Shown here: one piece after another, positions 1-64,000 of the stretch
How the letters are laid out: the number at the start of each line of letters is the position of its first letter
Numbering within the stretch: the first letter of the stretch is position 1
Source of the DNA: a virus
Virus record (IMG/VR): IMGVR_UViG_3300044953_000352
Span: 1 to 64,000 of that record
Reading direction: 5' to 3' (one strand)
DNA length: 64,000 bases
Position numbers and translations under genes: made by a program
The notes under the pieces: model-generated
The model's database searches: none
What the model saw: the letters and a program-made list of their open reading frames with translations, nothing else
Told to the model about the DNA's origin: nothing

Positions 1-780
1 ACCAGCAGATGAATAATCTTTTCTTTTTTGTATCATCCATCCTTGATTTTCACGATTTTGCATAAAATGAGGTAAATTTTTAGTATAAACTTCAATTACT
101 TTTTTTTGACCATTTACTTTAAAATCGGGATTAAATCTTTTTCCATCTGGTGTGTTTATCCAAAACTTATAATCTCCTACGTATCTTAAATCTAGATTTT
201 TATTTAAAAATTTATTAATAAACTTTTTTTCTAATAAAGTTGGTCTTTTCCACTGAGTTTTTTTCATTCCCTCTTGCCAGTTTTTAACATACTCTGGGGT
301 TTTCCACATCTTTTTACAAGAAATACTTGTTTTAAGATTAGAAATTTCAGGGTTTTTTCTTTTGTATCCTTTTTGATTCTGAGGCAATTCTTTTTGTTTC
401 ATCAAACCAAGATTATTTCTTTTTGAAATTTGTTTTGAATTAATATATTTTAACCATTGTTGTTTTCCAACATTATTAATTGAACGAAGTTCTCGTTCCG
501 TCATTTCCAATACTTCCATTCCAATTTCAAAATTTTCTGTTACTAATGGTCTATTATCTGCTCCCCACCAAACGTGATCTTTAGTGCAAATTATTTTTTT
601 CCTTAATCCAAAATCTAATACACACAAATCATTGGAGGACACTTCTTTTTTAATAATATTTTTAATAGTGTTTTTAACTACAGAGCTTCCATTCCATGTC
701 CAAATTTCATCACCTATTTTTAGATTTTTAATGGATGTATATCCGATTGGAGTAGCAATTGGACTATTACCACCTAAACA
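1..780 (-). mobile_element. Intein with Vsr-like PD-(D/E)XK endonuclease domain, inserted in iscU (partial)
   Basis: The intein starts at the Cys codon 778-780 with CLGGNSPIATP followed by the usual 'KIGDEIWTWNG' N-splicing region. A block-B-like TKDH lies about 60 codons in. Further on (about 60-230) is a segment of the form LEKKF...RFNPDF...KKVIEVY. That resembles the Vsr/EDxHD-type PD-(D/E)XK fold used by some homing endonucleases, rather than LAGLIDADG. The C-terminal splice junction is beyond base 1, so splicing competence cannot be judged. Confidence 0.8.
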
Positions 781-975
781 TCCAAAAGTTTTAAACCTAG
801 CATCAGTTACAGTACCAGTAACATCGTCAATTTTGAGACTGATTTTCATGATATCACCACAAACAGCTGCTCCTACTTCACCAACGGCATCTGCATCTTT
901 AATATCACCCATGTTACGTGGATTTAAAAAATGATCCATAACTGTTTCGTTGTATAATGTATAAGAATCGCTCAT
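1..975 (-). CDS. iscU: IscU/NifU-type Fe-S cluster scaffold, interrupted by an intein (partial, runs off window)
   Basis: IscU builds Fe-S clusters on three Cys and one Asp and passes them to client proteins in the cytoplasm. The first 65 codons read as the N-terminal half of IscU: the DHFLNPRNMG stretch at residues 14-23, the ligand pair Cys39/Asp41 in VCGD, and FKTFGC ending at residue 66. Bacterial IscU continues from that Cys with GSAIASSS, but here an intein begins at Cys66, the position of the second cluster ligand. The frame stays open to base 1, so the rest of the intein and the C-terminal IscU half lie outside the window. The ATG at 975 lies 4 bases after the gmd stop, so the two are probably co-transcribed. 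IscU assignment is strong; function depends on splicing. Confidence 0.87.
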   Translation of the reverse strand, partial: MSDSYTLYNETVMDHFLNPRNMGDIKDADAVGEVGAAVCGDIMKISLKIDDVTGTVTDARFKTFGCLGGNSPIATPIGYTSIKNLKIGDEIWTWNGSSVVKNTIKNIIKKEVSSNDLCVLDFGLRKKIICTKDHVWWGADNRPLVTENFEIGMEVLEMTERELRSINNVGKQQWLKYINSKQISKRNNLGLMKQKELPQNQKGYKRKNPEISNLKTSISCKKMWKTPEYVKNWQEGMKKTQWKRPTLLEKKFINKFLNKNLDLRYVGDYKFWINTPDGKRFNPDFKVNGQKKVIEVYTKNLPHFMQNRENQGWMIQKRKDYSSAG

Positions 976-979
976 AAAT

Positions 980-2116
980 TTATTGTATTGTTTGTTTTAG
1001 ATCATTATCAACCATTTTTTTCACAAGTTGATCAAATGAAGTTTTTGGATTCCAATTTAATTCTTTTCTCGCTAAGTTACTATTTCCTAGTAGTAAATCT
1101 ACTTCTGCTGGTCTAAAGAACTTCGGATTAATTTTAACTAAAACGCTTGAGTTTGGATTGTATTTTTCGTATGTTTCAACTGAAATACTAAACTCTTCAT
1201 TTACTCCGTTACCGTGCCAAGTACCTTCAATTCCTGCATATTTAAATGCTAATGATACGAATTCTCTGATAGTATGTGTTTCATTGCTACTTAATACGTA
1301 TTCGTTTGGTTTTTCTTGATTTAACATTTTCCAAATACCTTCAACAAAATCTTCAGCATCACTCCAATCTCGTTTTGATTCTACATTTCCTAATTCGATA
1401 GGATCAAAAGATTTACCTTCAATTATAGCTTTCTTAATTCTAGCTACACCTTTTGTAATTTTACGAGTTACAAATTCCCCTCCTCTACGAGTGCCTTCGT
1501 GATTGAATAGTAAACCTTGTATAGCATATAGATTATAACTTTCTCTATAAACTTTTACAATTTGTCTAGCTGCCGATTTACTAGCACCATATGGACTACG
1601 AGGTTTTGCAGGATGTTTTTCGTCTTGAGGAACGTATTCTACATTACCATATTCTTCACTACTTCCGGCATTATAAAATCTACAGATTGGTTTATGTTGA
1701 CGAATTGCTTCTAAAATATGAATAACTCCAGTTGTATTACATTCCCAAGTATGTGCCGGAAAGTCCCAACTGCTGGCTACAAATGTTTGTGCGGCTAAAT
1801 TGATAAAATAATCTGGCTTTAAGTCTTTTACAATACTGTTTATAGCATGTGCATCTGTTAAATCGAAATTTACAAGAGCAAATCTATTTAAACTGCAATC
1901 AACATCTTTTAAATTGTCATGGTTTGCTACACTAAGTCTACGAACTCCTCCAAAAATCATGTAATCTGTATTCTTCAATAAATAATCAACCAAATGACTA
2001 CCATCTTGTCCAGTAACTCCGGTGATAAAGACCACTTTTTTATTTTTGGGAATGAGTGAAACCGAATCTAAAATTTTAAATATATTCATATTTTTTATAA
2101 TAATTGTTGATGTCAT
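980..2116 (-). CDS. gmd: GDP-mannose 4,6-dehydratase
   Basis: Converts GDP-D-mannose to GDP-4-keto-6-deoxy-D-mannose, the entry to GDP-fucose, rhamnose, perosamine or colitose. It is a short-chain dehydrogenase/reductase with the Rossmann motif TGVTGQDGSHL near residue 33, the family phrase NLAAQTFVASSW, catalytic SSEEYG, and YGASK (Tyr-x-x-x-Lys). FNHEGTRRGGEFVTRK is diagnostic of Gmd. The 378 residues fit the family, with an extra N-terminal stretch of about 28; an alternative ATG lies at 2089. There is no clear Shine-Dalgarno at either start. It may supply a fucose-type donor to the many glycosyltransferases and to the ColD-like enzyme at 53378. Confidence 0.93.
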   Translation of the reverse strand: MTSTIIIKNMNIFKILDSVSLIPKNKKVVFITGVTGQDGSHLVDYLLKNTDYMIFGGVRRLSVANHDNLKDVDCSLNRFALVNFDLTDAHAINSIVKDLKPDYFINLAAQTFVASSWDFPAHTWECNTTGVIHILEAIRQHKPICRFYNAGSSEEYGNVEYVPQDEKHPAKPRSPYGASKSAARQIVKVYRESYNLYAIQGLLFNHEGTRRGGEFVTRKITKGVARIKKAIIEGKSFDPIELGNVESKRDWSDAEDFVEGIWKMLNQEKPNEYVLSSNETHTIREFVSLAFKYAGIEGTWHGNGVNEEFSISVETYEKYNPNSSVLVKINPKFFRPAEVDLLLGNSNLARKELNWNPKTSFDQLVKKMVDNDLKQTIQ

Positions 2117-2159
2117 ATAAAAACTTTTAAAGTGTTCAGATTATATATGTATATATACT

Positions 2160-2543
2160 ATGAATCAAGATATTTTAATTCAAAATCTAGAAAATAAAGA
2201 TTATTTTAATTCTGTTATACAAGATTTTCCGGGACTATACTCAGATTGTTTGATGGTAAAACAAAAAAAGTCAAAAAAGCTAACACAAACTTCTGTTGAA
2301 AAAATTATAAATTTTTATAAAACAAATCAAAAATTTAAAAAATTTATAGATAATTTAAATTTAACGATATCAAAAGAATCTATAAAAGAAGAGGTAAACG
2401 ACGTAGCAGGATTAATAATAGTAATTGACAAGCAAGAAAACAGTTATAAACAACTTATGGAAACTGCAAAAAAAGAAAAGTGGGTATATAAAGGATTACA
2501 CATTATAACTGAATTTGATAAACTTCGATTATATTTTTATTAA
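2160..2543 (+). CDS. Hypothetical protein, 127 aa
   Basis: I do not recognise this gene. The product is Lys/Asn/Ile-rich, has no signal peptide or membrane segment, and looks soluble and alpha/beta (VAGLIIVIDKQ strand region at about residues 80-90). It is the only plus-strand gene in the left arm. It is divergent from gmd with a 43-base spacer of alternating TATA-like sequence (2117-2159), and convergent with the gene at 2549, with 5 bases between the stops. No Shine-Dalgarno is visible. Confidence 0.6.
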   Translation: MNQDILIQNLENKDYFNSVIQDFPGLYSDCLMVKQKKSKKLTQTSVEKIINFYKTNQKFKKFIDNLNLTISKESIKEEVNDVAGLIIVIDKQENSYKQLMETAKKEKWVYKGLHIITEFDKLRLYFY

Positions 2544-2548
2544 TATTC

Positions 2549-3010
2549 TTAATCTTCATCTTCTCCAGCATCGTCATTTTCGTTTGTATTATTTCCATAT
2601 TTTTTATGAAAATTTCTAAAATCTTCATCACTTAACCCTAAAGAAGATAGTATCGATAAAATAACATAACATATTTCATCTTTAGTATAATTTGAATCAA
2701 TTAATTTTTTTGCTATTGTACTAGAAACGTGATTTAATTTTAATAATTTGGTGTCATCTGTTATAAATGTATTTACTTTATCTTTATTATTATAATTTAT
2801 AATTAATCCGGGAATGTCTTCTTGTTTCAATGACTGTCTAGTAAATTTTGATATTTCATCATTTAGCATCTTGTTAAACTGTTTAGGATTTTTACATTTC
2901 TTCTTTAAACGATCATTTAATTTTTTGATATATATTTTAGAAACTTTTTTGGCAACGCTAAAAGAAACTAAAACTCCATGTTTCGATATAAGATGTTCAA
3001 CAGTGTTCAT
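2549..3010 (-). CDS. Hypothetical protein, 153 aa, acidic tail
   Basis: No family recognised. It is a basic helical N-terminal part rich in Lys (residues 20-50), a middle with an IPGLIINYNN strand, and a short acidic Asp/Glu/Asn tail. Acidic tails of this kind are common in small phage nucleic-acid-associated proteins, but nothing more can be said. The IPGLII/VAGLII similarity to the neighbour at 2160 is slight and may be chance. It lies 17 bases after the HNH gene, same strand, probably the last gene of that transcription unit. Confidence 0.6.
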   Translation of the reverse strand: MNTVEHLISKHGVLVSFSVAKKVSKIYIKKLNDRLKKKCKNPKQFNKMLNDEISKFTRQSLKQEDIPGLIINYNNKDKVNTFITDDTKLLKLNHVSSTIAKKLIDSNYTKDEICYVILSILSSLGLSDEDFRNFHKKYGNNTNENDDAGEDED

Positions 3011-3027
3011 TATTCAATAAATATCAT

Positions 3028-3816
3028 TTAAAATCTTGATTTCAACGGACATTTTGCTCCTTGTAAAATATCTGGATCCATGTTAAAATGAATAGTTCCT
3101 TTTTTAAGATAGCCTCTTCCACAATTAAATGTACAGTTATAACAATATATTTTTATATTTTCTAACCTATGATTATGTTTATCTCCATCTTCAAAATTAA
3201 GTAATAAAGGAATTTTGCCATCAGTAATTCTTCTTTCATGATATCCACATTGTTCACATTCTGCTTTTTTAATACCAGATCTAATTAACTTATCTTTTAA
3301 TCTGTGTATTGGAAAATTAGGATGTTTGCCTTCTAATATATCTGTAATAGGATATTTTCCTTTATAAGGATTAAATGGGCATATATTTGGTCTTTTTGCA
3401 GTGCGGTCATACTTCTTAAAAATATTATAAAGTTTACAATATTTTTTGTATGTTGGATAACTAACCCCCAATCTTTTTGCTGCTTGTCTTGCACTTGCAG
3501 TAACTTTTTGTACTTCTAAAATTTCGGATTCTAATAAAGGTTTCGCTGATAGTCCAACAAGTCCTCGTTTTTTAAAAATAATATCATCTGCTTTTTTCTG
3601 TAAAAAAGGAATAGTAATATCTTGTTGTTTAAGTGCTTCAACTTCTGCCACTATTTCTTTATTTACTTCATCTGCAATTTCAGAGCCAATTACAGTTAAA
3701 TCTTTTATATCTTTTACTTCACGTTTTAATAAATCTAATTCTTTAGATTTTGCTTCTAATTCTTTTAGTCTCAACAGAATTGCATCTATATCATGATTAT
3801 TTGGAGTATCGCTCAT
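3028..3816 (-). CDS. HNH-type zinc-binding protein with helix-turn-helix (putative endonuclease)
   Basis: Residues 1-45 are a charged, probably coiled-coil segment. About residues 108-130 form a helix-turn-helix (ARQAAKRLGVSYPTYKKY). The C-terminal part is an HNH-like treble-clef: CEQCGYHERR, then LLLNFEDGDKHNHRLENI, then YCYNC, which gives two CxxC zinc pairs and the N...H...N core. This is the layout of phage HNH endonucleases with their own DNA-reading HTH. It may be a homing endonuclease or a conserved phage DNA-processing protein; the sequence does not decide. It overlaps the next upstream gene by 4 bases. Confidence 0.7.
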   Translation of the reverse strand: MSDTPNNHDIDAILLRLKELEAKSKELDLLKREVKDIKDLTVIGSEIADEVNKEIVAEVEALKQQDITIPFLQKKADDIIFKKRGLVGLSAKPLLESEILEVQKVTASARQAAKRLGVSYPTYKKYCKLYNIFKKYDRTAKRPNICPFNPYKGKYPITDILEGKHPNFPIHRLKDKLIRSGIKKAECEQCGYHERRITDGKIPLLLNFEDGDKHNHRLENIKIYCYNCTFNCGRGYLKKGTIHFNMDPDILQGAKCPLKSRF

Positions 3817-4139
3817 ACATTTTTCAAAGGCTCAGTTGCCCAGTCTATGTTATTATTTTTAATAAAATGCTCTCTTACTATTTCTGCATATTTATGCATT
3901 CCTGCGTTTATTAAAATTTTATATGCATTGAACGTATGCATATTTTTATACAAATCTTTAGGCAAAGAACTATTATATAAACAACAGTTTATTACAGATG
4001 CCACTCGCAATTGTTTTTCTTTCACCAAGCTTTCAATAGCTTGTGTGCATGCTTCTGTGTATATATCTTCAAAGATTTTATTATCAATCTTTACTATTTT
4101 TGTCCAATTTCCACTACTAACTATTACTGTTTTTATCAT
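3813..4139 (-). CDS. Hypothetical protein, 108 aa
   Basis: No family recognised. It is a soluble, helix-rich protein with two Cys (VINCCLY). I chose the ATG at 4139 (MIKTVIVSSGNW) because that gives a normal strand-first N-terminus; an upstream start at 4157 adds six residues. The gene overlaps the 3' end of the helicase gene (stop at 4117) by about 20 bases and the HNH gene by 4, so the three are probably translationally coupled. Confidence 0.6.
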   Translation of the reverse strand: MIKTVIVSSGNWTKIVKIDNKIFEDIYTEACTQAIESLVKEKQLRVASVINCCLYNSSLPKDLYKNMHTFNAYKILINAGMHKYAEIVREHFIKNNNIDWATEPLKNV

Positions 4140-6747
4140 AATTAAGATCTCCGTCATTCAATAAGTCTAAGTTTGTCAATTTTTTATTTACATTTTCACA
4201 AACTTTTTCTTCGACTGTATTTGCTACAAATACTATTTTTTGTATACTTTTTGTTTTTGAACTATCTCTCCAAACACGTCCTGTTGATTGTCTCATATTT
4301 ACAGGAGAATATGAAGGTGAAATTATAGCTAATCTTGGATGTTTTCCGTTTATATCATGCAAAGAAATTCCAGCACCACCAGCCGCTATATTAATTAATA
4401 TAACTCTTTCTTTATCATCTTGGAAATCATCAATACTCTGCCGTCTTGTTTTTTTATATTTTGCTTCTCCATTAACAATACATTGTGTATTTAATCTTTC
4501 AGAAAGTGCATGTAATGTTTCGGTGAAGTTAACAAATACTGCTACACTCATACCATTTTCAATTCCTTCTTCTATCATTTCAACAAACAAAGGAACTTTT
4601 ATTAATTCGATTTCTTGTCTGGCACGAAGAATTGCAGTTAATTCAGAGGTTTTTTCTTTTTTAATTTTTTTTCTTAACTTTTCCAATTCTTTATTCATTT
4701 CACTGTAAACCGAATTTATCTTTTTTTGAACTTTTTCTTCCATATCATAGCATTCTGCTATAATTTGACTTTCTGGAAAGTTTGGAATTGTATCTCTACT
4801 TAATCTAACACCTCTATCTATAAAAATATCTTTATGCAATTTTTTTAAAATATCATTATTTCCTTTAAATTCTAATCCAAATCTACCTTTTACAACACCG
4901 TGTTCATATAACCATTTATAGTATTGTTTATTATTACTAAATAATCCAAGACACATACCGACTGTTCTTAGTTCAAGTGGATTAGTAGCATTTGTAGCAC
5001 TACAAAATATCATTCTATAACCTTGTTTTAATGCAGCTAAACAAGTTTCACTGTTTTTTGTAGTTGCTCCTTTTAATTTTTGACTTTCATCCCATATAAT
5101 AACTGTATTTTTAGGCAATTTCCATACAAATTCTTTTCTTCTCGTATCTCTTCGTTTTACGTATGAAGCATATGGATTATCAGTCCTACCTACTCTCAAC
5201 GATTCATAATTTATAATACCTATTAATTTATCTTGTATTTTAAAATGGTTACATATTACTCTTCTCCATGATTCCATGACTGCAATAGGACAAACAATAA
5301 ACATTTTGGCATTTAATTCTCTTATTGTACCACATGCATTATATGTTTTACCTGTATTATGAGTAACAGTAAAATCTCCAAGTAAAAATCTACCATCACC
5401 ATTCAAACAAAATCCATAAAAATCATCGACTTGTAAAATTTCAGTCGAAAATCCAGTTACCAACACATTTTTCTTTTGTTTTCTCGTAGATGATTTTTTT
5501 CTGTCAAGTCGTGTCGGAATTATAGAACAATCTCCGCTAATAGATACTTTATAATATTCACCTGTCACTCCGTTATTAAAACATGTTTTTTTAACTTTTT
5601 TTATATACGCTGCGAGTCCTAATGATTTTGAAATAAATTCTACATCTTGAGCTAAATTATATGATTTTACTGTAAAATCATATCCCCCATTTCTATAAAA
5701 TCCGTCAGAATCCAAAAGCCCTGCTAATATTTCTAATCTTTGATTTTTATCACATATTTTATATTCATGAGGAATGTATCTATTTTCAGATTTTATATGC
5801 AATAGATTTACTTTTCGTAAATATTTATATAAATTAGGAGCATTTGTTATTCTTTTCGTAATCTTTTCTGAAGTGTACCCTAATTTCCAATCATTTTTAA
5901 TAACTTCTTCGTTAACTGCATTCCAACAAATATTATCAGTTGATGTAAAAGTCACACAATTAGATGAAAGTCCACCATCTCCAAGTATAAGACCAATGAA
6001 ATAAGGGGAAAACGGTTGAATAGATGTCTTCCAACAATTTACACCCATACGGAATAATTTCATATGCTTTTTGACAGATGAAGATAATTTCAAATAATCA
6101 GACACCTTTATATCATATATTTGATTTGATTTAAATCCACCGATTGATTTTTTTGTTTTATGTAAATTAGTAATTTTTACAGTTAAAACGTGGTTTATAT
6201 TAACAACAAATGGATATCCTTTTATTGGAGATATTTTAACCATTGTTTCTTTTCCAGAACATAATGATAATACTTTTTGTGGTCCATTCCATCCCATTAT
6301 ATAATCACCAATTTTTATGTTTTCTACCAATTTTACAGTTCCATCATACATTAATATCGGTTGTCCTTTAGCATGACATCCGACATCACTTCCATCAATA
6401 GCACATCCCCATGTATCTATTGCAGCAACTAATTTACCAACAGCCGAAACTTGCCAAGGTCGCAAGCCTTCTGTGTGTTTAACTTCTTTTGGTACTAATT
6501 CTTTAACTTTTTCAATTTTATTTTCTACTTGAGGTGCATCAAATAATTCTTTTTTTGGCTGTTTTTCAATTACGTACCATTTATTCTCTTTCTTGATAAC
6601 TCCATAACCATCAATTTTTAGTTTGAAACTATTTTTCTTCCAATAGTCAAAAAATTGAGAGCAAATTTCAAATGGAATTAACCATTCTCTTTGCCATCCG
6701 TCTGCCACTTTATATGGAGTGCCCCAATCAAGATTTAAAACGCCCAT
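4117..6747 (-). CDS. SF2 DNA helicase (UvsW/SNF2-like) carrying a LAGLIDADG intein
   Basis: An ATP-dependent DNA translocase or helicase, probably for recombination or fork processing as with T4 UvsW. The extein helicase has the Q-like GLRPWQVSAVG (residues 94-104) and a Walker A that reads GSDVG-TGKT once residues 124-464 are removed. Motif II is WDESQ (552-556), motif III is SAT (583-585), and motif VI is QSTGRVWR near residue 820. The mature protein would be about 535 residues, normal for phage helicases. The N-terminal 90 residues are an unassigned accessory domain. The ATG at 6747 directly follows the small gene at 6755. SF2 assignment is firm; UvsW versus SNF2-type subfamily is not. Confidence 0.85.
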   Translation of the reverse strand: MGVLNLDWGTPYKVADGWQREWLIPFEICSQFFDYWKKNSFKLKIDGYGVIKKENKWYVIEKQPKKELFDAPQVENKIEKVKELVPKEVKHTEGLRPWQVSAVGKLVAAIDTWGCAIDGSDVGCHAKGQPILMYDGTVKLVENIKIGDYIMGWNGPQKVLSLCSGKETMVKISPIKGYPFVVNINHVLTVKITNLHKTKKSIGGFKSNQIYDIKVSDYLKLSSSVKKHMKLFRMGVNCWKTSIQPFSPYFIGLILGDGGLSSNCVTFTSTDNICWNAVNEEVIKNDWKLGYTSEKITKRITNAPNLYKYLRKVNLLHIKSENRYIPHEYKICDKNQRLEILAGLLDSDGFYRNGGYDFTVKSYNLAQDVEFISKSLGLAAYIKKVKKTCFNNGVTGEYYKVSISGDCSIIPTRLDRKKSSTRKQKKNVLVTGFSTEILQVDDFYGFCLNGDGRFLLGDFTVTHNTGKTYNACGTIRELNAKMFIVCPIAVMESWRRVICNHFKIQDKLIGIINYESLRVGRTDNPYASYVKRRDTRRKEFVWKLPKNTVIIWDESQKLKGATTKNSETCLAALKQGYRMIFCSATNATNPLELRTVGMCLGLFSNNKQYYKWLYEHGVVKGRFGLEFKGNNDILKKLHKDIFIDRGVRLSRDTIPNFPESQIIAECYDMEEKVQKKINSVYSEMNKELEKLRKKIKKEKTSELTAILRARQEIELIKVPLFVEMIEEGIENGMSVAVFVNFTETLHALSERLNTQCIVNGEAKYKKTRRQSIDDFQDDKERVILINIAAGGAGISLHDINGKHPRLAIISPSYSPVNMRQSTGRVWRDSSKTKSIQKIVFVANTVEEKVCENVNKKLTNLDLLNDGDLNYDKNSNS
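5356..6378 (-). mobile_element. LAGLIDADG intein inserted in the helicase Walker A motif
   Basis: 341-residue intein (residues 124-464 of the precursor). It starts with Cys (CHAKGQPILMYDG) and has a His in the block-B position (NINH, where TxxH is usual). It carries two dodecapeptides, FIGLILGDGGL and ILAGLLDSDGF, and ends with 'GDFTVTHN' before Thr+1. All splicing residues (Cys1, His-Asn end, Thr+1) are present and both acidic endonuclease residues remain, so it appears active for splicing and homing. Insertion within the P-loop of an ATPase is a classic intein site. Confidence 0.9.
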
Positions 6748-6754
6748 ATGTCAA

Positions 6755-7054
6755 TTAATCACCCATTTCGGTTCTATATTTTGAATATATTGCAACTTCA
6801 TGAATATTGCATCGAACAAGACGATCTGGTTTAACGACACCAATATCAAAATATTGACTCATTGATTCTGTAAATGTTTTGCCATTACGATCATCTGATC
6901 CATGTCCTAAATCTTCTAGATTTTGCATGTATTGAGTTCTGTTTTGCCTAAATTTACGTTGAACACTACCTTCCAAATGTTTTACAACTTCGTTAATAGT
7001 GTTAAAATAAATAGGATTATTTCCAATTGTAGTATCTTTGATATAAAATTTCAT
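6755..7054 (-). CDS. Hypothetical protein, 99 aa
   Basis: No family recognised. It is basic in the middle, with a beta-type N-terminus (MKFYIKDTTIG). I chose the start at 7054 because MKFYIKDT is a typical small-protein start; an open frame continues up to 7090, allowing two further ATGs. It lies 7 bases upstream of the helicase gene and is the first gene of that minus-strand unit, divergent from the structural operon. Confidence 0.55.
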   Translation of the reverse strand: MKFYIKDTTIGNNPIYFNTINEVVKHLEGSVQRKFRQNRTQYMQNLEDLGHGSDDRNGKTFTESMSQYFDIGVVKPDRLVRCNIHEVAIYSKYRTEMGD

Positions 7055-7162
7055 AACAATTGTATACATATGAATTACTTCTGTATACAATTAATATTTT
7101 AGCATATAATAAATATAATACAATTTATTATATTTTTCTTATAAATCTTTATTGTCTATCTA

Positions 7163-7170
7163 TATAAATA
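7163..7170 (+). promoter_or_regulatory. Possible T4-type late promoter TATAAATA
   Basis: An exact match to the T4 late -10 octamer lies 44 bases upstream of the first structural gene, giving a leader of about 35 bases. The intergenic region (7055-7213) also holds an AT-only inverted repeat at 7111-7120/7126-7135. In such AT-rich DNA the octamer also occurs by chance, so position is the main support. Confidence 0.35.
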
Positions 7171-7213
7171 TTAACGCAATTCGTGATAATTTCTAATATT
7201 TATTTATAGAACT

Positions 7214-9595
7214 ATGGCGACTATCAGCAGCTATTCAATAAGATTTGATCAAAGAAACTCAGGCAATACCGCTTACTCGGAACGTTATGTAAGCGGTTCT
7301 AATCTTGCATTAATTACAGATGCTGTTGGAGTTGTGACTGGATCATCAACTGTACCATCAAGTAGTTATTCATTAACTGCTTCATATGCAGCGACTGCAT
7401 CTTATTTAGTGGGTGCAACTGCAAATAAAATAATAAGTCCAGATACACAAACTTCAGTAACCGCAAATAATGGAAGTATTTCTGGATCTGTATCTGGTGT
7501 TGCGTTAATTTCTGTATTAACTCAAAGTACTGTAAATGAACAAAACAACTCTGGTAGTTTTACATTACAAGGTCGTTATTCTGGGTCCAATATAAATGTA
7601 GGAATTCCACAAGATGCTTATTCATGGGGATCTTCGTTAAATGGTTCATACTTTTCAACGTGGAATAGTGATACAAATATTTCAGATATGTTTAGATTTT
7701 TAGCAGGAGCATTAAGTGCAAGTTATCCATCACCTACTCCAAATACAAAAATATTTGCAGGAGTAACAACTGCAAATGTAAACACAGGATCTAGTGTAAC
7801 AATAAATGGAAGAGTACCATCTGGATCTACAAATCCAAATATTATATATTTGCAAAATTTAGGATGGACTAATAGTGGATCTACATTATTTAGCGGATAC
7901 ACTTTCAAAAGTGGATCTGCGTACATGATATATTCTAGTTCAGTAGGAGGCAGTACAGTTGTTAGTTCTAGTTTAGGTTCTCCTGCATTTGGATTGGGAT
8001 TATTAACAAATAATTTAATTACATTAATTAGCTTAAGTGGCTCATTTAAATTAACATTTGCATCATCAAGTGCAGCCACTATAAATTATACAAATATACA
8101 AAATGTAGTATTAACACAACAAAATACAGAAAATACTACTCCGTCAATATCAAATCCTATAGCAGCAAAAATAGTTCCTTCTGCAAATAGTTCAGTTATT
8201 CCTCCAGTATATCAAGACGGATATTTCTATGGATTTACAGGATCGAATTTAACTAATAGTGTTAGTTTAAACAGTATAAGTAGTTCTGGTATTTATATTT
8301 TCTCAGCAAGTATTGGTATTGCAACTGGAAGTTCATTATATTCATTTTTTACTGGAAGTACACTAACATACTATTATACTCCATTAAAAGATGCAGATTT
8401 TACGCAATCCATCAGTGCAATAAATAGTTCATTAACTGCAATTACTGCATATTCAAGAAGTTTAAGTGGAGTTCCTTATTTAACAAGTGGTTCTACATAT
8501 CGATATGTAATTACTGCCAGTGGTCTATTTAATCCTTTATATTATAACGGTTTAATATCAAATGTAAATATCCCTTCAAATGAACTTGGACTTGCAACTG
8601 TAAATAGTTCTAGTTTGACAATGAATCCAACAATAGATACTATTGGAGTAGTTAAGTCATCTGATTACACAATCACAAGAGCAGTTGGAAGTTATCCTAT
8701 AGAATCAGATATTGTTATATTTGATGTTACATTAACGGCATTAGGTACCGGAAGTACCGCAGCGTCTATGGGAGCCATATCATCTAGTTTTATCGTAAAT
8801 GATACATCTTATAATAGAGCAGGATCAGGAACAACGATTGGTTCTCAAACTGTAAATGTACATACATCTGGTTTTTTTGGACAACCTATTTCCAGTGGAA
8901 GTTTACTATATTTTGGACGACTTGACTCTAATATTGCATCTGCATTAACATTTAGCACAGTTGCAAATACTGAGAGACTTTTAGACGAAACGTATAGACG
9001 AGTATTAGACAATAATTTATTGACAATGACAGGAACTCCGTTTGATAGTTCTTCTTTATTGACTTCTAAAGATTTACAAGTTAAACCGGGATATCTTGTA
9101 AATTCCGGTGGTACTCACAGATATTGGTATCCATTGAATTATGGAGATACATACAAATATTATGTGCGTCATTTCAAAGCCGTTGCCGTAACAAGTCAAT
9201 TTAAGATAACTTTGACTGGAAACACTACATTAGTTGCGTGGGATAATTTAAGTACCGCCGATAGTATTGCAATCGGAATTATATTTGAAAGTGGAAATTC
9301 GAATAATTATGGTACATGTAGATTGTTTGATATTGCAAATTTAGCAAACAACATTGTTAGTGCAAGTGTACCACCCACAGCAGGAAAAAATCCATTTGGT
9401 GTAAATATCGATTTATACGGAAATAATGGAAGTGATGCAAGTAATAGTGGCGGTGTAATAATTTTTCCAACTAGAGCAGTCGATGGTGCAGAATTAGACA
9501 GCACTGTTGCTAGTAAAGATGAATTGTATTTAATTGTAAGATATAACGGAAGTCCAACCCCTTTAACAAGTATTAAAATAGAGAAAACATCTTAA
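7214..9595 (+). CDS. Large Ser/Thr/Gly-rich virion protein, probably tail fibre or adhesin
   Basis: A 793-residue protein very rich in Ser, Thr, Gly and Asn, with short repeats of the type TASYAATASY near residues 55-62. There are no Cys clusters, signal peptide or membrane segments. This composition is typical of extended beta-structured phage fibres and decoration proteins of T4-like marine phages. The C-terminal part (from about 600) is less repetitive and may be a receptor-binding or folding domain. It is first in a three-gene structural operon, one base from the next gene. The specific role (fibre, baseplate wedge or decoration) is inferred only from composition and context. Confidence 0.65.
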   Translation: MATISSYSIRFDQRNSGNTAYSERYVSGSNLALITDAVGVVTGSSTVPSSSYSLTASYAATASYLVGATANKIISPDTQTSVTANNGSISGSVSGVALISVLTQSTVNEQNNSGSFTLQGRYSGSNINVGIPQDAYSWGSSLNGSYFSTWNSDTNISDMFRFLAGALSASYPSPTPNTKIFAGVTTANVNTGSSVTINGRVPSGSTNPNIIYLQNLGWTNSGSTLFSGYTFKSGSAYMIYSSSVGGSTVVSSSLGSPAFGLGLLTNNLITLISLSGSFKLTFASSSAATINYTNIQNVVLTQQNTENTTPSISNPIAAKIVPSANSSVIPPVYQDGYFYGFTGSNLTNSVSLNSISSSGIYIFSASIGIATGSSLYSFFTGSTLTYYYTPLKDADFTQSISAINSSLTAITAYSRSLSGVPYLTSGSTYRYVITASGLFNPLYYNGLISNVNIPSNELGLATVNSSSLTMNPTIDTIGVVKSSDYTITRAVGSYPIESDIVIFDVTLTALGTGSTAASMGAISSSFIVNDTSYNRAGSGTTIGSQTVNVHTSGFFGQPISSGSLLYFGRLDSNIASALTFSTVANTERLLDETYRRVLDNNLLTMTGTPFDSSSLLTSKDLQVKPGYLVNSGGTHRYWYPLNYGDTYKYYVRHFKAVAVTSQFKITLTGNTTLVAWDNLSTADSIAIGIIFESGNSNNYGTCRLFDIANLANNIVSASVPPTAGKNPFGVNIDLYGNNGSDASNSGGVIIFPTRAVDGAELDSTVASKDELYLIVRYNGSPTPLTSIKIEKTS

Positions 9596-9596
9596 T

Positions 9597-10916
9597 ATGG
9601 CAACATTTGATTTATTAACAAAAGTTTTTAGATTATTAATTGGAAGAAGATATACAAGTGCTGTCTTGGGAGATTCACAGGAAGCATTTACTTCTATTAT
9701 TCAAATCGGTGCTGAAGAAATATGGGCACAAACGAAATTAATACCAAGTTCAAGTCTTCCTTTTTCATCTAGTAACAATTCAGGAGATATATTGTCTAGT
9801 AGTGTTGTTAAATACTGGTATAAATTTCCGTTGACTGTGGCAAATGATGCCGGAACTGGAAGTTTTGCAAGTGGAAGTACTTGGTTCTTTTTATATCCAA
9901 GTGGATCTATAAACGGAGTTAGTAGTCAATTAGTACAAAATGGACAAATAACAAATTTTATTAGTCCTAAATATTCTACATCTTCATTGGCTAACCAATC
10001 CGCAGATTTTTCAAACAACGGAAATCCTCCGGGGTACAATATTGCATTATTTAGTTCATCTAATGGAACCACATTTGGTAACATTGTTGCATCTAGTATG
10101 CCATATCAATTTGATTATAAAACAGGTATACTTCAATTTACGACAACAGAAATACCAACTGCCCGTGTTTATGCAACAGTTTATCAATATATAGGAACCA
10201 CATTAGCCGATACAAATGATAATAACTTCGGAAATATCACTGCTTCTGTGGTTTCTTCTTCTGTTATTATTGCAAATCAAATTACTTCATCTGTTATAAC
10301 AAGTTCTTTAGGACTATTTGATGAAATTACAGCAAGTAATGCTTTAATAAAAAATAATTTATGGGTAAACGGAAGTATATATGCGTCTATTTTTAGTGCA
10401 AGTAATATCTATATTACATCAAGTCAGTTAGTTGTAAGTGATAATATAATTACTTTAAATGCATTAAGTCCCTATGTTCGTTACTCTGGATTTGAAATGT
10501 ATGATAGTGGAAGCGGCACCCTTAGTTCATTATTATGGGATAGTGAAAGAAATTATTTCTTCGTAAGTAGTAGTGACGCAGGATATGCAAGACAAATTAT
10601 TCTTGGTCCTGATGTAGAACAATCATTAGCACCGGGATATTTAGCATTAATTAGCGGTAGCAACAGTATTACTCAAAGTATAGTTCGTCAAAGTGGATCT
10701 AATATAGTTGTAGAAGGAAACCTAAGTGCAAGTACAGTAACTGCTACATCCGGTTCGTTTGTATATTTAAATATCAATAATACTGGATCTGCTCCAAGTA
10801 ATCCTTATCAAAATGGTAAAGTGGGAGAAATAAGATTAGACAATAATTTTATTTATATATACACAAATGAAAGATGGATAAGATCACCTATTAGTTTATG
10901 GGATGAAATTACTTAA
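9597..10916 (+). CDS. Tail-fibre-like structural protein
   Basis: A 439-residue protein in two parts. Residues 1-45 are helical with few Ser (TKVFRLLIGRRYTSAVLGDS), suggesting a virion attachment region. The rest is Ser/Thr-rich beta sequence. A segment around residues 295-330 (SGFEMYDSGSG, LLWDSERN) resembles the repeated modules in tail fibres and whiskers of T4-like phages. The ATG follows the previous stop by one base, and the gene overlaps the next by 14 bases, so the three are one translational unit. The exact virion location is not shown. Confidence 0.65.
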   Translation: MATFDLLTKVFRLLIGRRYTSAVLGDSQEAFTSIIQIGAEEIWAQTKLIPSSSLPFSSSNNSGDILSSSVVKYWYKFPLTVANDAGTGSFASGSTWFFLYPSGSINGVSSQLVQNGQITNFISPKYSTSSLANQSADFSNNGNPPGYNIALFSSSNGTTFGNIVASSMPYQFDYKTGILQFTTTEIPTARVYATVYQYIGTTLADTNDNNFGNITASVVSSSVIIANQITSSVITSSLGLFDEITASNALIKNNLWVNGSIYASIFSASNIYITSSQLVVSDNIITLNALSPYVRYSGFEMYDSGSGTLSSLLWDSERNYFFVSSSDAGYARQIILGPDVEQSLAPGYLALISGSNSITQSIVRQSGSNIVVEGNLSASTVTATSGSFVYLNINNTGSAPSNPYQNGKVGEIRLDNNFIYIYTNERWIRSPISLWDEIT

Positions 10917-11883
10917 TGAAGCTTGTTTGAGATTATCTGAAGCGATAGCTCGTTATTCAGCAGGTACTTACGCCGAGTCGTCAACATATACTCCTTATGA
11001 AAAAAGTAAAGCCGCACTTGATTATAATTTTAAAAGAGTGCAAGTATTAAAATGGCAAGATGTAAAGATGTTTGAATATGCTAAATTATTTGATTTGGAA
11101 GATGTAGGTGATGTAGTAATAAACGGAAGTCTTGATACTGGACCTTATAGTGATAAAAGAAGATGGTATACATCCCGTATATTTTATACAGGTCCACACG
11201 TTACAGGTACTAGACTTACAACCAAACAATTATTTCCATTTGGAATGGTTCCTTATTGAAAATGGACAGTTGAATCGGCCAGTTGGTACTTATTGGGAGG
11301 TACTTTACTTAGTGGTAATCGTGTTTTATTTGACCAAACTCAACTTGACCAAGGTTATTATCCAGCTTTCAACGAAAAAGCTTTTTCGAGCGATCCTACA
11401 TATAATTGGACATCAAAAAGTTATTCATCGCTCGGTAGTTGGTTTATTGCGTTTGTAAAACTACTTGAAGGTACTGATAGAGGTTTTCCAACTACAAGTC
11501 CCGGTGGATATCAAATCATAAAAGCATGGACAACTTTACATGACATTTTTTCATTAAGAGTAAGTGACATACCTTCTCAATATCCAACATCTGCGGACTG
11601 TCAAAAATATTCACAACTCATAAATGTAGCTACTCAGCAAATATGCGATAAAATGAATAGATATTCAAGAGATTATTTTTTAACTACAACATATTCAGCT
11701 TATATGTATCAAGAACCTCCATTTCAAAACACCGATGAAAGAACTTATTATTGGTTTATTAACGGCCACGAAGGTAGTTTAAATAACATTAATGGAAGTA
11801 ATAACGGTGATATAGTTATTTCACAAACTACACTCAATAAAATAAGATCGTTAAAAAATAAATTGTATCCTGAAATGCCTTAA
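10903..11883 (+). CDS. Structural protein, 326 codons with an in-frame TGA at codon 119
   Basis: Residues 1-118 run from MKLLNEACLRLSEA to FPFGMVPY, then TGA (11257-11259), then KWTVESASWYLLGG and about 200 more codons in the same frame to TAA at 11881. The second part has no ATG near its beginning (only TTG at 11293; the first Met is far downstream) and the composition does not change across the TGA, so both halves look like one gene. Trp (TGG) would suit the site. No family is recognised; position after two fibre-like genes suggests a tail or neck protein. Interpretation is open: sequencing error, nonsense mutation or readthrough. Confidence 0.6.
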
Positions 11884-12102
11884 TTATTGTTGAAAAGATT
11901 CTAAGGACGGAGGTAATTCGTTAGGTTTAACGGTGCCCCCGTTACTTTTTTGTCCAAAATATCAACCAACAACCGCCATAACTACACTATTTAATAATTC
12001 GCTATTAATTTTAAGAAATACAGATATTCCAAATACTAATATAAGAAAAAGAACAATGATTGCTCGTATTGATATTCCACAAATAGAAGATTCGCTATTC
12101 AT
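11884..12102 (-). CDS. Small membrane protein (holin-like size) with an in-frame TGA
   Basis: A frame of 72 residues if TGA at 11962-11964 is read through. Residues 12-31 are one hydrophobic helix (IRAIIVLFLILVFGISVFL), followed by SVVMAVVG-TGA-YFGQKS, then a Pro-rich soluble tail. The sequence VVG-W-YFG would be a normal membrane-exit motif, so Trp is the expected residue at the TGA. Its stop abuts the stop of the convergent structural gene with no spacer (11881-11886). A single or double membrane helix plus short tail near structural genes suits a holin or spanin-type protein, but that is inference. Confidence 0.5.
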
Positions 12103-12107
12103 ATAAT

Positions 12108-12365
12108 TTATCCTTTTAATAACGATTTATTTTTAATATTAATTTGAGATTCTTCACTAGGAAGTCCTATTTTTGATTTTAATATCTTTAATGCAAATTT
12201 TGGATTCATTTTACCACAATTAAATCCAATAATATTGTGTTGTTTACAGAACTCTTGTAGTTCATATAAATCATTAGGATCTATAGACATTACCGGAGGT
12301 AATTCATTATTGTCTTGCGAGACTTTCTTTTTTAATAAAACTTTATATGGATCAAACTCATTCAT
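12108..12365 (-). CDS. Hypothetical phage protein, 85 aa
   Basis: No family recognised. It is soluble, with a helical middle (DLYELQEFCKQHNI) and a basic C-terminus ending SLLKG. It lies 5 bases before the small membrane protein and 2 bases after the 547-residue gene, on the same strand, so all three are likely co-expressed. Confidence 0.55.
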   Translation of the reverse strand: MNEFDPYKVLLKKKVSQDNNELPPVMSIDPNDLYELQEFCKQHNIIGFNCGKMNPKFALKILKSKIGLPSEESQINIKNKSLLKG

Positions 12366-12367
12366 TT

Positions 12368-14011
12368 TTAGTCACGGTCATATTTTCTTCCTTCTGGTCC
12401 AAAATGATCCAAATGATGATAAACATCATCAAGATATTCTCCAGCAAGGTTAAGTTTGGCTTTTACCCAATCTTCAAGAGAAGCAGTGTCTGTAAACAAT
12501 GATTGTAATTCTTTAGCATCACTGTTTATTTGTTTTAATGTTCCCATTGCCATACTACTATTAAATTCTCTCAATAATTCTTGATAAACTTCTTTATAGA
12601 TTTCATTTATTGATTTACTTGAAGTTTTTCCACCAGCTTGTCTTTTTCTACGAGCGGCACAATGTGCTTTTTGACTGAATCCGTTTGGATTACCACAATC
12701 AATTGATTTTTTATATTTAATAGACCATTTTTCTTGTATATTTGTTTTATCTTTTTCTTCGTTATAAAACTTAAGATAATCTCTTACAGTAGCTACATAA
12801 TCACATGCATGATTTAATTTTGCTTTTACCCAATCTTCTAAGTTATCATTAACATTAAACATCGATTGTAGTTTTTCACTATAATCGATAATCTTTGTTA
12901 AATCACTTTGTGTAATTTCTGCATTTTCAAAAAAATTCTTATATTCTATAGATTCATTCTTTTTCTTTTGCCAAGAAACTGAACTTGGTCCTTTTTTCTT
13001 ACTTGTTCCAGTTTTATTACATTGTGAAGGAGTTGGACGACATGCAGGATACTTGGATCTCTTTTCACCAGTTTGACGACCACACGATTTGCATTTCTTT
13101 GTTCCAGTTTTAGGATCTTTACGACACGTATTGCAATCAACCCATCCCTTTCCACCTCTTCCACCACGACGTGCAAACCATCCATGTAAACCCTGTGATT
13201 TCTCTTTGCTAAAATCCTTTTTTTCTTCTAGTTCAGCGGATTCTTCTTGTTTTTTCTTCCAGATTTTACCCTGTCTACATTTTACAATAGCTCCTGATTT
13301 ATATGCGGAAGTTTTTGGACCATACACACTATCTGCTTTTTTGTGACATCTATCTTTTTTCTTTTTTTCTTCGTCAATAGTTGGCTCTTGAATATCAATT
13401 TCAGTTTTAGAAATACCTTTATCTATGATTGGTTGACTATTTCTACCATCTACTTGACCGTTTGATGTATCTCCAATTGTTCCTTGTACATTTCCTTGTT
13501 CTATTCCTGTATTTCCAACTCTAGCAGGATCATTAAAGCTTTGATTTGGGTCACCCAAACCCGATGCGGCACCCGGTTGAAATTCTTTAGCCAATCCACA
13601 ACGAATTAGTTTAGTATAATACTCTGGATCTTCTTTCAAATGATCTAATGCAATTTCTCTTGCAATATCAGGATTATTAGTATGTTCCATTTCCACTTGA
13701 ATTCCTAATGATAATTGAACTGGATTAACAGTGTGTTCATCGGTAGAATCCCCAACACCACCAATTAAGTTATTATCAGTAGTAGCAATATTTGCTTCAT
13801 TTAAGTCCGAATAAAAATCTTTATAATCGATATCCCATTTATCTTTTTCTTGTGACATAATAAATTCCTTTAAGTGTTTTTGTAATTTAGCATAACTACT
13901 GTGGGGTTCATATCCATAATCAATTGTCCAACGACGACCTTTCATAGCAGGATGTCCTATAATTGGATCATTTAGTTTTTCAGGATGTTGAAGTGGTTTG
14001 AAATCTTCCAT
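12368..14011 (-). CDS. Multidomain conserved phage protein with duplicated domain and Cys-rich segment
   Basis: A 547-residue mosaic. Residues 105-140 (EMEHTNNPDIAREIALDHLKEDPEYY) form a small helical domain (DUF5661-like by memory) also echoed in the next gene. A Lys-rich segment near 210-260 (VYGPKTSAYKSGAIVKCRQGK) follows. Near 290-345 is a Gly/Cys-rich region (HGWFARRGGRGGKGWVDC, several CxxC) resembling a zinc-binding phage domain (DUF5872-like). Near 445-465 is a basic DCGNPNGFSQKAHCAARRK element. Two related helices, LEDWVKAKLNHACDYV and LEDWVKAKLNLAGEYL, show an internal duplication. Such proteins are encoded beside structural genes in uncultured T4-like phages; function is unknown. 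DUF names are from memory and unverified. Confidence 0.7.
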   Translation of the reverse strand: MEDFKPLQHPEKLNDPIIGHPAMKGRRWTIDYGYEPHSSYAKLQKHLKEFIMSQEKDKWDIDYKDFYSDLNEANIATTDNNLIGGVGDSTDEHTVNPVQLSLGIQVEMEHTNNPDIAREIALDHLKEDPEYYTKLIRCGLAKEFQPGAASGLGDPNQSFNDPARVGNTGIEQGNVQGTIGDTSNGQVDGRNSQPIIDKGISKTEIDIQEPTIDEEKKKKDRCHKKADSVYGPKTSAYKSGAIVKCRQGKIWKKKQEESAELEEKKDFSKEKSQGLHGWFARRGGRGGKGWVDCNTCRKDPKTGTKKCKSCGRQTGEKRSKYPACRPTPSQCNKTGTSKKKGPSSVSWQKKKNESIEYKNFFENAEITQSDLTKIIDYSEKLQSMFNVNDNLEDWVKAKLNHACDYVATVRDYLKFYNEEKDKTNIQEKWSIKYKKSIDCGNPNGFSQKAHCAARRKRQAGGKTSSKSINEIYKEVYQELLREFNSSMAMGTLKQINSDAKELQSLFTDTASLEDWVKAKLNLAGEYLDDVYHHLDHFGPEGRKYDRD

Positions 14012-14012
14012 A

Positions 14013-14489
14013 TTATTTCATGATTTTTCTTTGTTTCATTTCACGGATAATATCATAAATTGCTTCTTTTTTGACTCCGTTTTCATCAACCATCATTGAT
14101 TCTAAACTACTATAAAATTTTGGATTTTTCTTTAAATTATGTGCCACTAATTGTTTGGCAACATCCATTCTTTTAAATACCATCTTTTTTAACTCATATT
14201 TAATACCAGCAATTATTTCATCCGGAGTGACTTTTGTTTTTATTGAATCTACATCACGATCAAAGTCTTGTTTGCTTTGTGTAGGACTATTGTCATAATC
14301 TTCTGGTGGTAAAACCGTTATATCGCTCGCACTTGCGGCCGTTTGAGGATATTTAAATTTTTCAGGATATTGACTAATATCTGGACTACTAATTGTATCA
14401 ATACTAGGTGTACCTAATCCTCCTCCTTGAGAATATGGTAATCCAATCATCATTCTGTCACCTAATTCATTTTCATTTATTTTTGCCAT
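14013..14489 (-). CDS. Hypothetical phage protein, 158 aa
   Basis: The N-terminal half is low-complexity, Gly/Pro/Ser-rich and probably disordered (YSQGGGLGTPSIDTISS). The C-terminal 80 residues are a helical domain whose 'AKQLVAHNLKKNPKFYSSL' parallels 'AREIALDHLKEDPEYYTKL' in the downstream 547-residue protein, so the two share a domain. I chose the ATG at 14489 (MAKINENELGD) over an upstream in-frame start at 14504 that adds five hydrophobic residues. It lies 1 base from the next gene. Confidence 0.6.
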   Translation of the reverse strand: MAKINENELGDRMMIGLPYSQGGGLGTPSIDTISSPDISQYPEKFKYPQTAASASDITVLPPEDYDNSPTQSKQDFDRDVDSIKTKVTPDEIIAGIKYELKKMVFKRMDVAKQLVAHNLKKNPKFYSSLESMMVDENGVKKEAIYDIIREMKQRKIMK

Positions 14490-14527
14490 ATATATAAATA
14501 TCAAATAAATATTATAAATTGACGATT

Positions 14528-15454
14528 TTATCTGTGTTTATTCATATAAAGAACAGACGGATAATTAATTGAATCTAAATCTGATTTAAATACATCATTT
14601 AAAGGTAATTTTGGAAAGTTGGCATCTGCAATAATAAATTTACCATCTTTCCAAACTAATGGAATATAATCTAAAAACATTGTCAATGATTTGTCTTTAA
14701 GTTTGTGGTAGACATAACAACTTAAAAACATCTCGTCATTTGCATAACAACTATCAGATTCTGTACCACATATTCTATACTTTCCACCATTATATTCAAT
14801 ATATTTTGCTTTATCGTTTCCGATTGTATTAGTTACTCGTTTTGTTTCTTCCATCATCCATTTAGACATTGCACGAATTATATTTTTATCTGTATGATAT
14901 GTCATAAACATACCTTGAATGGCTTTATAAATAAATTTTTTTTCATCATCAATATCACGAAAACAGCTATAACGTATCATTTGATAACCATAATGAAATG
15001 CCCACATAAATTCTCTAAAAATTATTGGTGGATGTGGTGTGTCTAAATCTGTAAAAATTACAATTTTATTTTCATAAGAAAGTGGTATATATCTCCACAA
15101 CATTCCCGGAAATGTTTTAGTAGAGGTATGTTTCATCACATTAAATTGAACTCTAGGATGTTTTAACTGATCGATATATTTAATACAATCAGGTGATATA
15201 AAAATTTCAAAAACCCAATCATCTCCCAATATATGATAATTATTTTTAACAGGGGTAATGTATCTATTCTCCCATTCTTCTATAGACTCTTTATAATGAG
15301 GAGCATTGTACAAACACGCAGAAAATATTTTATTATTTTCTAATTTATTAATTACATAATCTACTGTAAATAAATCAATTATATTAGGATCGATATTGTC
15401 ATCATCGTTAACATTAAAAATTGGAAATAGATCTGTTATTTTAAATTTGTTCAT
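14528..15454 (-). CDS. Putative glycosyltransferase with DxD motif, 308 aa
   Basis: Probably transfers a sugar from a nucleotide donor. The middle has IVIFTDLDTPHPP near residue 135, a hydrophobic strand followed by Asp-x-Asp as in GT-A enzymes, and 'FLSCYVYHKLKD' later. Family is uncertain. It overlaps the upstream glycosyltransferase gene by 14 bases and ends the minus-strand glycosylation block. It could be a sugar-modifying enzyme of another kind. Confidence 0.5.
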   Translation of the reverse strand: MNKFKITDLFPIFNVNDDDNIDPNIIDLFTVDYVINKLENNKIFSACLYNAPHYKESIEEWENRYITPVKNNYHILGDDWVFEIFISPDCIKYIDQLKHPRVQFNVMKHTSTKTFPGMLWRYIPLSYENKIVIFTDLDTPHPPIIFREFMWAFHYGYQMIRYSCFRDIDDEKKFIYKAIQGMFMTYHTDKNIIRAMSKWMMEETKRVTNTIGNDKAKYIEYNGGKYRICGTESDSCYANDEMFLSCYVYHKLKDKSLTMFLDYIPLVWKDGKFIIADANFPKLPLNDVFKSDLDSINYPSVLYMNKHR

Positions 15455-16505
15455 ATATTTTTTTTAATAATTGTTTTGCGTGTTCATAATTAGGTTCTGC
15501 CCATTGATGGTTGTGCTGATAAAATCCGGTACATTTCATACCATCAACTTTTATAAGGTTATAATCAACGAAATATGGATAATCTTTTATAAAATATTCT
15601 GATTGCCCACCAAATTTTGTTACAATAACAGGTTTATGGTTTAAATATGCTTCATAACTAGAATATCCTAATCCTTCTCCTCTATGTAACAAAAAATAAC
15701 AATCTCCTAAAGAATGAATATTATTTAATTCACTTGTACAATAATTTTCTGGAAACAATACTATGTTCGGAGGGTTCTCATAATTAATTAATACTTTTTG
15801 TATTTCATATTTTATATATTCAGTTCTTTCATCACCGTATTCATAATAATTTGTTTTCATTAAAAATGATACATTATCTTTTTCGGTAAACGTATCACAT
15901 AAAGTTTTTAATGTGTTTAAGTTATTTTTTCTATCATTCCATGTTGAAATATAATAAAAATTATATGTTTGTGTTATATCTTTATTTCCAAATGCATAAT
16001 GCTTTGGTATTTCTATATGTTTCTTTTCTTGGTTATTAATAAAATTATAACTGATATATTTTTTTATCTTTATATCTTTTGTTACTCCACTTTCGATAAA
16101 CACTTTTTTATTGAACGTTGAAGGCAACCAGATTTCATCATATTCATTATTATTTAAATATTTAACCCAGTCAGGTGGTAATTTTGAAGTTTCCCAAACA
16201 GTTTGAAGTATTTTTTTACAATTAGGATTGTTAATCAGATGCTTATAATCATTGAGTCTGTCAATACAATGGTCTGGAATATAGTTGCATATAAAATAAT
16301 CATATCTATCGTAGTATTTATTTATACATTCATTTACAGATTTTGTAATAATATCATAACCATCTGTTCTTGAATTGTCTGAATTTATTGGAATATAAGT
16401 TACATTATATCCATTCATTAAATAATTAAATATGAAATATTTTGTAGAAATAGCGTAGCCACTTGTTCCTTTGGAACCAACATATAAAATATTTTTTGTA
16501 ATCAT
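15441..16505 (-). CDS. GT4-like (GT-B) glycosyltransferase
   Basis: I chose the start at 16505 (MITKNILYVGSKGTSGYA). The N-terminus ILYVGSKGTSGYA is nearly the same as the N-terminus of the 684-residue enzyme at 22013 (ILYISSIGTSGYA), so the two share a GT-B acceptor domain. The C-terminal half has the GT4 donor-site pattern LLHRGEGLGYSSYEAYLNHKPVIVTKFGG, with Glu at the nucleotide-sugar site. 354 residues fits GT4. It is divergent from the glycosyltransferase at 16542, with a 36-base spacer containing a TATATATA run. Confidence 0.8.
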   Translation of the reverse strand: MITKNILYVGSKGTSGYAISTKYFIFNYLMNGYNVTYIPINSDNSRTDGYDIITKSVNECINKYYDRYDYFICNYIPDHCIDRLNDYKHLINNPNCKKILQTVWETSKLPPDWVKYLNNNEYDEIWLPSTFNKKVFIESGVTKDIKIKKYISYNFINNQEKKHIEIPKHYAFGNKDITQTYNFYYISTWNDRKNNLNTLKTLCDTFTEKDNVSFLMKTNYYEYGDERTEYIKYEIQKVLINYENPPNIVLFPENYCTSELNNIHSLGDCYFLLHRGEGLGYSSYEAYLNHKPVIVTKFGGQSEYFIKDYPYFVDYNLIKVDGMKCTGFYQHNHQWAEPNYEHAKQLLKKIYEQI

Positions 16506-16541
16506 ATAACCTTGTATATATATTTTAATAACTTTGAATAT

Positions 16542-17159
16542 ATGAAATTTTGTTTGACTACTCTTTATAATGATAATTTTCAATCATTTATGCCATATGT
16601 TATAAAAAGTTTTGAAAAATTCTGTGGATATAATAATTGTAATTTAAAAATATACGATGCACTAATAGATGATAATATACATCCATCATGGAATAAATTA
16701 TTAGTATTAAAAGAATTAATTAAAAGATATGATATTGTTTTATGGGCTGATGCAGATAGTTTATTTACAGGTAAATCAGAAAATTTTTTAATTTACAATA
16801 ATTTTGATTCCGCTTCAAATTTTATGGTATCATCCGATACAAATGGAGTATGTCTTGGTTATATATTAATAAATAATTCTAATTATAATTTACAGTTAAT
16901 TGATACGATGTTATTACTTAAAGATGTTAAAAATGATAATTTTTTTGGAGACGGTCCTAAATGGGAACAGAATACATTTAAAGCATTAAATTTACATTTT
17001 AACATAAAATATCAAATTTTTAAATCTGATGTATCGGTTGATGTAGATTGTGTTAAAGATAAAGATTCTACATTTTTTTATCATTACTGTTGCAAAACAA
17101 ATGAAGAAAGATTAAAATATATTAAAAGAGATTTTGAAAATTTATATAAACTAGGATAA
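16542..17159 (+). CDS. GT-A glycosyltransferase (GT34/galactosyltransferase-like)
   Basis: Reads MKFCLTTLYNDNF at the start, then 'KRYDIVLWADADSLF' near residue 70, a strand followed by the metal-binding Asp-x-Asp of GT-A enzymes, as in the GMA12/MNN10 family. The C-terminal FFGDGPKWEQNTF is also typical (WEQN acceptor loop). The product is 205 residues, short but complete. It is the only plus-strand gene in the block 14.5-24.6 kb. Its stop overlaps the convergent broken gene by 9 bases. Confidence 0.7.
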   Translation: MKFCLTTLYNDNFQSFMPYVIKSFEKFCGYNNCNLKIYDALIDDNIHPSWNKLLVLKELIKRYDIVLWADADSLFTGKSENFLIYNNFDSASNFMVSSDTNGVCLGYILINNSNYNLQLIDTMLLLKDVKNDNFFGDGPKWEQNTFKALNLHFNIKYQIFKSDVSVDVDCVKDKDSTFFYHYCCKTNEERLKYIKRDFENLYKLG

Positions 17160-17904
17160 AATTATATTTTGTTTACATTTACTAAACCACCAACTCATTT
17201 CTGTATAGGTACTAAAACGTGTGCCGTATAACGTATGACATTTACTTAATAATAACATTTCTATAAAATCATTTTGTATATCTGTCAAATTAGGATTTCT
17301 ATTATAAGTTATAATGTTATTATATTTATTTAAAAGAGACTGTTTTAATTTCAAATCATCCGTTGCAACGAATATTTTATCTTTGGTAGATCTAATAATA
17401 TTTTCGAAATTTTCTAAATAATATTTATTTGATCTTTCTAAAATAAAATTTTCCCAATATGGATTAGAAATATGATAAGTTCCCCCACCAAGTTCTTATA
17501 TGAAATGCAGTTAATATTTCAATATTAAACTCATTCACTATATTATTTATTTCAGTTTTAATAGAAAATGAGTCAATAATATTTAATATTTTATTTTTAA
17601 ACAAATAAGGAATGCGTTCATATTCATGATCAACGTCTCGAAAACGAATATCTCGTTCTGGAAAATCTCTGGTTTTTGTATTAAAGTTATCTGAAATTTC
17701 AATATCTTCATCTTTAACTAAAATTCTCCATGTGCATAAAGGAATGTATTCTGTATTTAGATCTAATGTAGTAAAATCGTTATCGAATATCTGATTTAAT
17801 TCTGTATAATTACTTTTACTTAAATGTGATAGTCTTAATACAGATATTAAATTCTTAAGTCTATTACCAAGTCCATTTGTTGTAGTTGCTATATATACAT
17901 TCAT
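17151..17904 (-). pseudogene. Fucosyltransferase-like (NodZ/GT11-like) gene with a one-base frameshift
   Basis: The first part (17904 down to about 17486) starts MNVYIATTTNGLGNRLKN, a GDP-fucose-transferase N-terminus with the NGLGNRL phosphate loop, and reaches AFHIRTWW. There a run of five C on the plus strand (17482-17486) shifts the frame. With one base fewer, it continues GTYHISNPYWENF, IFVATDD, then CHTLYGTRFSTYTEMSWW, which is the usual C-terminus (Ser/Thr-rich loop plus E-MSWW). Repaired length is about 250 residues. It is either a real frameshift (decay or phase variation) or a homopolymer sequencing error. The Gmd at 980 could provide its donor precursor. Confidence 0.65.
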
Positions 17905-17905
17905 T

Positions 17906-18658
17906 TTAACACTGCCAATGTTTTATCTTAAATTTTAAACAACCAAATATTTCAAATCCATTTAAAAATGCCTGTTCAGAAAAACTCACTCCTTCTAATT
18001 TACACGGAATGTTATTTCCACATAAATCAACATACTCTTCTTCAATAAAATTATATCTTAATCCACTTTCAAACACTCTTTTTTTAATAAAGGCTGAACA
18101 TTCACATCTATTTAATTTGTATATCTCTTTATCTGGAAAAAGATCTGATAATTCATCCAGTTTGATTATTTTATTATCAACATTTGCATATGATGCACAA
18201 TCATAAAATTTCCACCACTCTGAATAGTAAAACGGCATCAACATATCTTTATCAAATGATGATAAATATTCTATAGAATTTATAGGCACTTCTTCTATGT
18301 CTGCATCTACCCACCAAAGATAATCATTATCACATAAATAATTATTTACTATAAAATTTCTTAACACTACTAAATTTTTTATTCTATTTTTTGAATATTC
18401 AAATTTATGTCTATCTTCATGCCTCAACTTAAATCCTAGATCTAATTTTAATATTATAACTTTTCTATATTTATCTACATTTAAAATTTGTTTTATTGAT
18501 TCATTAAGTTTTTTCCACGTATTATCTTCACTATCATTTTCAACGAAACATAAAGAAATATATTTTTTTGGATATGATAAATTATTAATTTGGTTTAATA
18601 AATTGTCAACAAAAATTTCTCCATTTTTGATTGGAGTACCAATCAAAATATTTTTCAT
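17906..18658 (-). CDS. Glycosyltransferase, Anp1/GT62-like
   Basis: N-terminus NILIGTPIKNGEIF and 'NNLSYPKKYISLCFVENDSEDNTW' match the Anp1/GT62 and related GT2 pattern. 'YLWWVDADIEEVP' near residue 120 carries the metal-binding Asp-x-Asp. 250 residues is normal for the catalytic domain alone. Its stop is 1 base from the downstream broken gene, and its ATG overlaps the upstream methyltransferase stop by 4 bases, so it is translationally coupled. Confidence 0.75.
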   Translation of the reverse strand: MKNILIGTPIKNGEIFVDNLLNQINNLSYPKKYISLCFVENDSEDNTWKKLNESIKQILNVDKYRKVIILKLDLGFKLRHEDRHKFEYSKNRIKNLVVLRNFIVNNYLCDNDYLWWVDADIEEVPINSIEYLSSFDKDMLMPFYYSEWWKFYDCASYANVDNKIIKLDELSDLFPDKEIYKLNRCECSAFIKKRVFESGLRYNFIEEEYVDLCGNNIPCKLEGVSFSEQAFLNGFEIFGCLKFKIKHWQC

Positions 18659-19248
18659 ATTCTAAATACTCCTAAAGTATCTATCGCATTAATAAAATTT
18701 AATTTTCTATCGTTTACTTTAGTAGGAAACAACTTGTATGTACAATTAAAATCATGAACAACCCATATACAATTATTGTTACTTATCTTTTTCATATATG
18801 GTAAGTTCAATTTAATTTCATTAATATCATGCAATGCATCACAAAATATTAAATCATATTTAAAACTAAATGTATGAAAATTTTCGGGTATAAGAGTAAC
18901 ATACTTTAACAGATCATATTTTCCCAAATATTCTTTAGCAACTTCAAATATATTTTTATTTTTAGAAAAACTATATTCTTCAACTAAATCTGGAACAGTA
19001 ATTCCTCCATGAACTTTTGTATAAAAATCTATGAATTCTTCTCGATTTTTAAAATTTATGTCACAAGAATCAACCACAGCTGTGGACGATGAATCACGAA
19101 TCGCTTCACATATGACCGACGTACTTTTACCATACATACTTCCTATTTCTAATATAGAACCAGAAAAATTTAAACATAAATTATATAATCCCACTGCTTC
19201 TTTATCACTTAACCATCCGGGAATATTTGTATAAAATTTATCTTTCAT
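18655..19248 (-). CDS. Class I SAM-dependent methyltransferase
   Basis: The SAM-binding motif I reads SILEIGSMYGKST (residues 30-42), followed by an acidic strand and 'YDLIFCDALHDINEI' (motif IV with Asp and a His, as in Methyltransf_24-type sugar methyltransferases). 197 residues is a full minimal Rossmann domain. It sits among glycosyltransferases, so glycan O-methylation is the likely job. The ATG at 19248 overlaps the upstream stop by 11 bases. Confidence 0.8.
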   Translation of the reverse strand: MKDKFYTNIPGWLSDKEAVGLYNLCLNFSGSILEIGSMYGKSTSVICEAIRDSSSTAVVDSCDINFKNREEFIDFYTKVHGGITVPDLVEEYSFSKNKNIFEVAKEYLGKYDLLKYVTLIPENFHTFSFKYDLIFCDALHDINEIKLNLPYMKKISNNNCIWVVHDFNCTYKLFPTKVNDRKLNFINAIDTLGVFRI

Positions 19249-20017
19249 AATTAATCAATCCTTTATATAAATTACTCACGGTGTCATTGTTGTTCACTAT
19301 ATAATTTTTATTATATTTAATTAATCTATTATAGTTTTTATGTTCCCATAAATGTATTGAATAACAGTCTGATATATCTGAATTGTCTTCAAACATACAT
19401 TTTTTTCCGGTTTCTTCCCAAGAATATTTAAAAAAACTAGATTGTGGCTCAACATGAATGTATGATGGATATTTATAAGATAATTGAAGTGGTTTTTTCA
19501 CAGAATTATAATTCCAATCTTCTTTGTAATTAACACTATAATCATTTAACCAAATATTACTAAATTTACTATCTTTTTGAGACATTAATACCGCATTACA
19601 TAGTCCAACTAATACATTTGAATTATTTTCTCCGATTGCTGCACCTTCAACTCCCATTACGAATTCATTATGTAGTAAATTATCAAATGATTTTACACAT
19701 ATTGTATCTATATCAAGGTATATACCGCCAAATTTATTTATTATATTTAATCTAATAATATCAGAAAGATGTTCTGTATATGCAATTTTATTAGATGGTA
19801 TAAATACTTCTAGTGAATCTAATTTAATTAAATTACATATATTTTCTAACTCATAAAACCATATATTATTTGGACGGTGATAGTAATATAAATTTATTGT
19901 ATAATCTTTGTTAATATATTTTGCGCTCAATATATTTAAATAATGAAAATATTCAAATGGTTTATTACAAAAAGAATTATCTAAGCCAAATAAAAAATTT
20001 ATAACTTTTGGTATCAT
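19238..20017 (-). CDS. GT32-type glycosyltransferase
   Basis: N-terminus MIPKVINFLFG and 'NIINKFGGIYLDIDTICVKSFDNLL' near residue 95 give the GT32 DxD sugar-transferase motif (Gly-Gly-Ile-Tyr-x-Asp-x-Asp). 259 residues is normal. Overlaps its upstream neighbour by 4 bases and the next gene by 11. A related enzyme is broken at 20697-21417. Confidence 0.85.
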   Translation of the reverse strand: MIPKVINFLFGLDNSFCNKPFEYFHYLNILSAKYINKDYTINLYYYHRPNNIWFYELENICNLIKLDSLEVFIPSNKIAYTEHLSDIIRLNIINKFGGIYLDIDTICVKSFDNLLHNEFVMGVEGAAIGENNSNVLVGLCNAVLMSQKDSKFSNIWLNDYSVNYKEDWNYNSVKKPLQLSYKYPSYIHVEPQSSFFKYSWEETGKKCMFEDNSDISDCYSIHLWEHKNYNRLIKYNKNYIVNNNDTVSNLYKGLINYER

Positions 20018-20694
20018 ATATATTTAGAGTCTAGTGTCAATGATTCAAATGCGGTGTCTATATTTTCATCAGAATTTCTTTGTTTTAATAATGACAATTG
20101 ATCCGCCAATGGAGGATCAAATATATAATGTTTTAAAATAGACAATGACTTTTTTTGAATCTGTATATCTACTGCTGCCCATGCGTGATGGTTCGTATCT
20201 AACAATGTTTCTATACTTGATTTCTTAATCATATATGCATGTGTACACATAGGAGGAGGATTTGATGTAATAATATTGTTAGATATTCTTGTTTGATATT
20301 CAATAGGTGGCAAACAACAATTTCCGACAAATACGTATTGCCAATCAAGTGGTAATTGATTTTTAAACTCTATAAATTTTTCTTTAAAATTATCACACAA
20401 TATTACATCATCCTCTAAAATTAAAAATTCATCATATGGAAGATACGATAAAGTTTTCCATAACATATAATGAGTTAATAAACATCCTATACGTCCTGCC
20501 TTAATAAAATAATCAGGACCAGTTGGATCATCTTCTTTATATGGAATTGTTGTTACTAATCCAAACTGTCTTCCGTTTATACCTTCAAAAAAATCAAAAT
20601 CAATTTTTTGATGTAATAAATTATATTTTATATAGTTTTGTCTTACTGGTGTATCTTTTAATGTTACACAAAATACTTTTGGAAAATTATTCAT
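20014..20694 (-). CDS. GT25-family glycosyltransferase (LPS galactosyltransferase type)
   Basis: Begins FPKVFCVTLKDTPVRQNYI, the GT25 N-terminal pattern (strand, then Arg-bearing loop). 'GRIGCLLTHYMLWKTL' and 'DEFLILEDDVILCDNF' near residues 75-110 are diagnostic, the EDD being the metal site. 226 residues matches LgtB/LpsA-like enzymes. It lies 2 bases after the broken GT32 gene and overlaps the next gene by 4 bases. Confidence 0.87.
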   Translation of the reverse strand: MNNFPKVFCVTLKDTPVRQNYIKYNLLHQKIDFDFFEGINGRQFGLVTTIPYKEDDPTGPDYFIKAGRIGCLLTHYMLWKTLSYLPYDEFLILEDDVILCDNFKEKFIEFKNQLPLDWQYVFVGNCCLPPIEYQTRISNNIITSNPPPMCTHAYMIKKSSIETLLDTNHHAWAAVDIQIQKKSLSILKHYIFDPPLADQLSLLKQRNSDENIDTAFESLTLDSKYI

Positions 20695-20696
20695 AA

Positions 20697-21417
20697 TTAT
20701 AACACATTATCATATTGATGATCATTTATATATGTTGCTATTATTTTGTTTTGCATAGATATATTTTTTCGTGTCTGAAAATAACATTGAAATAACATAT
20801 ATACAGGAATCATAATAAAAGGATATTTTTTTGCACATTGCGTCAATAAAAAGCAACCATTTTTTTGTATAGTTCCATGTGTAATAGGATTTTGATTTTC
20901 ATCACTTAAATTTGTATTTATATTAAATGATTCTTGCATTGTATCTATCATATAAGATAATATATTATTATCTTTCTTAGCCATAAAAACCCGTTTGATA
21001 AATGAAATGCTAATGGTAAATTTCCATCAAATTCTACATAATTAATAAATTTTCTAATTGTCCATTCGGAATATAAATGTTCAGTGATTGCCATCAACAT
21101 ATCATGTTCACAATTTATTAAATTTGGAATATAATTTTCCCAACAAAAAAAGTCACAATCTGAATAAATTCCACCATATTTGTTTATAATTTCTATACGG
21201 GCAACATCAGACATTCCATGATAATAATTATTTTTTTATAATAATCATACAATTTTTTGTTTTTTAGATGTATAGATTCAATATCAGATTCTCTCCAAAG
21301 TTTATATGTCCATTTAAATTTTTCACAATAAGGCTGCCATGACTTCATCATATTCCAAGTAGCTTTATTGCTATCACCAACCCATATTTGATGAACAATA
21401 TTTTCAATTATATTCTC
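20697..21417 (-). pseudogene. GT32-type glycosyltransferase gene with two frameshifts and no ATG
   Basis: Three consecutive frames together read as one GT32 enzyme. The first has IVHQIWVGDSNKATWNMM and ends at an A-run (plus-strand T-run 21231-21237). The second has 'HGMSDVARIEIINKYGGIY' plus Asp-Cys-Asp (the DxD site). After an A-run at 20985-20989 the third continues MAKKDNNILSYMID to TAA at 20697. Each break is repaired by adding one base to the homopolymer. No ATG precedes the first segment. It is either a decaying gene or several homopolymer errors. The repaired protein would be about 240 residues. Confidence 0.65.
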
Positions 21418-22016
21418 ATATATAAATTACAAAAGTTATTTGGATCATCTGATTGTGCCTTATCGATTAATTTCATCTGGAATTTATTTTCAATTAAATC
21501 AATAGCTTGTTTTGATTGTACCCAATTTGCATCATTATACCATAGAAATCCTCCGTGTTTTATTTTAGGTACATAATTTAACACGTCTTGACAAGAACTT
21601 AATTCCTCATGATTTCCATCAATGTGTAATATATCAATTTCAAAATCAATATAATTTATACAATCATTTGATTTTCCTTTATAAATATGAATAAATGGTT
21701 CTAATTTTAGTTCTTGTACTGTTTTTAAACATTTCGAATATATTTTATCCAAATCTAACGAAGACCACCAATTTATTGCATTTTCTTCTGTTATGTATTC
21801 AATACAATCAGCGGTATTCCAAGAATCAATACCATAAACTTTTCCACGTCTATTTTTTCTTAAAGACAATGCTTGGCATATTAAAGATTTTCCGTAAAAT
21901 ACTCCTATTTCAACTATATTAGTTGGTTTCGTAGCCAAAATAAGACTAGAAATTTTAGTCATTTTATCATGACTACACCATCCTTCAATATTTTTTACAA
22001 TATCATAATTAATCAT
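21408..22016 (-). CDS. Class I SAM-dependent methyltransferase
   Basis: Methyltransf_24-type enzyme: SAM motif 'NIVEIGVFYGKSLICQAL' at residues 33-50, then 'YGIDSW' (acidic ribose-binding residue), and 'FEIDILHIDGNHEELSS' (motif IV, Asp-Gly-Asn-His). 202 residues. Its stop overlaps the start region of the broken GT32 gene, and its ATG overlaps the upstream stop by 4 bases. Likely O-methylates a glycan or sugar nucleotide. The acceptor is unknown. Confidence 0.82.
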   Translation of the reverse strand: MINYDIVKNIEGWCSHDKMTKISSLILATKPTNIVEIGVFYGKSLICQALSLRKNRRGKVYGIDSWNTADCIEYITEENAINWWSSLDLDKIYSKCLKTVQELKLEPFIHIYKGKSNDCINYIDFEIDILHIDGNHEELSSCQDVLNYVPKIKHGGFLWYNDANWVQSKQAIDLIENKFQMKLIDKAQSDDPNNFCNLYMRI

Positions 22017-24067
22017 ATTTTTATAATTCCAGTTTTTTCATCATTAAATCCAAAACTTACATAAAAGTTATTATTGTCTAATATCGCTCCGCATGGAAAT
22101 ACAACTATTGAACTGTTCTTTGGTAAAAATCTAAAATCAGTCTCATTTCCCCATAAAATAGGTTCATTTGATATCTCTACAATTTTATATGGTGGTTTAC
22201 TTTCAAATTTATAATATCCCATCATATACTGTCTCTTTGGATTTTTCCAAGGAATGCTACTATGAAAGAAATTATGATAGTAACCATCTTTTAATATAGG
22301 ATTGCTTCCCATTCTACATTCACCAAATTTCCATATTTTATTTATATTTATGTGAGAAATATATTCACTAACAACATTTCCTTGATAATCAAATTCAAGA
22401 ACAGTGTGCGGATACATTTTATATACACACATTAATTTTCCATCTTCTATAAAATACGTCCAATTTTTTTGACTTTTAGTATTAGTCAAACAATCTTTTG
22501 AATTGCCGTCATAGATTGGATGTATATTGTCAATATGATTAAATTCTTTGTCAAAAACTAATATTTTTTGATGTATATATGAAGAATTATGTAACTGATA
22601 ATTTGCACAACTTACAAAGATTTTATCTTCTGCAACTAATACTCTAGGATCTTCATATTGTTCATCTTCGACTTCATTAATAATATTTAATTGTACAGAT
22701 TCTAGATTATTATCTAAATTAAATAGTTTTAAAGTATTGTGTGGAATTAAATCTTCATCAATATTACAATAACGAGTCATTATGTAATTTTGATTATTTA
22801 ATTTAAATAATGAAGGATTAAAATAAAAATTATTTACATCATATGGAAAATTTAAAATTTTTACATCAGAATGTTGATCAGTAATAGAAATAGAAATTTT
22901 ATCTTTTGTAAAATTAGAAACAAAATATTTTTCTGATTTCAAACCTTGTTTATAATTGTGTTGACATAATTCTATTGCATGATCTTTATCAGGATTTGCC
23001 CATTTGTATTTATTATCTAAATAATAATTTCTAAATATATACGAATTAACATCAACTAAATTATATCTAATCAATCCTTCATAATCAAGTCCAAGATATT
23101 CAAGATGACCGCCATAACCAGTTGCTATAATTTTATTTTTATGATTATATGCATCATGTATACTCAAACTAAATCCTTCAGTATGTGTGAGTGTTAAATA
23201 ACAATCACAATTATAATGCAAGCTTTGAATTTCATCATAATTTAACTGATCTTTTATCAATACAATAGGTGCATGATCATATTTTAAAGTCAATTCATTA
23301 ATATATTTCGCGCACTCTATTTGTTCTTCAATAGAGTAATTTGCTCTAAATGTTTTAACAAATAAAATTACTCTGTCTGTAGATTTAAAACTTCTGCAAA
23401 AGGTTTCAATGGTATCATCTATATTTTTTCGATGTGTTAATTGCTCAATACAATAAAATTTATAATAATCATTTAAATTAATACCCACTAAATCTTTTTT
23501 ATATATTATAACACTCTTTTTTAACAAATGTTCAATTGTAAAACGAGTATCTCCAACGTTCGTAAATACATGTGGCTCAACAATGATTGGTTTTGTTACT
23601 CCATTTTTTATAAAAATTTGTTTGTTCCATTCTGTAGGAACACTTACAGTTGTAACAACACTTTCATTAATTGATTTAATCCAATCAGGATGTACATTTT
23701 CAAATTCCCAAACTGTTCTACCTATTATTTTAATGTTATTATCAGAGTTAATGCTTGCATTAAAAAATAATTCATTCCAAACAAGAGGTACAGAATGAAT
23801 TATAACAGTTGAATAAGTTAAAAATATAGTTTTTTTAGACTTTGCTATAAATTTATCAAATGTAGTGCTTTCTTCAATGTAATATGTATTTGATTGATTA
23901 TATTGTATCCAGTGAACATATGCTTTCTTTGCATTCAATTGATATAAATATCCTTTGGCAGCAGTTGCGTATCCACTTGTTCCAATAGAACTTATATACA
24001 AAATTCGTTCTGGAGCAGGTGTTAAAACCTTTTTAGGTAATAAATCAAATTTTGAAATATCGTTCAT
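22013..24067 (-). CDS. Fusion of GT4-like glycosyltransferase and GH130-like beta-propeller domain
   Basis: Residues about 15-400 are a GT-B enzyme: ILYISSIGTSGYATAAKGYL at the N-terminus, an E-x7-E-like donor loop 'TLTHTEGFSLSIHDAYNHKNKI', and a C-terminal glycine loop. Residues about 405-684 read as a five-bladed propeller of the GH130 type: FNPSLFKLNNQNYIMTRY, EDPRVLVAEDKIFVSCANY, NWTYFIEDGKLMCVYK, GECRMGSNPI, and 'VVFPCGAILDNNNFYVSFG'. GH130 enzymes are mannoside phosphorylases or hydrolases. The fusion could make and trim, or bind, a mannose-type glycan. 684 residues, ATG at 24067. Domain types are by eye. Confidence 0.75.
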   Translation of the reverse strand: MNDISKFDLLPKKVLTPAPERILYISSIGTSGYATAAKGYLYQLNAKKAYVHWIQYNQSNTYYIEESTTFDKFIAKSKKTIFLTYSTVIIHSVPLVWNELFFNASINSDNNIKIIGRTVWEFENVHPDWIKSINESVVTTVSVPTEWNKQIFIKNGVTKPIIVEPHVFTNVGDTRFTIEHLLKKSVIIYKKDLVGINLNDYYKFYCIEQLTHRKNIDDTIETFCRSFKSTDRVILFVKTFRANYSIEEQIECAKYINELTLKYDHAPIVLIKDQLNYDEIQSLHYNCDCYLTLTHTEGFSLSIHDAYNHKNKIIATGYGGHLEYLGLDYEGLIRYNLVDVNSYIFRNYYLDNKYKWANPDKDHAIELCQHNYKQGLKSEKYFVSNFTKDKISISITDQHSDVKILNFPYDVNNFYFNPSLFKLNNQNYIMTRYCNIDEDLIPHNTLKLFNLDNNLESVQLNIINEVEDEQYEDPRVLVAEDKIFVSCANYQLHNSSYIHQKILVFDKEFNHIDNIHPIYDGNSKDCLTNTKSQKNWTYFIEDGKLMCVYKMYPHTVLEFDYQGNVVSEYISHININKIWKFGECRMGSNPILKDGYYHNFFHSSIPWKNPKRQYMMGYYKFESKPPYKIVEISNEPILWGNETDFRFLPKNSSIVVFPCGAILDNNNFYVSFGFNDEKTGIIKI

Positions 24068-24117
24068 TATAACTCTTTACAATAAGTATAAAGAATTATA
24101 CAAATTTATTATTATAA

Positions 24118-24654
24118 TTACCTATATTCTGGCTTAAGTAGACGCCATCTATCACTATCAATTTCTTTTTCTCCAGAGTTTATTTTTTTTAACATATTAA
24201 GTACATCTTCTTTTGAAGAATAAATATAATTGTGTGGAATAGTCCAAAATACCCAAAATGGTGTAAGTTTTTTACCTCCTTCTGTTATAAAAAAAATAGG
24301 GCGTTTACTTCTATTTGCTAAAAAAAATTCTTCCCATGAACCAACTGTAACTATATTTGGTATAAAATGAAAAATAATAAAGTCTGATTTTTCAATTAAT
24401 GCCAAATCAAAAGAACGTATAGATTTTAAATTGGAAATTTTATCGTATTGTTCATTTTCTGCCCACTCTTTTAATTTACACGTAACTTGTTCCGATTCAT
24501 TTAATTTTTGATTATCAAACGGTTTATTATAATGATTAAAAATTGTTACATTTAATGTAGATAGTTCATTTTTAAAAAAATCTCGTATATTTCTTCCGTT
24601 TGCATATTGCATTGGACCAATTACAGTACATTTAGTTTTATTTAGTAGATTCAT
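24118..24654 (-). CDS. Nucleoside 2-deoxyribosyltransferase-like protein
   Basis: 178 residues with a Rossmann-like order. CTVIGPMQYANG opens the fold; 'FDLALIEKSDFIIFHFIP' is the strand before the active-site loop; 'TVGSWEEFFLANRSKRPIFF' matches the Glu-bearing helix of nucleoside 2-deoxyribosyltransferases (catalytic Glu in GSWEE). Such proteins swap bases on deoxynucleosides or have related N-glycosidase roles. It overlaps the HNH gene start by 17 bases. The substrate is unknown; a TIR/NADase-like role is an alternative. Confidence 0.6.
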   Translation of the reverse strand: MNLLNKTKCTVIGPMQYANGRNIRDFFKNELSTLNVTIFNHYNKPFDNQKLNESEQVTCKLKEWAENEQYDKISNLKSIRSFDLALIEKSDFIIFHFIPNIVTVGSWEEFFLANRSKRPIFFITEGGKKLTPFWVFWTIPHNYIYSSKEDVLNMLKKINSGEKEIDSDRWRLLKPEYR

Positions 24655-25363
24655 ATGTTTTAATTATAAGTTTTGCATAATATACTAACTCGTCTAAAGA
24701 GAAATCTTGTTTAATATTGTTAACGTCTTTGTGTACCCATTGTACGTTACCTATTATATAACCCTTTGAAGAATCAATTCTATCAATAGATGCCGTTTGT
24801 TTATTATTTTTATTTGAGATTAACGATATATCCAACCCAGACAATGCACATTTTTTATTTTGTTTTAAATATAAGTCCCACAAATATTCTTTTGTTACTA
24901 AGTATTCAATTTTACGCTTCATTGCATTATATTTTATAGAAGATAAATATCTACCTTGTAAATCACCAATACCTTTATAATTAAAAGAATGTGGGTATAA
25001 ATCTCTCGCTTTTTTTAGATTGTTATAACTTGTTTGTACATGAAGACATCCGCATGATTTTATTTTAGCACTTATCAAATCTGATCCACGGGCTTCTGTC
25101 ACATTACCACATTCACATAAACATTCCCACATTGTTTTTTTATTATTATCACAGCGTGTAAACTTTTTTACAATTAATCTACCGTATATGTTTCCTATTA
25201 AATTAATTTTTCCTTTTTTTATTAAAATTTGATTTAATTTTAATATTTTTAATACCGATTTAATATTAATTTTATATTTTTCTGAGATATTTTTACTTGT
25301 TAATTGATTAATTGTATACTCTTTGATAATTTGTTTTTGTAATTGTTTTAGTCTATTTGTCAT
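24638..25363 (-). CDS. Free-standing HNH homing endonuclease with AP2-like DNA-reading domain
   Basis: Residues 1-45 contain a helix-turn-helix (NISEKYKINIKSVLKILKL). About 55-105 holds the zinc/AP2-like 'WECLCECGNVTEARGSDL...KSCGCL' element of phage homing endonucleases. About 175-225 holds the HNH core: KCALSGLDIS, ASIDRIDSSKGYIIGNVQW, then VNNIK. It sits between a nucleoside-enzyme gene and the small gene at 25410, a typical invasion site in a replication block. No group I intron ends were seen beside it, so it appears free-standing. Confidence 0.8.
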   Translation of the reverse strand: MTNRLKQLQKQIIKEYTINQLTSKNISEKYKINIKSVLKILKLNQILIKKGKINLIGNIYGRLIVKKFTRCDNNKKTMWECLCECGNVTEARGSDLISAKIKSCGCLHVQTSYNNLKKARDLYPHSFNYKGIGDLQGRYLSSIKYNAMKRKIEYLVTKEYLWDLYLKQNKKCALSGLDISLISNKNNKQTASIDRIDSSKGYIIGNVQWVHKDVNNIKQDFSLDELVYYAKLIIKTYESTK

Positions 25364-25409
25364 ATAATATAAATATGTACAATTTCTTCAATAAACATAC
25401 ATTTCTTCA

Positions 25410-25597
25410 TTAGCCTCCTATAGTACGTATATGCAATCTAACTTTATTTAGTTTTTCATATTCAAAAACATAACGGTCGTCCATATAAGGATATTTATGT
25501 GTATAAATTATATATTCATTCTTATATGAGGTAGCATCAACTCGTTCAAACCAACTGTAACGTTTAAAATATTCAGTAATAATTTTAAGTTTTTCAT
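25410..25597 (-). CDS. Small conserved-looking protein, start frame apparently shifted by one A
   Basis: The ATG at 25597 overlaps the clamp-loader stop (ATGA). In that frame the reading stops soon, but adding one A to the A-run just after the ATG gives MKKLKIITEYFKRYSWFERV and a clean 62-residue protein ending RTIGG at TAA 25410. The uncorrected long frame has no ATG of its own. Aromatic-rich and soluble; no family recognised. Likely homopolymer undercall or a real frameshift. Confidence 0.5.
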
Positions 25598-26544
25598 AGT
25601 TCAGATAATAGTTTAGAAATACATGCCATAAACATTATTTCTTTGTTTACAACCATACTACTTTGATAAAGATATTCTGCCACAATAAGAATAGCAACGC
25701 TTTGATTATTCGATGCATATTCGTTTACCTTTTCAAACAACAATTCATACAATTCTTCAAAATGACGAATTCCACTATCTGCAACTAACTGACGAATAGT
25801 TAAGAATTTAGTATTCTTATCTCCAGTCGATTTTAACACCTCTAGAATTTTACTTTTCGCAGTTGCAGCGGATGATTGTAATTCAGTTATTTTGATAATA
25901 CCATCAATCGTTGACTGTTGTGAAAAATTGATAACTTTACGAATATCTGGATAATATGTGTTTACAATATATCCAATATCTTCCATAGTATGACTGACCT
26001 TTTCTTTGATCAATATATTCTTAAGATGAATGGCTACATCTTTCTTTGTCATCGGTGTAATCTCATAACATTGACAACGAGAAAACAAAGGCTCGCTAAT
26101 CTTTTCAAAATAGTTACAAGTTAGTATAAATCGAGTAGAACGTGAATATGATTCGATCATATTACGCAATGCTGCCTGTGAACTATGTGTTAGAAAATCC
26201 GCTTCGTCTAAGATAACAATCTTTAAAGCAGATAATCCTGCATTTGCAGAAAAGTCTTTGATTTTTGTTCTTACATTATCTACATTATTCTGATCAGATG
26301 CATTGATATATAATGCATCACACTTGAGAGTAGATGCAATTAGTTTAGCCAAAGTTGTCTTTCCTGTTCCAGCTTTTCCAAAAAATAACAAATGCGGAAT
26401 ATCATTTGTTTTAATGTAACGGGAAACGGTTTCTTTCAAAGAAGAATTGCCTACATAATCAGTCAATGCATTCGGACGATATTTTTCTGCCCAAATAGTA
26501 TGTTCTACAACTTCAGTTTTATTCTTTGTTTCAAATAGATCCAT
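25594..26544 (-). CDS. 44: Clamp loader large subunit, T4 gp44-like AAA+ ATPase
   Basis: Loads the sliding clamp onto primer-template DNA using ATP, together with a small subunit (58712 gene). AAA+ features: 'WAEKYRPNALTDYVG' at 18-32, the RFC-type N-terminal box; Walker A GKAGTGKT at 56-63; Walker B ILDEAD at 111-116; sensor TCN at 142-144; and the arginine finger SRC at 155-157. 316 residues matches gp44. It lies 12 bases after the clamp gene and overlaps the next small gene by 4 bases. The upstream box is ATATTTATAT directly at the ATG. Confidence 0.93.
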   Translation of the reverse strand: MDLFETKNKTEVVEHTIWAEKYRPNALTDYVGNSSLKETVSRYIKTNDIPHLLFFGKAGTGKTTLAKLIASTLKCDALYINASDQNNVDNVRTKIKDFSANAGLSALKIVILDEADFLTHSSQAALRNMIESYSRSTRFILTCNYFEKISEPLFSRCQCYEITPMTKKDVAIHLKNILIKEKVSHTMEDIGYIVNTYYPDIRKVINFSQQSTIDGIIKITELQSSAATAKSKILEVLKSTGDKNTKFLTIRQLVADSGIRHFEELYELLFEKVNEYASNNQSVAILIVAEYLYQSSMVVNKEIMFMACISKLLSEL

Positions 26545-26556
26545 ATATAAATATTT

Positions 26557-27312
26557 TTAGAATTCTGAAATACCAACCAAGTAATAAGTTGAACAAATAT
26601 TATCCTTTGTAAATATAATCTGACCCAATCCGTTTTTATGATTGCTAATATTAAAAGTAGTCTTATCTACATCTTTGTTTGCAGACAGAATTTCTTTGAA
26701 TAAATCTGCATTAAAATGTACCATCTTAGATAAAGAATTCTTTCCTTCAATTGTTTCTACTTGAAACTTTACATTTGTAGAATTCAATCCTTTAATATTG
26801 TGTCCAAATACCATTTCGATTTGATCGTCGTTATTCCAAAATGTAACCGCAGTGGCATCATGTAATGCAGATTTAGCAGACGAAAACTTACTGATAAATT
26901 CTTTATCTACGATAATCTCTGCTTCAAATTCAGGAATAGCTCCTTTTTTAAGGGTAGCAGGTTCAGGAATCACTGTCAAATCGGCAGTAACATACTTGAT
27001 TTTGGTAGATTTATCACCAAGATTTATTCCAGTAATACGTTCTTCACCATCAATAGTGTTCTTTTCAAATGATGTATTGACATCTTCTTGCAAGATATTA
27101 ATCAACTTTAAAAACTTAGAAGTATCATGAATACCAAACTCAACTTCTTTAAAGTCTGAAAACTCTGAATAGGTTACATTAAGGTGCAACAACTTGTTGT
27201 CAGTAGACACATCTACAGATAGTTTATTATCTGTTGCCTTCCATTTAACTGCTTCATTTGTACCGGAAAGATAATAGTTTTTAATAAAAGTTTCTAGATT
27301 ACTTTTCTTCAT
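26557..27312 (-). CDS. 45: DNA polymerase sliding clamp, T4 gp45-like
   Basis: A ring-forming processivity factor for the polymerase. The chosen start is MKKSNLETFIKN at 27312; an in-frame extension upstream to 27354 begins with a poorly supported codon. The 251-residue size, the alternating strand pattern (DNKLLHLNVTYSEFSDFKEVEFG), and the position between polymerase and clamp loader all match gp45. Sequence similarity of clamps is low, so context carries much of the weight. The polymerase gene ends 3' of a 63-base spacer upstream. Confidence 0.85.
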   Translation of the reverse strand: MKKSNLETFIKNYYLSGTNEAVKWKATDNKLSVDVSTDNKLLHLNVTYSEFSDFKEVEFGIHDTSKFLKLINILQEDVNTSFEKNTIDGEERITGINLGDKSTKIKYVTADLTVIPEPATLKKGAIPEFEAEIIVDKEFISKFSSAKSALHDATAVTFWNNDDQIEMVFGHNIKGLNSTNVKFQVETIEGKNSLSKMVHFNADLFKEILSANKDVDKTTFNISNHKNGLGQIIFTKDNICSTYYLVGISEF

Positions 27313-27375
27313 ATAATAACTGTATTTTACTGTGTATAGTATAGTTGAAAACAATAGGAGTGTCGATTTTTTATA

Positions 27376-29901
27376 TCAGAAATCAAAGAAGTCTGATGCA
27401 TTATTTGAATTTGCATCAGGATAATGCCAATTCAATACTTTGTAAAAATCTTCTAATTTAGATTTTAACTCTTGTTCGTACATTGAATTTCTATCAATAT
27501 ATTTTTCAATGAAATTTAAAATTTGATCTGGATCAGTATCATCCGCTTTCATGGCAATTGCTTCTATGCCAAATGAATTCTCAGACAAGTATACCCACTT
27601 GATTTTTTGCCCATGAACAATTCTTGGATGTTTTTTATGTAAATTCCAATGTTCCAATAGATCATTATATGCTAATCCAGCTTTTACTTGCGCCGGTGTA
27701 CCAAGTACAAATGTAAAAGGAGAACGAGTTTGTGGATTGTAATTTTTACTTTTATCCTGACTCATAAATTTTACACTAGTATTTTTTGCAATATCTATGA
27801 TAGATACCGTGTCAATATTCTTTTTAAAGTCAAGAATTTTTTCATCGATAATTGATTTATCTACCTTTTTAAGAAGATCAATCAAGAATTGATTCATGAA
27901 TGTACGAAACTTTAAAGGAAAACTTGTGCGTACAACATCGATTCCTTTAATTTCTAGTTCATCACATTCAATACCACCTTTATTTATGATGAATTGAGTA
28001 TAACGTTTTTTAGCCAACCAAAATCCAGTCTTTGCAATCACTTCTTGTTTTGCATCAAAACGATGTGTTTTCAAATGAAACATTTTCTGTGACATCACAT
28101 CAAACATTTTATTTACAAACTTTTGAACTTCTGAACACACCGACAAAATAGCAGTGGTCATTTGTTTTTCATCATTTACATCTATTTCAGGCATTTTATG
28201 CTTGATAATAGGCAATGCACTTGCAAAACAACTGTCTGTATCGGAATAAATAACATAATCCTCCTCTTTATTTAGTTCTTTTTTGTAATACAGATTTACT
28301 GCTTTTCCAACAGTCTGAATAATAGTAACACCAGTTTTAGTTACAGCTTCAGCATTATCCTTATCATAAAAACGAAATATAGGAAGTCCGAGAACTCCAT
28401 AAGCACTATTCAACATGATTTTTTGCACCAACTGACGTTGATGATAAAATTCATACAATTCTTTGTTGTTTTCTTTACCATATTTCTTTTCCAACTTACG
28501 CATTTCAACACGTTCATTGAACCATTTAATCAATATGTCAGGAATAACACCAACTTTATCACGTTTATATAGACATCCATTACTTGCAACACTGAGATTC
28601 TGCTGATCAAGCAATTGCTTAAATTCATCAACAGTATATGGATTTCCAGAAATAAAAATCTTCTCTAATTCTCCGTTTATAAATTTCTCAACATCCCAGT
28701 TGTCTACTTTACCAACTTTGGTTTCTGGACTGATATTAAGACTAATGATAATATTAGGATACATACTTGTAAGGTCCAAGTCGTAAATCCATTCATAACG
28801 ACCCGGAATAGGATCTTTTACGTATGCACCTTCAAATCCTTCTTCGTTGTCTTCAATACGTTGTTCATACTCTTCTCGTCCTTCTATTGGTTTATTTGGA
28901 GCAATTCTACCTCCGTTTCTACGAAGATATGTCAATATAGCTCCTTCAAGATAACGAGAACTCATTGAAAAACTTTCATACGGAACGTGTCCTGCATGAC
29001 AGATCTTTCTTGCCAATTCGATATATTTTTTAAGTTTATCTAATACAACAACAATCTTTACGTCATTTAAATTGTATTCAAGATACTTATTCAGATCGTT
29101 TTTATACAAATCATTCAAACTACCTTTATATTGTATTTTATCAATATTGACAAACTTTTTACCAATGTAACCGAGTGCATACGATGGTTCCTTTTTGTCA
29201 GCGTACTTCTTGAAAAGTTCAAGATAATCCAAACAGGAAATTCCAGCAACAACCAAACGTTTGCTCCAATCGTTGATATAACAAATTTGAATAGGACTCA
29301 ATCGTTTGGCGTGATCGTTGCCCATGACATTCTTAATTCGATTATACATATATGGCATATCGAATCCATCAATGTTCCATCCAGTAACAATTGTAAATGC
29401 AAGTTCTTCCCACTTATTGAGAAATCCGTTTAACAAATTATATTCATTGTCATAACAGATAACTTCAACACCATTGATTACTTGTTGATTTACACGATTA
29501 TCTTTATCCAACAAAAATGCAATATACTTGTCAGATGGTTGGTCATAAATCGATATTGCTGTGATTTCCTTATCACCCTTTTCGACATTAGGAAACCCAC
29601 CCTCAGAATCAGTTTCAATATCAATAAAACCGATGCGGTGTCCTGTAGAAACATCATCACTATCTTCGTACAAATCAATTAAAACTTTAGTGTCTAGAGG
29701 AACATCCGCTTCAAACAAAGAAGGATCTCTTGGATTAAAATGAGTTACACGTTCTAATTCATCTCCATAAATGCTGCGATAACGTCCACCAGCACGTTTA
29801 CGATAGGCATAATTTCTAAAAGGAACGTTTTGATAGCCACCTTTATCATCCCAAAGATGTACTGTACTAGATTTCTTATCAATAAATATATTTTTATACA
29901 C
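27376..29901 (-). CDS. 43: DNA polymerase, family B, T4 gp43-like
   Basis: The replicative polymerase with 3'-5' proofreading. Exo I is DIETD (94-98), Exo II NIDGFD (176-181), Exo III Tyr275-Asp280. Pol A is DLTSMYPNI (376-384), Pol B Lys494 through NSAYG (498-502), Pol C YSDTDS (552-557). The extreme C-terminus ASDFFDF looks like a clamp-binding peptide, as in T4 gp43. 841 residues is close to the T4 enzyme's 898. The only supported start is GTG at 29901, because an in-frame stop lies just upstream. It follows the 75-residue gene by 6 bases. No intein is present. Confidence 0.96.
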   Translation of the reverse strand: MYKNIFIDKKSSTVHLWDDKGGYQNVPFRNYAYRKRAGGRYRSIYGDELERVTHFNPRDPSLFEADVPLDTKVLIDLYEDSDDVSTGHRIGFIDIETDSEGGFPNVEKGDKEITAISIYDQPSDKYIAFLLDKDNRVNQQVINGVEVICYDNEYNLLNGFLNKWEELAFTIVTGWNIDGFDMPYMYNRIKNVMGNDHAKRLSPIQICYINDWSKRLVVAGISCLDYLELFKKYADKKEPSYALGYIGKKFVNIDKIQYKGSLNDLYKNDLNKYLEYNLNDVKIVVVLDKLKKYIELARKICHAGHVPYESFSMSSRYLEGAILTYLRRNGGRIAPNKPIEGREEYEQRIEDNEEGFEGAYVKDPIPGRYEWIYDLDLTSMYPNIIISLNISPETKVGKVDNWDVEKFINGELEKIFISGNPYTVDEFKQLLDQQNLSVASNGCLYKRDKVGVIPDILIKWFNERVEMRKLEKKYGKENNKELYEFYHQRQLVQKIMLNSAYGVLGLPIFRFYDKDNAEAVTKTGVTIIQTVGKAVNLYYKKELNKEEDYVIYSDTDSCFASALPIIKHKMPEIDVNDEKQMTTAILSVCSEVQKFVNKMFDVMSQKMFHLKTHRFDAKQEVIAKTGFWLAKKRYTQFIINKGGIECDELEIKGIDVVRTSFPLKFRTFMNQFLIDLLKKVDKSIIDEKILDFKKNIDTVSIIDIAKNTSVKFMSQDKSKNYNPQTRSPFTFVLGTPAQVKAGLAYNDLLEHWNLHKKHPRIVHGQKIKWVYLSENSFGIEAIAMKADDTDPDQILNFIEKYIDRNSMYEQELKSKLEDFYKVLNWHYPDANSNNASDFFDF

Positions 29902-29907
29902 AGAGTT

Positions 29908-30135
29908 TTATGAAGATAATTTATTTTTCAAAGAAACAAATATGTGTTTGTGTTCTTCTTTAATGAACTTTTCACACAAGTCTATTCTTTGAATCAATTT
30001 ATCATGACGAATAGAAGTAAATAGCATAAGTTCCATTTCAATGCCAGCCAAAACTTGAGGACTGACTTTGTTTACCATAAACCATAACATTGCTACTTCA
30101 TCTTCATTCAATGATTTTAATTGTTCAATCTTCAT
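29908..30135 (-). CDS. Hypothetical protein, 75 aa
   Basis: No family recognised. It is a small helical protein (SLNEDEVAMLWFMVNKVSP) with a mixed charged C-terminus. It lies 6 bases before the DNA polymerase start and 30 bases after the FecR-like gene, so it is likely translated with the polymerase. No catalytic motif. Confidence 0.6.
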   Translation of the reverse strand: MKIEQLKSLNEDEVAMLWFMVNKVSPQVLAGIEMELMLFTSIRHDKLIQRIDLCEKFIKEEHKHIFVSLKNKLSS

Positions 30136-30165
30136 CCATCTATGATACCACCATCAACCTAAAAG

Positions 30166-30915
30166 TCAACGTATTTCAACACCAAAAATTTCTTTATTAA
30201 TTACAATAAATTTAATATTATCTTCAATCACAGTCATAGTATTTATGTCATTTAATATATCTTTTAGATCGGCATCTTCTAAACTTTTTATTGTAAATAC
30301 ATTTCCCTTTTTAATCATTTGTTCTGCTGCTCTTCCTTGAAATTTCGGGGAAGGTACAACAACGACCATATTTTTTTCTTTGATAATTTGTTCACGTTTG
30401 CTTGCACCGTCAAATACAACTGTTTCTCCTTCTAAAACAATCACCATTAAACTTTTCTCTTCACTTCTAATAAAAAATTTTCCTTTTTTTGGAGCAACGG
30501 TTCCCATTTCAGTTGCAATTAAAATCGGTGATGTATTTTCATTATACAAATAAATTGTACCATTTAAAGAAGTATTTATGTTTTCAGTAGTATATTGTAT
30601 AACATCAGGTAAACTCTCTATATTTAGTATTTTTTGATCGAACGTATCTATAGAAAAACGAGAATTTTCATTAACTTTTATAATAATATCAGAACTTAAT
30701 GTTAATGTTACATCACTATTTGTAGATGTTAAAACTGTATAATTATTTTTACAATCATACGTTTGTTTAGAAATTGGACTATTTGTTATAACACTAGTGC
30801 CGTTAATATTTTCTAAAATTACATTATTTGTAAAAGTAGAAATGTAAAATTTACCATCTGCAATCACTTTGAGTGGCAAAATTGACATTAAAATAAAAAA
30901 AAGAATACGTTTCAT
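30166..30915 (-). CDS. FecR-like exported protein with signal peptide
   Basis: Begins with a clean Sec signal peptide: basic MKR, hydrophobic ILFFILMSILPLKVI, then an ADG cleavage region near residue 20. The mature part is beta-rich with 'VTLTLSSDIIIKVNENSRFSI' and 'VLEGETVVFDGASK', the two halves typical of FecR-type domains. FecR proteins sit in the periplasm and in bacteria pass siderophore signals or bind peptidoglycan-linked partners. An exported protein inside a replication block is unusual for a phage. 249 residues, first gene of the block on this strand. The family call is moderate; a host-envelope-acting protein is inferred. Confidence 0.55.
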   Translation of the reverse strand: MKRILFFILMSILPLKVIADGKFYISTFTNNVILENINGTSVITNSPISKQTYDCKNNYTVLTSTNSDVTLTLSSDIIIKVNENSRFSIDTFDQKILNIESLPDVIQYTTENINTSLNGTIYLYNENTSPILIATEMGTVAPKKGKFFIRSEEKSLMVIVLEGETVVFDGASKREQIIKEKNMVVVVPSPKFQGRAAEQMIKKGNVFTIKSLEDADLKDILNDINTMTVIEDNIKFIVINKEIFGVEIR

Positions 30916-30957
30916 AATAAATCGACATCGTAAAGAGTTTACTCTATGTTAATACAT

Positions 30958-32049
30958 ATGTCTGACAACACCAAAGAAATCAAAGAAATCAAAGACACCA
31001 AAGAAATCAAAGAAATCAAAGACACCAAAGAAATCAAAGAAATCAAAGAAATCAAAGACACCAAAGAAATCAAAGAAATCAAAGAAATCAAAGAAATCAA
31101 AGAAATCAAAGAAATCAAAGAAATCAAAGAAATCACAGAAATCACAGAAAATCAAGAACCAAAGAAAAAGAAAGTAAGTTTTAGCCAATATAGTATGTGG
31201 ATGAAATGTCCCCATAGTTGGTATCTAAATTACGCAAAAGGATTGCGTAAAACAGATTTAAATTTAAACATTTTCTTCGGAACCGCTATGCATGTAGCTA
31301 TCCAAACATATCTAGAAACCTTATATTCCAAAGGAATGGTTGAAGCAGATAGTTTAGATATGTATAATCTTTTTAAAACTAAATTTCACGAAGAAGTTGA
31401 AAAAGAAAAAGATAATTTTACTTACACAAATGAAGAATTTGCTGGCTTCGTAAAAGATGGTCACGATATTTTAGATACATTTTTGAGTGCGTCTGCAAGA
31501 CTAAAATACTTTCCAAATAATAAATACGAGTTTATTGGTGTTGAAACTCCATTAAACATGGAGATTCTAAATAGTGTAGATTTCGTAGCATTTGTTGATT
31601 TAATATTAAAAGACAAAACCACAGGAAAAGTAAAAATATACGACTTTAAAACATCTTCTGCTGGATGGAATAGCTACATGAAAGAAGATGAAAGTAAATA
31701 TAGCCAAATATTGCTGTATAAAGCATTTTACAGTAAAAAATTCAATGTTCCTCTCAACATGATTGATGTCGAATTCTTTATCTTAAAGAGAAAACTATAT
31801 GAAAATGCCAACTTTCCTCAAAGTAGAATTCAAACATTTGAACCTACAAACAACAATAAAGCTATTGTAGGGGCTTTAAAAGGGTTCACTGACTTCGTTA
31901 AAGAATGTTTTACGCCACAAGGAGAGTATAATTTAGAAGTAAAATATCTAAAAATACCGGGAAAAAACAAGAAAAATTGCAAATATTGCGCCCATCACAA
32001 AAAACTATGTGACGGTAAAGCAGATAAAATAGAACAAGAAATTTTGTGA
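30958..32049 (+). CDS. RecB/Cas4-like PD-(D/E)XK nuclease with Fe-S cysteines and an N-terminal KEI repeat
   Basis: Nuclease core: 'FGTAMHVAIQTYLET' (RecB-family helix), 'VDFVAFVDLIL' (first acidic metal ligand) and 'KIYDFKTSS' (Asp-x-Lys). A single Cys in KCPHSWYLNY and a C-terminal C-x2-C-x6-C (KNCKYCAHHKKLC) match the 4Fe-4S arrangement of AddB/Cas4-type nucleases. Before the core lie about 60 residues of Lys-Glu-Ile/Lys-Asp-Thr triplets. I chose MSDNTKEI at 30958; another ATG is at 30946. The likely role is DNA end processing or recombination. The Fe-S reading depends on cysteine spacing only. Confidence 0.8.
   Translation: MSDNTKEIKEIKDTKEIKEIKDTKEIKEIKEIKDTKEIKEIKEIKEIKEIKEIKEIKEITEITENQEPKKKKVSFSQYSMWMKCPHSWYLNYAKGLRKTDLNLNIFFGTAMHVAIQTYLETLYSKGMVEADSLDMYNLFKTKFHEEVEKEKDNFTYTNEEFAGFVKDGHDILDTFLSASARLKYFPNNKYEFIGVETPLNMEILNSVDFVAFVDLILKDKTTGKVKIYDFKTSSAGWNSYMKEDESKYSQILLYKAFYSKKFNVPLNMIDVEFFILKRKLYENANFPQSRIQTFEPTNNNKAIVGALKGFTDFVKECFTPQGEYNLEVKYLKIPGKNKKNCKYCAHHKKLCDGKADKIEQEIL
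30973..31143 (+). repeat. Tandem 9-base repeat coding for Lys-Glu-Ile units
   Basis: About 19 uninterrupted units of the 9-mer aaagaaatc, with the variant aaagacacc at intervals of three to four units and acagaaatc at the end. Perfect tandem repetition of this length can expand or contract by slippage in whole codons, so the protein length may vary between isolates. The repeat is in frame throughout. Confidence 0.95.
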
Positions 32050-32107
32050 AATAAAAAAAATACTTCATAAATACGTATATATGTATATGCATATATACGG
32101 CTATATT

Positions 32108-32344
32108 ATGAAGAACAATAGTATTACAACAGTAAAGGTAGATAAAAGTCTTTACGAGTTATTTAAGATCAATAATATAAAAAATAAGTTTTATTTACAA
32201 GATCTCGTCAATCGATGCATGTATTTGTATATGAATGACGAGACTTTTCGTAACAAGATTTATAATTTTAATATTCCAATATTAAGCGAAGAATCACAAT
32301 TAACGATTCTTAATTTCACAGGATCATCAATACCAACGGAATAA
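32108..32344 (+). CDS. Small protein, possibly ribbon-helix-helix type
   Basis: I chose the ATG at 32108 (MKNNSITTVKVDKSLYELF), a beta-strand then helix start similar to ribbon-helix-helix regulators; the similarity is short and not decisive. A weaker in-frame start lies at 32081. The C-terminus is polar. It lies about 58 bases after the nuclease stop in an AT-rich spacer full of TATATA steps, and 1 base before the next gene. 78 residues. Confidence 0.5.
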   Translation: MKNNSITTVKVDKSLYELFKINNIKNKFYLQDLVNRCMYLYMNDETFRNKIYNFNIPILSEESQLTILNFTGSSIPTE

Positions 32345-32345
32345 T

Positions 32346-32891
32346 ATGAATAAAAAGAAAAAGATATTACTTTTGAGCGATGATTTACGTATGCATAGTG
32401 GTATAGCTACTATGAGTAGAGAATTGGTGTTAGGTACTGCACATCATTATGATTGGGTTCAGATTGCCGGTGCTATAAAACATCCAGAAGCAGGTAAAAT
32501 AGTTGACTTGTCTGAGGCGTCTCGTCAATTAGGAATTAAAGATCCTTATATCAGACTATATCCAACAGATGGTTATGGAAATGATCAGTTGTTATTTGCT
32601 GTAATGGAACAAGAGAAACCCGATGCATTAATGCATTTTACTGATCCTCGTTATTGGGGATGGTTATATGCAATTGAAAACCAAATTCACAAAAAGATTC
32701 CATTGACATATTTGGACATATGGGATGATTTGCCGTATCCAATGTGGAATAGACCGTTTTATGAAAGCTGTGATGCTCTATTCGCTATTAGTAAACAAAC
32801 CGACAATATTAATAAATGGGTGTTGCGTCCAGAAAATTGTATTGCCGTTGACGGATATTATGACAAAGAAGGAAATTTAATTAAGTACTGA
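32346..32891 (+). CDS. Glycosyltransferase N-terminal half (GT4-like), ends at in-frame TGA
   Basis: 181 residues that look like the N-terminal acceptor domain of a GT-B enzyme: KKILLLSDDLRMHSGIATMSREL at the start, ending 'CIAVDGYYDKEGNLIKY' before TGA at 32889. The next gene (32904) is in the same frame and begins with the matching donor domain. TGAGGA just before the next ATG could act as a ribosome-binding site, so two coupled polypeptides are also plausible. Either a split two-subunit enzyme or one gene with a TGA at a Trp position. Confidence 0.65.
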   Translation: MNKKKKILLLSDDLRMHSGIATMSRELVLGTAHHYDWVQIAGAIKHPEAGKIVDLSEASRQLGIKDPYIRLYPTDGYGNDQLLFAVMEQEKPDALMHFTDPRYWGWLYAIENQIHKKIPLTYLDIWDDLPYPMWNRPFYESCDALFAISKQTDNINKWVLRPENCIAVDGYYDKEGNLIKY

Positions 32892-32903
32892 GGAATTATT
32901 GTT

Positions 32904-33926
32904 ATGCCATTTAAAATTAATAATGAAATAGTTAATAAACATTTGTTGCATTATGTGCCACATGGAATCAACCATGAAGTTTTCAAGCCATTGGATAAAT
33001 ATGACAAAACTCTAAAGGCTAGAAAAAAGAAACTATTTGGTGATACTGTGTATGATTTTGTAATATTCTATAATAGTAGAAACGTTCAAAGAAAAAAGAC
33101 TGCCAATACTATTTTAGCATTTAGAGCATTCTGTGACAATTTAACTCCAGAAGAAGCTTCAAAATGTGTATTAGTATTGCATACAGAAGCTATACAAGAT
33201 GCAGGTACAGATTTACCAGCAACAATTGAAGCTTTGTGTACAAATTATAAAGTAATCATTGATGAAGAAAAGCAAACACCCGAGGATATGTGTGCGAATT
33301 ATAGTATCGCAGATGTAACTGTGCTTATTAGTAGCAATGAAGGATTTGGATTGAGTGTTGCAGAAAGTATTATTTGTGGAACTCCTGTGGTTGTTAATGT
33401 TACTGGAGGTTTACAAGATCAAATAGGTCAAGTAGATAACGATGGAAACCCAGTTACATTTAATTCAAAGTTTGGAACAAATAATTCTGGTAAATATAGA
33501 AAACACGGAGTGTGGGCTAAACCTGTTTGGCCAGTAGCACGAGGATTACAAGGAAGTCCTCCGACACCATATATTTTTGATGATTGGTGTACTTGGGAAG
33601 AAGTTGCTGAAGCATTCATGTATTGGTATTTAATGAAACCTGAAGACAGAGAAAAATGTGGATTAGAAGGTCGTCGTTGGGCAATGAACGAAGGAGGACT
33701 AAACAGTAAAAATATGTGTGCTCAATTTATTAAAGCAATGGATTATACATTAGAACACTTTGTTCCTTCAACTTCATTCGGACTTTATAAACCGGAAAGT
33801 TTTTATGGTCAAACACAACCATTTAATAATATTGGAGTAGAAATTCCTGTTATTGATAAAAATAAACTAGGAATTGATATTAGTCACACATTAAAACAAC
33901 TTGAAACAATATCAATAAAAAATTGA
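32904..33926 (+). CDS. Glycosyltransferase C-terminal half (GT4-like donor domain)
   Basis: 340 residues with 'LHYVPHGINHEVFKP' at the inter-domain linker, then 'FYNSRNVQRKKTANTIL', 'CANYSIADVTVLISSNEGFGLSVAESIICGTPVVV' (GT4 E-x7-E donor loop) and a Gly-rich loop. By itself it lacks the N-terminal GT-B domain, which is the preceding gene. The ATG at 32904 has a GAGGA stretch about 10 bases upstream, unusual here where most starts have none. Its TGA stop lies 31 bases before dut. Confidence 0.75.
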   Translation: MPFKINNEIVNKHLLHYVPHGINHEVFKPLDKYDKTLKARKKKLFGDTVYDFVIFYNSRNVQRKKTANTILAFRAFCDNLTPEEASKCVLVLHTEAIQDAGTDLPATIEALCTNYKVIIDEEKQTPEDMCANYSIADVTVLISSNEGFGLSVAESIICGTPVVVNVTGGLQDQIGQVDNDGNPVTFNSKFGTNNSGKYRKHGVWAKPVWPVARGLQGSPPTPYIFDDWCTWEEVAEAFMYWYLMKPEDREKCGLEGRRWAMNEGGLNSKNMCAQFIKAMDYTLEHFVPSTSFGLYKPESFYGQTQPFNNIGVEIPVIDKNKLGIDISHTLKQLETISIKN

Positions 33927-33957
33927 CTTTGATTTATATTTTAGTATCATTTATACC

Positions 33958-34614
33958 ATGACAATACAAATAGAAAAAAACGAAACATATACAGATATTA
34001 ATGTGTTGCCAAAAAAAGCAACAGAAAGATCTACTGGATGTGATATTGTAACCATAAGCGATCCAGAAATTGTTGGAGAAAAAACTGACACTGGATATAA
34101 AAGAATCGATTATATTCAATATAAAACTAATCTTAAATTAGCTGTTCAAAAAGAATCGACAGGATGGAATGGAACTTCACATGTTGAACTCATTGATTAT
34201 GATATTCTAGCATTTCCTCGCAGTAGTGTTAGTAAATATAATTTAATATTAGCAAACTGTATTGGTCTAATTGACGCAGATTATCGTGGAGAAGTTTTAC
34301 TTCGTTTTAAATATATCTGGCAACCAGAAGACTTTGATTTTTCAGAAAAATCTGTAATTGTAGGTACTCCAAATATTGACAAGGTTTATAAAAAAGGAGA
34401 TAAAATTTGTCAATTGAAAGCTACAAAAGTCGAAAATATAAATTTTGTATTAGTAGATAAATTGGATACCACTTCAAGAGGTGAAGGTGGATTTGGAAGC
34501 ACAAATAAACCAAATGTATCTGATTCAGTAATTGAATCTTGGAAGAAAAATCCGTTTGTTGCTCCTGAAAGAAAATATAGTGATTTAATAAAAGAAAAAG
34601 AAAAAAGTATATGA
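33958..34614 (+). CDS. dut: dUTPase
   Basis: Hydrolyses dUTP to dUMP and pyrophosphate, keeping uracil out of DNA and feeding dTTP synthesis. All five trimeric dUTPase motifs are present: STGCDI (I), FPRSSVSKYN (II), IGLIDADYRGEV (III), GDKICQL (IV) and RGEGGFGST (V). An insertion of about 30 residues lies before motif II, and the C-terminal tail extends about 35 residues past motif V. 218 residues. The stop overlaps the ATG of the next gene (ATGA). Confidence 0.93.
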   Translation: MTIQIEKNETYTDINVLPKKATERSTGCDIVTISDPEIVGEKTDTGYKRIDYIQYKTNLKLAVQKESTGWNGTSHVELIDYDILAFPRSSVSKYNLILANCIGLIDADYRGEVLLRFKYIWQPEDFDFSEKSVIVGTPNIDKVYKKGDKICQLKATKVENINFVLVDKLDTTSRGEGGFGSTNKPNVSDSVIESWKKNPFVAPERKYSDLIKEKEKSI

Positions 34615-35921
34615 GTAAACCTTTATGTGTATTACAAAGCCCACTTTTCACCCGTAGTGGATATGGCGACTGGGCAATGGCAATTGGAAAAAGTTTGTTG
34701 CGATACAACAAATATGATTTGTTAATTGCACCTACCCCTTGGGGAAATACTCCAAGAAAAATGTCTCTTGATGAATTTGATAAGAGCGACTCTGAAGCTA
34801 TTGAATTAGCAAATAGAGTTTTAAAGTCTCCGTTGAATAAACAACCAGACGTGTTTATACAAATTACTATTCCAAATGAATATCAACCAATAGGAAAATA
34901 TAATATTGGCATGACTGCCGGTATTGAAACTACAATTCCTCCCGGCGATTGGATTGAAGGAATGAATCGTATGAATCTTAATTTGCTTTTGAGCAATTTT
35001 GCAAAGGATGGATTTGTTAAAGCAAATTATATGAAACAATTCCAAGACGGTAGACAAGAAAAATTGTCAGTGGAAAAGCCAATGGAAGTTTGTTTATGGG
35101 GTGCGGATACTTCAATATATAAGAAAACAGATGAAAAAGTCGAAAGTGTTGATTCTATTTTAAGTACAATTCCAGAAAAATTTGCTTATTTGTTTGTAGG
35201 ACAATGGACTCATACCAATGGACTTTACAGTGATCGAAAGGACATCGGAAATCTTATCAAAGTATTTTGTTCTGCATTTAAAGACAGGAAAGGTTCACGT
35301 CCATGTTTATTATTAAAAACAAATGGAGTTAACTTTTCAAAAATTGATAAAGATGATGTTTTAAAGAAAATTAAAACTATACGAGACGAAGTTGGTGGTG
35401 ATTTGCCAAACGTTTATGTTTTACATGGCGAATTGAGTGATGTAGAAATGAACGCATTGTTTAATCACGATAAGGTCAAAGCGCATGTGAGTTTTACTCA
35501 TGGTGAAGGATATGGGCATCCATTATTACTTGCTTCATTAAGCGGAAAACCTATTTTTGCTCCAAATTGGAGTGGACATTTAGACTTTTTAAATTCTAAT
35601 TACTGTGTATTATTAAATGGTTCAGTTAAACCAATAGATCCCGCTTCCGTTAATCAATGGTTAATAAAAGAAAGTAGTTGGTTTTATGTTGTATATGGAT
35701 TGGCAGAAGATAAACTTAAAAACTTTTATTATTCACCAAGTAGTCTTTTAAAAGAAAACGCAGAAAAATTAAGATTAGAGAATGCGGAAAAATTTAGTTT
35801 GCAAGCTATGGACAAAGTATTTCATGGTTTATTAGATAGATACGTTCCAGAATTTGCGGTAGAAAAGAAAATCATATTGCCTAAATTAAAGAAAATTGAA
35901 TTGCCAAAAATAACTGTATAA
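34611..35921 (+). CDS. GT4-like glycosyltransferase, 436 aa
   Basis: GT-B fold: the N-terminal SPLFTRSGYGDWAMAIG is a Gly-rich acceptor-domain loop, and 'VSFTHGEGYGHPLLLASLSGKPIFAPNWSGHLDFL' is the donor-site loop with Glu. The middle ESVDSILSTIPEKFAYLFVGQW is the inter-domain strand. Full-length and intact, unlike the preceding split enzyme, with which it may share origin. ATGA overlap with dut. It opens the biosynthetic run. The sugar is unknown. Confidence 0.8.
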   Translation: MSKPLCVLQSPLFTRSGYGDWAMAIGKSLLRYNKYDLLIAPTPWGNTPRKMSLDEFDKSDSEAIELANRVLKSPLNKQPDVFIQITIPNEYQPIGKYNIGMTAGIETTIPPGDWIEGMNRMNLNLLLSNFAKDGFVKANYMKQFQDGRQEKLSVEKPMEVCLWGADTSIYKKTDEKVESVDSILSTIPEKFAYLFVGQWTHTNGLYSDRKDIGNLIKVFCSAFKDRKGSRPCLLLKTNGVNFSKIDKDDVLKKIKTIRDEVGGDLPNVYVLHGELSDVEMNALFNHDKVKAHVSFTHGEGYGHPLLLASLSGKPIFAPNWSGHLDFLNSNYCVLLNGSVKPIDPASVNQWLIKESSWFYVVYGLAEDKLKNFYYSPSSLLKENAEKLRLENAEKFSLQAMDKVFHGLLDRYVPEFAVEKKIILPKLKKIELPKITV

Positions 35922-35922
35922 T

Positions 35923-36597
35923 ATGAACGATATATTTTTATCATTTCTTGTTACATGTAAAAACGAAACTGAAACGTTGTTTCAACTATTACGGTTTCTA
36001 TCTAAATATACAGAAAATAATGAATGTATTATTCTTGATGATTACAGTGATAATCCACAAACACTTGCTATTATTAATAGTGCATACGATTCTAATCCAT
36101 TATTTTTTAAGGTACATCAACATAAATTAAATAATAATTATGGTGAACATAAAAATTATGGTAAGTCTTTATGTAAAGGAAAGTATATATTCCAAATTGA
36201 CGGAGATGAATTGCCTTCTTCATTTTTGATGGATTCAATTAAAGATATTATTAATTTAAATACTGACGTAGAATTATTTTGGGTTCCTAGAATTAATGAT
36301 TTCAACGGAGTTAAACCAGAACATGCAAATCAATGGGGATGGAGATTAACTTCTTACGAAAATAGATCAATTGTTAATTGGCCAGATCCTCAGAGTCGTA
36401 TATTTAAAAATCTTTCTCATATTTCATGGAAAAGAAAATTGCATGAAAAGGTAGAAGGTGCTAAAGTGTTCTCAATGCTTCCAGAAAGTTTTGAATTTGC
36501 ATTGCATCATAATAAAACTATTGAAAAGCAAATAGAAACTAATACGAGATATAATACTCAATTTACTGAAGAAGATAATAGAGGATTTAAATATTAA
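35923..36597 (+). CDS. GT2-family glycosyltransferase
   Basis: Short GT-A enzyme: 'SFLVTCKNETETL' then 'CIILDDYSDN' (GT2 strand and DDxSxD), and 'KYIFQIDGDELPSSFL' near residue 88, the Asp-Gly-Asp metal site. Family GT2, WaaE/beta-1,4-glucosyltransferase type. 224 residues, with 'ISWKRKLHEKVEGAK' near the end, a motif in many GT2 LPS enzymes. It lies 1 base after the GT4 gene and 4 bases before the RfbH-like gene. Confidence 0.85.
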   Translation: MNDIFLSFLVTCKNETETLFQLLRFLSKYTENNECIILDDYSDNPQTLAIINSAYDSNPLFFKVHQHKLNNNYGEHKNYGKSLCKGKYIFQIDGDELPSSFLMDSIKDIINLNTDVELFWVPRINDFNGVKPEHANQWGWRLTSYENRSIVNWPDPQSRIFKNLSHISWKRKLHEKVEGAKVFSMLPESFEFALHHNKTIEKQIETNTRYNTQFTEEDNRGFKY

Positions 36598-36601
36598 TAC
36601 T

Positions 36602-37921
36602 ATGATAGAAAATATTTTGTCAAATATTAAATCATTGATAAATGAAAAAAATAAAAACAAAAAATGGACTCCAAATGTTGATTGGGTGCAATATGCTGGT
36701 CCATTTTTTGATGAAAATGAATATATTGCCGCAATAAATTCTTTATTAGAAGGATGGTTAGTTTTAGGAAAAGATGCTATAAAATTTGAAACTACATTTC
36801 CATCTCAATTCAATAAAAAATACGGAATATTAACAAATAGTGGAAGTAGCTCTAATCTTATAATGATGTCTGTATTAACATCAAAAAGATTATATAATTT
36901 AAAAAAAGGAACCAAAGTTATTACTCCAATAGCTGGATTTCCTACAACTATAAATCCTATTTTTCAAGTTGGATTTACACCAGTATTTGTTGATATTGAT
37001 TTAGATACCCTCAATCTTAATTTGGATCAAGTAGAGGATGCTGCTAAAAAAGGAGCAAAAATTATTACATTTGCACATGTATTAGGAAATCCTCCTAATA
37101 TGGATCGTTTAATGGAAATCATTAAACAATATAATTTGATTCTTTTAGAAGATTGTTGTGACGCTCTTGGATCTACTTATAAAGAAAAACCTCTTGGTAG
37201 TTTTGGAGAATTAACAAGTTGTAGTTTTTATCCTGCACATCATATGACTATGGGTGAAGGAGGATTTGTTGCATGCAATACAGAAATACAAGAAATCATT
37301 GCTCGTAGTTTTCGTGAATGGGGACGTGGATGTTATTGTGTAGGTAAAAAGGCAAATTTATTAAAAAACGGATCTTGTGGAAAAAGATTTTCAAATTGGT
37401 TGCCAGAGTTACCAGATGAAATATTTGATCATAAATACGTATATGATGAAATTGGATATAATCTCAAACCGATTGAATTACAAGCATCTATTGGACTTGA
37501 ACAGATGAAGAAACTTCCTTTGATTCATCAAAAGAGAAAAGAAAATCATAAAAGATTAACTGATATATTTTATAAATATCAAGACTATTTTCATCTTCCA
37601 AAAGCAACGTTATATTCTGATCCAAGTTGGTTTGCATTTGCTTTAACTATAAAAGACAATGCGCCATTCAAGAGAAAAGATATAGTTGAATTTCTAGAAT
37701 CAAATAAAATACAAACTCGTCCATATTTTGCTGGTAATATTATGTTACAACCAGCATATACGGGATTGATTAATAAAAATGAAGTAATAACTAAATATCC
37801 AAATTCAAGAAAGGTAACAACCGACACGTTCTTTTTAGGAACAAGTCCTGTTATTACTATGGAACAATTGGATTATATACAAGAAAAAGTAGATGGGTTT
37901 TTTAAAAATAAAATTATATGA
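36602..37921 (+). CDS. rfbH: RfbH/E1-type CDP-4-keto-6-deoxyglucose 3-dehydrase
   Basis: PLP- and [2Fe-2S]-dependent dehydratase that starts C-3 deoxygenation in 3,6-dideoxyhexose synthesis (tyvelose, abequose, paratose, yersiniose). It reads as the aminotransferase fold, but the PLP Lys is replaced: SFYPAHHMTMGEGG at 208-221, as in the E1 family. The Fe-S motif is intact: Cys186, then 57 residues, Cys244-x-Cys246, then Cys259 (E1 has C-x57-C-x-C-x7-C). Its partner reductase E3 was not found in this window. 439 residues. Overlaps the next gene by 4 bases. Confidence 0.92.
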   Translation: MIENILSNIKSLINEKNKNKKWTPNVDWVQYAGPFFDENEYIAAINSLLEGWLVLGKDAIKFETTFPSQFNKKYGILTNSGSSSNLIMMSVLTSKRLYNLKKGTKVITPIAGFPTTINPIFQVGFTPVFVDIDLDTLNLNLDQVEDAAKKGAKIITFAHVLGNPPNMDRLMEIIKQYNLILLEDCCDALGSTYKEKPLGSFGELTSCSFYPAHHMTMGEGGFVACNTEIQEIIARSFREWGRGCYCVGKKANLLKNGSCGKRFSNWLPELPDEIFDHKYVYDEIGYNLKPIELQASIGLEQMKKLPLIHQKRKENHKRLTDIFYKYQDYFHLPKATLYSDPSWFAFALTIKDNAPFKRKDIVEFLESNKIQTRPYFAGNIMLQPAYTGLINKNEVITKYPNSRKVTTDTFFLGTSPVITMEQLDYIQEKVDGFFKNKII

Positions 37922-38874
37922 AATTATTATATATTACAGGATGCTTGGGTTTTATCGGATCTCATTTGACTCGTGCGTGTCTTAAAAAAGGATGGTATGT
38001 AAGAGGAGTAGATAAGGCAACATATGCTGCGGATTTAAATTTATTAAACGAATTTAATCAATATCCTACATTTAGTTTTAAGAGGGGAGATATTTGTAAA
38101 TTAGATCGTTTAGTAGATTGTGATTATTTTATTAATGTTGCCGCCGAAACTCATGTTGATAATTCTATTAGAAAAAGTGATGACTTTGTTTATTCTAATA
38201 TTAATGGCGTTTATAATATCCTAGAATTATTGAAAAATTATAATAAACAAGGATATGTAAAGCCAGTTTTATTACATTTTAGTACAGATGAAGTGTATGG
38301 AGATATAGAAGATGGTCAGCATTTTGAAACGGATATATTGAAACCAAGTAATCCTTATTCAGCAACAAAAGCATCAGCGGATCAATTAATTCTTGCATGG
38401 GCACGAACATATGGTATACAATACGTTATTGTTAGACCAACTAATAATTATGGAATAGGACAATATGTTGAAAAATTAATTCCAAAGACTTGTAAATATA
38501 TAAGTTTAAACAGAAAAGTGCCTCTTCACAATAATGGAACTCCAATACGTAATTGGCTTCATGTAGAAGATACTGCTAGAGGAATTATAACAATAATTGA
38601 ATCGGGTGTTAAAAACGAAATATTTAACATAGCAGGTGGATTTGAACAATCAAATATAGTAACTCTTCAGAAAATAGTAAAAGAATATTTTGGTAATTTA
38701 CCTGATGATTACGAAAACAAATATATTGATTTTTCTTTAACAAGAGTTGGTCAAGACATTCGATATGCATTAAATGATGACAAATTGAGAAGTCTAGGAT
38801 GGAAGCCTCAATGTGATTTTGATGTCGAATTAAAAAAGATAGTGAAGTATTATAAGGATAATTTTATATGGTAA
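37918..38874 (+). CDS. NDP-glucose 4,6-dehydratase (SDR; RfbB/RfbG-like)
   Basis: Removes water from an NDP-glucose to give the 4-keto-6-deoxy sugar needed by RfbH. Rossmann motif TGCLGFIGSH, 'STDEVYGDIEDG', and catalytic YSATKASAD (Tyr-x-x-x-Lys) match dTDP/CDP-glucose 4,6-dehydratases. The Asp/Glu pair in STDEVYG is the dehydratase signature. TGCLGFIGSH is a slight departure from the usual TGGAGFIGSH. 318 residues, normal. In this context CDP-glucose is the likely substrate (RfbG-like), but the sequence resembles the dTDP enzyme as well. Confidence 0.85.
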   Translation: MKLLYITGCLGFIGSHLTRACLKKGWYVRGVDKATYAADLNLLNEFNQYPTFSFKRGDICKLDRLVDCDYFINVAAETHVDNSIRKSDDFVYSNINGVYNILELLKNYNKQGYVKPVLLHFSTDEVYGDIEDGQHFETDILKPSNPYSATKASADQLILAWARTYGIQYVIVRPTNNYGIGQYVEKLIPKTCKYISLNRKVPLHNNGTPIRNWLHVEDTARGIITIIESGVKNEIFNIAGGFEQSNIVTLQKIVKEYFGNLPDDYENKYIDFSLTRVGQDIRYALNDDKLRSLGWKPQCDFDVELKKIVKYYKDNFIW

Positions 38875-40661
38875 AATATGATAATTCAAATTATTTGGCA
38901 GCAGACTTGATAGCAGATTTTCTCGAAGAGAAAGAAATTGATATAGCATTTGGTATTATAGGATCTGCCAACTCATATATTTTTGATTCTATATCTAGAA
39001 AAGGATATACTAAATTAATATGCATGCATCATGAACAAGCAGTTGTAATGGCAGCAGGTGCATATTATAGAACTACTGGAAAATTATGTGCTGCTATTGT
39101 AACCGCTGGAGCAGGTGCTTCTAATGCAATAACAGGAGTATTATGCAATTGGGCAGATTCTATACCTTGTATTGTAATATCAGGACAAGAATCAACTAAA
39201 TATGTCAATGAGCATTCTAACCTTAGAATGTTAGGTACGCAAGGATTTGATGTATCAAAAATGGTATCTGATATTGTAAAATTTAGTACAATTATTAAGA
39301 ATAAATCTGATATTTTACAATCATTAGAACAAGCATATTATATAGCATTAGAAGGAAGACCGGGACCAGTATGGATTGATATTCCAATGGATATGCAATC
39401 TGCAATACTTAATAAAGAAGATTTAAATAAATTTACCGTTCCAAATCAAGTTGTATCTGAATATGATTTACATGAGATAATAAAGTTAATCGAACAATCA
39501 GATAGACCATTAATTTTAGGAGGACACGGAGTACGTCTTTCTAAATGTCAGGATAAATTTAAGAGCTTAATAGAAAAATTAAAAATTCCCACTGTTTTAT
39601 CGTGGTCTGGAATTGATAATTTATCATTTGATAATCCATACAACTTTGGTTGTCCGGGTTTATATGGACAACGATGTGCTAATTTTATAATTCAAAATTG
39701 TGATTTATTAATTGTATTAGGAAGCAGACTTGCGTTACCACAAACTGGTTATAATATAAATAATTTTGCACCAAATGCAAAAATAATAATGGTAAATAAC
39801 GATGAAAATGAATTAAAAAAGCACAATAGATATGATATAAAAATCAAAGATGATTGTAAGAATTTTATAAATAAATTATTAGCTTACGACATAAATTCAT
39901 ATAAATCCAAGTGGTATGATCGTTGTTTGCAGTACAAAAATGAGTTTCCTTTAGTTGAAAAATCTCATTGGGTAGACAATAAAAATCATGATAATTCTTA
40001 TGTATTTATCAATGAACTATCAAAACTTCTAAAAGAAGATCATATTATTGTTATAGGACAAGGTACACCATTACCATGTTCACATCAAAGTCTTGAACTC
40101 AAATCAAAACAAATAGCATTTGCATCAAATGGTTTAGGAGAAATGGGAAATGGATTACCATCTGCTATCGGAGCAGCATTTGGTCGTAATAATAGAGAGG
40201 TTATCTTAATGGATGGTGACGGTAGTATGATGATGAACTTGCAAGAGTTACAAACTATTGTAAGTTATAATCTTCCTGTAAAAATAATAATCTTTAATAA
40301 TGAAGGTTATTTGTTTATAAAACACACACAAAAAATGTTATTTAATGGTCGATATACTGCGGTCAATAAAGAAACCGGCATGAGTTTACCTGAATTTAAA
40401 AAAATAGCATACGCATTTGATATACCTTATTTTAATACAAAACATAATACTGTGGAAGAATTTTTAAGTCATGATGGATATGCTATATTTGAATGTTATA
40501 TGAATCCAGAACAAGAATTCGCTCCAAAAGTAAAAGGTATTTTAACAAAGAATGGTATTTTACCACCACCAATTGAGGATATGTCGCCTTTATTACCGAT
40601 AGAAATTTTAGAAAAAAATATGTTGAAAGTAAATGAAACGTCATATAAAATCAGACAATGA
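38868..40661 (+). CDS. ThDP-dependent enzyme, acetolactate synthase/YerE-like
   Basis: Full three-domain ThDP enzyme. Catalytic Glu56 sits in ICMHHEQAVVMAAGAYYR; the pyrophosphate-binding motif GDGSMMMN lies near residue 450, with the NNEGY loop 27 residues on. 597 residues matches acetolactate synthase. It sits directly after RfbH and the 4,6-dehydratase, the position of YerE in CDP-yersiniose synthesis, where such an enzyme adds a two-carbon branch from pyruvate to a CDP-4-ketosugar. Other carboligases or decarboxylases fit equally well by sequence alone. Its 7-base overlap with the previous gene suggests coupling. Confidence 0.85.
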   Translation: MVKYDNSNYLAADLIADFLEEKEIDIAFGIIGSANSYIFDSISRKGYTKLICMHHEQAVVMAAGAYYRTTGKLCAAIVTAGAGASNAITGVLCNWADSIPCIVISGQESTKYVNEHSNLRMLGTQGFDVSKMVSDIVKFSTIIKNKSDILQSLEQAYYIALEGRPGPVWIDIPMDMQSAILNKEDLNKFTVPNQVVSEYDLHEIIKLIEQSDRPLILGGHGVRLSKCQDKFKSLIEKLKIPTVLSWSGIDNLSFDNPYNFGCPGLYGQRCANFIIQNCDLLIVLGSRLALPQTGYNINNFAPNAKIIMVNNDENELKKHNRYDIKIKDDCKNFINKLLAYDINSYKSKWYDRCLQYKNEFPLVEKSHWVDNKNHDNSYVFINELSKLLKEDHIIVIGQGTPLPCSHQSLELKSKQIAFASNGLGEMGNGLPSAIGAAFGRNNREVILMDGDGSMMMNLQELQTIVSYNLPVKIIIFNNEGYLFIKHTQKMLFNGRYTAVNKETGMSLPEFKKIAYAFDIPYFNTKHNTVEEFLSHDGYAIFECYMNPEQEFAPKVKGILTKNGILPPPIEDMSPLLPIEILEKNMLKVNETSYKIRQ

Positions 40662-41371
40662 ATTTAACTTTACAAACAATATCATCAACAATAATTTCCG
40701 AACTACTCGCAAATTCTCCATTAGATGGGGTGGTTTTGGACATGGAACATGGTAATTTTAATAATGAATCTTTATACGCTTGTATTCAAGTTATTACTTT
40801 ATATAAAAAACAATGTTTTGTTAGAGTCACCGATTTAAATAAAACCTTAGTTCGAATGTGTTTAGACGCAGGAGCAACAGGAATAATATTTTCAACAATC
40901 GAATCATATTCACAAGGTAAAGAAATAGTAGAGTTTTGTACATATCCTTTATTTAAAGGAAAAAGAGGATGTGGGCTTGTTAGAGAAAATCAATGGGGTG
41001 AATACAGTTTAGGTACAAATAAACCCCTAATAATAGGACAAATTGAAACACAAACAGCAGTGGATAATTTAGATTCTATTTGCACATGTGGATTTGATAT
41101 GTTTATTATCGGACCATATGATTTATCTAATAGTCTAAATTGTGTAGGAGACTGGCAAAATTTACTTTATAAAATGTATATAAGTAAAATATATAACACA
41201 ATTGATAATAAAAAAATTGGAATGTTTCTTCCTTCCAAAAGTAATATTACTGAATTTCTATCAAATAAAAAAAATAATATGTTCAGTCCGGCGTTAATTA
41301 TATGGGGAATGGACACTGAGTTAATCAAGTCCGGTATAAATTCCATAGCATATGATATACAAACTAACTGA
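40658..41371 (+). CDS. HpcH/HpaI-family aldolase
   Basis: TIM-barrel, metal-dependent aldolase of the pyruvate/2-oxo-acid class. Evidence: DGVVLDMEHGNFN (N-terminal strand with His, residues 24-36), 'CLDAGATGIIFSTIES' (loop), IGQIETQTAVDNLDS (metal Glu), and 'FIIGPYDLSNSLNCVGD' (metal Asp). 237 residues is slightly short (usual 250-265). ATGA overlap with the ThDP gene; overlaps its paralogue-like neighbour by 20 bases. Possibly makes or breaks a branched 2-oxo chain for the sugar. Confidence 0.85.
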   Translation: MNLTLQTISSTIISELLANSPLDGVVLDMEHGNFNNESLYACIQVITLYKKQCFVRVTDLNKTLVRMCLDAGATGIIFSTIESYSQGKEIVEFCTYPLFKGKRGCGLVRENQWGEYSLGTNKPLIIGQIETQTAVDNLDSICTCGFDMFIIGPYDLSNSLNCVGDWQNLLYKMYISKIYNTIDNKKIGMFLPSKSNITEFLSNKKNNMFSPALIIWGMDTELIKSGINSIAYDIQTN

Positions 41372-42104
41372 AAAATTAAAGGTTTTAGCAAATAACTATG
41401 GTGTTATAGGTATAAAACAGTCATTTGAAGATGAAGGAATCGAAATAAATGATTTAATCTTAGTAAGAAGATTAACCGATATTTGTAATATTGAATGTTT
41501 TGTAAAAATTGGTGGATGTGAAGCAAAGTCTGATATAAATAATTGTATAAAATATGGAGTTAATAACATCATTGCTCCTATGATAGAATCGTCGTTTGCC
41601 GTATCAAAAGTTACTGATATCACATCTAAATACAATAAACTCATAAATTCTTACATTGTTGTTGAAACCAAAACATCCTTTAATAATTTAGATAGCATTT
41701 TAGAAAAAGGATACAATACATTAAAAGGAATTGTTGTTGGTCGATCAGACTTTTCAAAATCATATTCAATCGATAAAACACAAGTTGATTCTGATTTTAT
41801 ATTTGATAAAGTAAAAACAATTTTACTCAAATCAAAAGAATATAATTATCAAACGACATTAGGTGGAAATATATCTAAACAAAGTGTTGATTTTATTAAA
41901 AAAATGTATTTTCAAAATTTACTTGATAAAATCGAGACTAGAAACATTGTTATTGATTTATCAAAAATTGATATTGAAAATTTAGAAAATGTAATTAAAT
42001 TAGCTATCGAATTTGAAATCGAATTAATAAAATATAAATCTACTTCTTTAACATTGACATTAAAAGAATCAAATGATAGAATAGAAGCATTAGTAAATAG
42101 ATAA
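41352..42104 (+). CDS. Aldolase/citrate-lyase-family protein (HpcH-like)
   Basis: A second, more distant barrel of the same superfamily. GVIGIKQSFEDEG opens, 'CFVKIGGCEAKSDIN' follows, then SYIVVETKTSFNNLDS (metal Glu) and 'GIVVGRSDFSKSYS' (metal Asp). 250 residues. Two such barrels in tandem with a 20-base overlap suggest a paired or heteromeric step. Less conserved than its neighbour, so substrate and activity are uncertain. Confidence 0.75.
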   Translation: MIYKLTEKLKVLANNYGVIGIKQSFEDEGIEINDLILVRRLTDICNIECFVKIGGCEAKSDINNCIKYGVNNIIAPMIESSFAVSKVTDITSKYNKLINSYIVVETKTSFNNLDSILEKGYNTLKGIVVGRSDFSKSYSIDKTQVDSDFIFDKVKTILLKSKEYNYQTTLGGNISKQSVDFIKKMYFQNLLDKIETRNIVIDLSKIDIENLENVIKLAIEFEIELIKYKSTSLTLTLKESNDRIEALVNR

Positions 42105-42109
42105 ATAAA

Positions 42110-43270
42110 ATGAACAAGAGATTTGAACAGTTACAAAACATTGTACACCGAGAAGAATGTTTTAAAACAATATGTGGTGCCGGAAATGAAGATAAAGCAC
42201 ATGTTAAAAAATTATCTTTTGTCTATACATTAGCAGGAACAAAAATATTAGACGTATCAGCTAATGTTGACGTTGTTAAAGCAGCAATGGAAGGTATTGA
42301 TTTAGCGTATGAGTATACCCATAAATTAAATGTTAAGATAGAAGATAGACCTTATATTATGGTCAGTGTAGGAATGCCGGGAGATCCTCACGTTAGAAAA
42401 TCTTTTATAAATGCAGATAAGTGCATTGGATGTACATTATGTATTCCTATTTGCCCAACTGATGCTATTCCTAAAGACTTTGTACAAAATCTAAATGTAT
42501 TTAAAAATTTAGGAGGAGTTTTTGATATCGAAGATCAATCAAAAGAAATTGTTATCAAAGATCTGTGTATAGGATGTGGCAAATGTAGTAGTATTTGCCC
42601 AAAGAATGATATTATCTCATATAGACACAATGCAAGAGAAATACATAAACTTTTACCGAAGTGTATGGAAGCCGGTGCAGAATTATTTGAACTTCATGCT
42701 GCGGTTGGAGAAGATGATATTACTCTTACAGAATGGTCAATAATCAATGAGATTAATTCCAATAATTATAATTCAATGTGTTTGGATAGATTAAATCTAG
42801 GAAACTTAAGATTTGAACATAGAATTAATGAGGCTAGAAAAATTGCTGGTAATCGTTTAATGATTCAAGCAGATGGATATCCAATGAGTGGTGGAGAAGA
42901 TGATTATAACACTACTTTACAAGCAGTTGCATGTGCTGATGTTGTCAATAAAAAGTTTAATATGCGAATTGACAAGAAACGTACAACCGACAAATTAGGA
43001 AAGCCAAAAATATCTTCCAAAAAAGTATATAAAAACATTAATGATGTAGATAATATTCCTATATTAATTTCAGGAGGTACAAATTCTTATAGTAAAGAAT
43101 TGGCAGAAAAGGCAGAAGTAAGAATTAATGGGGTATCTATAGGAACATTTGCGAGAGATTTAATTGAAAAATTTATAGTGCAACCAGATTTCTATGAAAA
43201 CGATGAACTTATTAAATTGGCATATGAAAATGCAAAAAATTTAATACAAATTAGTAATAAAAAAATATGA
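42110..43270 (+). CDS. LdpA-like iron-sulphur protein with two ferredoxin motifs
   Basis: 386 residues. The N-terminal domain ICGAGNEDKAHVKKLSFVY and 'TKILDVSANVDVVKAA' matches the LdpA family, iron-sulphur proteins first known from cyanobacterial circadian input. Then come two 4Fe-4S motifs: C105-x2-C108-x2-C111-x3-C115P and C153-x2-C156-x2-C159-x3-C163P. The C-terminal domain has LMIQADGYPMSGGEDDYNTT and 'PILISGGTNSYSKEL', also LdpA-like. It could donate electrons to the RfbH or radical SAM step, or act as an enzyme. ATG 6 bases after the aldolase; overlaps the HAD gene. Confidence 0.8.
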   Translation: MNKRFEQLQNIVHREECFKTICGAGNEDKAHVKKLSFVYTLAGTKILDVSANVDVVKAAMEGIDLAYEYTHKLNVKIEDRPYIMVSVGMPGDPHVRKSFINADKCIGCTLCIPICPTDAIPKDFVQNLNVFKNLGGVFDIEDQSKEIVIKDLCIGCGKCSSICPKNDIISYRHNAREIHKLLPKCMEAGAELFELHAAVGEDDITLTEWSIINEINSNNYNSMCLDRLNLGNLRFEHRINEARKIAGNRLMIQADGYPMSGGEDDYNTTLQAVACADVVNKKFNMRIDKKRTTDKLGKPKISSKKVYKNINDVDNIPILISGGTNSYSKELAEKAEVRINGVSIGTFARDLIEKFIVQPDFYENDELIKLAYENAKNLIQISNKKI

Positions 43271-43647
43271 AACAACTTGTTATAGCAGTCGATTTTGATG
43301 GTACGTTGTGTGAATACGCATTTCCTAAAATAGGAAATCAAACAGAACAACAAAAAAACTTGTTAGATTTATTGATCGCACTAAAACAAAAAGGTCATTA
43401 TCTAATATTATGGACAAACAGAGGGGACACAGATGAACTAAAATGTTTATCTGAAGCAATTGAATGGTGTAAAAACCAAGGATTAGAATTTGATCAAGTT
43501 AATAACAATAATCCCGAACGTGAAGCTAATAAAAAATCAGGATACAGTAGGAAAATATTAGCAGACTATTATATTGATGATAAATGCTTAGAATTTGGAA
43601 ATGTATTGGCTAGAACAAAGACTTTAGAGTTTTTATCCAATTTATGA
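43267..43647 (+). CDS. HAD-type phosphatase (BT0820-like)
   Basis: A small HAD hydrolase: IAVDFDGTLCE (motif I, Asp nucleophile), 'LILWTNRGD' (motif II), a Lys in the middle, and 'ADYYIDDKCLEF' (motif III). 126 residues with a minimal cap, as in phage and Bacteroidota HADs. Probably dephosphorylates a sugar phosphate or nucleotide. Both ends overlap neighbours by 4 bases (ATGA). Confidence 0.85.
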   Translation: MKQLVIAVDFDGTLCEYAFPKIGNQTEQQKNLLDLLIALKQKGHYLILWTNRGDTDELKCLSEAIEWCKNQGLEFDQVNNNNPEREANKKSGYSRKILADYYIDDKCLEFGNVLARTKTLEFLSNL

Positions 43648-44549
43648 ATATATTAGTAACAGGAGGAAATGGATTCTTAGGTTCAAATACAATTAAGAAA
43701 TTAATAGAAAAGAATCATAATATATTAATAACATCTAAAAATAAAACCAACTTAACTTATTTAAAAGATGATACAAAAATAATACCCTGTTATATAAACA
43801 ATATATGTTATCATATTGATGAAATTAAAAATTTTTCTCCTGATGTAATAATATTTTTTGGTTGGCACGGAGGAAATAATTATAAAGATACAAATATACT
43901 TGATCAGTTTCATCAAAACGTTCCGCCACATATAACTTTTTTAGAACAAATAAGTACATTTTCTAAGAAACCTAAAATTATAGGTGTTGGAAGTTTTTCA
44001 GAATATGGAGATTACAATATTCCTATCAACGAAACTTGTATTGAAAATCCAACAAGTTTATATGGATTATCAAAGTTGACGTTCAAAAAATACAGTGAAA
44101 TGTTTTGTAAACAACACCAAATGCAATGGACGTGGATACGACCATGTTTCATATATGGACCAAATGATATTCAAACAAGAGTAATTCCATCAGTAATTAA
44201 AAAAGCATTAAATAATGAAAAAATTCATTTAAATGAATGTAATACAATATTAGATTATCTATACGTTGAAGATTTTGTTAATTTTTTATATAAATTAATT
44301 GACTTAAACTGTGAAGGCGTATATAATATTTGCTCAGGAAAACAATATCAACTACAATCTATAATTAATCAAATTTGTGCATTATCTAATAGTAATTCTG
44401 AAATTATTTTTGATAAATCATTAAATAGAAAAGGACTAAATAATTTTATTTGTGGTGATAACACTAAGATTCAAAATACAACAGGTTATTTTGAATTACA
44501 TAATATACACGATGGTTTGCTAAAGACTATAAATTATTATAACCAATGA
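43644..44549 (+). CDS. NAD(P)-dependent SDR epimerase/reductase (RfbJ/YerF-like)
   Basis: MNILVTGGNGFLGSNTIKKL (Rossmann motif GxxGFLG), 'VGSFSEYGDYNIP' (catalytic Ser region) and 'SLYGLSKLTFKKY' (Tyr-x-x-x-Lys). 'WTWIRPCFIYGPNDIQTRVIP' is common to CDP-abequose synthase-like 4-reductases. In the yersiniose logic this could be the final ketone reductase (YerF-like). 301 residues. Confidence 0.8.
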   Translation: MNILVTGGNGFLGSNTIKKLIEKNHNILITSKNKTNLTYLKDDTKIIPCYINNICYHIDEIKNFSPDVIIFFGWHGGNNYKDTNILDQFHQNVPPHITFLEQISTFSKKPKIIGVGSFSEYGDYNIPINETCIENPTSLYGLSKLTFKKYSEMFCKQHQMQWTWIRPCFIYGPNDIQTRVIPSVIKKALNNEKIHLNECNTILDYLYVEDFVNFLYKLIDLNCEGVYNICSGKQYQLQSIINQICALSNSNSEIIFDKSLNRKGLNNFICGDNTKIQNTTGYFELHNIHDGLLKTINYYNQ

Positions 44550-45466
44550 ATTATAAAATAACATGTCATTTAATGCCGTGGGAATTAGATTTTGCTTTGT
44601 TGTCGTTTACACAATTAAAAAAATCAAAATATCATCTAAATTCAAATGATACAGTTTATATTGATGTTACTTTAAATCTTTCAAATTATATATTCGATTG
44701 GAGTTCTAGTAAACTACCAAAAGAATTCTTTATAGATAAGTTTACATCATTACAGCCATTATTAAATGATTATAAATGTAGATTTAACATTTATACTGGA
44801 GATGAAATCTACGGCGGATTAAATACAATGCTATATGCTACAGAACCACATATAGATCATTATATGGATTTGAATCCAGATATGTATTTTACAGAGCATT
44901 TATTATGCATGCTTATAGAATCTTCAAAAGTTATAAAAAATAGATTTTTCATAGTAACCCCACAAATTCCAAAATTATGGGATAACACATGGGACATCAT
45001 ATCAAACTATCATTATAATAATATATCATATCAAGATCATAATAAAATTGAGGTTTATGATGTTAGAAATTATATGAAAACAAATGATCTTGAAGTAAAA
45101 TTATCATCAATCAATACGTTTAAATTTGCTGGATGGATGGATTTATACAATAAAGAAACATGGGAAAATTTTATTGTACAAGACGGATGGCAAGGATACG
45201 GAGGATGTGATTACTACGCAATGTTATTATGTAATACAGCCAAGGTTAACGGAGTAGATGTTCAACAATACGTATTAGAAAATCAAATCACGACTGAATA
45301 TAATTATGGTCATATGAATTCTACCGGATATACCAAGTATTATAAAAAATTTTTGGCACTAAAAGATATACCAAATCAACGCGAATATTTTAACTCTAAA
45401 TTAAATGAATATCTAAACTATGGAGTTAGAAATTTAATAAATAAAAATATTATAAAATTGTTATGA
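44546..45466 (+). CDS. Putative glycosyltransferase (GT-A-like), 306 aa
   Basis: MNYKITCHLMPWELDFALLSF at the start, then 'HIDHYMDLNPDMYFTEHLL' near residue 110, an Asp-x-Asn-x-Asp site like GT-A metal sites, and 'GGCDYYAMLLC' later. No confident family. It is between an SDR gene and a GT10-like gene, with ATGA overlaps on both sides. Glycan transfer is inferred. Confidence 0.5.
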   Translation: MNYKITCHLMPWELDFALLSFTQLKKSKYHLNSNDTVYIDVTLNLSNYIFDWSSSKLPKEFFIDKFTSLQPLLNDYKCRFNIYTGDEIYGGLNTMLYATEPHIDHYMDLNPDMYFTEHLLCMLIESSKVIKNRFFIVTPQIPKLWDNTWDIISNYHYNNISYQDHNKIEVYDVRNYMKTNDLEVKLSSINTFKFAGWMDLYNKETWENFIVQDGWQGYGGCDYYAMLLCNTAKVNGVDVQQYVLENQITTEYNYGHMNSTGYTKYYKKFLALKDIPNQREYFNSKLNEYLNYGVRNLINKNIIKLL

Positions 45467-46338
45467 AGTTATTTTCAAATTTTAGACCAGAAAGTTGTCA
45501 TACATATGACAAAGTAAAAAAGGTATGTGAAAACAAACCTGTTACTATATTTTATGACTATATACCAAAAAGCATAAATGAACTAAATATAAATCCATAT
45601 AATTTTATAATTTTGGTTGAACCAGATGAATTTTTCGGAATGCAATCATGGGTAAGACAAAATCATCATCTATTTACTGGAATTTTAACATGGAATGAAA
45701 AGCTATTCAAAGATTGTCCAAATGCAATCTTTTTTCATTATATTGGTGATGGTGGCGCAGGAAATGTTAAACATAATTATTTAGAAGATTTTAATACACA
45801 ATATCCAAATAAAGAGTTTGAAATTAGTTTTTTATGTGGAGCAAAATCACTAGTTCAAGGACATAAATTTAGGCAAGAAATATATAAAATTGGAGATAAA
45901 ATAACAATCCCAAAAAAATGGTTTTATACATTACCTGATTTTGATGCAGAAAACTTTAAAAAAGGTGGAGTAGGAAGACCAGATGATATATGGATACAAA
46001 AACAAATTTGTTATCAAAAGGCAATGTTTCATATAGGAGTGGAAAATGTTTATTATAATAACTGGTGTAACGAAAAGATTTGTGATGCATTTGCAACAAA
46101 AACAGTTCCTGTATATTGGGGATGTCCTAATTTAGGAGATTTAGGTTATGATGAAAGAGGAATAATTAGATTTAATTCAACCGATGAATTAATTGAAAAA
46201 GTAAATAAATTAACTCCAGAGGATTATACTAATAGATTACCTTATGTAGAATATAATTATCAATTGATTAAACATTATCGATTTGAAGATGTAATTGCGA
46301 GAATTTTTAAAGACTTTATAGAACAAAATAATATATGA
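45463..46338 (+). CDS. GT10-like fucosyltransferase
   Basis: Near residue 205 it reads WCNEKICDAFATKTVPVYWGCPNL, the diagnostic C-terminal donor motif of alpha-1,3/4-fucosyltransferases (K-x-x-D-A-x-x-x-x-x-VPVYWG). N-terminal half: 'SFLCGAKSLVQGHKFRQEIY', the GT10 Rossmann strand. 291 residues. Donor is probably GDP-fucose, consistent with Gmd at 980; the usual GDP-fucose synthase was not seen in this window. Confidence 0.85.
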   Translation: MKLFSNFRPESCHTYDKVKKVCENKPVTIFYDYIPKSINELNINPYNFIILVEPDEFFGMQSWVRQNHHLFTGILTWNEKLFKDCPNAIFFHYIGDGGAGNVKHNYLEDFNTQYPNKEFEISFLCGAKSLVQGHKFRQEIYKIGDKITIPKKWFYTLPDFDAENFKKGGVGRPDDIWIQKQICYQKAMFHIGVENVYYNNWCNEKICDAFATKTVPVYWGCPNLGDLGYDERGIIRFNSTDELIEKVNKLTPEDYTNRLPYVEYNYQLIKHYRFEDVIARIFKDFIEQNNI

Positions 46339-46877
46339 AACCTACTATAGTAAATAATATAAGCAATATAAAAGATTTGACTGTATTAAAAATAGATTCT
46401 TTCTATGATTATAGAGGAGAAAACATACAATCTTATGACTCTACAGAATATAAAGAGTTAATAAACAATATTGAATTTACTACTGATTCGTTTTCGTTTT
46501 CTACAAAAAATGTTCTTAGAGGATTTCATGGTGATACACAATCTTGGAAATTAATTCAATGCATTAGAGGAACAGTTTATTTTGCTGTAATTGATTTGAG
46601 ACCCAATTCTCCAACATACGAGAATGTATTTACATGTACATTAAGTGATAAAAACCGCTGGCAAGTATTAGTTCCAAATGGTTGTGTTAATGCACATCTA
46701 TGCATGTCTGATGATTGTATTTTTTCTTATAAACTATCACATGGATATATTTCAATTGATAAACAGTTACATGTATTTTGGGATGATAGTAAATTTTTTC
46801 TTAAAATTAAATGGCCAATACAATTATCTCCAATTGTATCTCACCGAGACAACTCATTTCAGTTCAGTGTAATATAA
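46335..46877 (+). CDS. dTDP-4-dehydrorhamnose 3,5-epimerase-like (RmlC)
   Basis: Cupin fold with 'DSFSFSTKNVLRGFHGDTQSWKLI' (RmlC His in LRGFH), 'CIRGTVYFAVIDLRPNSPTYE' and 'VPNGCVNAHLCMSDDC'. These are the RmlC core motifs; the catalytic His of RGFH is present, while the usual Tyr region (YxxxxxHxI) is altered. 180 residues, normal. Could be a 3,5- or 3-epimerase for a 4-ketosugar nucleotide. No RmlD was confidently seen. Confidence 0.8.
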   Translation: MKPTIVNNISNIKDLTVLKIDSFYDYRGENIQSYDSTEYKELINNIEFTTDSFSFSTKNVLRGFHGDTQSWKLIQCIRGTVYFAVIDLRPNSPTYENVFTCTLSDKNRWQVLVPNGCVNAHLCMSDDCIFSYKLSHGYISIDKQLHVFWDDSKFFLKIKWPIQLSPIVSHRDNSFQFSVI

Positions 46878-47381
46878 ATGAAACTCATAGTCACAGTATT
46901 AGAGCAAGAATTTCCATTTAGTAATAAATTTAATATCTTATATACAGGTGTTGGAAAAATTAATGCAAGTATAATTTATTAGAATATTTAAACAGTCATA
47001 ATAACGTAGATACTATTATAAATGTTGGAACTGCCGCTGGTATAAATTGTAAAAGAAATACAGTATTATCATGTGGTAAGTTTATTGAAGGAGATTTGGA
47101 TTATCCAAGTTATACTCTTGATCCTATTATAGTTGATCCTAATTTAAAACAATTAGCCACGTCTGATTCATTTCAAACATCTTTACCAAATAGAATGTGT
47201 AATTGTATTGATATGGAGGGCATGCATTTGCAAAAATTTGTAAAATAAAGAAAATAAATTTTTTTGTTTTAAATATATATCAGATATAATAAGAGAACAA
47301 AATCAAGAAGATTCTTGGTTAGAAAACTACAAAAATGGTCGATTTCTTCTTAAAGAACATGTTATAAAAGTATATGAATAA
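46878..47381 (+). pseudogene. Broken nucleoside phosphorylase/MTAN-like gene (three frameshifts)
   Basis: Concatenating three shifted frames gives one protein: MKLIVTVLEQEFPF...ILYTGVGKINASIIY, then INVGTAAGINCKRNTVLSCGK and 'CNCIDMEGMHLQKFVK', then 'YISDIIREQNQEDSWLENY'. TGVGKINA, GTAAG and DMEG are nucleosidase/phosphorylase signatures (5'-methylthioadenosine/SAH nucleosidase type). Each break needs one base added. The repaired frame ends at 47381, overlapping the next ATG by 8 bases. A decayed or mis-sequenced gene of about 168 residues. Confidence 0.7.
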
Positions 47382-48318
47382 AGTTTTAATTACTGGCGGG
47401 GCAGGATATTTAGGCTCTGTTTTAACAGAAACACTATTAAATGAAGGATATATAGTTACTATACTTGATAGTTTATTATATAAACAATTATCATTGAGTG
47501 GTTTTTGTAATAATAAAAATTTTAATTTTATACTAGGTGATGTTAGAGATAATGTATTATTAGAAAAGCTAGTTAATGAAAATAATATTATTATACCACT
47601 TGCCGCTATTGTTGGAATGCCAGCATGCAAAGCAAATCCTCAAGCAACAATTGATATTAATTTAAATCAAATTAAAAATATTATTAAGTTTGCTAAAAAC
47701 GATCCCACGAAAGAAATCATCTTGCCAAATACAAACAGTCAATATGGATCGTCAACCGAAATTATAACAGAAGAAAGTCCATTTAAACCTTTGTCTTTGT
47801 ATGCTGAAACGAAATGCGATGCTGAAAAGGCATTATTAGATTCTCACAACGGTATTGCTTTAAGACTCGCAACTGTTTTTGGAATGTCTTATAGAATGAG
47901 AATGGATTTGTTAGTAAATGATCTTGTTTATAAATCTATAACAGATGGTTATTTAGTGCTATTCGAATCGCACTTCATTCGTAACTACATACACGTTCGT
48001 GATGTGGCCAATACATTTTTATTCATGATCAATAGATACAATCAATGTAATAACTCAGCATATAATGTTGGATTGACAAGTGCTAACTGTAATAAACTAG
48101 AATTGGCAGAAACTATCAAAAAGTTTGTTCCGGAATTAGTTATCGTTCAAAATGAATTCAAAAAAGACCTTGATCAACGTAATTACAAAGTATCAAATGC
48201 AAAATTAGAATCTTTAGGGTGGTCCGCAAAAAATTCTCTTGAAGACGGTATCCAAGAATTGCTAAAAGGATATCAAATGATTGTAAAATTTAAAAATAAA
48301 GATTTTACTAATTTGTAA
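47374..48318 (+). CDS. NAD-dependent sugar epimerase/dehydratase (SDR)
   Basis: MNKVLITGGAGYLGSVLTETLLNEG (Rossmann motif), 'IIPLAAIVGMPACKANPQ', 'PNTNSQYGSSTEIITEES' (catalytic Ser/Thr region) and 'SLYAETKCDAEK' (Tyr-x-x-x-Lys). It is close to GalE/UDP-glucuronate epimerase-like SDRs. 314 residues. In this cluster it could prepare a heptose or hexose precursor. The exact reaction is unknown. Confidence 0.85.
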   Translation: MNKVLITGGAGYLGSVLTETLLNEGYIVTILDSLLYKQLSLSGFCNNKNFNFILGDVRDNVLLEKLVNENNIIIPLAAIVGMPACKANPQATIDINLNQIKNIIKFAKNDPTKEIILPNTNSQYGSSTEIITEESPFKPLSLYAETKCDAEKALLDSHNGIALRLATVFGMSYRMRMDLLVNDLVYKSITDGYLVLFESHFIRNYIHVRDVANTFLFMINRYNQCNNSAYNVGLTSANCNKLELAETIKKFVPELVIVQNEFKKDLDQRNYKVSNAKLESLGWSAKNSLEDGIQELLKGYQMIVKFKNKDFTNL

Positions 48319-48319
48319 T

Positions 48320-49282
48320 ATGGATAAAAAACTTTTGGTTATTTATAATATTTGCGGAATTAAACGCAATAACATTGAAATGTGGGTCAATCATTTAACC
48401 GACATTCTAAATCAAAATTATAGCAATTTTATTGTAGCAGTTTCAGGCTGTATTGTAGCTGAAGAAGCTAAATCACAACTTATAGAATTAAAAAATAAAT
48501 ATAAAAATTTAGTGTTTAATTTTACCGAAGAAAAGTTGCCTGTTAACATTACTTTTAATCATACTGCTCAAGTTTGTACAAATAAATTTGGAATATTTGA
48601 TGGTTATATGTATGTTGCGTCTGATGTTAAATTTGGTAACGATCAAGAAGTTTTGAAAAAAATGTCTACACTACATTTTAATTCAAACAGCGGAATGACA
48701 TATGCAATGGTAGATAATGATCATGGATTAGATGGATGGTATAAAGAATGTTGGGAAGAACTAAATACCCTATTAGAAACAGATCATTTTTGTATTAATA
48801 TTGGAAAAACTGCAAACATGCATGTTATTTTATTTGATAAAGACATTTATATCAAATACGCAAATAAAATTGTTCCTAATATTTTTGCATCTCATTGTAC
48901 TGAAACTACTTATACCTATTTGACTGCTGCAATAAATAAAAAAGTTACAGTACATAATAAAACTGTTATGTTAAAACATATTGGATTTGCAGATAGTCAT
49001 AGTGTTGGATTTATGGATGAAATTGGATGGAATCATAAAGTTGCATGGAAACATTTATTCAAATCTAAAATACCAGTTGAAGATAGATTATTATCAAATG
49101 AAGCAAAAAATGTAGGGTTTGGTTATGTAGATTTTTATGGCGGATTTTCTCATTCTTCAGAGTTATATGATGATAATGAAAATCACAAAAATCCAGAAAA
49201 TCTTTTTAAATTCTTAAAAGACGCATTATATCTTTCAGAAGACGAATTTAACTACAATCAAATTTCTTACAATCTTATTTAA
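48320..49282 (+). CDS. Glycosyltransferase, GT2-like
   Basis: KKLLVIYNICGIKRNNIEMW at the start (GT-A strand 1), 'YSNFIVAVSGCIVAEEAKSQ' (strand 2), and 'GIFDGYMYVASDVKFGND' near residue 95 (Asp-x-x-Phe-like acidic site). 320 residues. The family is not sure. It lies 1 base after the epimerase gene and 10 bases before the radical SAM gene. Confidence 0.6.
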   Translation: MDKKLLVIYNICGIKRNNIEMWVNHLTDILNQNYSNFIVAVSGCIVAEEAKSQLIELKNKYKNLVFNFTEEKLPVNITFNHTAQVCTNKFGIFDGYMYVASDVKFGNDQEVLKKMSTLHFNSNSGMTYAMVDNDHGLDGWYKECWEELNTLLETDHFCINIGKTANMHVILFDKDIYIKYANKIVPNIFASHCTETTYTYLTAAINKKVTVHNKTVMLKHIGFADSHSVGFMDEIGWNHKVAWKHLFKSKIPVEDRLLSNEAKNVGFGYVDFYGGFSHSSELYDDNENHKNPENLFKFLKDALYLSEDEFNYNQISYNLI

Positions 49283-49292
49283 ATAAACTTAT

Positions 49293-50831
49293 ATGGATGT
49301 ATTATTTATAAATCCCGGAAACGCACGAGTAATTTATCAAAACTTAGAAAAAGATTATTCTGCTATTGAACCTCCTACTTGGGCACTTTTATTAGCCGAA
49401 TCTTGTCGATCCATAGGAAAAACTGTTAGTATTTTAGATATAAACGCTGAAAGACTCTCTGTCGAACAATCATATGAAAGAATTGTAAATATAAATCCTA
49501 AATTAATATGTTTTGTTGTATATGGACAAAATGTTAATGCTGGTACTACAAATATGAGTGGTGCAGTTGAGTTATCCAAGTATATAAAATTGCATAATAA
49601 AAATATACCAATCGCGTTTATAGGATCATATGTACAAGCTCTTCCTAAGAAGACATTGTTTGATGAAAAATCAATAGATATTGTATTTACTAACGAAGGT
49701 GTTTATGCATTAAGAAATTTACTTTCTCAAGACAAAATTGACTTAAATAACTTAGACCATATTAAAGGTATTGGATGGAGAAAAAATGGGTTTCCTACTT
49801 TAAATCCTCCAGAATTTGTAGTGCCGCAAGATAGATTAGACACCGATTTACCGGGATATGCATGGGACTTATTACCATATAAAGAAACACCATTGGATTT
49901 ATATCGTTCTCCAATGTGGCATGCTGAATATGATCCTAAAAAACGTACTCCATATGCTGCTATACAGACTTCATTAGGATGTAAATTCGGCTGTGATTTT
50001 TGTATGATAAACATACTAAATAGAAATGATAATGAAGAAATCGGAGTAGCATCAAATTACAGTTTAATGAGATATTGGTCTCCTGAATTCATTATAAGAG
50101 AATTTGATAAATTAGTAAAAATGGAAGTTGAAACTATTCGTATTATCGATGAATTGTTTTTACTTAACAAAAAACATTATGTTCCATTGTGTGAAATGCT
50201 AAAAGAAAGAGGTTATGGTAAATTCTTAAGAATGTGGGCATATTCACGTATTGATACTGTATGTAATCCAGAACTTCTTAAGTTAGTAAGAGAAGCGGGT
50301 ATTAAATGGTTGTGTTTAGGAATAGAAAGTGGAGACAGAAACATACGTTTAGAAGTCTCAAAAGGCAAGTTTCAAGATGTTGATATTAAAAAGATAGTAG
50401 AGCAAATTCATGCGAATGATATTGAGATAATGGGAAATTATATATTTGGGTTGCCGGGAGATAGTATTGATAGTATGCAAACAACTCTAAATCTATCAAA
50501 AGAATTATGTACATCTGGATGGAATGCATATACAGCAATGGCATTGCCGGGAAGCAAATTGTATAAAGATGCTATAGACAAAGGACTCAATATTCCCAAA
50601 AAATATGAAGAGTTTTCATTTCATTCATATGAAACACTTCCATTGCCTACAGAACATTTAACTCCTGCTGAAATTGTAAAATTTAGAGATAATGCATTTG
50701 ATGAATATCATTCAAATTCTTTATTTCTGGAAAGAATAGAAAAAAGATTTGGAGAAGTAGCGGTAAACTCTATAAGAAAAATGTTAAAATTTAAATTAAA
50801 ACGCAAGATTGTTGAGGAATCAAATAAATAA
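49293..50831 (+). CDS. B12-binding-type radical SAM protein
   Basis: C-terminal radical SAM core: C230-x3-C234-x2-C237 (GCKFGCDFC), a 4Fe-4S motif that cleaves SAM to a deoxyadenosyl radical; 'WLCLGIESGDRNIR' is the SAM-binding GE-like motif. Residues 1-150 resemble a cobalamin-binding domain, but the D-x-H-x-x-G motif is not evident (DINAE instead), so B12 may bind base-on or not at all. Such enzymes do methylations, ring contractions and C-C bond chemistry. 512 residues. Placed before E1 alpha/beta genes, it may act on the same substrate. Confidence 0.88.
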   Translation: MDVLFINPGNARVIYQNLEKDYSAIEPPTWALLLAESCRSIGKTVSILDINAERLSVEQSYERIVNINPKLICFVVYGQNVNAGTTNMSGAVELSKYIKLHNKNIPIAFIGSYVQALPKKTLFDEKSIDIVFTNEGVYALRNLLSQDKIDLNNLDHIKGIGWRKNGFPTLNPPEFVVPQDRLDTDLPGYAWDLLPYKETPLDLYRSPMWHAEYDPKKRTPYAAIQTSLGCKFGCDFCMINILNRNDNEEIGVASNYSLMRYWSPEFIIREFDKLVKMEVETIRIIDELFLLNKKHYVPLCEMLKERGYGKFLRMWAYSRIDTVCNPELLKLVREAGIKWLCLGIESGDRNIRLEVSKGKFQDVDIKKIVEQIHANDIEIMGNYIFGLPGDSIDSMQTTLNLSKELCTSGWNAYTAMALPGSKLYKDAIDKGLNIPKKYEEFSFHSYETLPLPTEHLTPAEIVKFRDNAFDEYHSNSLFLERIEKRFGEVAVNSIRKMLKFKLKRKIVEESNK

Positions 50832-50837
50832 TTTTCT

Positions 50838-51443
50838 ATGAAAGAATATACATCAGAAGAATTAATCGCATTTGAAGAAGATATTGCGAATGAATTCAAT
50901 TCATCAAAAATAAAAGCACCTATTCATTTATATAATGGAAATGAACAACAAATGATAAATGTGTTTAAAAATATTCAAGATAATAATTGGATATTTTGTA
51001 CATGGAGATCACATTATCAATGTTTATTAAAAGGTGTTCCTAAAGAACTTGTAAAACAAGATATATTAAATGGTAAATCTATTACTTTATGTTATCCTGA
51101 ATACAACATCTATTCGTCTGCGATTGTAGCAGGTAGTATTCCTATTGCAACAGGTATGGCATTAGATATAAAACGTAAAAATTTATCAAATAGAGTTTGG
51201 TGTTTTGTGGGTGATATGGCATCAGAAACTGGTACATTCTTTGAAAATTGGAAATATTCAGTAAATCATGATCTTCCTATAACATACGTTATAGAAAACA
51301 ATGGTAAGTCAGTGTGTACTGATACACTAAAAACGTGGAACTGTAATAATTTATATTTTGCAAATGAAACACGTAATATAATATATTACGAATATCAAAC
51401 TAAGTATCCACATGCGGGAGCAGGAAAAAGAATTCAATTTTAA
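50838..51443 (+). CDS. ThDP-dependent E1 alpha-type subunit (PDH/transketolase-like)
   Basis: Half of a split ThDP enzyme. 'RVWCFVGDMASETGTFFENW' contains the ThDP-Mg motif, with GDM in place of GDG, followed 25 residues on by 'VIENNGKSVCTDT' (NN motif). 'TGMALDIKRK' and 'YPEYNIYSSAIVAGSIPIATG' are typical of the alpha subunit. 201 residues, shorter than bacterial PDH E1 alpha (about 330), missing much of the N-terminal region. It is followed 2 bases later by the beta partner. Confidence 0.8.
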   Translation: MKEYTSEELIAFEEDIANEFNSSKIKAPIHLYNGNEQQMINVFKNIQDNNWIFCTWRSHYQCLLKGVPKELVKQDILNGKSITLCYPEYNIYSSAIVAGSIPIATGMALDIKRKNLSNRVWCFVGDMASETGTFFENWKYSVNHDLPITYVIENNGKSVCTDTLKTWNCNNLYFANETRNIIYYEYQTKYPHAGAGKRIQF

Positions 51444-51445
51444 TT

Positions 51446-51982
51446 ATGAAATACTTTGACGAACTTAAAAAATCGATGGATTGGTTGGCAGGAAAAGACG
51501 ATACCTTATTTTTAGGTCAAGCAGTAGAATATGCAGGAACTGCTATGACAAATACATTAAAAGATGTAGATAAAAAGAAGTTGTTAGAAATGCCAGTTAA
51601 TGAAGACATGCAAATGGGAATTTCTATTGGAATGGCTCTAAACAAAAGTGTTCCGATTTCTATTTTTCCAAGATGGAACTTTTTACTTCTTGCCGCAAAT
51701 CAAATTGTAAATCATTTGGACAAAGCGAAAATAATGTCATCTGGAGGATATAAACCAACGGTTATCATTAGAACATCTATAGGTTCACAACGCCCACTAC
51801 ATCCACAACATCAACATATATCAGATTTTACATCTGCTTTCAGAGCAATGTGTGATACAGTTGATATAATTCGTCTTGATGAACCACATCAAATTTTTGA
51901 ATCATTTCAATATGCATATGAAAGAAATGATGGAAGATCAACCATTTTAGTTGAATGGGGAGATTATTATAGTGAAAAATAA
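51446..51982 (+). CDS. ThDP-dependent E1 beta-type subunit (partial length)
   Basis: 'FLGQAVEYAGTAMTNTL' and 'KKKLLEMPVNEDMQMGISIGMAL' match the pyrimidine-binding half of E1 beta/transketolase (catalytic Glu in the NED stretch), and 'GGYKPTVIIRTSIGSQRPLHPQH' is the family's middle motif. 178 residues: the C-terminal transketolase domain (about 130 residues) is missing. Together with the alpha gene this is a minimal ThDP carboligase or decarboxylase; substrate unknown. Confidence 0.8.
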   Translation: MKYFDELKKSMDWLAGKDDTLFLGQAVEYAGTAMTNTLKDVDKKKLLEMPVNEDMQMGISIGMALNKSVPISIFPRWNFLLLAANQIVNHLDKAKIMSSGGYKPTVIIRTSIGSQRPLHPQHQHISDFTSAFRAMCDTVDIIRLDEPHQIFESFQYAYERNDGRSTILVEWGDYYSEK

Positions 51983-51984
51983 GT

Positions 51985-52947
51985 ATGACAATTGTAAAAT
52001 CACCATTTCGAATATCCTTGTTTGGAGGAAGTACTGATTATAAAAAATTTTATCAGCAACATGGTTCTTTTTTAATAGGTACGACTATTAATAAATATTG
52101 TTATTTATCTATGAGATATCGTCCGTCGATACTCTCAAAACAATATTTGTGTACATATTCAAAGTATGAGTTGGTAAACAATGTCAACGAAATTCAAAAT
52201 CCACTAATAAGAGAAACTTTTAATTATTTTAATATAAATAAACCAGTTGAGTTTTTTTCTTTTTCTGATATACCGGCTCGTACTGGTTTAGGAGGATCTT
52301 CTTCATATTGTATAGGAATGGCATATTTGATTTGTAAATTAAATAATCTATCTTTATCAAACAAAGAAATTATTAAAACAGCTATTCACATTGAACGAAA
52401 TATATTAAAAGAAAGTGGAGGTATACAAGATCAAATTTGGCCATTTGCAAAAGGTCTAAATAGCATTGAAATTCAAAAAGATGGTGAATTTTATACAAAA
52501 CCTTTACCTGTTACAGAAGAATTTACAAATGAATTTGAAAAATCATTCACTTTAATATACACAGACGAACAAAGAACAACGGACAATATTGCTAAGTCAC
52601 ATGAAAGTGATATTGAAAATAAATTACAGATTTTAAAATTTGCAAAAGATGCATATAATTTATTTTTAAAAGAAGATATAAAGGGTATAGGAAATTTAGT
52701 TTATGAAAGTTGGTTATATAAAGATAGAATATCTCCTTTGATATCTAATTCAAAAATTAATAATATAATTAATGATGTAATGCAAATGGGTGCATATGGT
52801 ACAAAGTTATTAGGAAGTGGAGGATGTGGATTTGTATTGGTAATATCTGATCCTATAATAAAAAATAAAATAGAACAGAAATATAACGGATATGTATTGA
52901 ACGTTAATTTTGAAAAAACAGGTACGTCTGACATATTTAAAAGCTAA
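51985..52947 (+). CDS. GHMP kinase, heptose-kinase-like (HddA type)
   Basis: 'TIVKSPFRISLFGGSTDYKKF' opens, typical of D-glycero-D-manno-heptose 7-phosphate or fucose kinases; 'IPARTGLGGSSSYCIGMAYL' is the GHMP phosphate loop, and 'AYGTKLLGSGGCGFVLVIS' the C-terminal GHMP motif. 320 residues. Followed 2 bases later by a nucleotidylyltransferase, as in NDP-heptose pathways. Substrate could be heptose or another sugar phosphate. Confidence 0.85.
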   Translation: MTIVKSPFRISLFGGSTDYKKFYQQHGSFLIGTTINKYCYLSMRYRPSILSKQYLCTYSKYELVNNVNEIQNPLIRETFNYFNINKPVEFFSFSDIPARTGLGGSSSYCIGMAYLICKLNNLSLSNKEIIKTAIHIERNILKESGGIQDQIWPFAKGLNSIEIQKDGEFYTKPLPVTEEFTNEFEKSFTLIYTDEQRTTDNIAKSHESDIENKLQILKFAKDAYNLFLKEDIKGIGNLVYESWLYKDRISPLISNSKINNIINDVMQMGAYGTKLLGSGGCGFVLVISDPIIKNKIEQKYNGYVLNVNFEKTGTSDIFKS

Positions 52948-52949
52948 GT

Positions 52950-53372
52950 ATGAAAATTGGAATTGTATCAGGTTATTTTAATCCACTACATGCAGGTCAC
53001 GTTGAATACATCAACGCTGCAAAAAAAGAATGTGATAAATTGATCGTTATTATCAATAGCGACTATCAAAGAAAATTAAAAGGAAGTAAAGAATTTATGG
53101 ACGAATCTCATAGATCTTTTATTGTAAATAATTTAAAATCTGTTGATGAAACTTTTATATCTATAGATCAAGATAAAACACAATGTAGTACATTAAGATA
53201 TTTTAGAGATTTGTATCCAAATGAAGAATTAAAGTTCATGAATAGTGGAGATAGAAAAGGTGAAAATTTAGTCACCGCTGAAAGTAATGTTTGCAAAGAA
53301 TTAAAAATACTTGAAATTATTCTAGATTTGCCTAAAATATACTCATCGAGTAAATTATTGAAAAAACTATAA
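52950..53372 (+). CDS. Nucleotidylyltransferase (GCT/HldE C-terminal type)
   Basis: 140-residue cytidylyltransferase-fold protein: MKIGIVSGYFNPLHAGHVEYI carries the HxGH motif that binds the nucleotide alpha phosphate, and a C-terminal YSSSKLL matches the ISSS-type motif. Activates a sugar phosphate with CTP or another NTP. It follows the GHMP kinase, so the pair likely makes NDP-sugar. 'GSKEFMDESHR' is like the GCT-type loop. Confidence 0.88.
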   Translation: MKIGIVSGYFNPLHAGHVEYINAAKKECDKLIVIINSDYQRKLKGSKEFMDESHRSFIVNNLKSVDETFISIDQDKTQCSTLRYFRDLYPNEELKFMNSGDRKGENLVTAESNVCKELKILEIILDLPKIYSSSKLLKKL

Positions 53373-53377
53373 ATAAT

Positions 53378-54553
53378 ATGAATCACTTTTATTTACCTCT
53401 AATGGAGGACAACATCGATAAAGAAGACATTAAAAATTTAATAAATTTTCTTTCAAGTCCAAATATACCAAAATTAACAAATGGTCCTAAAGTTGTTGAA
53501 TTTGAAAATGCATGGGGCAATTGGTTAGGAACAAAATATAACTTGATGGTCAATAGCGGAGCGTCTGCTAATGAATTAACTATTCTTGCATTAAATGAAA
53601 TGTATGAAGATGGAGATATTATAATACCTCCGTTGACATGGATTTCAGATGTATCTTCTGTTATTTTTAGTAAATTTAATCCAGTATTTTGTGATATAAA
53701 TTTAAAAAATTTATCGTTTGATTTGAACCGTCTTAAAAAATTAATCACACCAAAAACACGAGCAATTTTTCTAACCCATGTATTAGGTATTAATGGATTG
53801 ACAGATGAACTACTTGATCTTTGTAAACGAAATAACATTCACTTGATAGAAGATGTATGTGAATCACACGGAACAACTTTCAAAGGTAAAAAGGTAGGAT
53901 CATATGGATTTGTAAGTAATTTTAGTTTTTATTTTGCCCACCATATGTCTACAATTGAAGGTGGTATGATTTGTACTGATGATGAAAGATTTTATCAAAT
54001 TTGTAGAGCATTGAGATCGCATGGAATGATTAGAGAAATGACTAATGAATCCATGAAAAATGAAATCATTAATCAACATCCTGATCTTAATAAAGATTTT
54101 ATATTTTTGCGTCCGTCTCATAATTTTAGAAGTACAGAAATCAATGCAGTGATTGGTCTTTCTCAATTACCAAAATTAGATAGTAATAATAAAAAGAGAA
54201 TTGATAATTACAATTACTTCATGAGTAAATTAGATTCTTCAAAGTATATTACAGATCTAAATTTAGAGGGACAGTGCAATTATGCGTTTACCGTTATTTT
54301 GAAAGAACCTTCGATGGTTACTAGACTAAATATAGAATTACGCTTAAAAGAAGCAAAAATTGAATTTAGAAGAGGAATGTCAGGTGGTGGAAACCAACTT
54401 CGTCAACCATATATCAAAAAATACTTTAAGATTGATTATAATGAATTTCCAAACGTAGAACATGTACACGATTTTAGTTGGTATATAGGAAATTATCCTA
54501 GCTTACAATTTGAGAAAATTGATACTCTAATTAACGTATTAAATAAAATATAA
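53378..54553 (+). CDS. DegT/DnrJ-family PLP enzyme with Lys replaced by His (ColD-like 3-dehydratase)
   Basis: Aminotransferase fold: 'VNSGASANELTILAL' (PLP phosphate loop), 'IIPPLTWISDVSSVIF', 'HLIEDVCESHGTTFKG' (PLP Asp) and 'FYFAHHMSTIEGGMI' (residues 185-198). In aminotransferases that segment holds the PLP Lys; here it is His, as in ColD. So the enzyme probably dehydrates a 4-keto-6-deoxysugar at C-3, as ColD does with GDP-4-keto-6-deoxymannose, fitting Gmd. Unlike the RfbH gene it lacks the Fe-S cysteine pattern. 391 residues. Confidence 0.85.
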   Translation: MNHFYLPLMEDNIDKEDIKNLINFLSSPNIPKLTNGPKVVEFENAWGNWLGTKYNLMVNSGASANELTILALNEMYEDGDIIIPPLTWISDVSSVIFSKFNPVFCDINLKNLSFDLNRLKKLITPKTRAIFLTHVLGINGLTDELLDLCKRNNIHLIEDVCESHGTTFKGKKVGSYGFVSNFSFYFAHHMSTIEGGMICTDDERFYQICRALRSHGMIREMTNESMKNEIINQHPDLNKDFIFLRPSHNFRSTEINAVIGLSQLPKLDSNNKKRIDNYNYFMSKLDSSKYITDLNLEGQCNYAFTVILKEPSMVTRLNIELRLKEAKIEFRRGMSGGGNQLRQPYIKKYFKIDYNEFPNVEHVHDFSWYIGNYPSLQFEKIDTLINVLNKI

Positions 54554-54555
54554 TT

Positions 54556-56223
54556 ATGGCTAAAAAAATAGTACCTTCTTTAGGAGAAGTAGAATTAACA
54601 CAAGATTTCTCAAGTGATGCATTTGAATTTCTTCATCAGAACTTTAAAAAACTAATACCAAAAAATACTGTGGTATTAGATATTGGAGCGCATATAGGAA
54701 TATTTTCTGTTATTTTTGGTTCTTGTGCAAGTAAAGTTATATCATTTGAACCGAATCCTAATATTTTCAATAAATTATCAGAGAACGCATCAAAAAATAA
54801 ACAATTAAATATTATTCCATATCCATATGCATGTACGTCTGAAAATAAAAAATACACATTTAATTACAGTGATTATAATGTATACAAAGATGGTACAAAT
54901 GGTGGATTTTTAAGTAATTTACAAAGAACAGACTTTTTACAAATACATCCTTCTCAAGTAGAAGTTGATGGTGTTAATTTAGTTGATTTTTTAACTAATA
55001 ATCATAAATCAGACATCGATAATATTAAATTTATAAAAATTGATACTGAAGGATATGATAAAGAAGTGATAAAAACTCTTTATCCTATTATTAATAAAAA
55101 TAGACCTCTTTTAATGACAGAAGCCTTTAAATATTTAACCGAAGCTGAATTAGAAGACTATTATAATACTATTAATAATTTAAATTATTCTATATATGAT
55201 ATTTCTCCATTAGACAATATTAATGATTGTGCTGGACCATTAGATACAAATGAATTTAAATATTTTACTGTAAAAATATGTGATAATGGAAATTTTTTGT
55301 GCGTTCCAAATGAAAAAGTTAAACAATATAACTTGCCCGAAATAGTTCGTAATAAAACTGCGGTTGTAGTATTTGGAAGAAACGATGGATATAAAGAACC
55401 TGAACGTTTCTATGTTCATATAAAAACAATGTTAGATACATTCGATGAAGTTATTTACGTTGATTGGAATTCAGACAAACAAAGTTTCTTATATGAAATA
55501 AAAGACAAACTTCCAAAAACTAATAGACTAAAACATATTGTTATTCCTCCCACCGCAGCTAATCAATTAGTCAATTTTGATTCTAAAGCTCAGGTATGTA
55601 ATTCAGTGTTGTCATTTAATATTGGTATTCGTAGAATTGACGCAGAATACATAGTACTAGCAACAACTGATATTATACCTCCTTCAAAAGAAACTCTACA
55701 ACAGTTCATAAACAAAACTAATAAATACTCATTTTATACACTTAGTAGAAGAGATATAGAATATAAAGACGTTATTGACAATATTAATAACTTAGAAGCG
55801 TATAGAAAACATTTGGATTTAACTGTTCCTCCACGTTATTTTCCGGCTAAAGTAACTCCTAATGATAATTATAGTCTATTTAATTGTTGCGGAGATTTTC
55901 AATTTGCAACAAAAAATATATGGCTAAAAATTAGAGGATATGAAGAAGAAATGTTATATGCATGTTTTTGTGATACAAATGTACAAAAAAAGGCAGTTCT
56001 ATATGGATTTCAATTAGTACCTGTTTATGATGTTCCTTTATATCACATGAGTCATACAGGCATGGCTAACGATGGAACATCTCCTAGTAAACAGTACTAT
56101 AATGATGCTATGAAGTGGGTTGAATATTTTGATAAATATCAATTACACGGTCATATTATGTATTCTAGAAATAATGAAACTTGGGGATTTTCAGACATAG
56201 AAATTGAGCATGAAATTATATGA
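54556..56223 (+). CDS. Fusion of FkbM-like methyltransferase and GT-like domain
   Basis: Residues 30-200 are an FkbM methyltransferase: TVVLDIGAHIGIFSVIFG (SAM loop), 'VISFEPNPNIFNKL', 'IKFIKIDTEGYDKEVIKTL' (FkbM signature DTEG). Residues about 270-555 form a second domain: 'AVVVFGRNDGYKEPERF', 'ANQLVNFDSKAQVC', 'YIVLATTDIIPP' and 'MLYACFCDTNVQKKA', resembling a GT-A enzyme. So one protein may both methylate and glycosylate. 555 residues. ATG at 54556 is 2 bases from the previous stop. Confidence 0.8.
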   Translation: MAKKIVPSLGEVELTQDFSSDAFEFLHQNFKKLIPKNTVVLDIGAHIGIFSVIFGSCASKVISFEPNPNIFNKLSENASKNKQLNIIPYPYACTSENKKYTFNYSDYNVYKDGTNGGFLSNLQRTDFLQIHPSQVEVDGVNLVDFLTNNHKSDIDNIKFIKIDTEGYDKEVIKTLYPIINKNRPLLMTEAFKYLTEAELEDYYNTINNLNYSIYDISPLDNINDCAGPLDTNEFKYFTVKICDNGNFLCVPNEKVKQYNLPEIVRNKTAVVVFGRNDGYKEPERFYVHIKTMLDTFDEVIYVDWNSDKQSFLYEIKDKLPKTNRLKHIVIPPTAANQLVNFDSKAQVCNSVLSFNIGIRRIDAEYIVLATTDIIPPSKETLQQFINKTNKYSFYTLSRRDIEYKDVIDNINNLEAYRKHLDLTVPPRYFPAKVTPNDNYSLFNCCGDFQFATKNIWLKIRGYEEEMLYACFCDTNVQKKAVLYGFQLVPVYDVPLYHMSHTGMANDGTSPSKQYYNDAMKWVEYFDKYQLHGHIMYSRNNETWGFSDIEIEHEII

Positions 56224-57419
56224 AAAATGTTATTATTGTTGGTGGAGGAATAGTAGGATTAGCTACTGCATATAAACTATCATGTAAATATAATGATATA
56301 CAAATTATTGTACTTGAAAAAGAAAATGAGGTAGGTTTGCACCAAACTACTCATAACAGTGGTGTATTACACTGTGGTTTATATTATAAACCCGGTTCAC
56401 TAAAAGCAAAATTAGCTGTTGACGGTATTAAGCAAATGACATCGTTTTGCAAACAATATAATATTCCACATGAAATATGCGGAAAATTAGTTGTAGCAAC
56501 AAATGAAATAGAACATTCAAGACTTAAAGATTTGTATAAAAGAGGCATTGAAAATGGTTTAGAAGGATTAAAATATTTAGATAATAAAGAAGAAATACAA
56601 AAAATAGAACCATATGTAACAAATGCAATTGCCGCTATACATGTTCCACAAGAAGGAATAGTAGACTATAAAGCAGTAATAAATAAATTAAAATTATTAA
56701 TTTTAAAAAAAGGACATTTAATTCTTTGTAATAGTAAAGTTAATTATATATGCAATAAAACCAATACCGTTTCTGTTAAATCTCCACTACAAGAAGAAAC
56801 TTATGCATATGATTATTTGATAAATTGCACAGGGTTATATAGTGATGTCATTTCCAAATTAACAACTACAGTTTCATCAAAAATAGTTCCTTTTCGAGGA
56901 GAATATTATAAACTTAAAAAAGAATCTGAACACCTCGTTAATAATTTAATATATCCTGTTCCAGATCCATCTTTTCCATTTTTAGGTGTTCATTTTACAA
57001 GATTAATACATGGAGGAATAGAAGCAGGGCCAAATGCTGTATTAGCGTTTTCTAGAGAAGGATATAAACTTTATAATATAAACTTACTTGAAATGCTTGA
57101 TTATTTGTGTTTTCGAGGATTTTGGAAATTTATATGGAAACATAAATCTATGTGTTGGAAAGAATTCTGGCAATCTTTAAGCAAAAAACGTCTTTGTAAA
57201 TCGTTACAAAAATTGATACCTTCAATAACAGAAAATGATTTGATGCCGGGAGGATCTGGAGTCAGAGCACAAGCTATGAGTATAGATGGTAATTTAATTC
57301 AAGATTTTGAAATTCATATTGTAAATAACAATATATGTAACGTTTTAAACGCTCCTAGTCCCGCTGCAACTGCATCACTATCTATCGCAGATATTATATT
57401 AAATAAGATAAATTTATGA
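56220..57419 (+). CDS. FAD-dependent oxidoreductase, L-2-hydroxyglutarate oxidase-like (LhgO)
   Basis: DAO-fold flavoprotein: VIIVGGGIVGLATAYKLS (FAD GxGxxG), 'EVGLHQTTHNSGVLHCGLYY' (LhgO signature), 'CGKLVVATNEIEHSRLKDL', 'FLGVHFTRLIHGGIEAGPNAV' and the C-terminal 'PSPAATASLSIAD'. 399 residues, normal for LhgO. In bacteria it oxidises L-2-hydroxyglutarate to 2-oxoglutarate. In this cluster it could oxidise another 2-hydroxy acid or an attached hydroxyacid side chain; substrate inferred only from family. Confidence 0.88.
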   Translation: MKNVIIVGGGIVGLATAYKLSCKYNDIQIIVLEKENEVGLHQTTHNSGVLHCGLYYKPGSLKAKLAVDGIKQMTSFCKQYNIPHEICGKLVVATNEIEHSRLKDLYKRGIENGLEGLKYLDNKEEIQKIEPYVTNAIAAIHVPQEGIVDYKAVINKLKLLILKKGHLILCNSKVNYICNKTNTVSVKSPLQEETYAYDYLINCTGLYSDVISKLTTTVSSKIVPFRGEYYKLKKESEHLVNNLIYPVPDPSFPFLGVHFTRLIHGGIEAGPNAVLAFSREGYKLYNINLLEMLDYLCFRGFWKFIWKHKSMCWKEFWQSLSKKRLCKSLQKLIPSITENDLMPGGSGVRAQAMSIDGNLIQDFEIHIVNNNICNVLNAPSPAATASLSIADIILNKINL

Positions 57420-57745
57420 TCAATTTAATTTTCTTAATAACTTCAATATTAATAGTTTGGTTTAATACAGAAGCATTTATTGAATATATGCAACTATTTA
57501 AACTTAATTTTTTTAAGATAAAAGAATATAATATTGAAAAAGAAAAAGATTGTACAATTGATTATCATTTATATTTAAAATTGCATCATAATAATTTTTT
57601 TACTAGATTGATTACATGTCCAATTTGTACATCTTTTTGGCTATCTCTAGTTGGAAGTATTTTATTTTCAATCAATTTATTAAATTTTGGAATTATATTT
57701 ATATGCAGTCTATTACTATATTTTGCGTTTAATAAATTATTATGA
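57416..57745 (+). CDS. Small membrane protein, two hydrophobic segments, CPICTSFW motif
   Basis: Residues 1-16 and about 80-105 are hydrophobic helices, with a charged Lys/Glu loop near residues 35-50 and 'ITCPICTSFWLSLVGSILF' at 67-85. The CPxC with an adjacent SFWxSL helix resembles DUF1360-type membrane proteins; that is from memory. 109 residues. ATGA overlap with the LhgO gene and with the next gene. Function unknown. Confidence 0.65.
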   Translation: MINLIFLITSILIVWFNTEAFIEYMQLFKLNFFKIKEYNIEKEKDCTIDYHLYLKLHHNNFFTRLITCPICTSFWLSLVGSILFSINLLNFGIIFICSLLLYFAFNKLL

Positions 57746-58032
57746 GAATAAATAGCTTTGGAGAATTTAATTTTTATGTAAGAACAAAACATTTAGAAAG
57801 ATTACATCCTTCTATAGCTAATTTTTGTCAGTGTGTAAGTCGTTATCAACTACTATGTAACTGTCAAAGAAATGAAAAACAAAAAAAAGGAGTTGAATGT
57901 AACGCGCAATATATTGAAATTGTAAATTCAATTCTACCCGCTGTTAAAAGTCAACTCTTTTCAGATATACAAGAACATTCCATTGAATTTTATAACAATG
58001 GAACACATCTTATTAATGTATTAACAAGATAA
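57742..58032 (+). CDS. Hypothetical protein with several Cys, 96 aa
   Basis: No family recognised. CQCVSRYQLLCNCQRNEKQKKGVEC near residues 29-53 (five Cys) suggests a metal site or disulphide-rich patch. The last gene of the plus-strand run; it overlaps the previous gene by 4 bases and the convergent dNMP kinase gene by 12 bases. Confidence 0.65.
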   Translation: MRINSFGEFNFYVRTKHLERLHPSIANFCQCVSRYQLLCNCQRNEKQKKGVECNAQYIEIVNSILPAVKSQLFSDIQEHSIEFYNNGTHLINVLTR

Positions 58033-58719
58033 TACTTTTTTAAGTTTATCACTTTCTATACAATTACTTACTACACTATTAAAATATTCATTCTTTAATA
58101 GCTCTTCATATTGAATTGATTTACCATCACTTACATCTTCCCATTGTATCAAATAGTCTGCTTTTTTTCTTAACTTTGGATCGTTTAACATTTCATGTGA
58201 GTTGGCTGGATCAGTAAATATTTTTATACCATTATTTCCTTTTACTTTGATAATACGACCATTAGATGGAAATCCATAAGTAAATTTACCTACATGTATT
58301 AGTATACCATTCTTTTCTCTTTGAATCCAATTTACTTCATCATTCGGATAAAAATCATATCGAATATCGCTAACAATAGCCACATCAATAGGTGGAGTAC
58401 CCCATGCAAATTCCTTTTCTATAGTTAGATTAAGTTTATTGATCCAATATCTTCCTTCAGATTGTTTTCGTTTTGCATCTCCATACCAAACTAACATATC
58501 TCTAAATATAGATTTTTCTTCCGTTTTATCGGTAAAAACATCCAAATTAAATTTATCACGAATAAATTGTCTACAATCTTCTTTGAGTTCAGTTGCTAGT
58601 GCAAAATGTTTTGCATGTAAATTATATTTTGATTTCAATTGTTTGACAAGAAGATCACAAAATAAATTTTTACCAGATCTAGCAACACCCGCAACTCCAA
58701 TGTATATTTCTTTATTCAT
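58021..58719 (-). CDS. 1: Deoxynucleoside monophosphate kinase, T4 gp1-like
   Basis: Phosphorylates dNMPs to dNDPs for DNA synthesis. The N-terminus reads 'EIYIGVAGVARSGKNLFCDLL', a P-loop GVARSGKN with Asn in place of the usual Ser/Thr. 'FRDMLVWYGDAKRKQSEGRYW' is the helical substrate-binding region, 'VAIVSDIRYDFYPNDEVNWI' the Walker B-like strand. I chose the second Met (58719) because it gives MNKEIYIGV; the frame starts at 58728. It overlaps the upstream gp62-like gene by about 8 bases. Confidence 0.85.
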   Translation of the reverse strand: MNKEIYIGVAGVARSGKNLFCDLLVKQLKSKYNLHAKHFALATELKEDCRQFIRDKFNLDVFTDKTEEKSIFRDMLVWYGDAKRKQSEGRYWINKLNLTIEKEFAWGTPPIDVAIVSDIRYDFYPNDEVNWIQREKNGILIHVGKFTYGFPSNGRIIKVKGNNGIKIFTDPANSHEMLNDPKLRKKADYLIQWEDVSDGKSIQYEELLKNEYFNSVVSNCIESDKLKKVLSC

Positions 58720-59236
58720 ATTTATCACTTAATAACTTTTCCACTTCCTTTTCTGAGTATCCATATTTTTCACATAAAATAGCTAACTGTTGTAAATTAG
58801 CCTCGTTATGAAAATAAATTGTACAATACTCGTACGCTTCATCTTTACTAATCTTGTAGTGATTTGTAACAATTTCTATTAACTGTTTATTATACTTCGC
58901 CGCACTAGATTTAATCCATTTACTGAATTTCTTTCCTAATGGAGTCAAATCACAACACACTTTGTAAAAGGCTTCATTTGAAAGTATATCAAAATATTTA
59001 GATAAATATGCCAAGTTTGGTAATGCGGTTACATCCATACTGAGTCCCATCAGAATTACATATTTATTGAATGTTTTTTTATCTTGTTCAGAAAGATTGC
59101 GATAATAATTTGGATCTTTTACTTCTCTGATGTGAGAAATATGATCAAAAAGAGTTTTTGTTTTAATCGCTGATGTTATCTTCTCCTTCATCAAATTTTT
59201 TGAATCTGATTTTTGGATCTTTGTGTTTTTTGGCAT
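58712..59236 (-). CDS. 62: Clamp loader small subunit, T4 gp62-like
   Basis: Partner of the AAA+ subunit at 25594. The product (174 residues; T4 gp62 has 187) has 'PLGKKFSKWIKSSAAKYNKQ' and 'HYKISKDEAYEYCTIY', which parallel the gp62 KRYGKWAK and YQVNTNDAINY stretches. Low similarity means context helps: it is next to nucleotide-metabolism genes. An alternative start at 59191 would cut the overlap with the membrane protein gene from 74 to 29 bases. Confidence 0.7.
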   Translation of the reverse strand: MPKNTKIQKSDSKNLMKEKITSAIKTKTLFDHISHIREVKDPNYYRNLSEQDKKTFNKYVILMGLSMDVTALPNLAYLSKYFDILSNEAFYKVCCDLTPLGKKFSKWIKSSAAKYNKQLIEIVTNHYKISKDEAYEYCTIYFHNEANLQQLAILCEKYGYSEKEVEKLLSDKYE

Positions 59237-59510
59237 AAAAATTATTTACTCTTACTCGCAACGCATTTATCAACGATATTAGCAGACGTTGATTGTCTGC
59301 TAAAGTTTTTATATCAACTGTCATTTTTTTATTCTTGTCCTCTGTTTGCTTTTGTAAAGAATCTATTTTTGTATTTAAATCTTTTATATTATTAAATATA
59401 TTTATGGTTAAATATATTAATACTGCACATAGCAGAGGCACCGCATATTTCGCAAAGAAAAAAGCTATAGCAAATACTATAGCTCCAAACAAATAACTTT
59501 TAATATTCAT
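59163..59510 (-). CDS. Small membrane protein with coiled-coil tail
   Basis: One or two hydrophobic helices (YLFGAIVFAIAFFFAKYAV and 'PLLCAVLIYLTINIF') at residues 6-43, then a coiled-coil-like charged stretch (KDLNTKIDSLQKQTEDKNKK) and a basic, acidic-tailed C-terminus. No family. 115 residues. The ATG at 59510 overlaps the small basic gene by 11 bases. Topology suggests an inner membrane anchor with a cytoplasmic coil, possibly a lysis or membrane-association function. Confidence 0.6.
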   Translation of the reverse strand: MNIKSYLFGAIVFAIAFFFAKYAVPLLCAVLIYLTINIFNNIKDLNTKIDSLQKQTEDKNKKMTVDIKTLADNQRLLISLINALRVRVNNFYAKKHKDPKIRFKKFDEGEDNISD

Positions 59511-59637
59511 TATCTATTTCTTCTACAGTAATAATCTTCTTTTCTCTTTTCTTCTGATGTTTCAACTTCTTCGGAACATCTTTTGTTTTCTTAGAATTAA
59601 ATTTAAAATCAGAATTACGACGATACGTTTTTCCCAT
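59500..59637 (-). CDS. Small basic protein, 45 aa
   Basis: MGKTYRRNSDFKFNSKKTKD start, very Lys/Arg-rich, ending ITVEEIDNEY. No family known. Its stop overlaps the next ATG (AATGAATATTAA) and it lies 4 bases after the 71-residue gene, so the coding assignment is supported by packing. Possibly nucleic-acid-binding. Confidence 0.6.
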   Translation of the reverse strand: MGKTYRRNSDFKFNSKKTKDVPKKLKHQKKREKKIITVEEIDNEY

Positions 59638-59641
59638 ATAA

Positions 59642-59857
59642 TTATCCAGTGATCACTTTTGACTTTTCAAGAACATTCTTGATTACATTAATTTGACGAC
59701 CAGTCAACTTAAGTTTTCCATTCGCAGTTTCAATAGTCATATACTTGGCTTTTTTTGCATGAGGCAATGCCGCACTAAGTGTGACTTGAATATTCTTGTT
59801 ATTATTTTTAATAAGATAAGTTCTATTATTTGCTTTTGTATTTTTTATTGTTTTCAT
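59642..59857 (-). CDS. Small basic protein, 71 aa
   Basis: Lys/Asn-rich, with 'TYLIKNNNKNIQVTLSAALPH' and 'TIETANGKLKLTGRQINVIKN', giving a beta-strand start and a helical end. No family recognised. It lies 60 bases after the UV endonuclease stop and just before the small basic gene on the same strand. Confidence 0.6.
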   Translation of the reverse strand: MKTIKNTKANNRTYLIKNNNKNIQVTLSAALPHAKKAKYMTIETANGKLKLTGRQINVIKNVLEKSKVITG

Positions 59858-59917
59858 ATGTTTATTATTTAAGTTTCAATATATGATATACTATCAATCG
59901 TTAGATTGCAAGTTTTT

Positions 59918-60844
59918 TTAATTGTACTTAAATTTTTCTTGAAAGTGTTTAATAGCCAAATCTTTAGCCTTGAATTCCATCTCCAAATCAATTCGGTCAC
60001 TATTATTATATTCTTCAGGAAATTCAGTAACACAATCTGCATGAGCACGAGGATTTGTTCCATTTGGAATACTATCACTGAAATGAAACAATGGAACAAT
60101 ATCTTTTGGCCATGTACTCTTTGCCAATTCATATGCTTCATATTTAGTAAGATTACCTGAGTTGCACTTATTGTGCAAGTTATCATATGTTATAGGAATT
60201 CCAGTTTTTTGATAAACATAATCATATAGTTGCTGAACATTCCAACTATTTGGCTTGTCCTCGTTTTCAAGAACGAGCCTAGACTTAACATTATGTGGAA
60301 GAGAATTATATACGTCAATGAATCGTGAAGAAATATCTCGCAAATCTCCTCCCTTAAAACAATTCATATGAATATTAATAGGACTATTGTAGTCTTGACT
60401 GAGACCAAACATATCCATCATTTTGCCGTGCATAATAAGTTCCACTACACTTTTTTTGGCTACTTCAACATTTATACTTGCAGGAACAACAAATTGATCT
60501 GGATGGGTACTACAACGAATATTATATTGCTTAATAATAGCTGCTGCTTTATCAAATGCTTCTTTGATTCCTTTATAATTATATGCCGATTCAATAGACA
60601 AATTTGCTTTTGGCAAAGTTTCGAGTGGCATCATTCCACTACTAATACGATAGTTCCATCCATTTTTACCACACTGTTCCAACGTTTTTTGAACAACATA
60701 GATGTTATTTAGAGTTCTGTCAGCAACCAAAGTTTCTGCATACTTACGTTCAAGTTGCAGAAATCTCGTTTTTGTCATCGTAGAAGATTTAATGCCGTAA
60801 TCTTGAAGAGACAAACTGATACAACAAAGTCCTAGTTTTTTCAT
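59918..60844 (-). CDS. uvsE: UV damage endonuclease (UvsE/UVDE)
   Basis: TIM-barrel endonuclease that nicks 5' of UV photoproducts. Family motifs are present: KLGLCCISLSLQ (N-terminal strand), YRISSGMMPLETLP (RISS), CSTHPDQFVVPAS (HPxQF), 'INIHMNCFKGGD' (metal His), 'LVLENEDKPNSWNVQQLYD' (ENED, usual ENDD) and 'GIPITYDNLHNKCN' (catalytic D-x-x-H). 308 residues with the start MKKLGLCC at 60844; the frame opens at 60862. It acts as an alternative to DenV-type repair. Confidence 0.92.
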   Translation of the reverse strand: MKKLGLCCISLSLQDYGIKSSTMTKTRFLQLERKYAETLVADRTLNNIYVVQKTLEQCGKNGWNYRISSGMMPLETLPKANLSIESAYNYKGIKEAFDKAAAIIKQYNIRCSTHPDQFVVPASINVEVAKKSVVELIMHGKMMDMFGLSQDYNSPINIHMNCFKGGDLRDISSRFIDVYNSLPHNVKSRLVLENEDKPNSWNVQQLYDYVYQKTGIPITYDNLHNKCNSGNLTKYEAYELAKSTWPKDIVPLFHFSDSIPNGTNPRAHADCVTEFPEEYNNSDRIDLEMEFKAKDLAIKHFQEKFKYN

Positions 60845-60878
60845 TGGACAATTACTGTACACCAGATGTTTTTATACG

Positions 60879-61247
60879 TCAAGCGGAATAGTAACATGCA
60901 GGACATGCAACATCAAAAGGACAAATATATCCTAAAAACTTCCAAGTCTTTTGTTTCGAAGTTGAATTTTTAATCCAAGTAACTCGTTGATTGGTGCCCT
61001 GTGTTAATAACACTTTACGCGGTTCAACTATATATGGAAATAATGAAGATAAATTTATAAACTCACTATCATCATTGTTTCTGTATAAAATATCACTTCC
61101 ATTTTTTACCAAGACAATTCCTCTATCACCATCAAACAAATCATTTGGACTCAAATCTATATATTCATCGCTCGTTTGATTGCGAGATATCGTCGCTAAT
61201 CTATCCAAAAAAGTGGCGAATCTATTGTCTTTTATAAAATTTATCAT
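60879..61247 (-). CDS. Hypothetical protein with C-terminal Cys pair, 122 aa
   Basis: No family recognised. Mostly soluble, with 'DLFDGDRGIVLVKNGSDILYR' in the middle and 'GYICPFDVACPACYYSA' at the end, where a CP-x-DVACPAC pattern suggests a metal or redox site. It follows a spacer of TATA-type sequence (61248-61297) from the divergent gene at 61298. Upstream of uvsE by 34 bases. Confidence 0.6.
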   Translation of the reverse strand: MINFIKDNRFATFLDRLATISRNQTSDEYIDLSPNDLFDGDRGIVLVKNGSDILYRNNDDSEFINLSSLFPYIVEPRKVLLTQGTNQRVTWIKNSTSKQKTWKFLGYICPFDVACPACYYSA

Positions 61248-61297
61248 GACATAATATAAATATATATTTATATTATAAAATTTCTATTTATTTGTAT

Positions 61298-61558
61298 ATG
61301 CAATATACATCTAAAATTGTTAATAAAACGTTTTATCTCTTGATTTTTCCCAGCAAAGTGTACATGTTATTTGATCAAGATATGAAAAAATTACCTTTGT
61401 TTATTGGAATTAATCGTCAAGGACTCATAAACGAATTGCGAAAAATAAGAGACGTTGCTACCAAAGAAACTAAACTAAAAGTATATACAATTGATAATGA
61501 TAATTTTAAATTAAATACACAACCTAATGAATTTAATTTGATAATACCAGCAAAATAA
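61298..61558 (+). CDS. Hypothetical protein, 86 aa
   Basis: ATG at 61298 (MQYTSKIVNKTFYLLIF), preferred over an upstream TTG at 61292. Sequence: 'VYMLFDQDMKKLPLFIGINRQGL' then 'ELRKIRDVATKETK', a beta/alpha small domain. No family. Its TAA (61556-61558) abuts the TAA of the convergent gene (TAATTA, no spacer). Confidence 0.6.
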   Translation: MQYTSKIVNKTFYLLIFPSKVYMLFDQDMKKLPLFIGINRQGLINELRKIRDVATKETKLKVYTIDNDNFKLNTQPNEFNLIIPAK

Positions 61559-61757
61559 TTATATTTTAACTAATAATTTTATTATTTTATAAATTTCTAC
61601 ATCATACATTTGAATATCAAATTCAAATGTCACTTCATTTATATCCAAATGAACCATTATTAATTCTTTGGTTTTAATATTAAAAATGCCGTAGATGGTA
61701 TTTAGTTTACCATCATACGGCACTTCCACACTTTTTTTTGGTGTTCTTTTTAGGCAT
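61559..61757 (-). CDS. Small conserved-looking protein, apparently shifted by one extra A
   Basis: The ATG at 61757 overlaps the upstream stop by 8 bases. After MPKKNTKK the frame is lost in an eight-base A run (plus-strand T-run 61732-61739). With one base fewer it reads SVEVPYDGKLNTIYGIFNI and on through 'KELIMVHLDINEVTFEFDI' to TAA at 61559, about 65 residues. No family. The overlap and the convergent abutting stop support a real gene. Homopolymer error or real frameshift. Confidence 0.5.
61687..61722 (-). other. Strong hairpin inside the small gene (terminator-like on the minus strand)
   Basis: A 14-base stem with one bulged base: 61687-61700 pairs with 61708-61722, loop of seven. On the minus strand it is followed by five T, like an intrinsic terminator for the gene ending at 61750. 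It also lies in the corrected coding frame (VPYDGKLNTIYGI). Confidence 0.6.
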
Positions 61758-62136
61758 TAACTATTGCTTGAGTTTGTTCAGTGATATTAGACTTAGATTC
61801 AACCGTCGAATCATTGTCTGCTACGGACACGCTGATAACAGCAACTGTATTGTACTGCTCATGAAGGTTGATTCCTGCGTTTCGAGCATTTTCAATCACA
61901 TTGGAAGAGACGGGCGTTAACGCATATGCCTTCTTGGGACGGCCCTTACCATTATGGATAGTACCGAGTTCAGCAATTACACCATTAGTTTCTGCATCCT
62001 TTACGTGAGTGCGCAAACTAATCACTGCGGTGTATTGAGGATTCTTACTGTGAATGGTTTCAATGGTAAAATGACCATTAATACCTGACCAATCAATGTT
62101 TAAATTGGTGTTGTTCTTACGATTCGTTTTTTTCAT
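61750..62136 (-). CDS. Putative winged-helix DNA-binding protein, 128 aa
   Basis: Reads MKKTNRKNNTNLNIDWSGIN then 'FTIETIHSKNPQYTAVISLR' and 'GTIHNGKGRPKKAYALTPV'. The order helix, strand, 'GRPKKAYAL' near residue 64 resembles a winged-helix wing (GRPKKxY). The C-terminal 45 residues are Ser/Thr/Val-rich. A small phage DNA-binding regulator is a fair guess; no exact family known. The first gene after the terminator at 62227. Confidence 0.6.
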   Translation of the reverse strand: MKKTNRKNNTNLNIDWSGINGHFTIETIHSKNPQYTAVISLRTHVKDAETNGVIAELGTIHNGKGRPKKAYALTPVSSNVIENARNAGINLHEQYNTVAVISVSVADNDSTVESKSNITEQTQAIVNA

Positions 62137-62226
62137 ATTAATTATGTTAATTTTTAATTGTTAAGTTTCTGACTCTAGTCAGATTAGTACATAGTCTATA
62201 ACAACATAGACTGTCTGTCAATAAAA

Positions 62227-62252
62227 AAAGCATACCTTTTAAAGTATGCTTT
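62227..62252 (-). terminator. Intrinsic terminator
   Basis: Perfect 9-base inverted repeat (62227-62235 with 62244-62252), 8-base loop, followed on the minus strand by a run of T. It ends the transcription unit of the gene at 62277, within the 140-base spacer 62137-62276. Confidence 0.8.
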
Positions 62253-62276
62253 CTATACATATGTTAAATTTTAATG

Positions 62277-62933
62277 TTACTTTTTACCATTCTTTTTCCC
62301 CTTTAACTTGATTAAATGAGCCTTATCTTTTTTATCTTGTTTAGGATATTTATAATCTACTTTATTACCTTTAATATTATGATCTATTTGTTTGGTTATT
62401 TTTTCTACTTTTTTAAAAGGAGCGTTTGGTAAATCTTCTTCTTTTTTAACTGCATCTTCAACTTTTTCTTTTGTTTTTTGTGGACCTTCTTCTTTTCCTT
62501 CTACAGGTTTACTATTTTCAGCAGCTTTATTGTATTGTTGTTTTACGTAATTTAAATCTTTTGATTTTAATTTTTCAATAATATATTTCTTTGCATCTTC
62601 AAAAGACATTCCTAACTTATTTTCACGATCTGTGCTGTCTTTAATATAAGTTACATTAAATTTATCTTCGTACATATGTTTTAATTTAAACATATGAGGA
62701 GGACAATTACATACATTGTAAATTTTCGCATCATCTTGTGTTACTGTATAATCTTTATCAATTGACTTAACAGCAGAATCCAATTCACTCATTAATTCAT
62801 TGCATCCTTTTTTTGGGTCGCCTTCAGATTTTAGTTCTTGAATCGCTTCAATAACTAAAGAACGTAGCATCTTTTTTAATTTATATTCTTGAATTCCTTC
62901 AGAAATTAATTGTTTTAATCGATCTTTATTCAT
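62277..62933 (-). CDS. Lys/Glu-rich hypothetical phage protein, 218 aa
   Basis: I chose the ATG at 62933 (MNKDRLKQLISEGIQEYK); an in-frame extension starts at 62966. The N-terminus is helical (KLKKMLRSLVIEAIQEL); the middle has 'NVCNCPPHMFKLKHMYEDKFNV' with a Cys pair; the C-terminal 90 residues are extremely Lys/Glu/Pro-rich and probably disordered. No family. A box ATATTTATATA precedes the start. It has its own terminator (62227). Confidence 0.6.
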   Translation of the reverse strand: MNKDRLKQLISEGIQEYKLKKMLRSLVIEAIQELKSEGDPKKGCNELMSELDSAVKSIDKDYTVTQDDAKIYNVCNCPPHMFKLKHMYEDKFNVTYIKDSTDRENKLGMSFEDAKKYIIEKLKSKDLNYVKQQYNKAAENSKPVEGKEEGPQKTKEKVEDAVKKEEDLPNAPFKKVEKITKQIDHNIKGNKVDYKYPKQDKKDKAHLIKLKGKKNGKK

Positions 62934-63002
62934 ATGTACTCTATATAAATATATACAAAGTTCCACTTATTTCATTAAATTTAGTGATTTTAATAAATAA
63001 AA

Positions 63003-63026
63003 AATCCCGGCGTAAATGCCGGGATT
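63003..63026 (-). terminator. Intrinsic terminator after ribonucleotide reductase
   Basis: Perfect GC-rich 9-base stem (63003-63011 with 63018-63026), 6-base loop, followed on the minus strand by T-rich sequence. It lies just after the RNR stop at 63047 and is the most GC-rich hairpin in the window. Confidence 0.9.
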
Positions 63027-63046
63027 CTCATTTAATTTAGCTCTTT

Positions 63047-64000
63047 TTAGCGCATAGGACAATATCCATTCGCACATTCAAATCCTTGGATAACGTCTCC
63101 AGACTCAATTTGAACACTCATTAATGATTTGACCTTTTGTTTTGCTTTTAGATAAGTATCTTTATTAATTTCTTGATATGGAGCTTGCTTGAATCCATGT
63201 TTTTGTCTCAACAAAAAGCTAACGCTTTTCACATTGTCTTTATAGTTTTTCTTCAACCAATCCTTCAAACTATCTAATTCAGTTGGTTCATAATATGCTG
63301 TTACACTAACTGCATTATCACTCCATACTGATTGAAGCTTTTTAACCATGTCAAGTTGTTTAATAACATCCATTTCGTCTGCCAAAATTGCACCTTCTGG
63401 AGTTTCACATGGAAAATAAACCACAACAGTATCATGATTTTCAGTTCCATCAAAATTCAATAGAAACTCTGTATGATATCCCATATCTTTACACGTTTGA
63501 ACCAACTTATCACTGCTGCTCATACGAACAGTTCTCATATAATACTTGTTATATGCTGGATGAACACCCGGAGTAGCACCACCAAGTAAACTTAATGTTC
63601 CACTTGGTTTTACCGTTGTCAACTTGACGCTTTCTGGCCAATTATTTTCTTTGCTCCATTGCTTATCAAACTTACGAAGAGCAACATAGCAATCATCAAG
63701 CCAATCCAACTTATCAAGAGACTGACAAACGCCAGTAACCCCAAGGCCGAGGCGCATGTTTTTGTGTACAATTTTATTTGTTTCATCGTGTATAAACGGT
63801 AATGCAGCAATTGCTTTTTGAGTCTTATAAAGAAGTTTTGCACAATCAACTAATTCTTCTTTAGAAGAAATATTATTTAAATATAGTTCACATAAATTGC
63901 AACATTCATAATTGCTCAAACTAATTTCTCCACACGGATTTGTGCCGACAACATTATCAGTGTCAGTAGGATAAAGATTTGAATCTTTCATAAGACCATC
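63047..64000 (-). CDS. nrdJ: Adenosylcobalamin-type (class II) ribonucleotide reductase, C-terminal part
   Basis: Reduces ribonucleotides to deoxyribonucleotides with a B12 radical. The visible 318 residues include VVGTNPCGEISLSNYECCNL (active-site Cys and Glu), 'NMRLGLGVTGVCQSLDKLDW', 'TVKPSGTLSLLGGATPGVHP' and 'YYMRTVRMSSSDKL', typical of the monomeric B12-dependent family. The C-terminal FECANGYCP has a Cys pair for re-reduction. The frame is open to base 64000, so the N-terminal half is outside the window; an internal Met at 63991 is not the start. Terminator at 63003. Confidence 0.85.
   Translation of the reverse strand, partial: DGLMKDSNLYPTDTDNVVGTNPCGEISLSNYECCNLCELYLNNISSKEELVDCAKLLYKTQKAIAALPFIHDETNKIVHKNMRLGLGVTGVCQSLDKLDWLDDCYVALRKFDKQWSKENNWPESVKLTTVKPSGTLSLLGGATPGVHPAYNKYYMRTVRMSSSDKLVQTCKDMGYHTEFLLNFDGTENHDTVVVYFPCETPEGAILADEMDVIKQLDMVKKLQSVWSDNAVSVTAYYEPTELDSLKDWLKKNYKDNVKSVSFLLRQKHGFKQAPYQEINKDTYLKAKQKVKSLMSVQIESGDVIQGFECANGYCPMR

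Follow-up and report, generated by a model that had tools for sequence, protein, structure and literature searches.

The locus examined here raises the question of what sugar, if any, a virus would build with a compact row of carbohydrate genes that it carries. The window, a stretch of 64,000 nucleotides, was taken from IMG/VR virus record IMGVR_UViG_3300044953_000352 (79,239 bases, which may be a fragment), and its positions 36602 to 44549 are taken up by eight open reading frames on one strand, overlapping or abutting. An earlier note had read this row as a candidate for a complete pathway, new in phage, for a branched 3,6-dideoxy sugar similar to CDP-yersiniose, whose pathway in Yersinia pseudotuberculosis (CDP-yersiniose A) comprises RfbF, RfbG, E1, E3, YerE, and YerF. 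The gene order given there, from RfbH/E1 to the SDR, agrees exactly with the ORF positions and the Pfam/NCBIfam families. These searches uphold the families of all eight ORFs, among which RfbH is the only one passing its NCBIfam equivalog cut-off. The row and its neighbours are as follows.

34611..35921, + strand, glycosyltransferase-like protein, upstream (phrog_2170, PHROG glycosyltransferase, 39 bits)
35923..36597, + strand, GT2-type glycosyltransferase (PF00535, 45 bits)
36602..37921, + strand, RfbH/E1, predicted PMP-dependent 3-dehydrase for an NDP-4-keto-6-deoxy sugar (NF011936)
37918..38874, + strand, RmlB-like (dTDP-type) NDP-glucose 4,6-dehydratase (TIGR01181, PDB matches, motifs)
38868..40661, + strand, YerE-like ThDP enzyme (JanthE score, tree clade, motifs)
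40658..41371, + strand, Ald1, HpaI/YfaU-type class II pyruvate aldolase (PF03328, 53 bits)
41352..42104, + strand, Ald2, divergent pyruvate/PEP-type TIM barrel (PF03328, 27 bits)
42110..43270, + strand, LdpA-like protein with two 4Fe-4S motifs (Fer4 and LdpA domains)
43267..43647, + strand, HAD phosphatase (BT0820-like), paired with the LdpA-like protein (NF046079, 96 bits, cut-off 165)
43644..44549, + strand, SDR1, extended SDR (PF01370, 116 bits)
44546..46338, + strand, two conserved proteins of 306 and 291 aa without a Pfam match
46335..46877, + strand, RmlC-like 3,5-epimerase (PF00908, 128 bits; TIGR01221, 117 bits, cut-off 156)

The order RfbH-RmlB-ThDP-Ald1-Ald2-LdpA-HAD is found again in other viral contigs at 50 to 85% protein identity, and dN/dS values across all eight genes are 0.05 to 0.27 against the nearest viral contig (L002), indicating that the row is not a chance assembly. 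The surroundings recur as well: homologues of the glycosyltransferase-like gene lie 5' of the module in L012, L017, and L022, the GT2-type gene is again upstream in L008, L017, and L022, and the 306-aa and 291-aa proteins are frequent neighbours of the module in other viruses. The RmlC-like epimerase may serve this pathway or a different dTDP sugar. Phage-family genes identified in the record are PolA, DnaB, UvsX, and ribonucleotide reductase; capsid genes are not among them. Judged from its gene families, the product of the row is very probably an unusual sugar bearing an additional carbon branch.

In a PDB sequence search, the best solved relative of the ThDP enzyme was JanthE of Janthinobacterium sp. 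HH01 (PDB 8rph to 8rpj), which was matched over nearly the full length with 524 bits (8rph) and was followed by AHAS II with 276 bits. JanthE served as the characterised YerE-like reference in both score and tree comparisons, and the two enzymes share a clade with support of 100/99. The catalytic Glu56 lies in HHEQA, and the GDGS motif is intact; it differs here from JanthE, which has CDG, and the same distinction follows linkage among the viral enzymes, with CDG in the DmpFG-linked and GDG in the LdpA-linked ones. The highest-scoring NCBIfam models are acetolactate synthases, which would suit an enzyme of that type working in amino-acid metabolism amid mixed sugar genes. Every one of these models, however, falls far short of its cut-off, the JanthE score is about double that of any acetolactate synthase, the acetolactate synthases fall outside the 100/99 clade, and the gene is repeatedly linked with RfbH and RmlB; an acetolactate synthase of central metabolism is thus rejected by score and tree as a very improbable identity, and the proposed YerE-like assignment is sustained. 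Such an enzyme is expected from its sequence to decarboxylate a 2-oxo acid and to add the acyl carbanion to C-4 of a 4-keto sugar, and its occurrence with RfbH/E1 supports C-branching of a 4-keto-3,6-dideoxy sugar.

The RfbH/E1 identity was likewise confirmed by the curated cut-off (NF011936, 473 bits, cut-off 423), by a cysteine cluster (Cys186-X57-Cys244-X1-Cys246-X12-Cys259), in which the final spacing is X12 and that of E1 is X7, and by AHH where the PLP lysine would sit, His replacing Lys as in the best PDB match, 3bcx (338 bits). The 4,6-dehydratase is, by its scores and motifs, of the dTDP (RmlB) type: it reaches 305 bits with the dTDP model TIGR01181 (below the cut-off of 365) versus 68 with the CDP model, all of its best ten PDB matches are dTDP/TDP-glucose 4,6-dehydratases, and the motifs STDEVYG (TDE triad) and YSATK are present. 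At least 80 viral contigs carry a related (YerE-like) ThDP enzyme, and we examined the flanks in 80; an RmlB-type gene lies within 6 kb of the YerE-like gene in 58 of them and an RfbG-type gene in none. The row shares with the CDP-yersiniose A pathway an E1/RfbH dehydrase, a YerE-like ThDP enzyme, and a short-chain dehydrogenase, but it is viral, has additional aldolase, LdpA, and HAD genes, and carries an RmlB-type gene in place of RfbG (CDP-glucose 4,6-dehydratase). RfbF and E3 were not seen in the window, and the 79-kb record contains neither an RfbF/RmlA-family nucleotidyltransferase (PF00483) nor an E3-type reductase (PF00175); the record is possibly incomplete, however, and both activities could come from the host. 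With these genes absent from the record and the dehydratase RmlB-like, the words "CDP" and "complete" in the original proposal are unsupported. Characterised relatives of RfbH act on a CDP sugar, so that its pairing with an RmlB-type partner leaves the nucleotide assignment unsettled, which counts against the best reading given below, as does the absence of PF00483 and PF00175 genes from the record.

Beside the YerE-like gene lie genes predicted to make a hydroxylated 2-oxo acid as donor: Ald1 is HpaI/YfaU-like, and relatives of the locus have DmpF and DmpG as the predicted donor genes. DmpF and DmpG, an acylating acetaldehyde dehydrogenase and a 4-hydroxy-2-oxovalerate aldolase, make 4-hydroxy-2-oxovalerate. 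They lie near the YerE-like gene in 55 of the 80 viral contigs, and the Ald1/Ald2/LdpA/HAD set of the window in 5. JanthE accepts 4-hydroxy-2-oxovalerate (PMC12188165), and, according to excerpts of PMC12247030, 4-hydroxy-2-oxo acids are the preferred donors of ErwE, with a similar preference seen in MMAR_2332. These counts and precedents lend support to the previous suggestion that the extra aldolases signify a longer branch. The branch of caryophyllose is 1,3,4,5-tetrahydroxyhexyl (excerpts of PMC5706390), and by our own reasoning it would fit a 2-keto-3-deoxy acid donor. The synthesis of caryophyllose (Mycobacterium marinum, MMAR_2332) and erwiniose (Pectobacterium atrosepticum, ErwE) resembles the window in its YerE-like enzyme, the hydroxylated 2-oxo acid expected, and the long branch on a 3,6-dideoxyhexose, a likeness drawn from descriptions in excerpts of PMC12247030 and PMC5706390, where the LdpA-HAD module is not described.

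A plain yersiniose-type product, in which pyruvate donates a two-carbon acetyl branch and the aldolase, LdpA, and HAD genes make an unrelated sugar acid, would agree with the preference of YpYerE for pyruvate (excerpts of PMC12247030) and with some L110-type viral loci consisting of RfbH-like, YerE-like, and SDR genes without an aldolase. Yet aldolase-type genes are found near the YerE-like gene at 63 of the 80 viral loci and at several bacterial ones (5 of the 17 viral loci where none was seen are incomplete), and YerE and a CMP-transferase never occur together at LdpA-HAD loci, as if they consumed one product; this explanation is consequently held to be unlikely. The reading that we favour, with a probability of roughly 0.7, is that the cluster would make a 3,6-dideoxy sugar that bears a long hydroxylated branch at C-4 and is more similar to caryophyllose or erwiniose than to yersiniose.

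Two HpcH-type aldolases had been listed initially, and this description holds for Ald1, an ordinary HpaI-type enzyme. Its best PDB match is 2vws, a 2-keto-3-deoxy sugar aldolase (71 bits), alignments place the active-site set of HpcH/HpaI class II aldolases (D..EH, R, and metal-binding E and D), and it is expected to make a 4-hydroxy-2-oxo acid. Ald2, on the other hand, is divergent: E105 and D133 in its metal-ligand motifs are invariant, and it has an invariant residue set of its own, but the HpcH/HpaI set is not complete in the alignment, with no evident counterpart of the His. No useful sequence relative was found in the PDB; the nearest folds of its model (pLDDT 93) are SbnG, pyruvate kinase, and HpaI (Z 19-20), and it is probably a second C-C lyase in donor synthesis.

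The LdpA-like protein resembles LdpA, an Fe-S protein of the cyanobacterial clock, at the family level and in its two 4Fe-4S motifs; unlike it, the protein is linked to sugar genes without a clock context, and it fails the equivalog threshold of the clock protein (NF045992, 141 bits, cut-off 450). Its model is a TIM barrel carrying an inserted ferredoxin, and the fold matches listed (RPE, DERA, FBA, and TrpA-like barrels) are non-diagnostic because the fold is common. An FMN-type barrel was set aside on these listed matches, although one could still be accommodated. The protein is paired with HAD, which keeps its DFDGT motif and has a dN/dS of 0.055, in all 23 viral loci with LdpA. This pair adjoins a YerE-like enzyme (14 loci) or a CMP-transferase (8 loci) and never both, which points to a sugar-like 2-oxo acid as the probable product. 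Since an RfbG-like gene, RfbH, and LdpA are consecutive in L040, we considered LdpA as the electron donor of RfbH in place of E3; this was rejected on account of the constant HAD partner and of the eight RfbH-free loci with a CMP-transferase. The ferredoxin protein had also been taken as a sign of a longer branch, a view that can be refined: the pairing with HAD and the replacement of YerE by a CMP-transferase elsewhere assign the LdpA-like barrel to the donor branch and not to E1 reduction, and the modelled protein would be a donor-module enzyme.

L027, L029, and eight viral contigs have the module next to a CMP-transferase and no YerE there, which could also mean that the module makes an ulosonic acid used separately and merely travels with dideoxy-sugar genes in viral glycan islands. 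Against this, the record of the window lacks a CTP_transf_3 gene, and the 14 LdpA loci with a YerE-like gene have no CMP-transferase in the flanks examined, so we consider it rather doubtful. More tentatively, and at somewhat under even odds, Ald2, the LdpA-like barrel, and HAD may constitute an undescribed route to a 2-keto sugar acid in viruses and some bacteria, coupled either to CMP activation (an ulosonic-acid-like sugar) or to YerE-like branching of a dTDP-dideoxy sugar, which would make the clock protein LdpA a relative of a carbohydrate enzyme.

From the families, catalytic motifs, ThDP clade, conserved linkage, and purifying selection observed in sequence, we infer the reactions, nucleotide, exact donor, and location of the sugar. 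The favoured branched-sugar pathway would begin with conversion of host dTDP-glucose to the 4-keto-6-deoxy sugar by the RmlB-like enzyme, followed by removal of the 3-hydroxyl by RfbH with electrons from some, probably host, donor. Ald1, Ald2, the LdpA-like Fe-S TIM barrel, and HAD would supply a 4-hydroxy-2-oxo (2-keto-3-deoxy sugar-type) acid, probably via a phosphorylated intermediate, which the YerE-like enzyme would decarboxylate, joining the acyl unit to C-4 to give a tertiary alcohol. SDR1, in which the motif YGLSK is present, is a candidate for reducing the new ketone in a YerF-like role, and the nearby glycosyltransferases could place the sugar on a host-envelope or virion glycan. L004 has LdpA and HAD with both Ald1 and Ald2 missing, and loci with a variant ThDP enzyme are without Ald1, so the roles of Ald1, Ald2, and LdpA are not fixed; this counts against the best reading, as do the 17 of 80 viral loci in which no aldolase was seen and the commonest SDR of related loci (c6), which does not occur in that form in the window.

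YerE-like enzymes are known for the branched sugars of bacterial envelopes. The claim of novelty in phage stands for the annotated phage collection, where the LdpA-like protein had no match and the ThDP enzyme matched distant acetolactate-synthase-like genes only, but not for metagenomic viral contigs, which often carry related pathways. In cultured cyanophages, too (e.g., Synechococcus phage S-H68), an RfbH-like gene lies close to genes annotated as dTDP-glucose 4,6-dehydratase and epimerase; in S-H68, however, RfbH identity is about 41%, and a YerE-like enzyme is not annotated in the stretch compared. A plasmid search gave no match at E 1e-100, and among 398 genomes sampled from one phylum the starting genome alone had LdpA relatives at E 1e-30. 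Our literature search found no publication dealing with YerE-like enzymes or branched sugars in phages, and in excerpts of a review viruses are mentioned only as a still unexplored source of YerE-like enzymes (PMC12247030).

The genes of this row are best read as a putative viral pathway of the caryophyllose/erwiniose kind that includes a new donor module. YerE-like enzymes with interchangeable donor genes in at least 80 viral contigs point to exchange of the aldolase set as the apparent means by which viruses vary the branch, and these swappable parts seem to decide its composition. Testable predictions of branch structure could thereby be drawn from gene content. The loci also offer new enzymes for making chiral tertiary alcohols, as well as a so far uncharacterised family of Fe-S TIM-barrel enzymes whose functional context is strong, and they bear on viral remodelling of host or virion glycans. 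Two bacterial loci hold RfbG, RfbH, DmpF, DmpG, and YerE together, and in further bacterial loci YerE is paired with NeuB or Ald2.

The module that the earlier note had described was recovered as eight genes on a single strand (36602 to 44549), with neighbors overlapping or abutting, in the order RfbH, RmlB-like 4,6-dehydratase, YerE-like ThDP enzyme, two HpcH-type aldolases (Ald1 and Ald2), LdpA-like protein, HAD, and SDR. All eight are under purifying selection (dN/dS of 0.05 to 0.27 against the related locus L002; the ratios are rough, with high synonymous change). The 79,239-base record encodes a phage-type PolA, a DnaB-like helicase, a UvsX-like recombinase, and a ribonucleotide reductase, and a tRNA search found none; because structural genes were not identified, the viral label rests on the IMG/VR classification and these replication genes.

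The same gene order is found in other viral contigs, and the key finding is that the segment following the ThDP gene is interchangeable. In three related loci (L013, L016, and L022), this segment consists of an acetaldehyde dehydrogenase (PF09290; DmpF) and an HMGL aldolase with a DmpG communication domain, a type of pair that makes or cleaves 4-hydroxy-2-oxovalerate in known metabolism. A wider scan returned at least 80 viral contigs with a YerE-like gene, which are mutually related, so that the counts are not independent events. Within 6 kb of that gene, 55 of the 80 listed contigs carry DmpF and DmpG, 5 carry Ald1, Ald2, and LdpA, 1 carries Ald1 alone, 2 carry Ald2 alone, and 17, including 5 truncated contigs, carry neither aldolase set; RfbH-like genes were counted in 50 and RmlB-type genes in 58 of the 80, and RfbG-type genes in none. 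Some of the 17 aldolase-free loci, typified by L110, have immediately consecutive genes for an RfbH-like protein (below the RfbH cutoff), a YerE-like enzyme, and an SDR, a row that would fit a pyruvate donor and is possibly a minimal yersiniose-like viral cassette. The YerE-like enzyme of L110 (4846 to 8546) and similar loci has a CDG motif. Upstream of the module in the related locus L011, the stretch from 2263 to 4188 encodes a protein of 641 aa that combines cupin and nucleotidyltransferase domains; it is similar to proteins in two related contigs and could supply an NDP sugar there.

The earlier assignment of the ThDP enzyme as YerE-like, weighed against a grouping with acetolactate synthases, was borne out. 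The enzyme matches the characterized lyase JanthE with 524 bits versus 276 for acetolactate synthase II, and a maximum likelihood tree, whose JanthE and AHAS rows came from the printed alignment and thus lack short terminal stretches, places it in a clade with 100/99 support, which also contains JanthE, related viral enzymes, and two bacterial enzymes and excludes the acetolactate synthases. The ThDP motif tracks the donor module: among the listed matches, it is CDGG in 49 of 49 DmpFG-linked enzymes with a readable motif and GDGS in all 5 LdpA-linked enzymes. The variant ThDP gene of L005 (7444 to 9200) is broken into two ORFs, by either a sequencing frameshift or a genuine break.

With an alignment of the viral LdpA proteins as the query, a scan returned 23 viral contigs, all with HAD beside LdpA; 14 have a YerE-like gene, 8 have a CTP_transf_3-type CMP-transferase, 1 (with its flank cut) has neither, and none has both (Fisher P = 1.8e-5, relatedness ignored). 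The CMP-transferase form also occurs in two bacterial MAGs (L027 and L029), although L029 may itself be viral, being nearly identical to the viral contig L093. In gut Gastranaerophilales and similar MAGs (L030 to L054), distant LdpA relatives adjoin HAD, RmlA, RmlB, RmlC, RfbH(-like), or CMP-transferase genes, which suggests that the family to which the cyanobacterial clock protein LdpA belongs includes sugar enzymes. Together, these neighbors suggest that the LdpA-HAD unit makes a sugar-like 2-oxo acid that is either CMP activated or decarboxylated by the ThDP enzyme.

Ald1 is similar to class II aldolases of the YfaU/HpaI type, whose active-site residues it conserves. Ald2 has hardly any match at the sequence level; the nearest folds to its confident predicted model (pLDDT, 93) are those of citrate synthase SbnG, pyruvate kinase, and HpaI (Z, 19 to 20), all of them enzymes of the pyruvate/PEP barrel type, to which Ald2 would belong by predicted fold. 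The LdpA-like protein is predicted to be a TIM barrel (mean pLDDT of 73, ferredoxin portion poorly modeled), with two 4Fe-4S motifs following its third strand and RPE and DERA-type barrels, a common fold, as the closest matches (Z, about 17). HAD has a DFDGT motif. JanthE accepts 4-hydroxy-2-oxovalerate (PMC12188165), and ErwE is reported to favor 4-hydroxy-2-oxo acids, with a similar preference for MMAR_2332 (PMC12247030). Caryophyllose carries a 1,3,4,5-tetrahydroxyhexyl branch (PMC5706390); by our reasoning, this branch would arise by addition of a 2-keto-3-deoxy acid with decarboxylation, followed by reduction of the resulting ketone. The module fits this scheme, for which we infer the nucleotide, donor, and final glycan. 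Bond-by-bond roles of Ald1, Ald2, and LdpA are not fixed, since the loci that have the variant ThDP enzyme lack Ald1 and one related locus (L004) lacks both aldolases.

RfbH passes the cutoff of the RfbH model (473 bits against 423), and its best match among solved structures is the E1 dehydrase 3bcx. Like 3bcx and unlike the His-to-Lys mutant 3bb8, it retains the two histidines of the PLP-lysine site, and its cysteine pattern is Cys-X57-Cys-X1-Cys-X12-Cys. For the dehydratase, the dTDP-glucose 4,6-dehydratase model gives 305 bits (below the cutoff of 365) and the CDP-glucose model only 68; its top ten solved relatives are all named dTDP- or TDP-glucose 4,6-dehydratases, and it has the TDE triad that marks the dTDP type. 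PF00483, PF02348, and PF00175 gave no matches in the 79-kb record, which may be incomplete; a small cytidylyltransferase-like protein is encoded at 52950 to 53372.

Of 369 genomes sampled from the class to which bacterium G020 belongs, 5 have a YerE-like match at an E value of 1e-100. Two bacterial loci contain nucleotidyltransferase-like, RfbG, RfbH, DmpF, DmpG, and YerE genes; the dehydratase of these bacteria is thus of the CDP type, in contrast to the dTDP type in the viruses. Another locus has NeuB between RfbH and YerE, and one has Ald2 near YerE; in a further genome, G022, YerE, HAD, and Ald2 are adjacent, and a different contig of this genome carries genes for RfbG-like, RfbH, and LdpA proteins. 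YerE is thus repeatedly paired with an aldolase or a NeuB-type synthase.

The window has a second sugar-type cluster at 47374 to 57419, with the following features:

Within 47374 to 57419, SDR and B12-binding radical SAM protein
50838 to 51443 and 51446 to 51982, PDH-E1-like ThDP enzyme as two small ORFs
Within 47374 to 57419, heptose-kinase-like GHMP kinase and cytidylyltransferase-like protein
Within 47374 to 57419, second DegT/RfbH-like enzyme and FkbM methyltransferase
Within 47374 to 57419, L-2-hydroxyglutarate-oxidase-like protein (above the curated cutoff)

PDH-type ThDP enzymes are another class that makes branched sugars, and it is therefore possible that this cluster encodes a second branching pathway. 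In the viral contig L014 (15812 to 21700), homologs of second-cluster genes (RmlC, DegT2, the split ThDP pair, and SDR2) adjoin the first module on the opposite strand.
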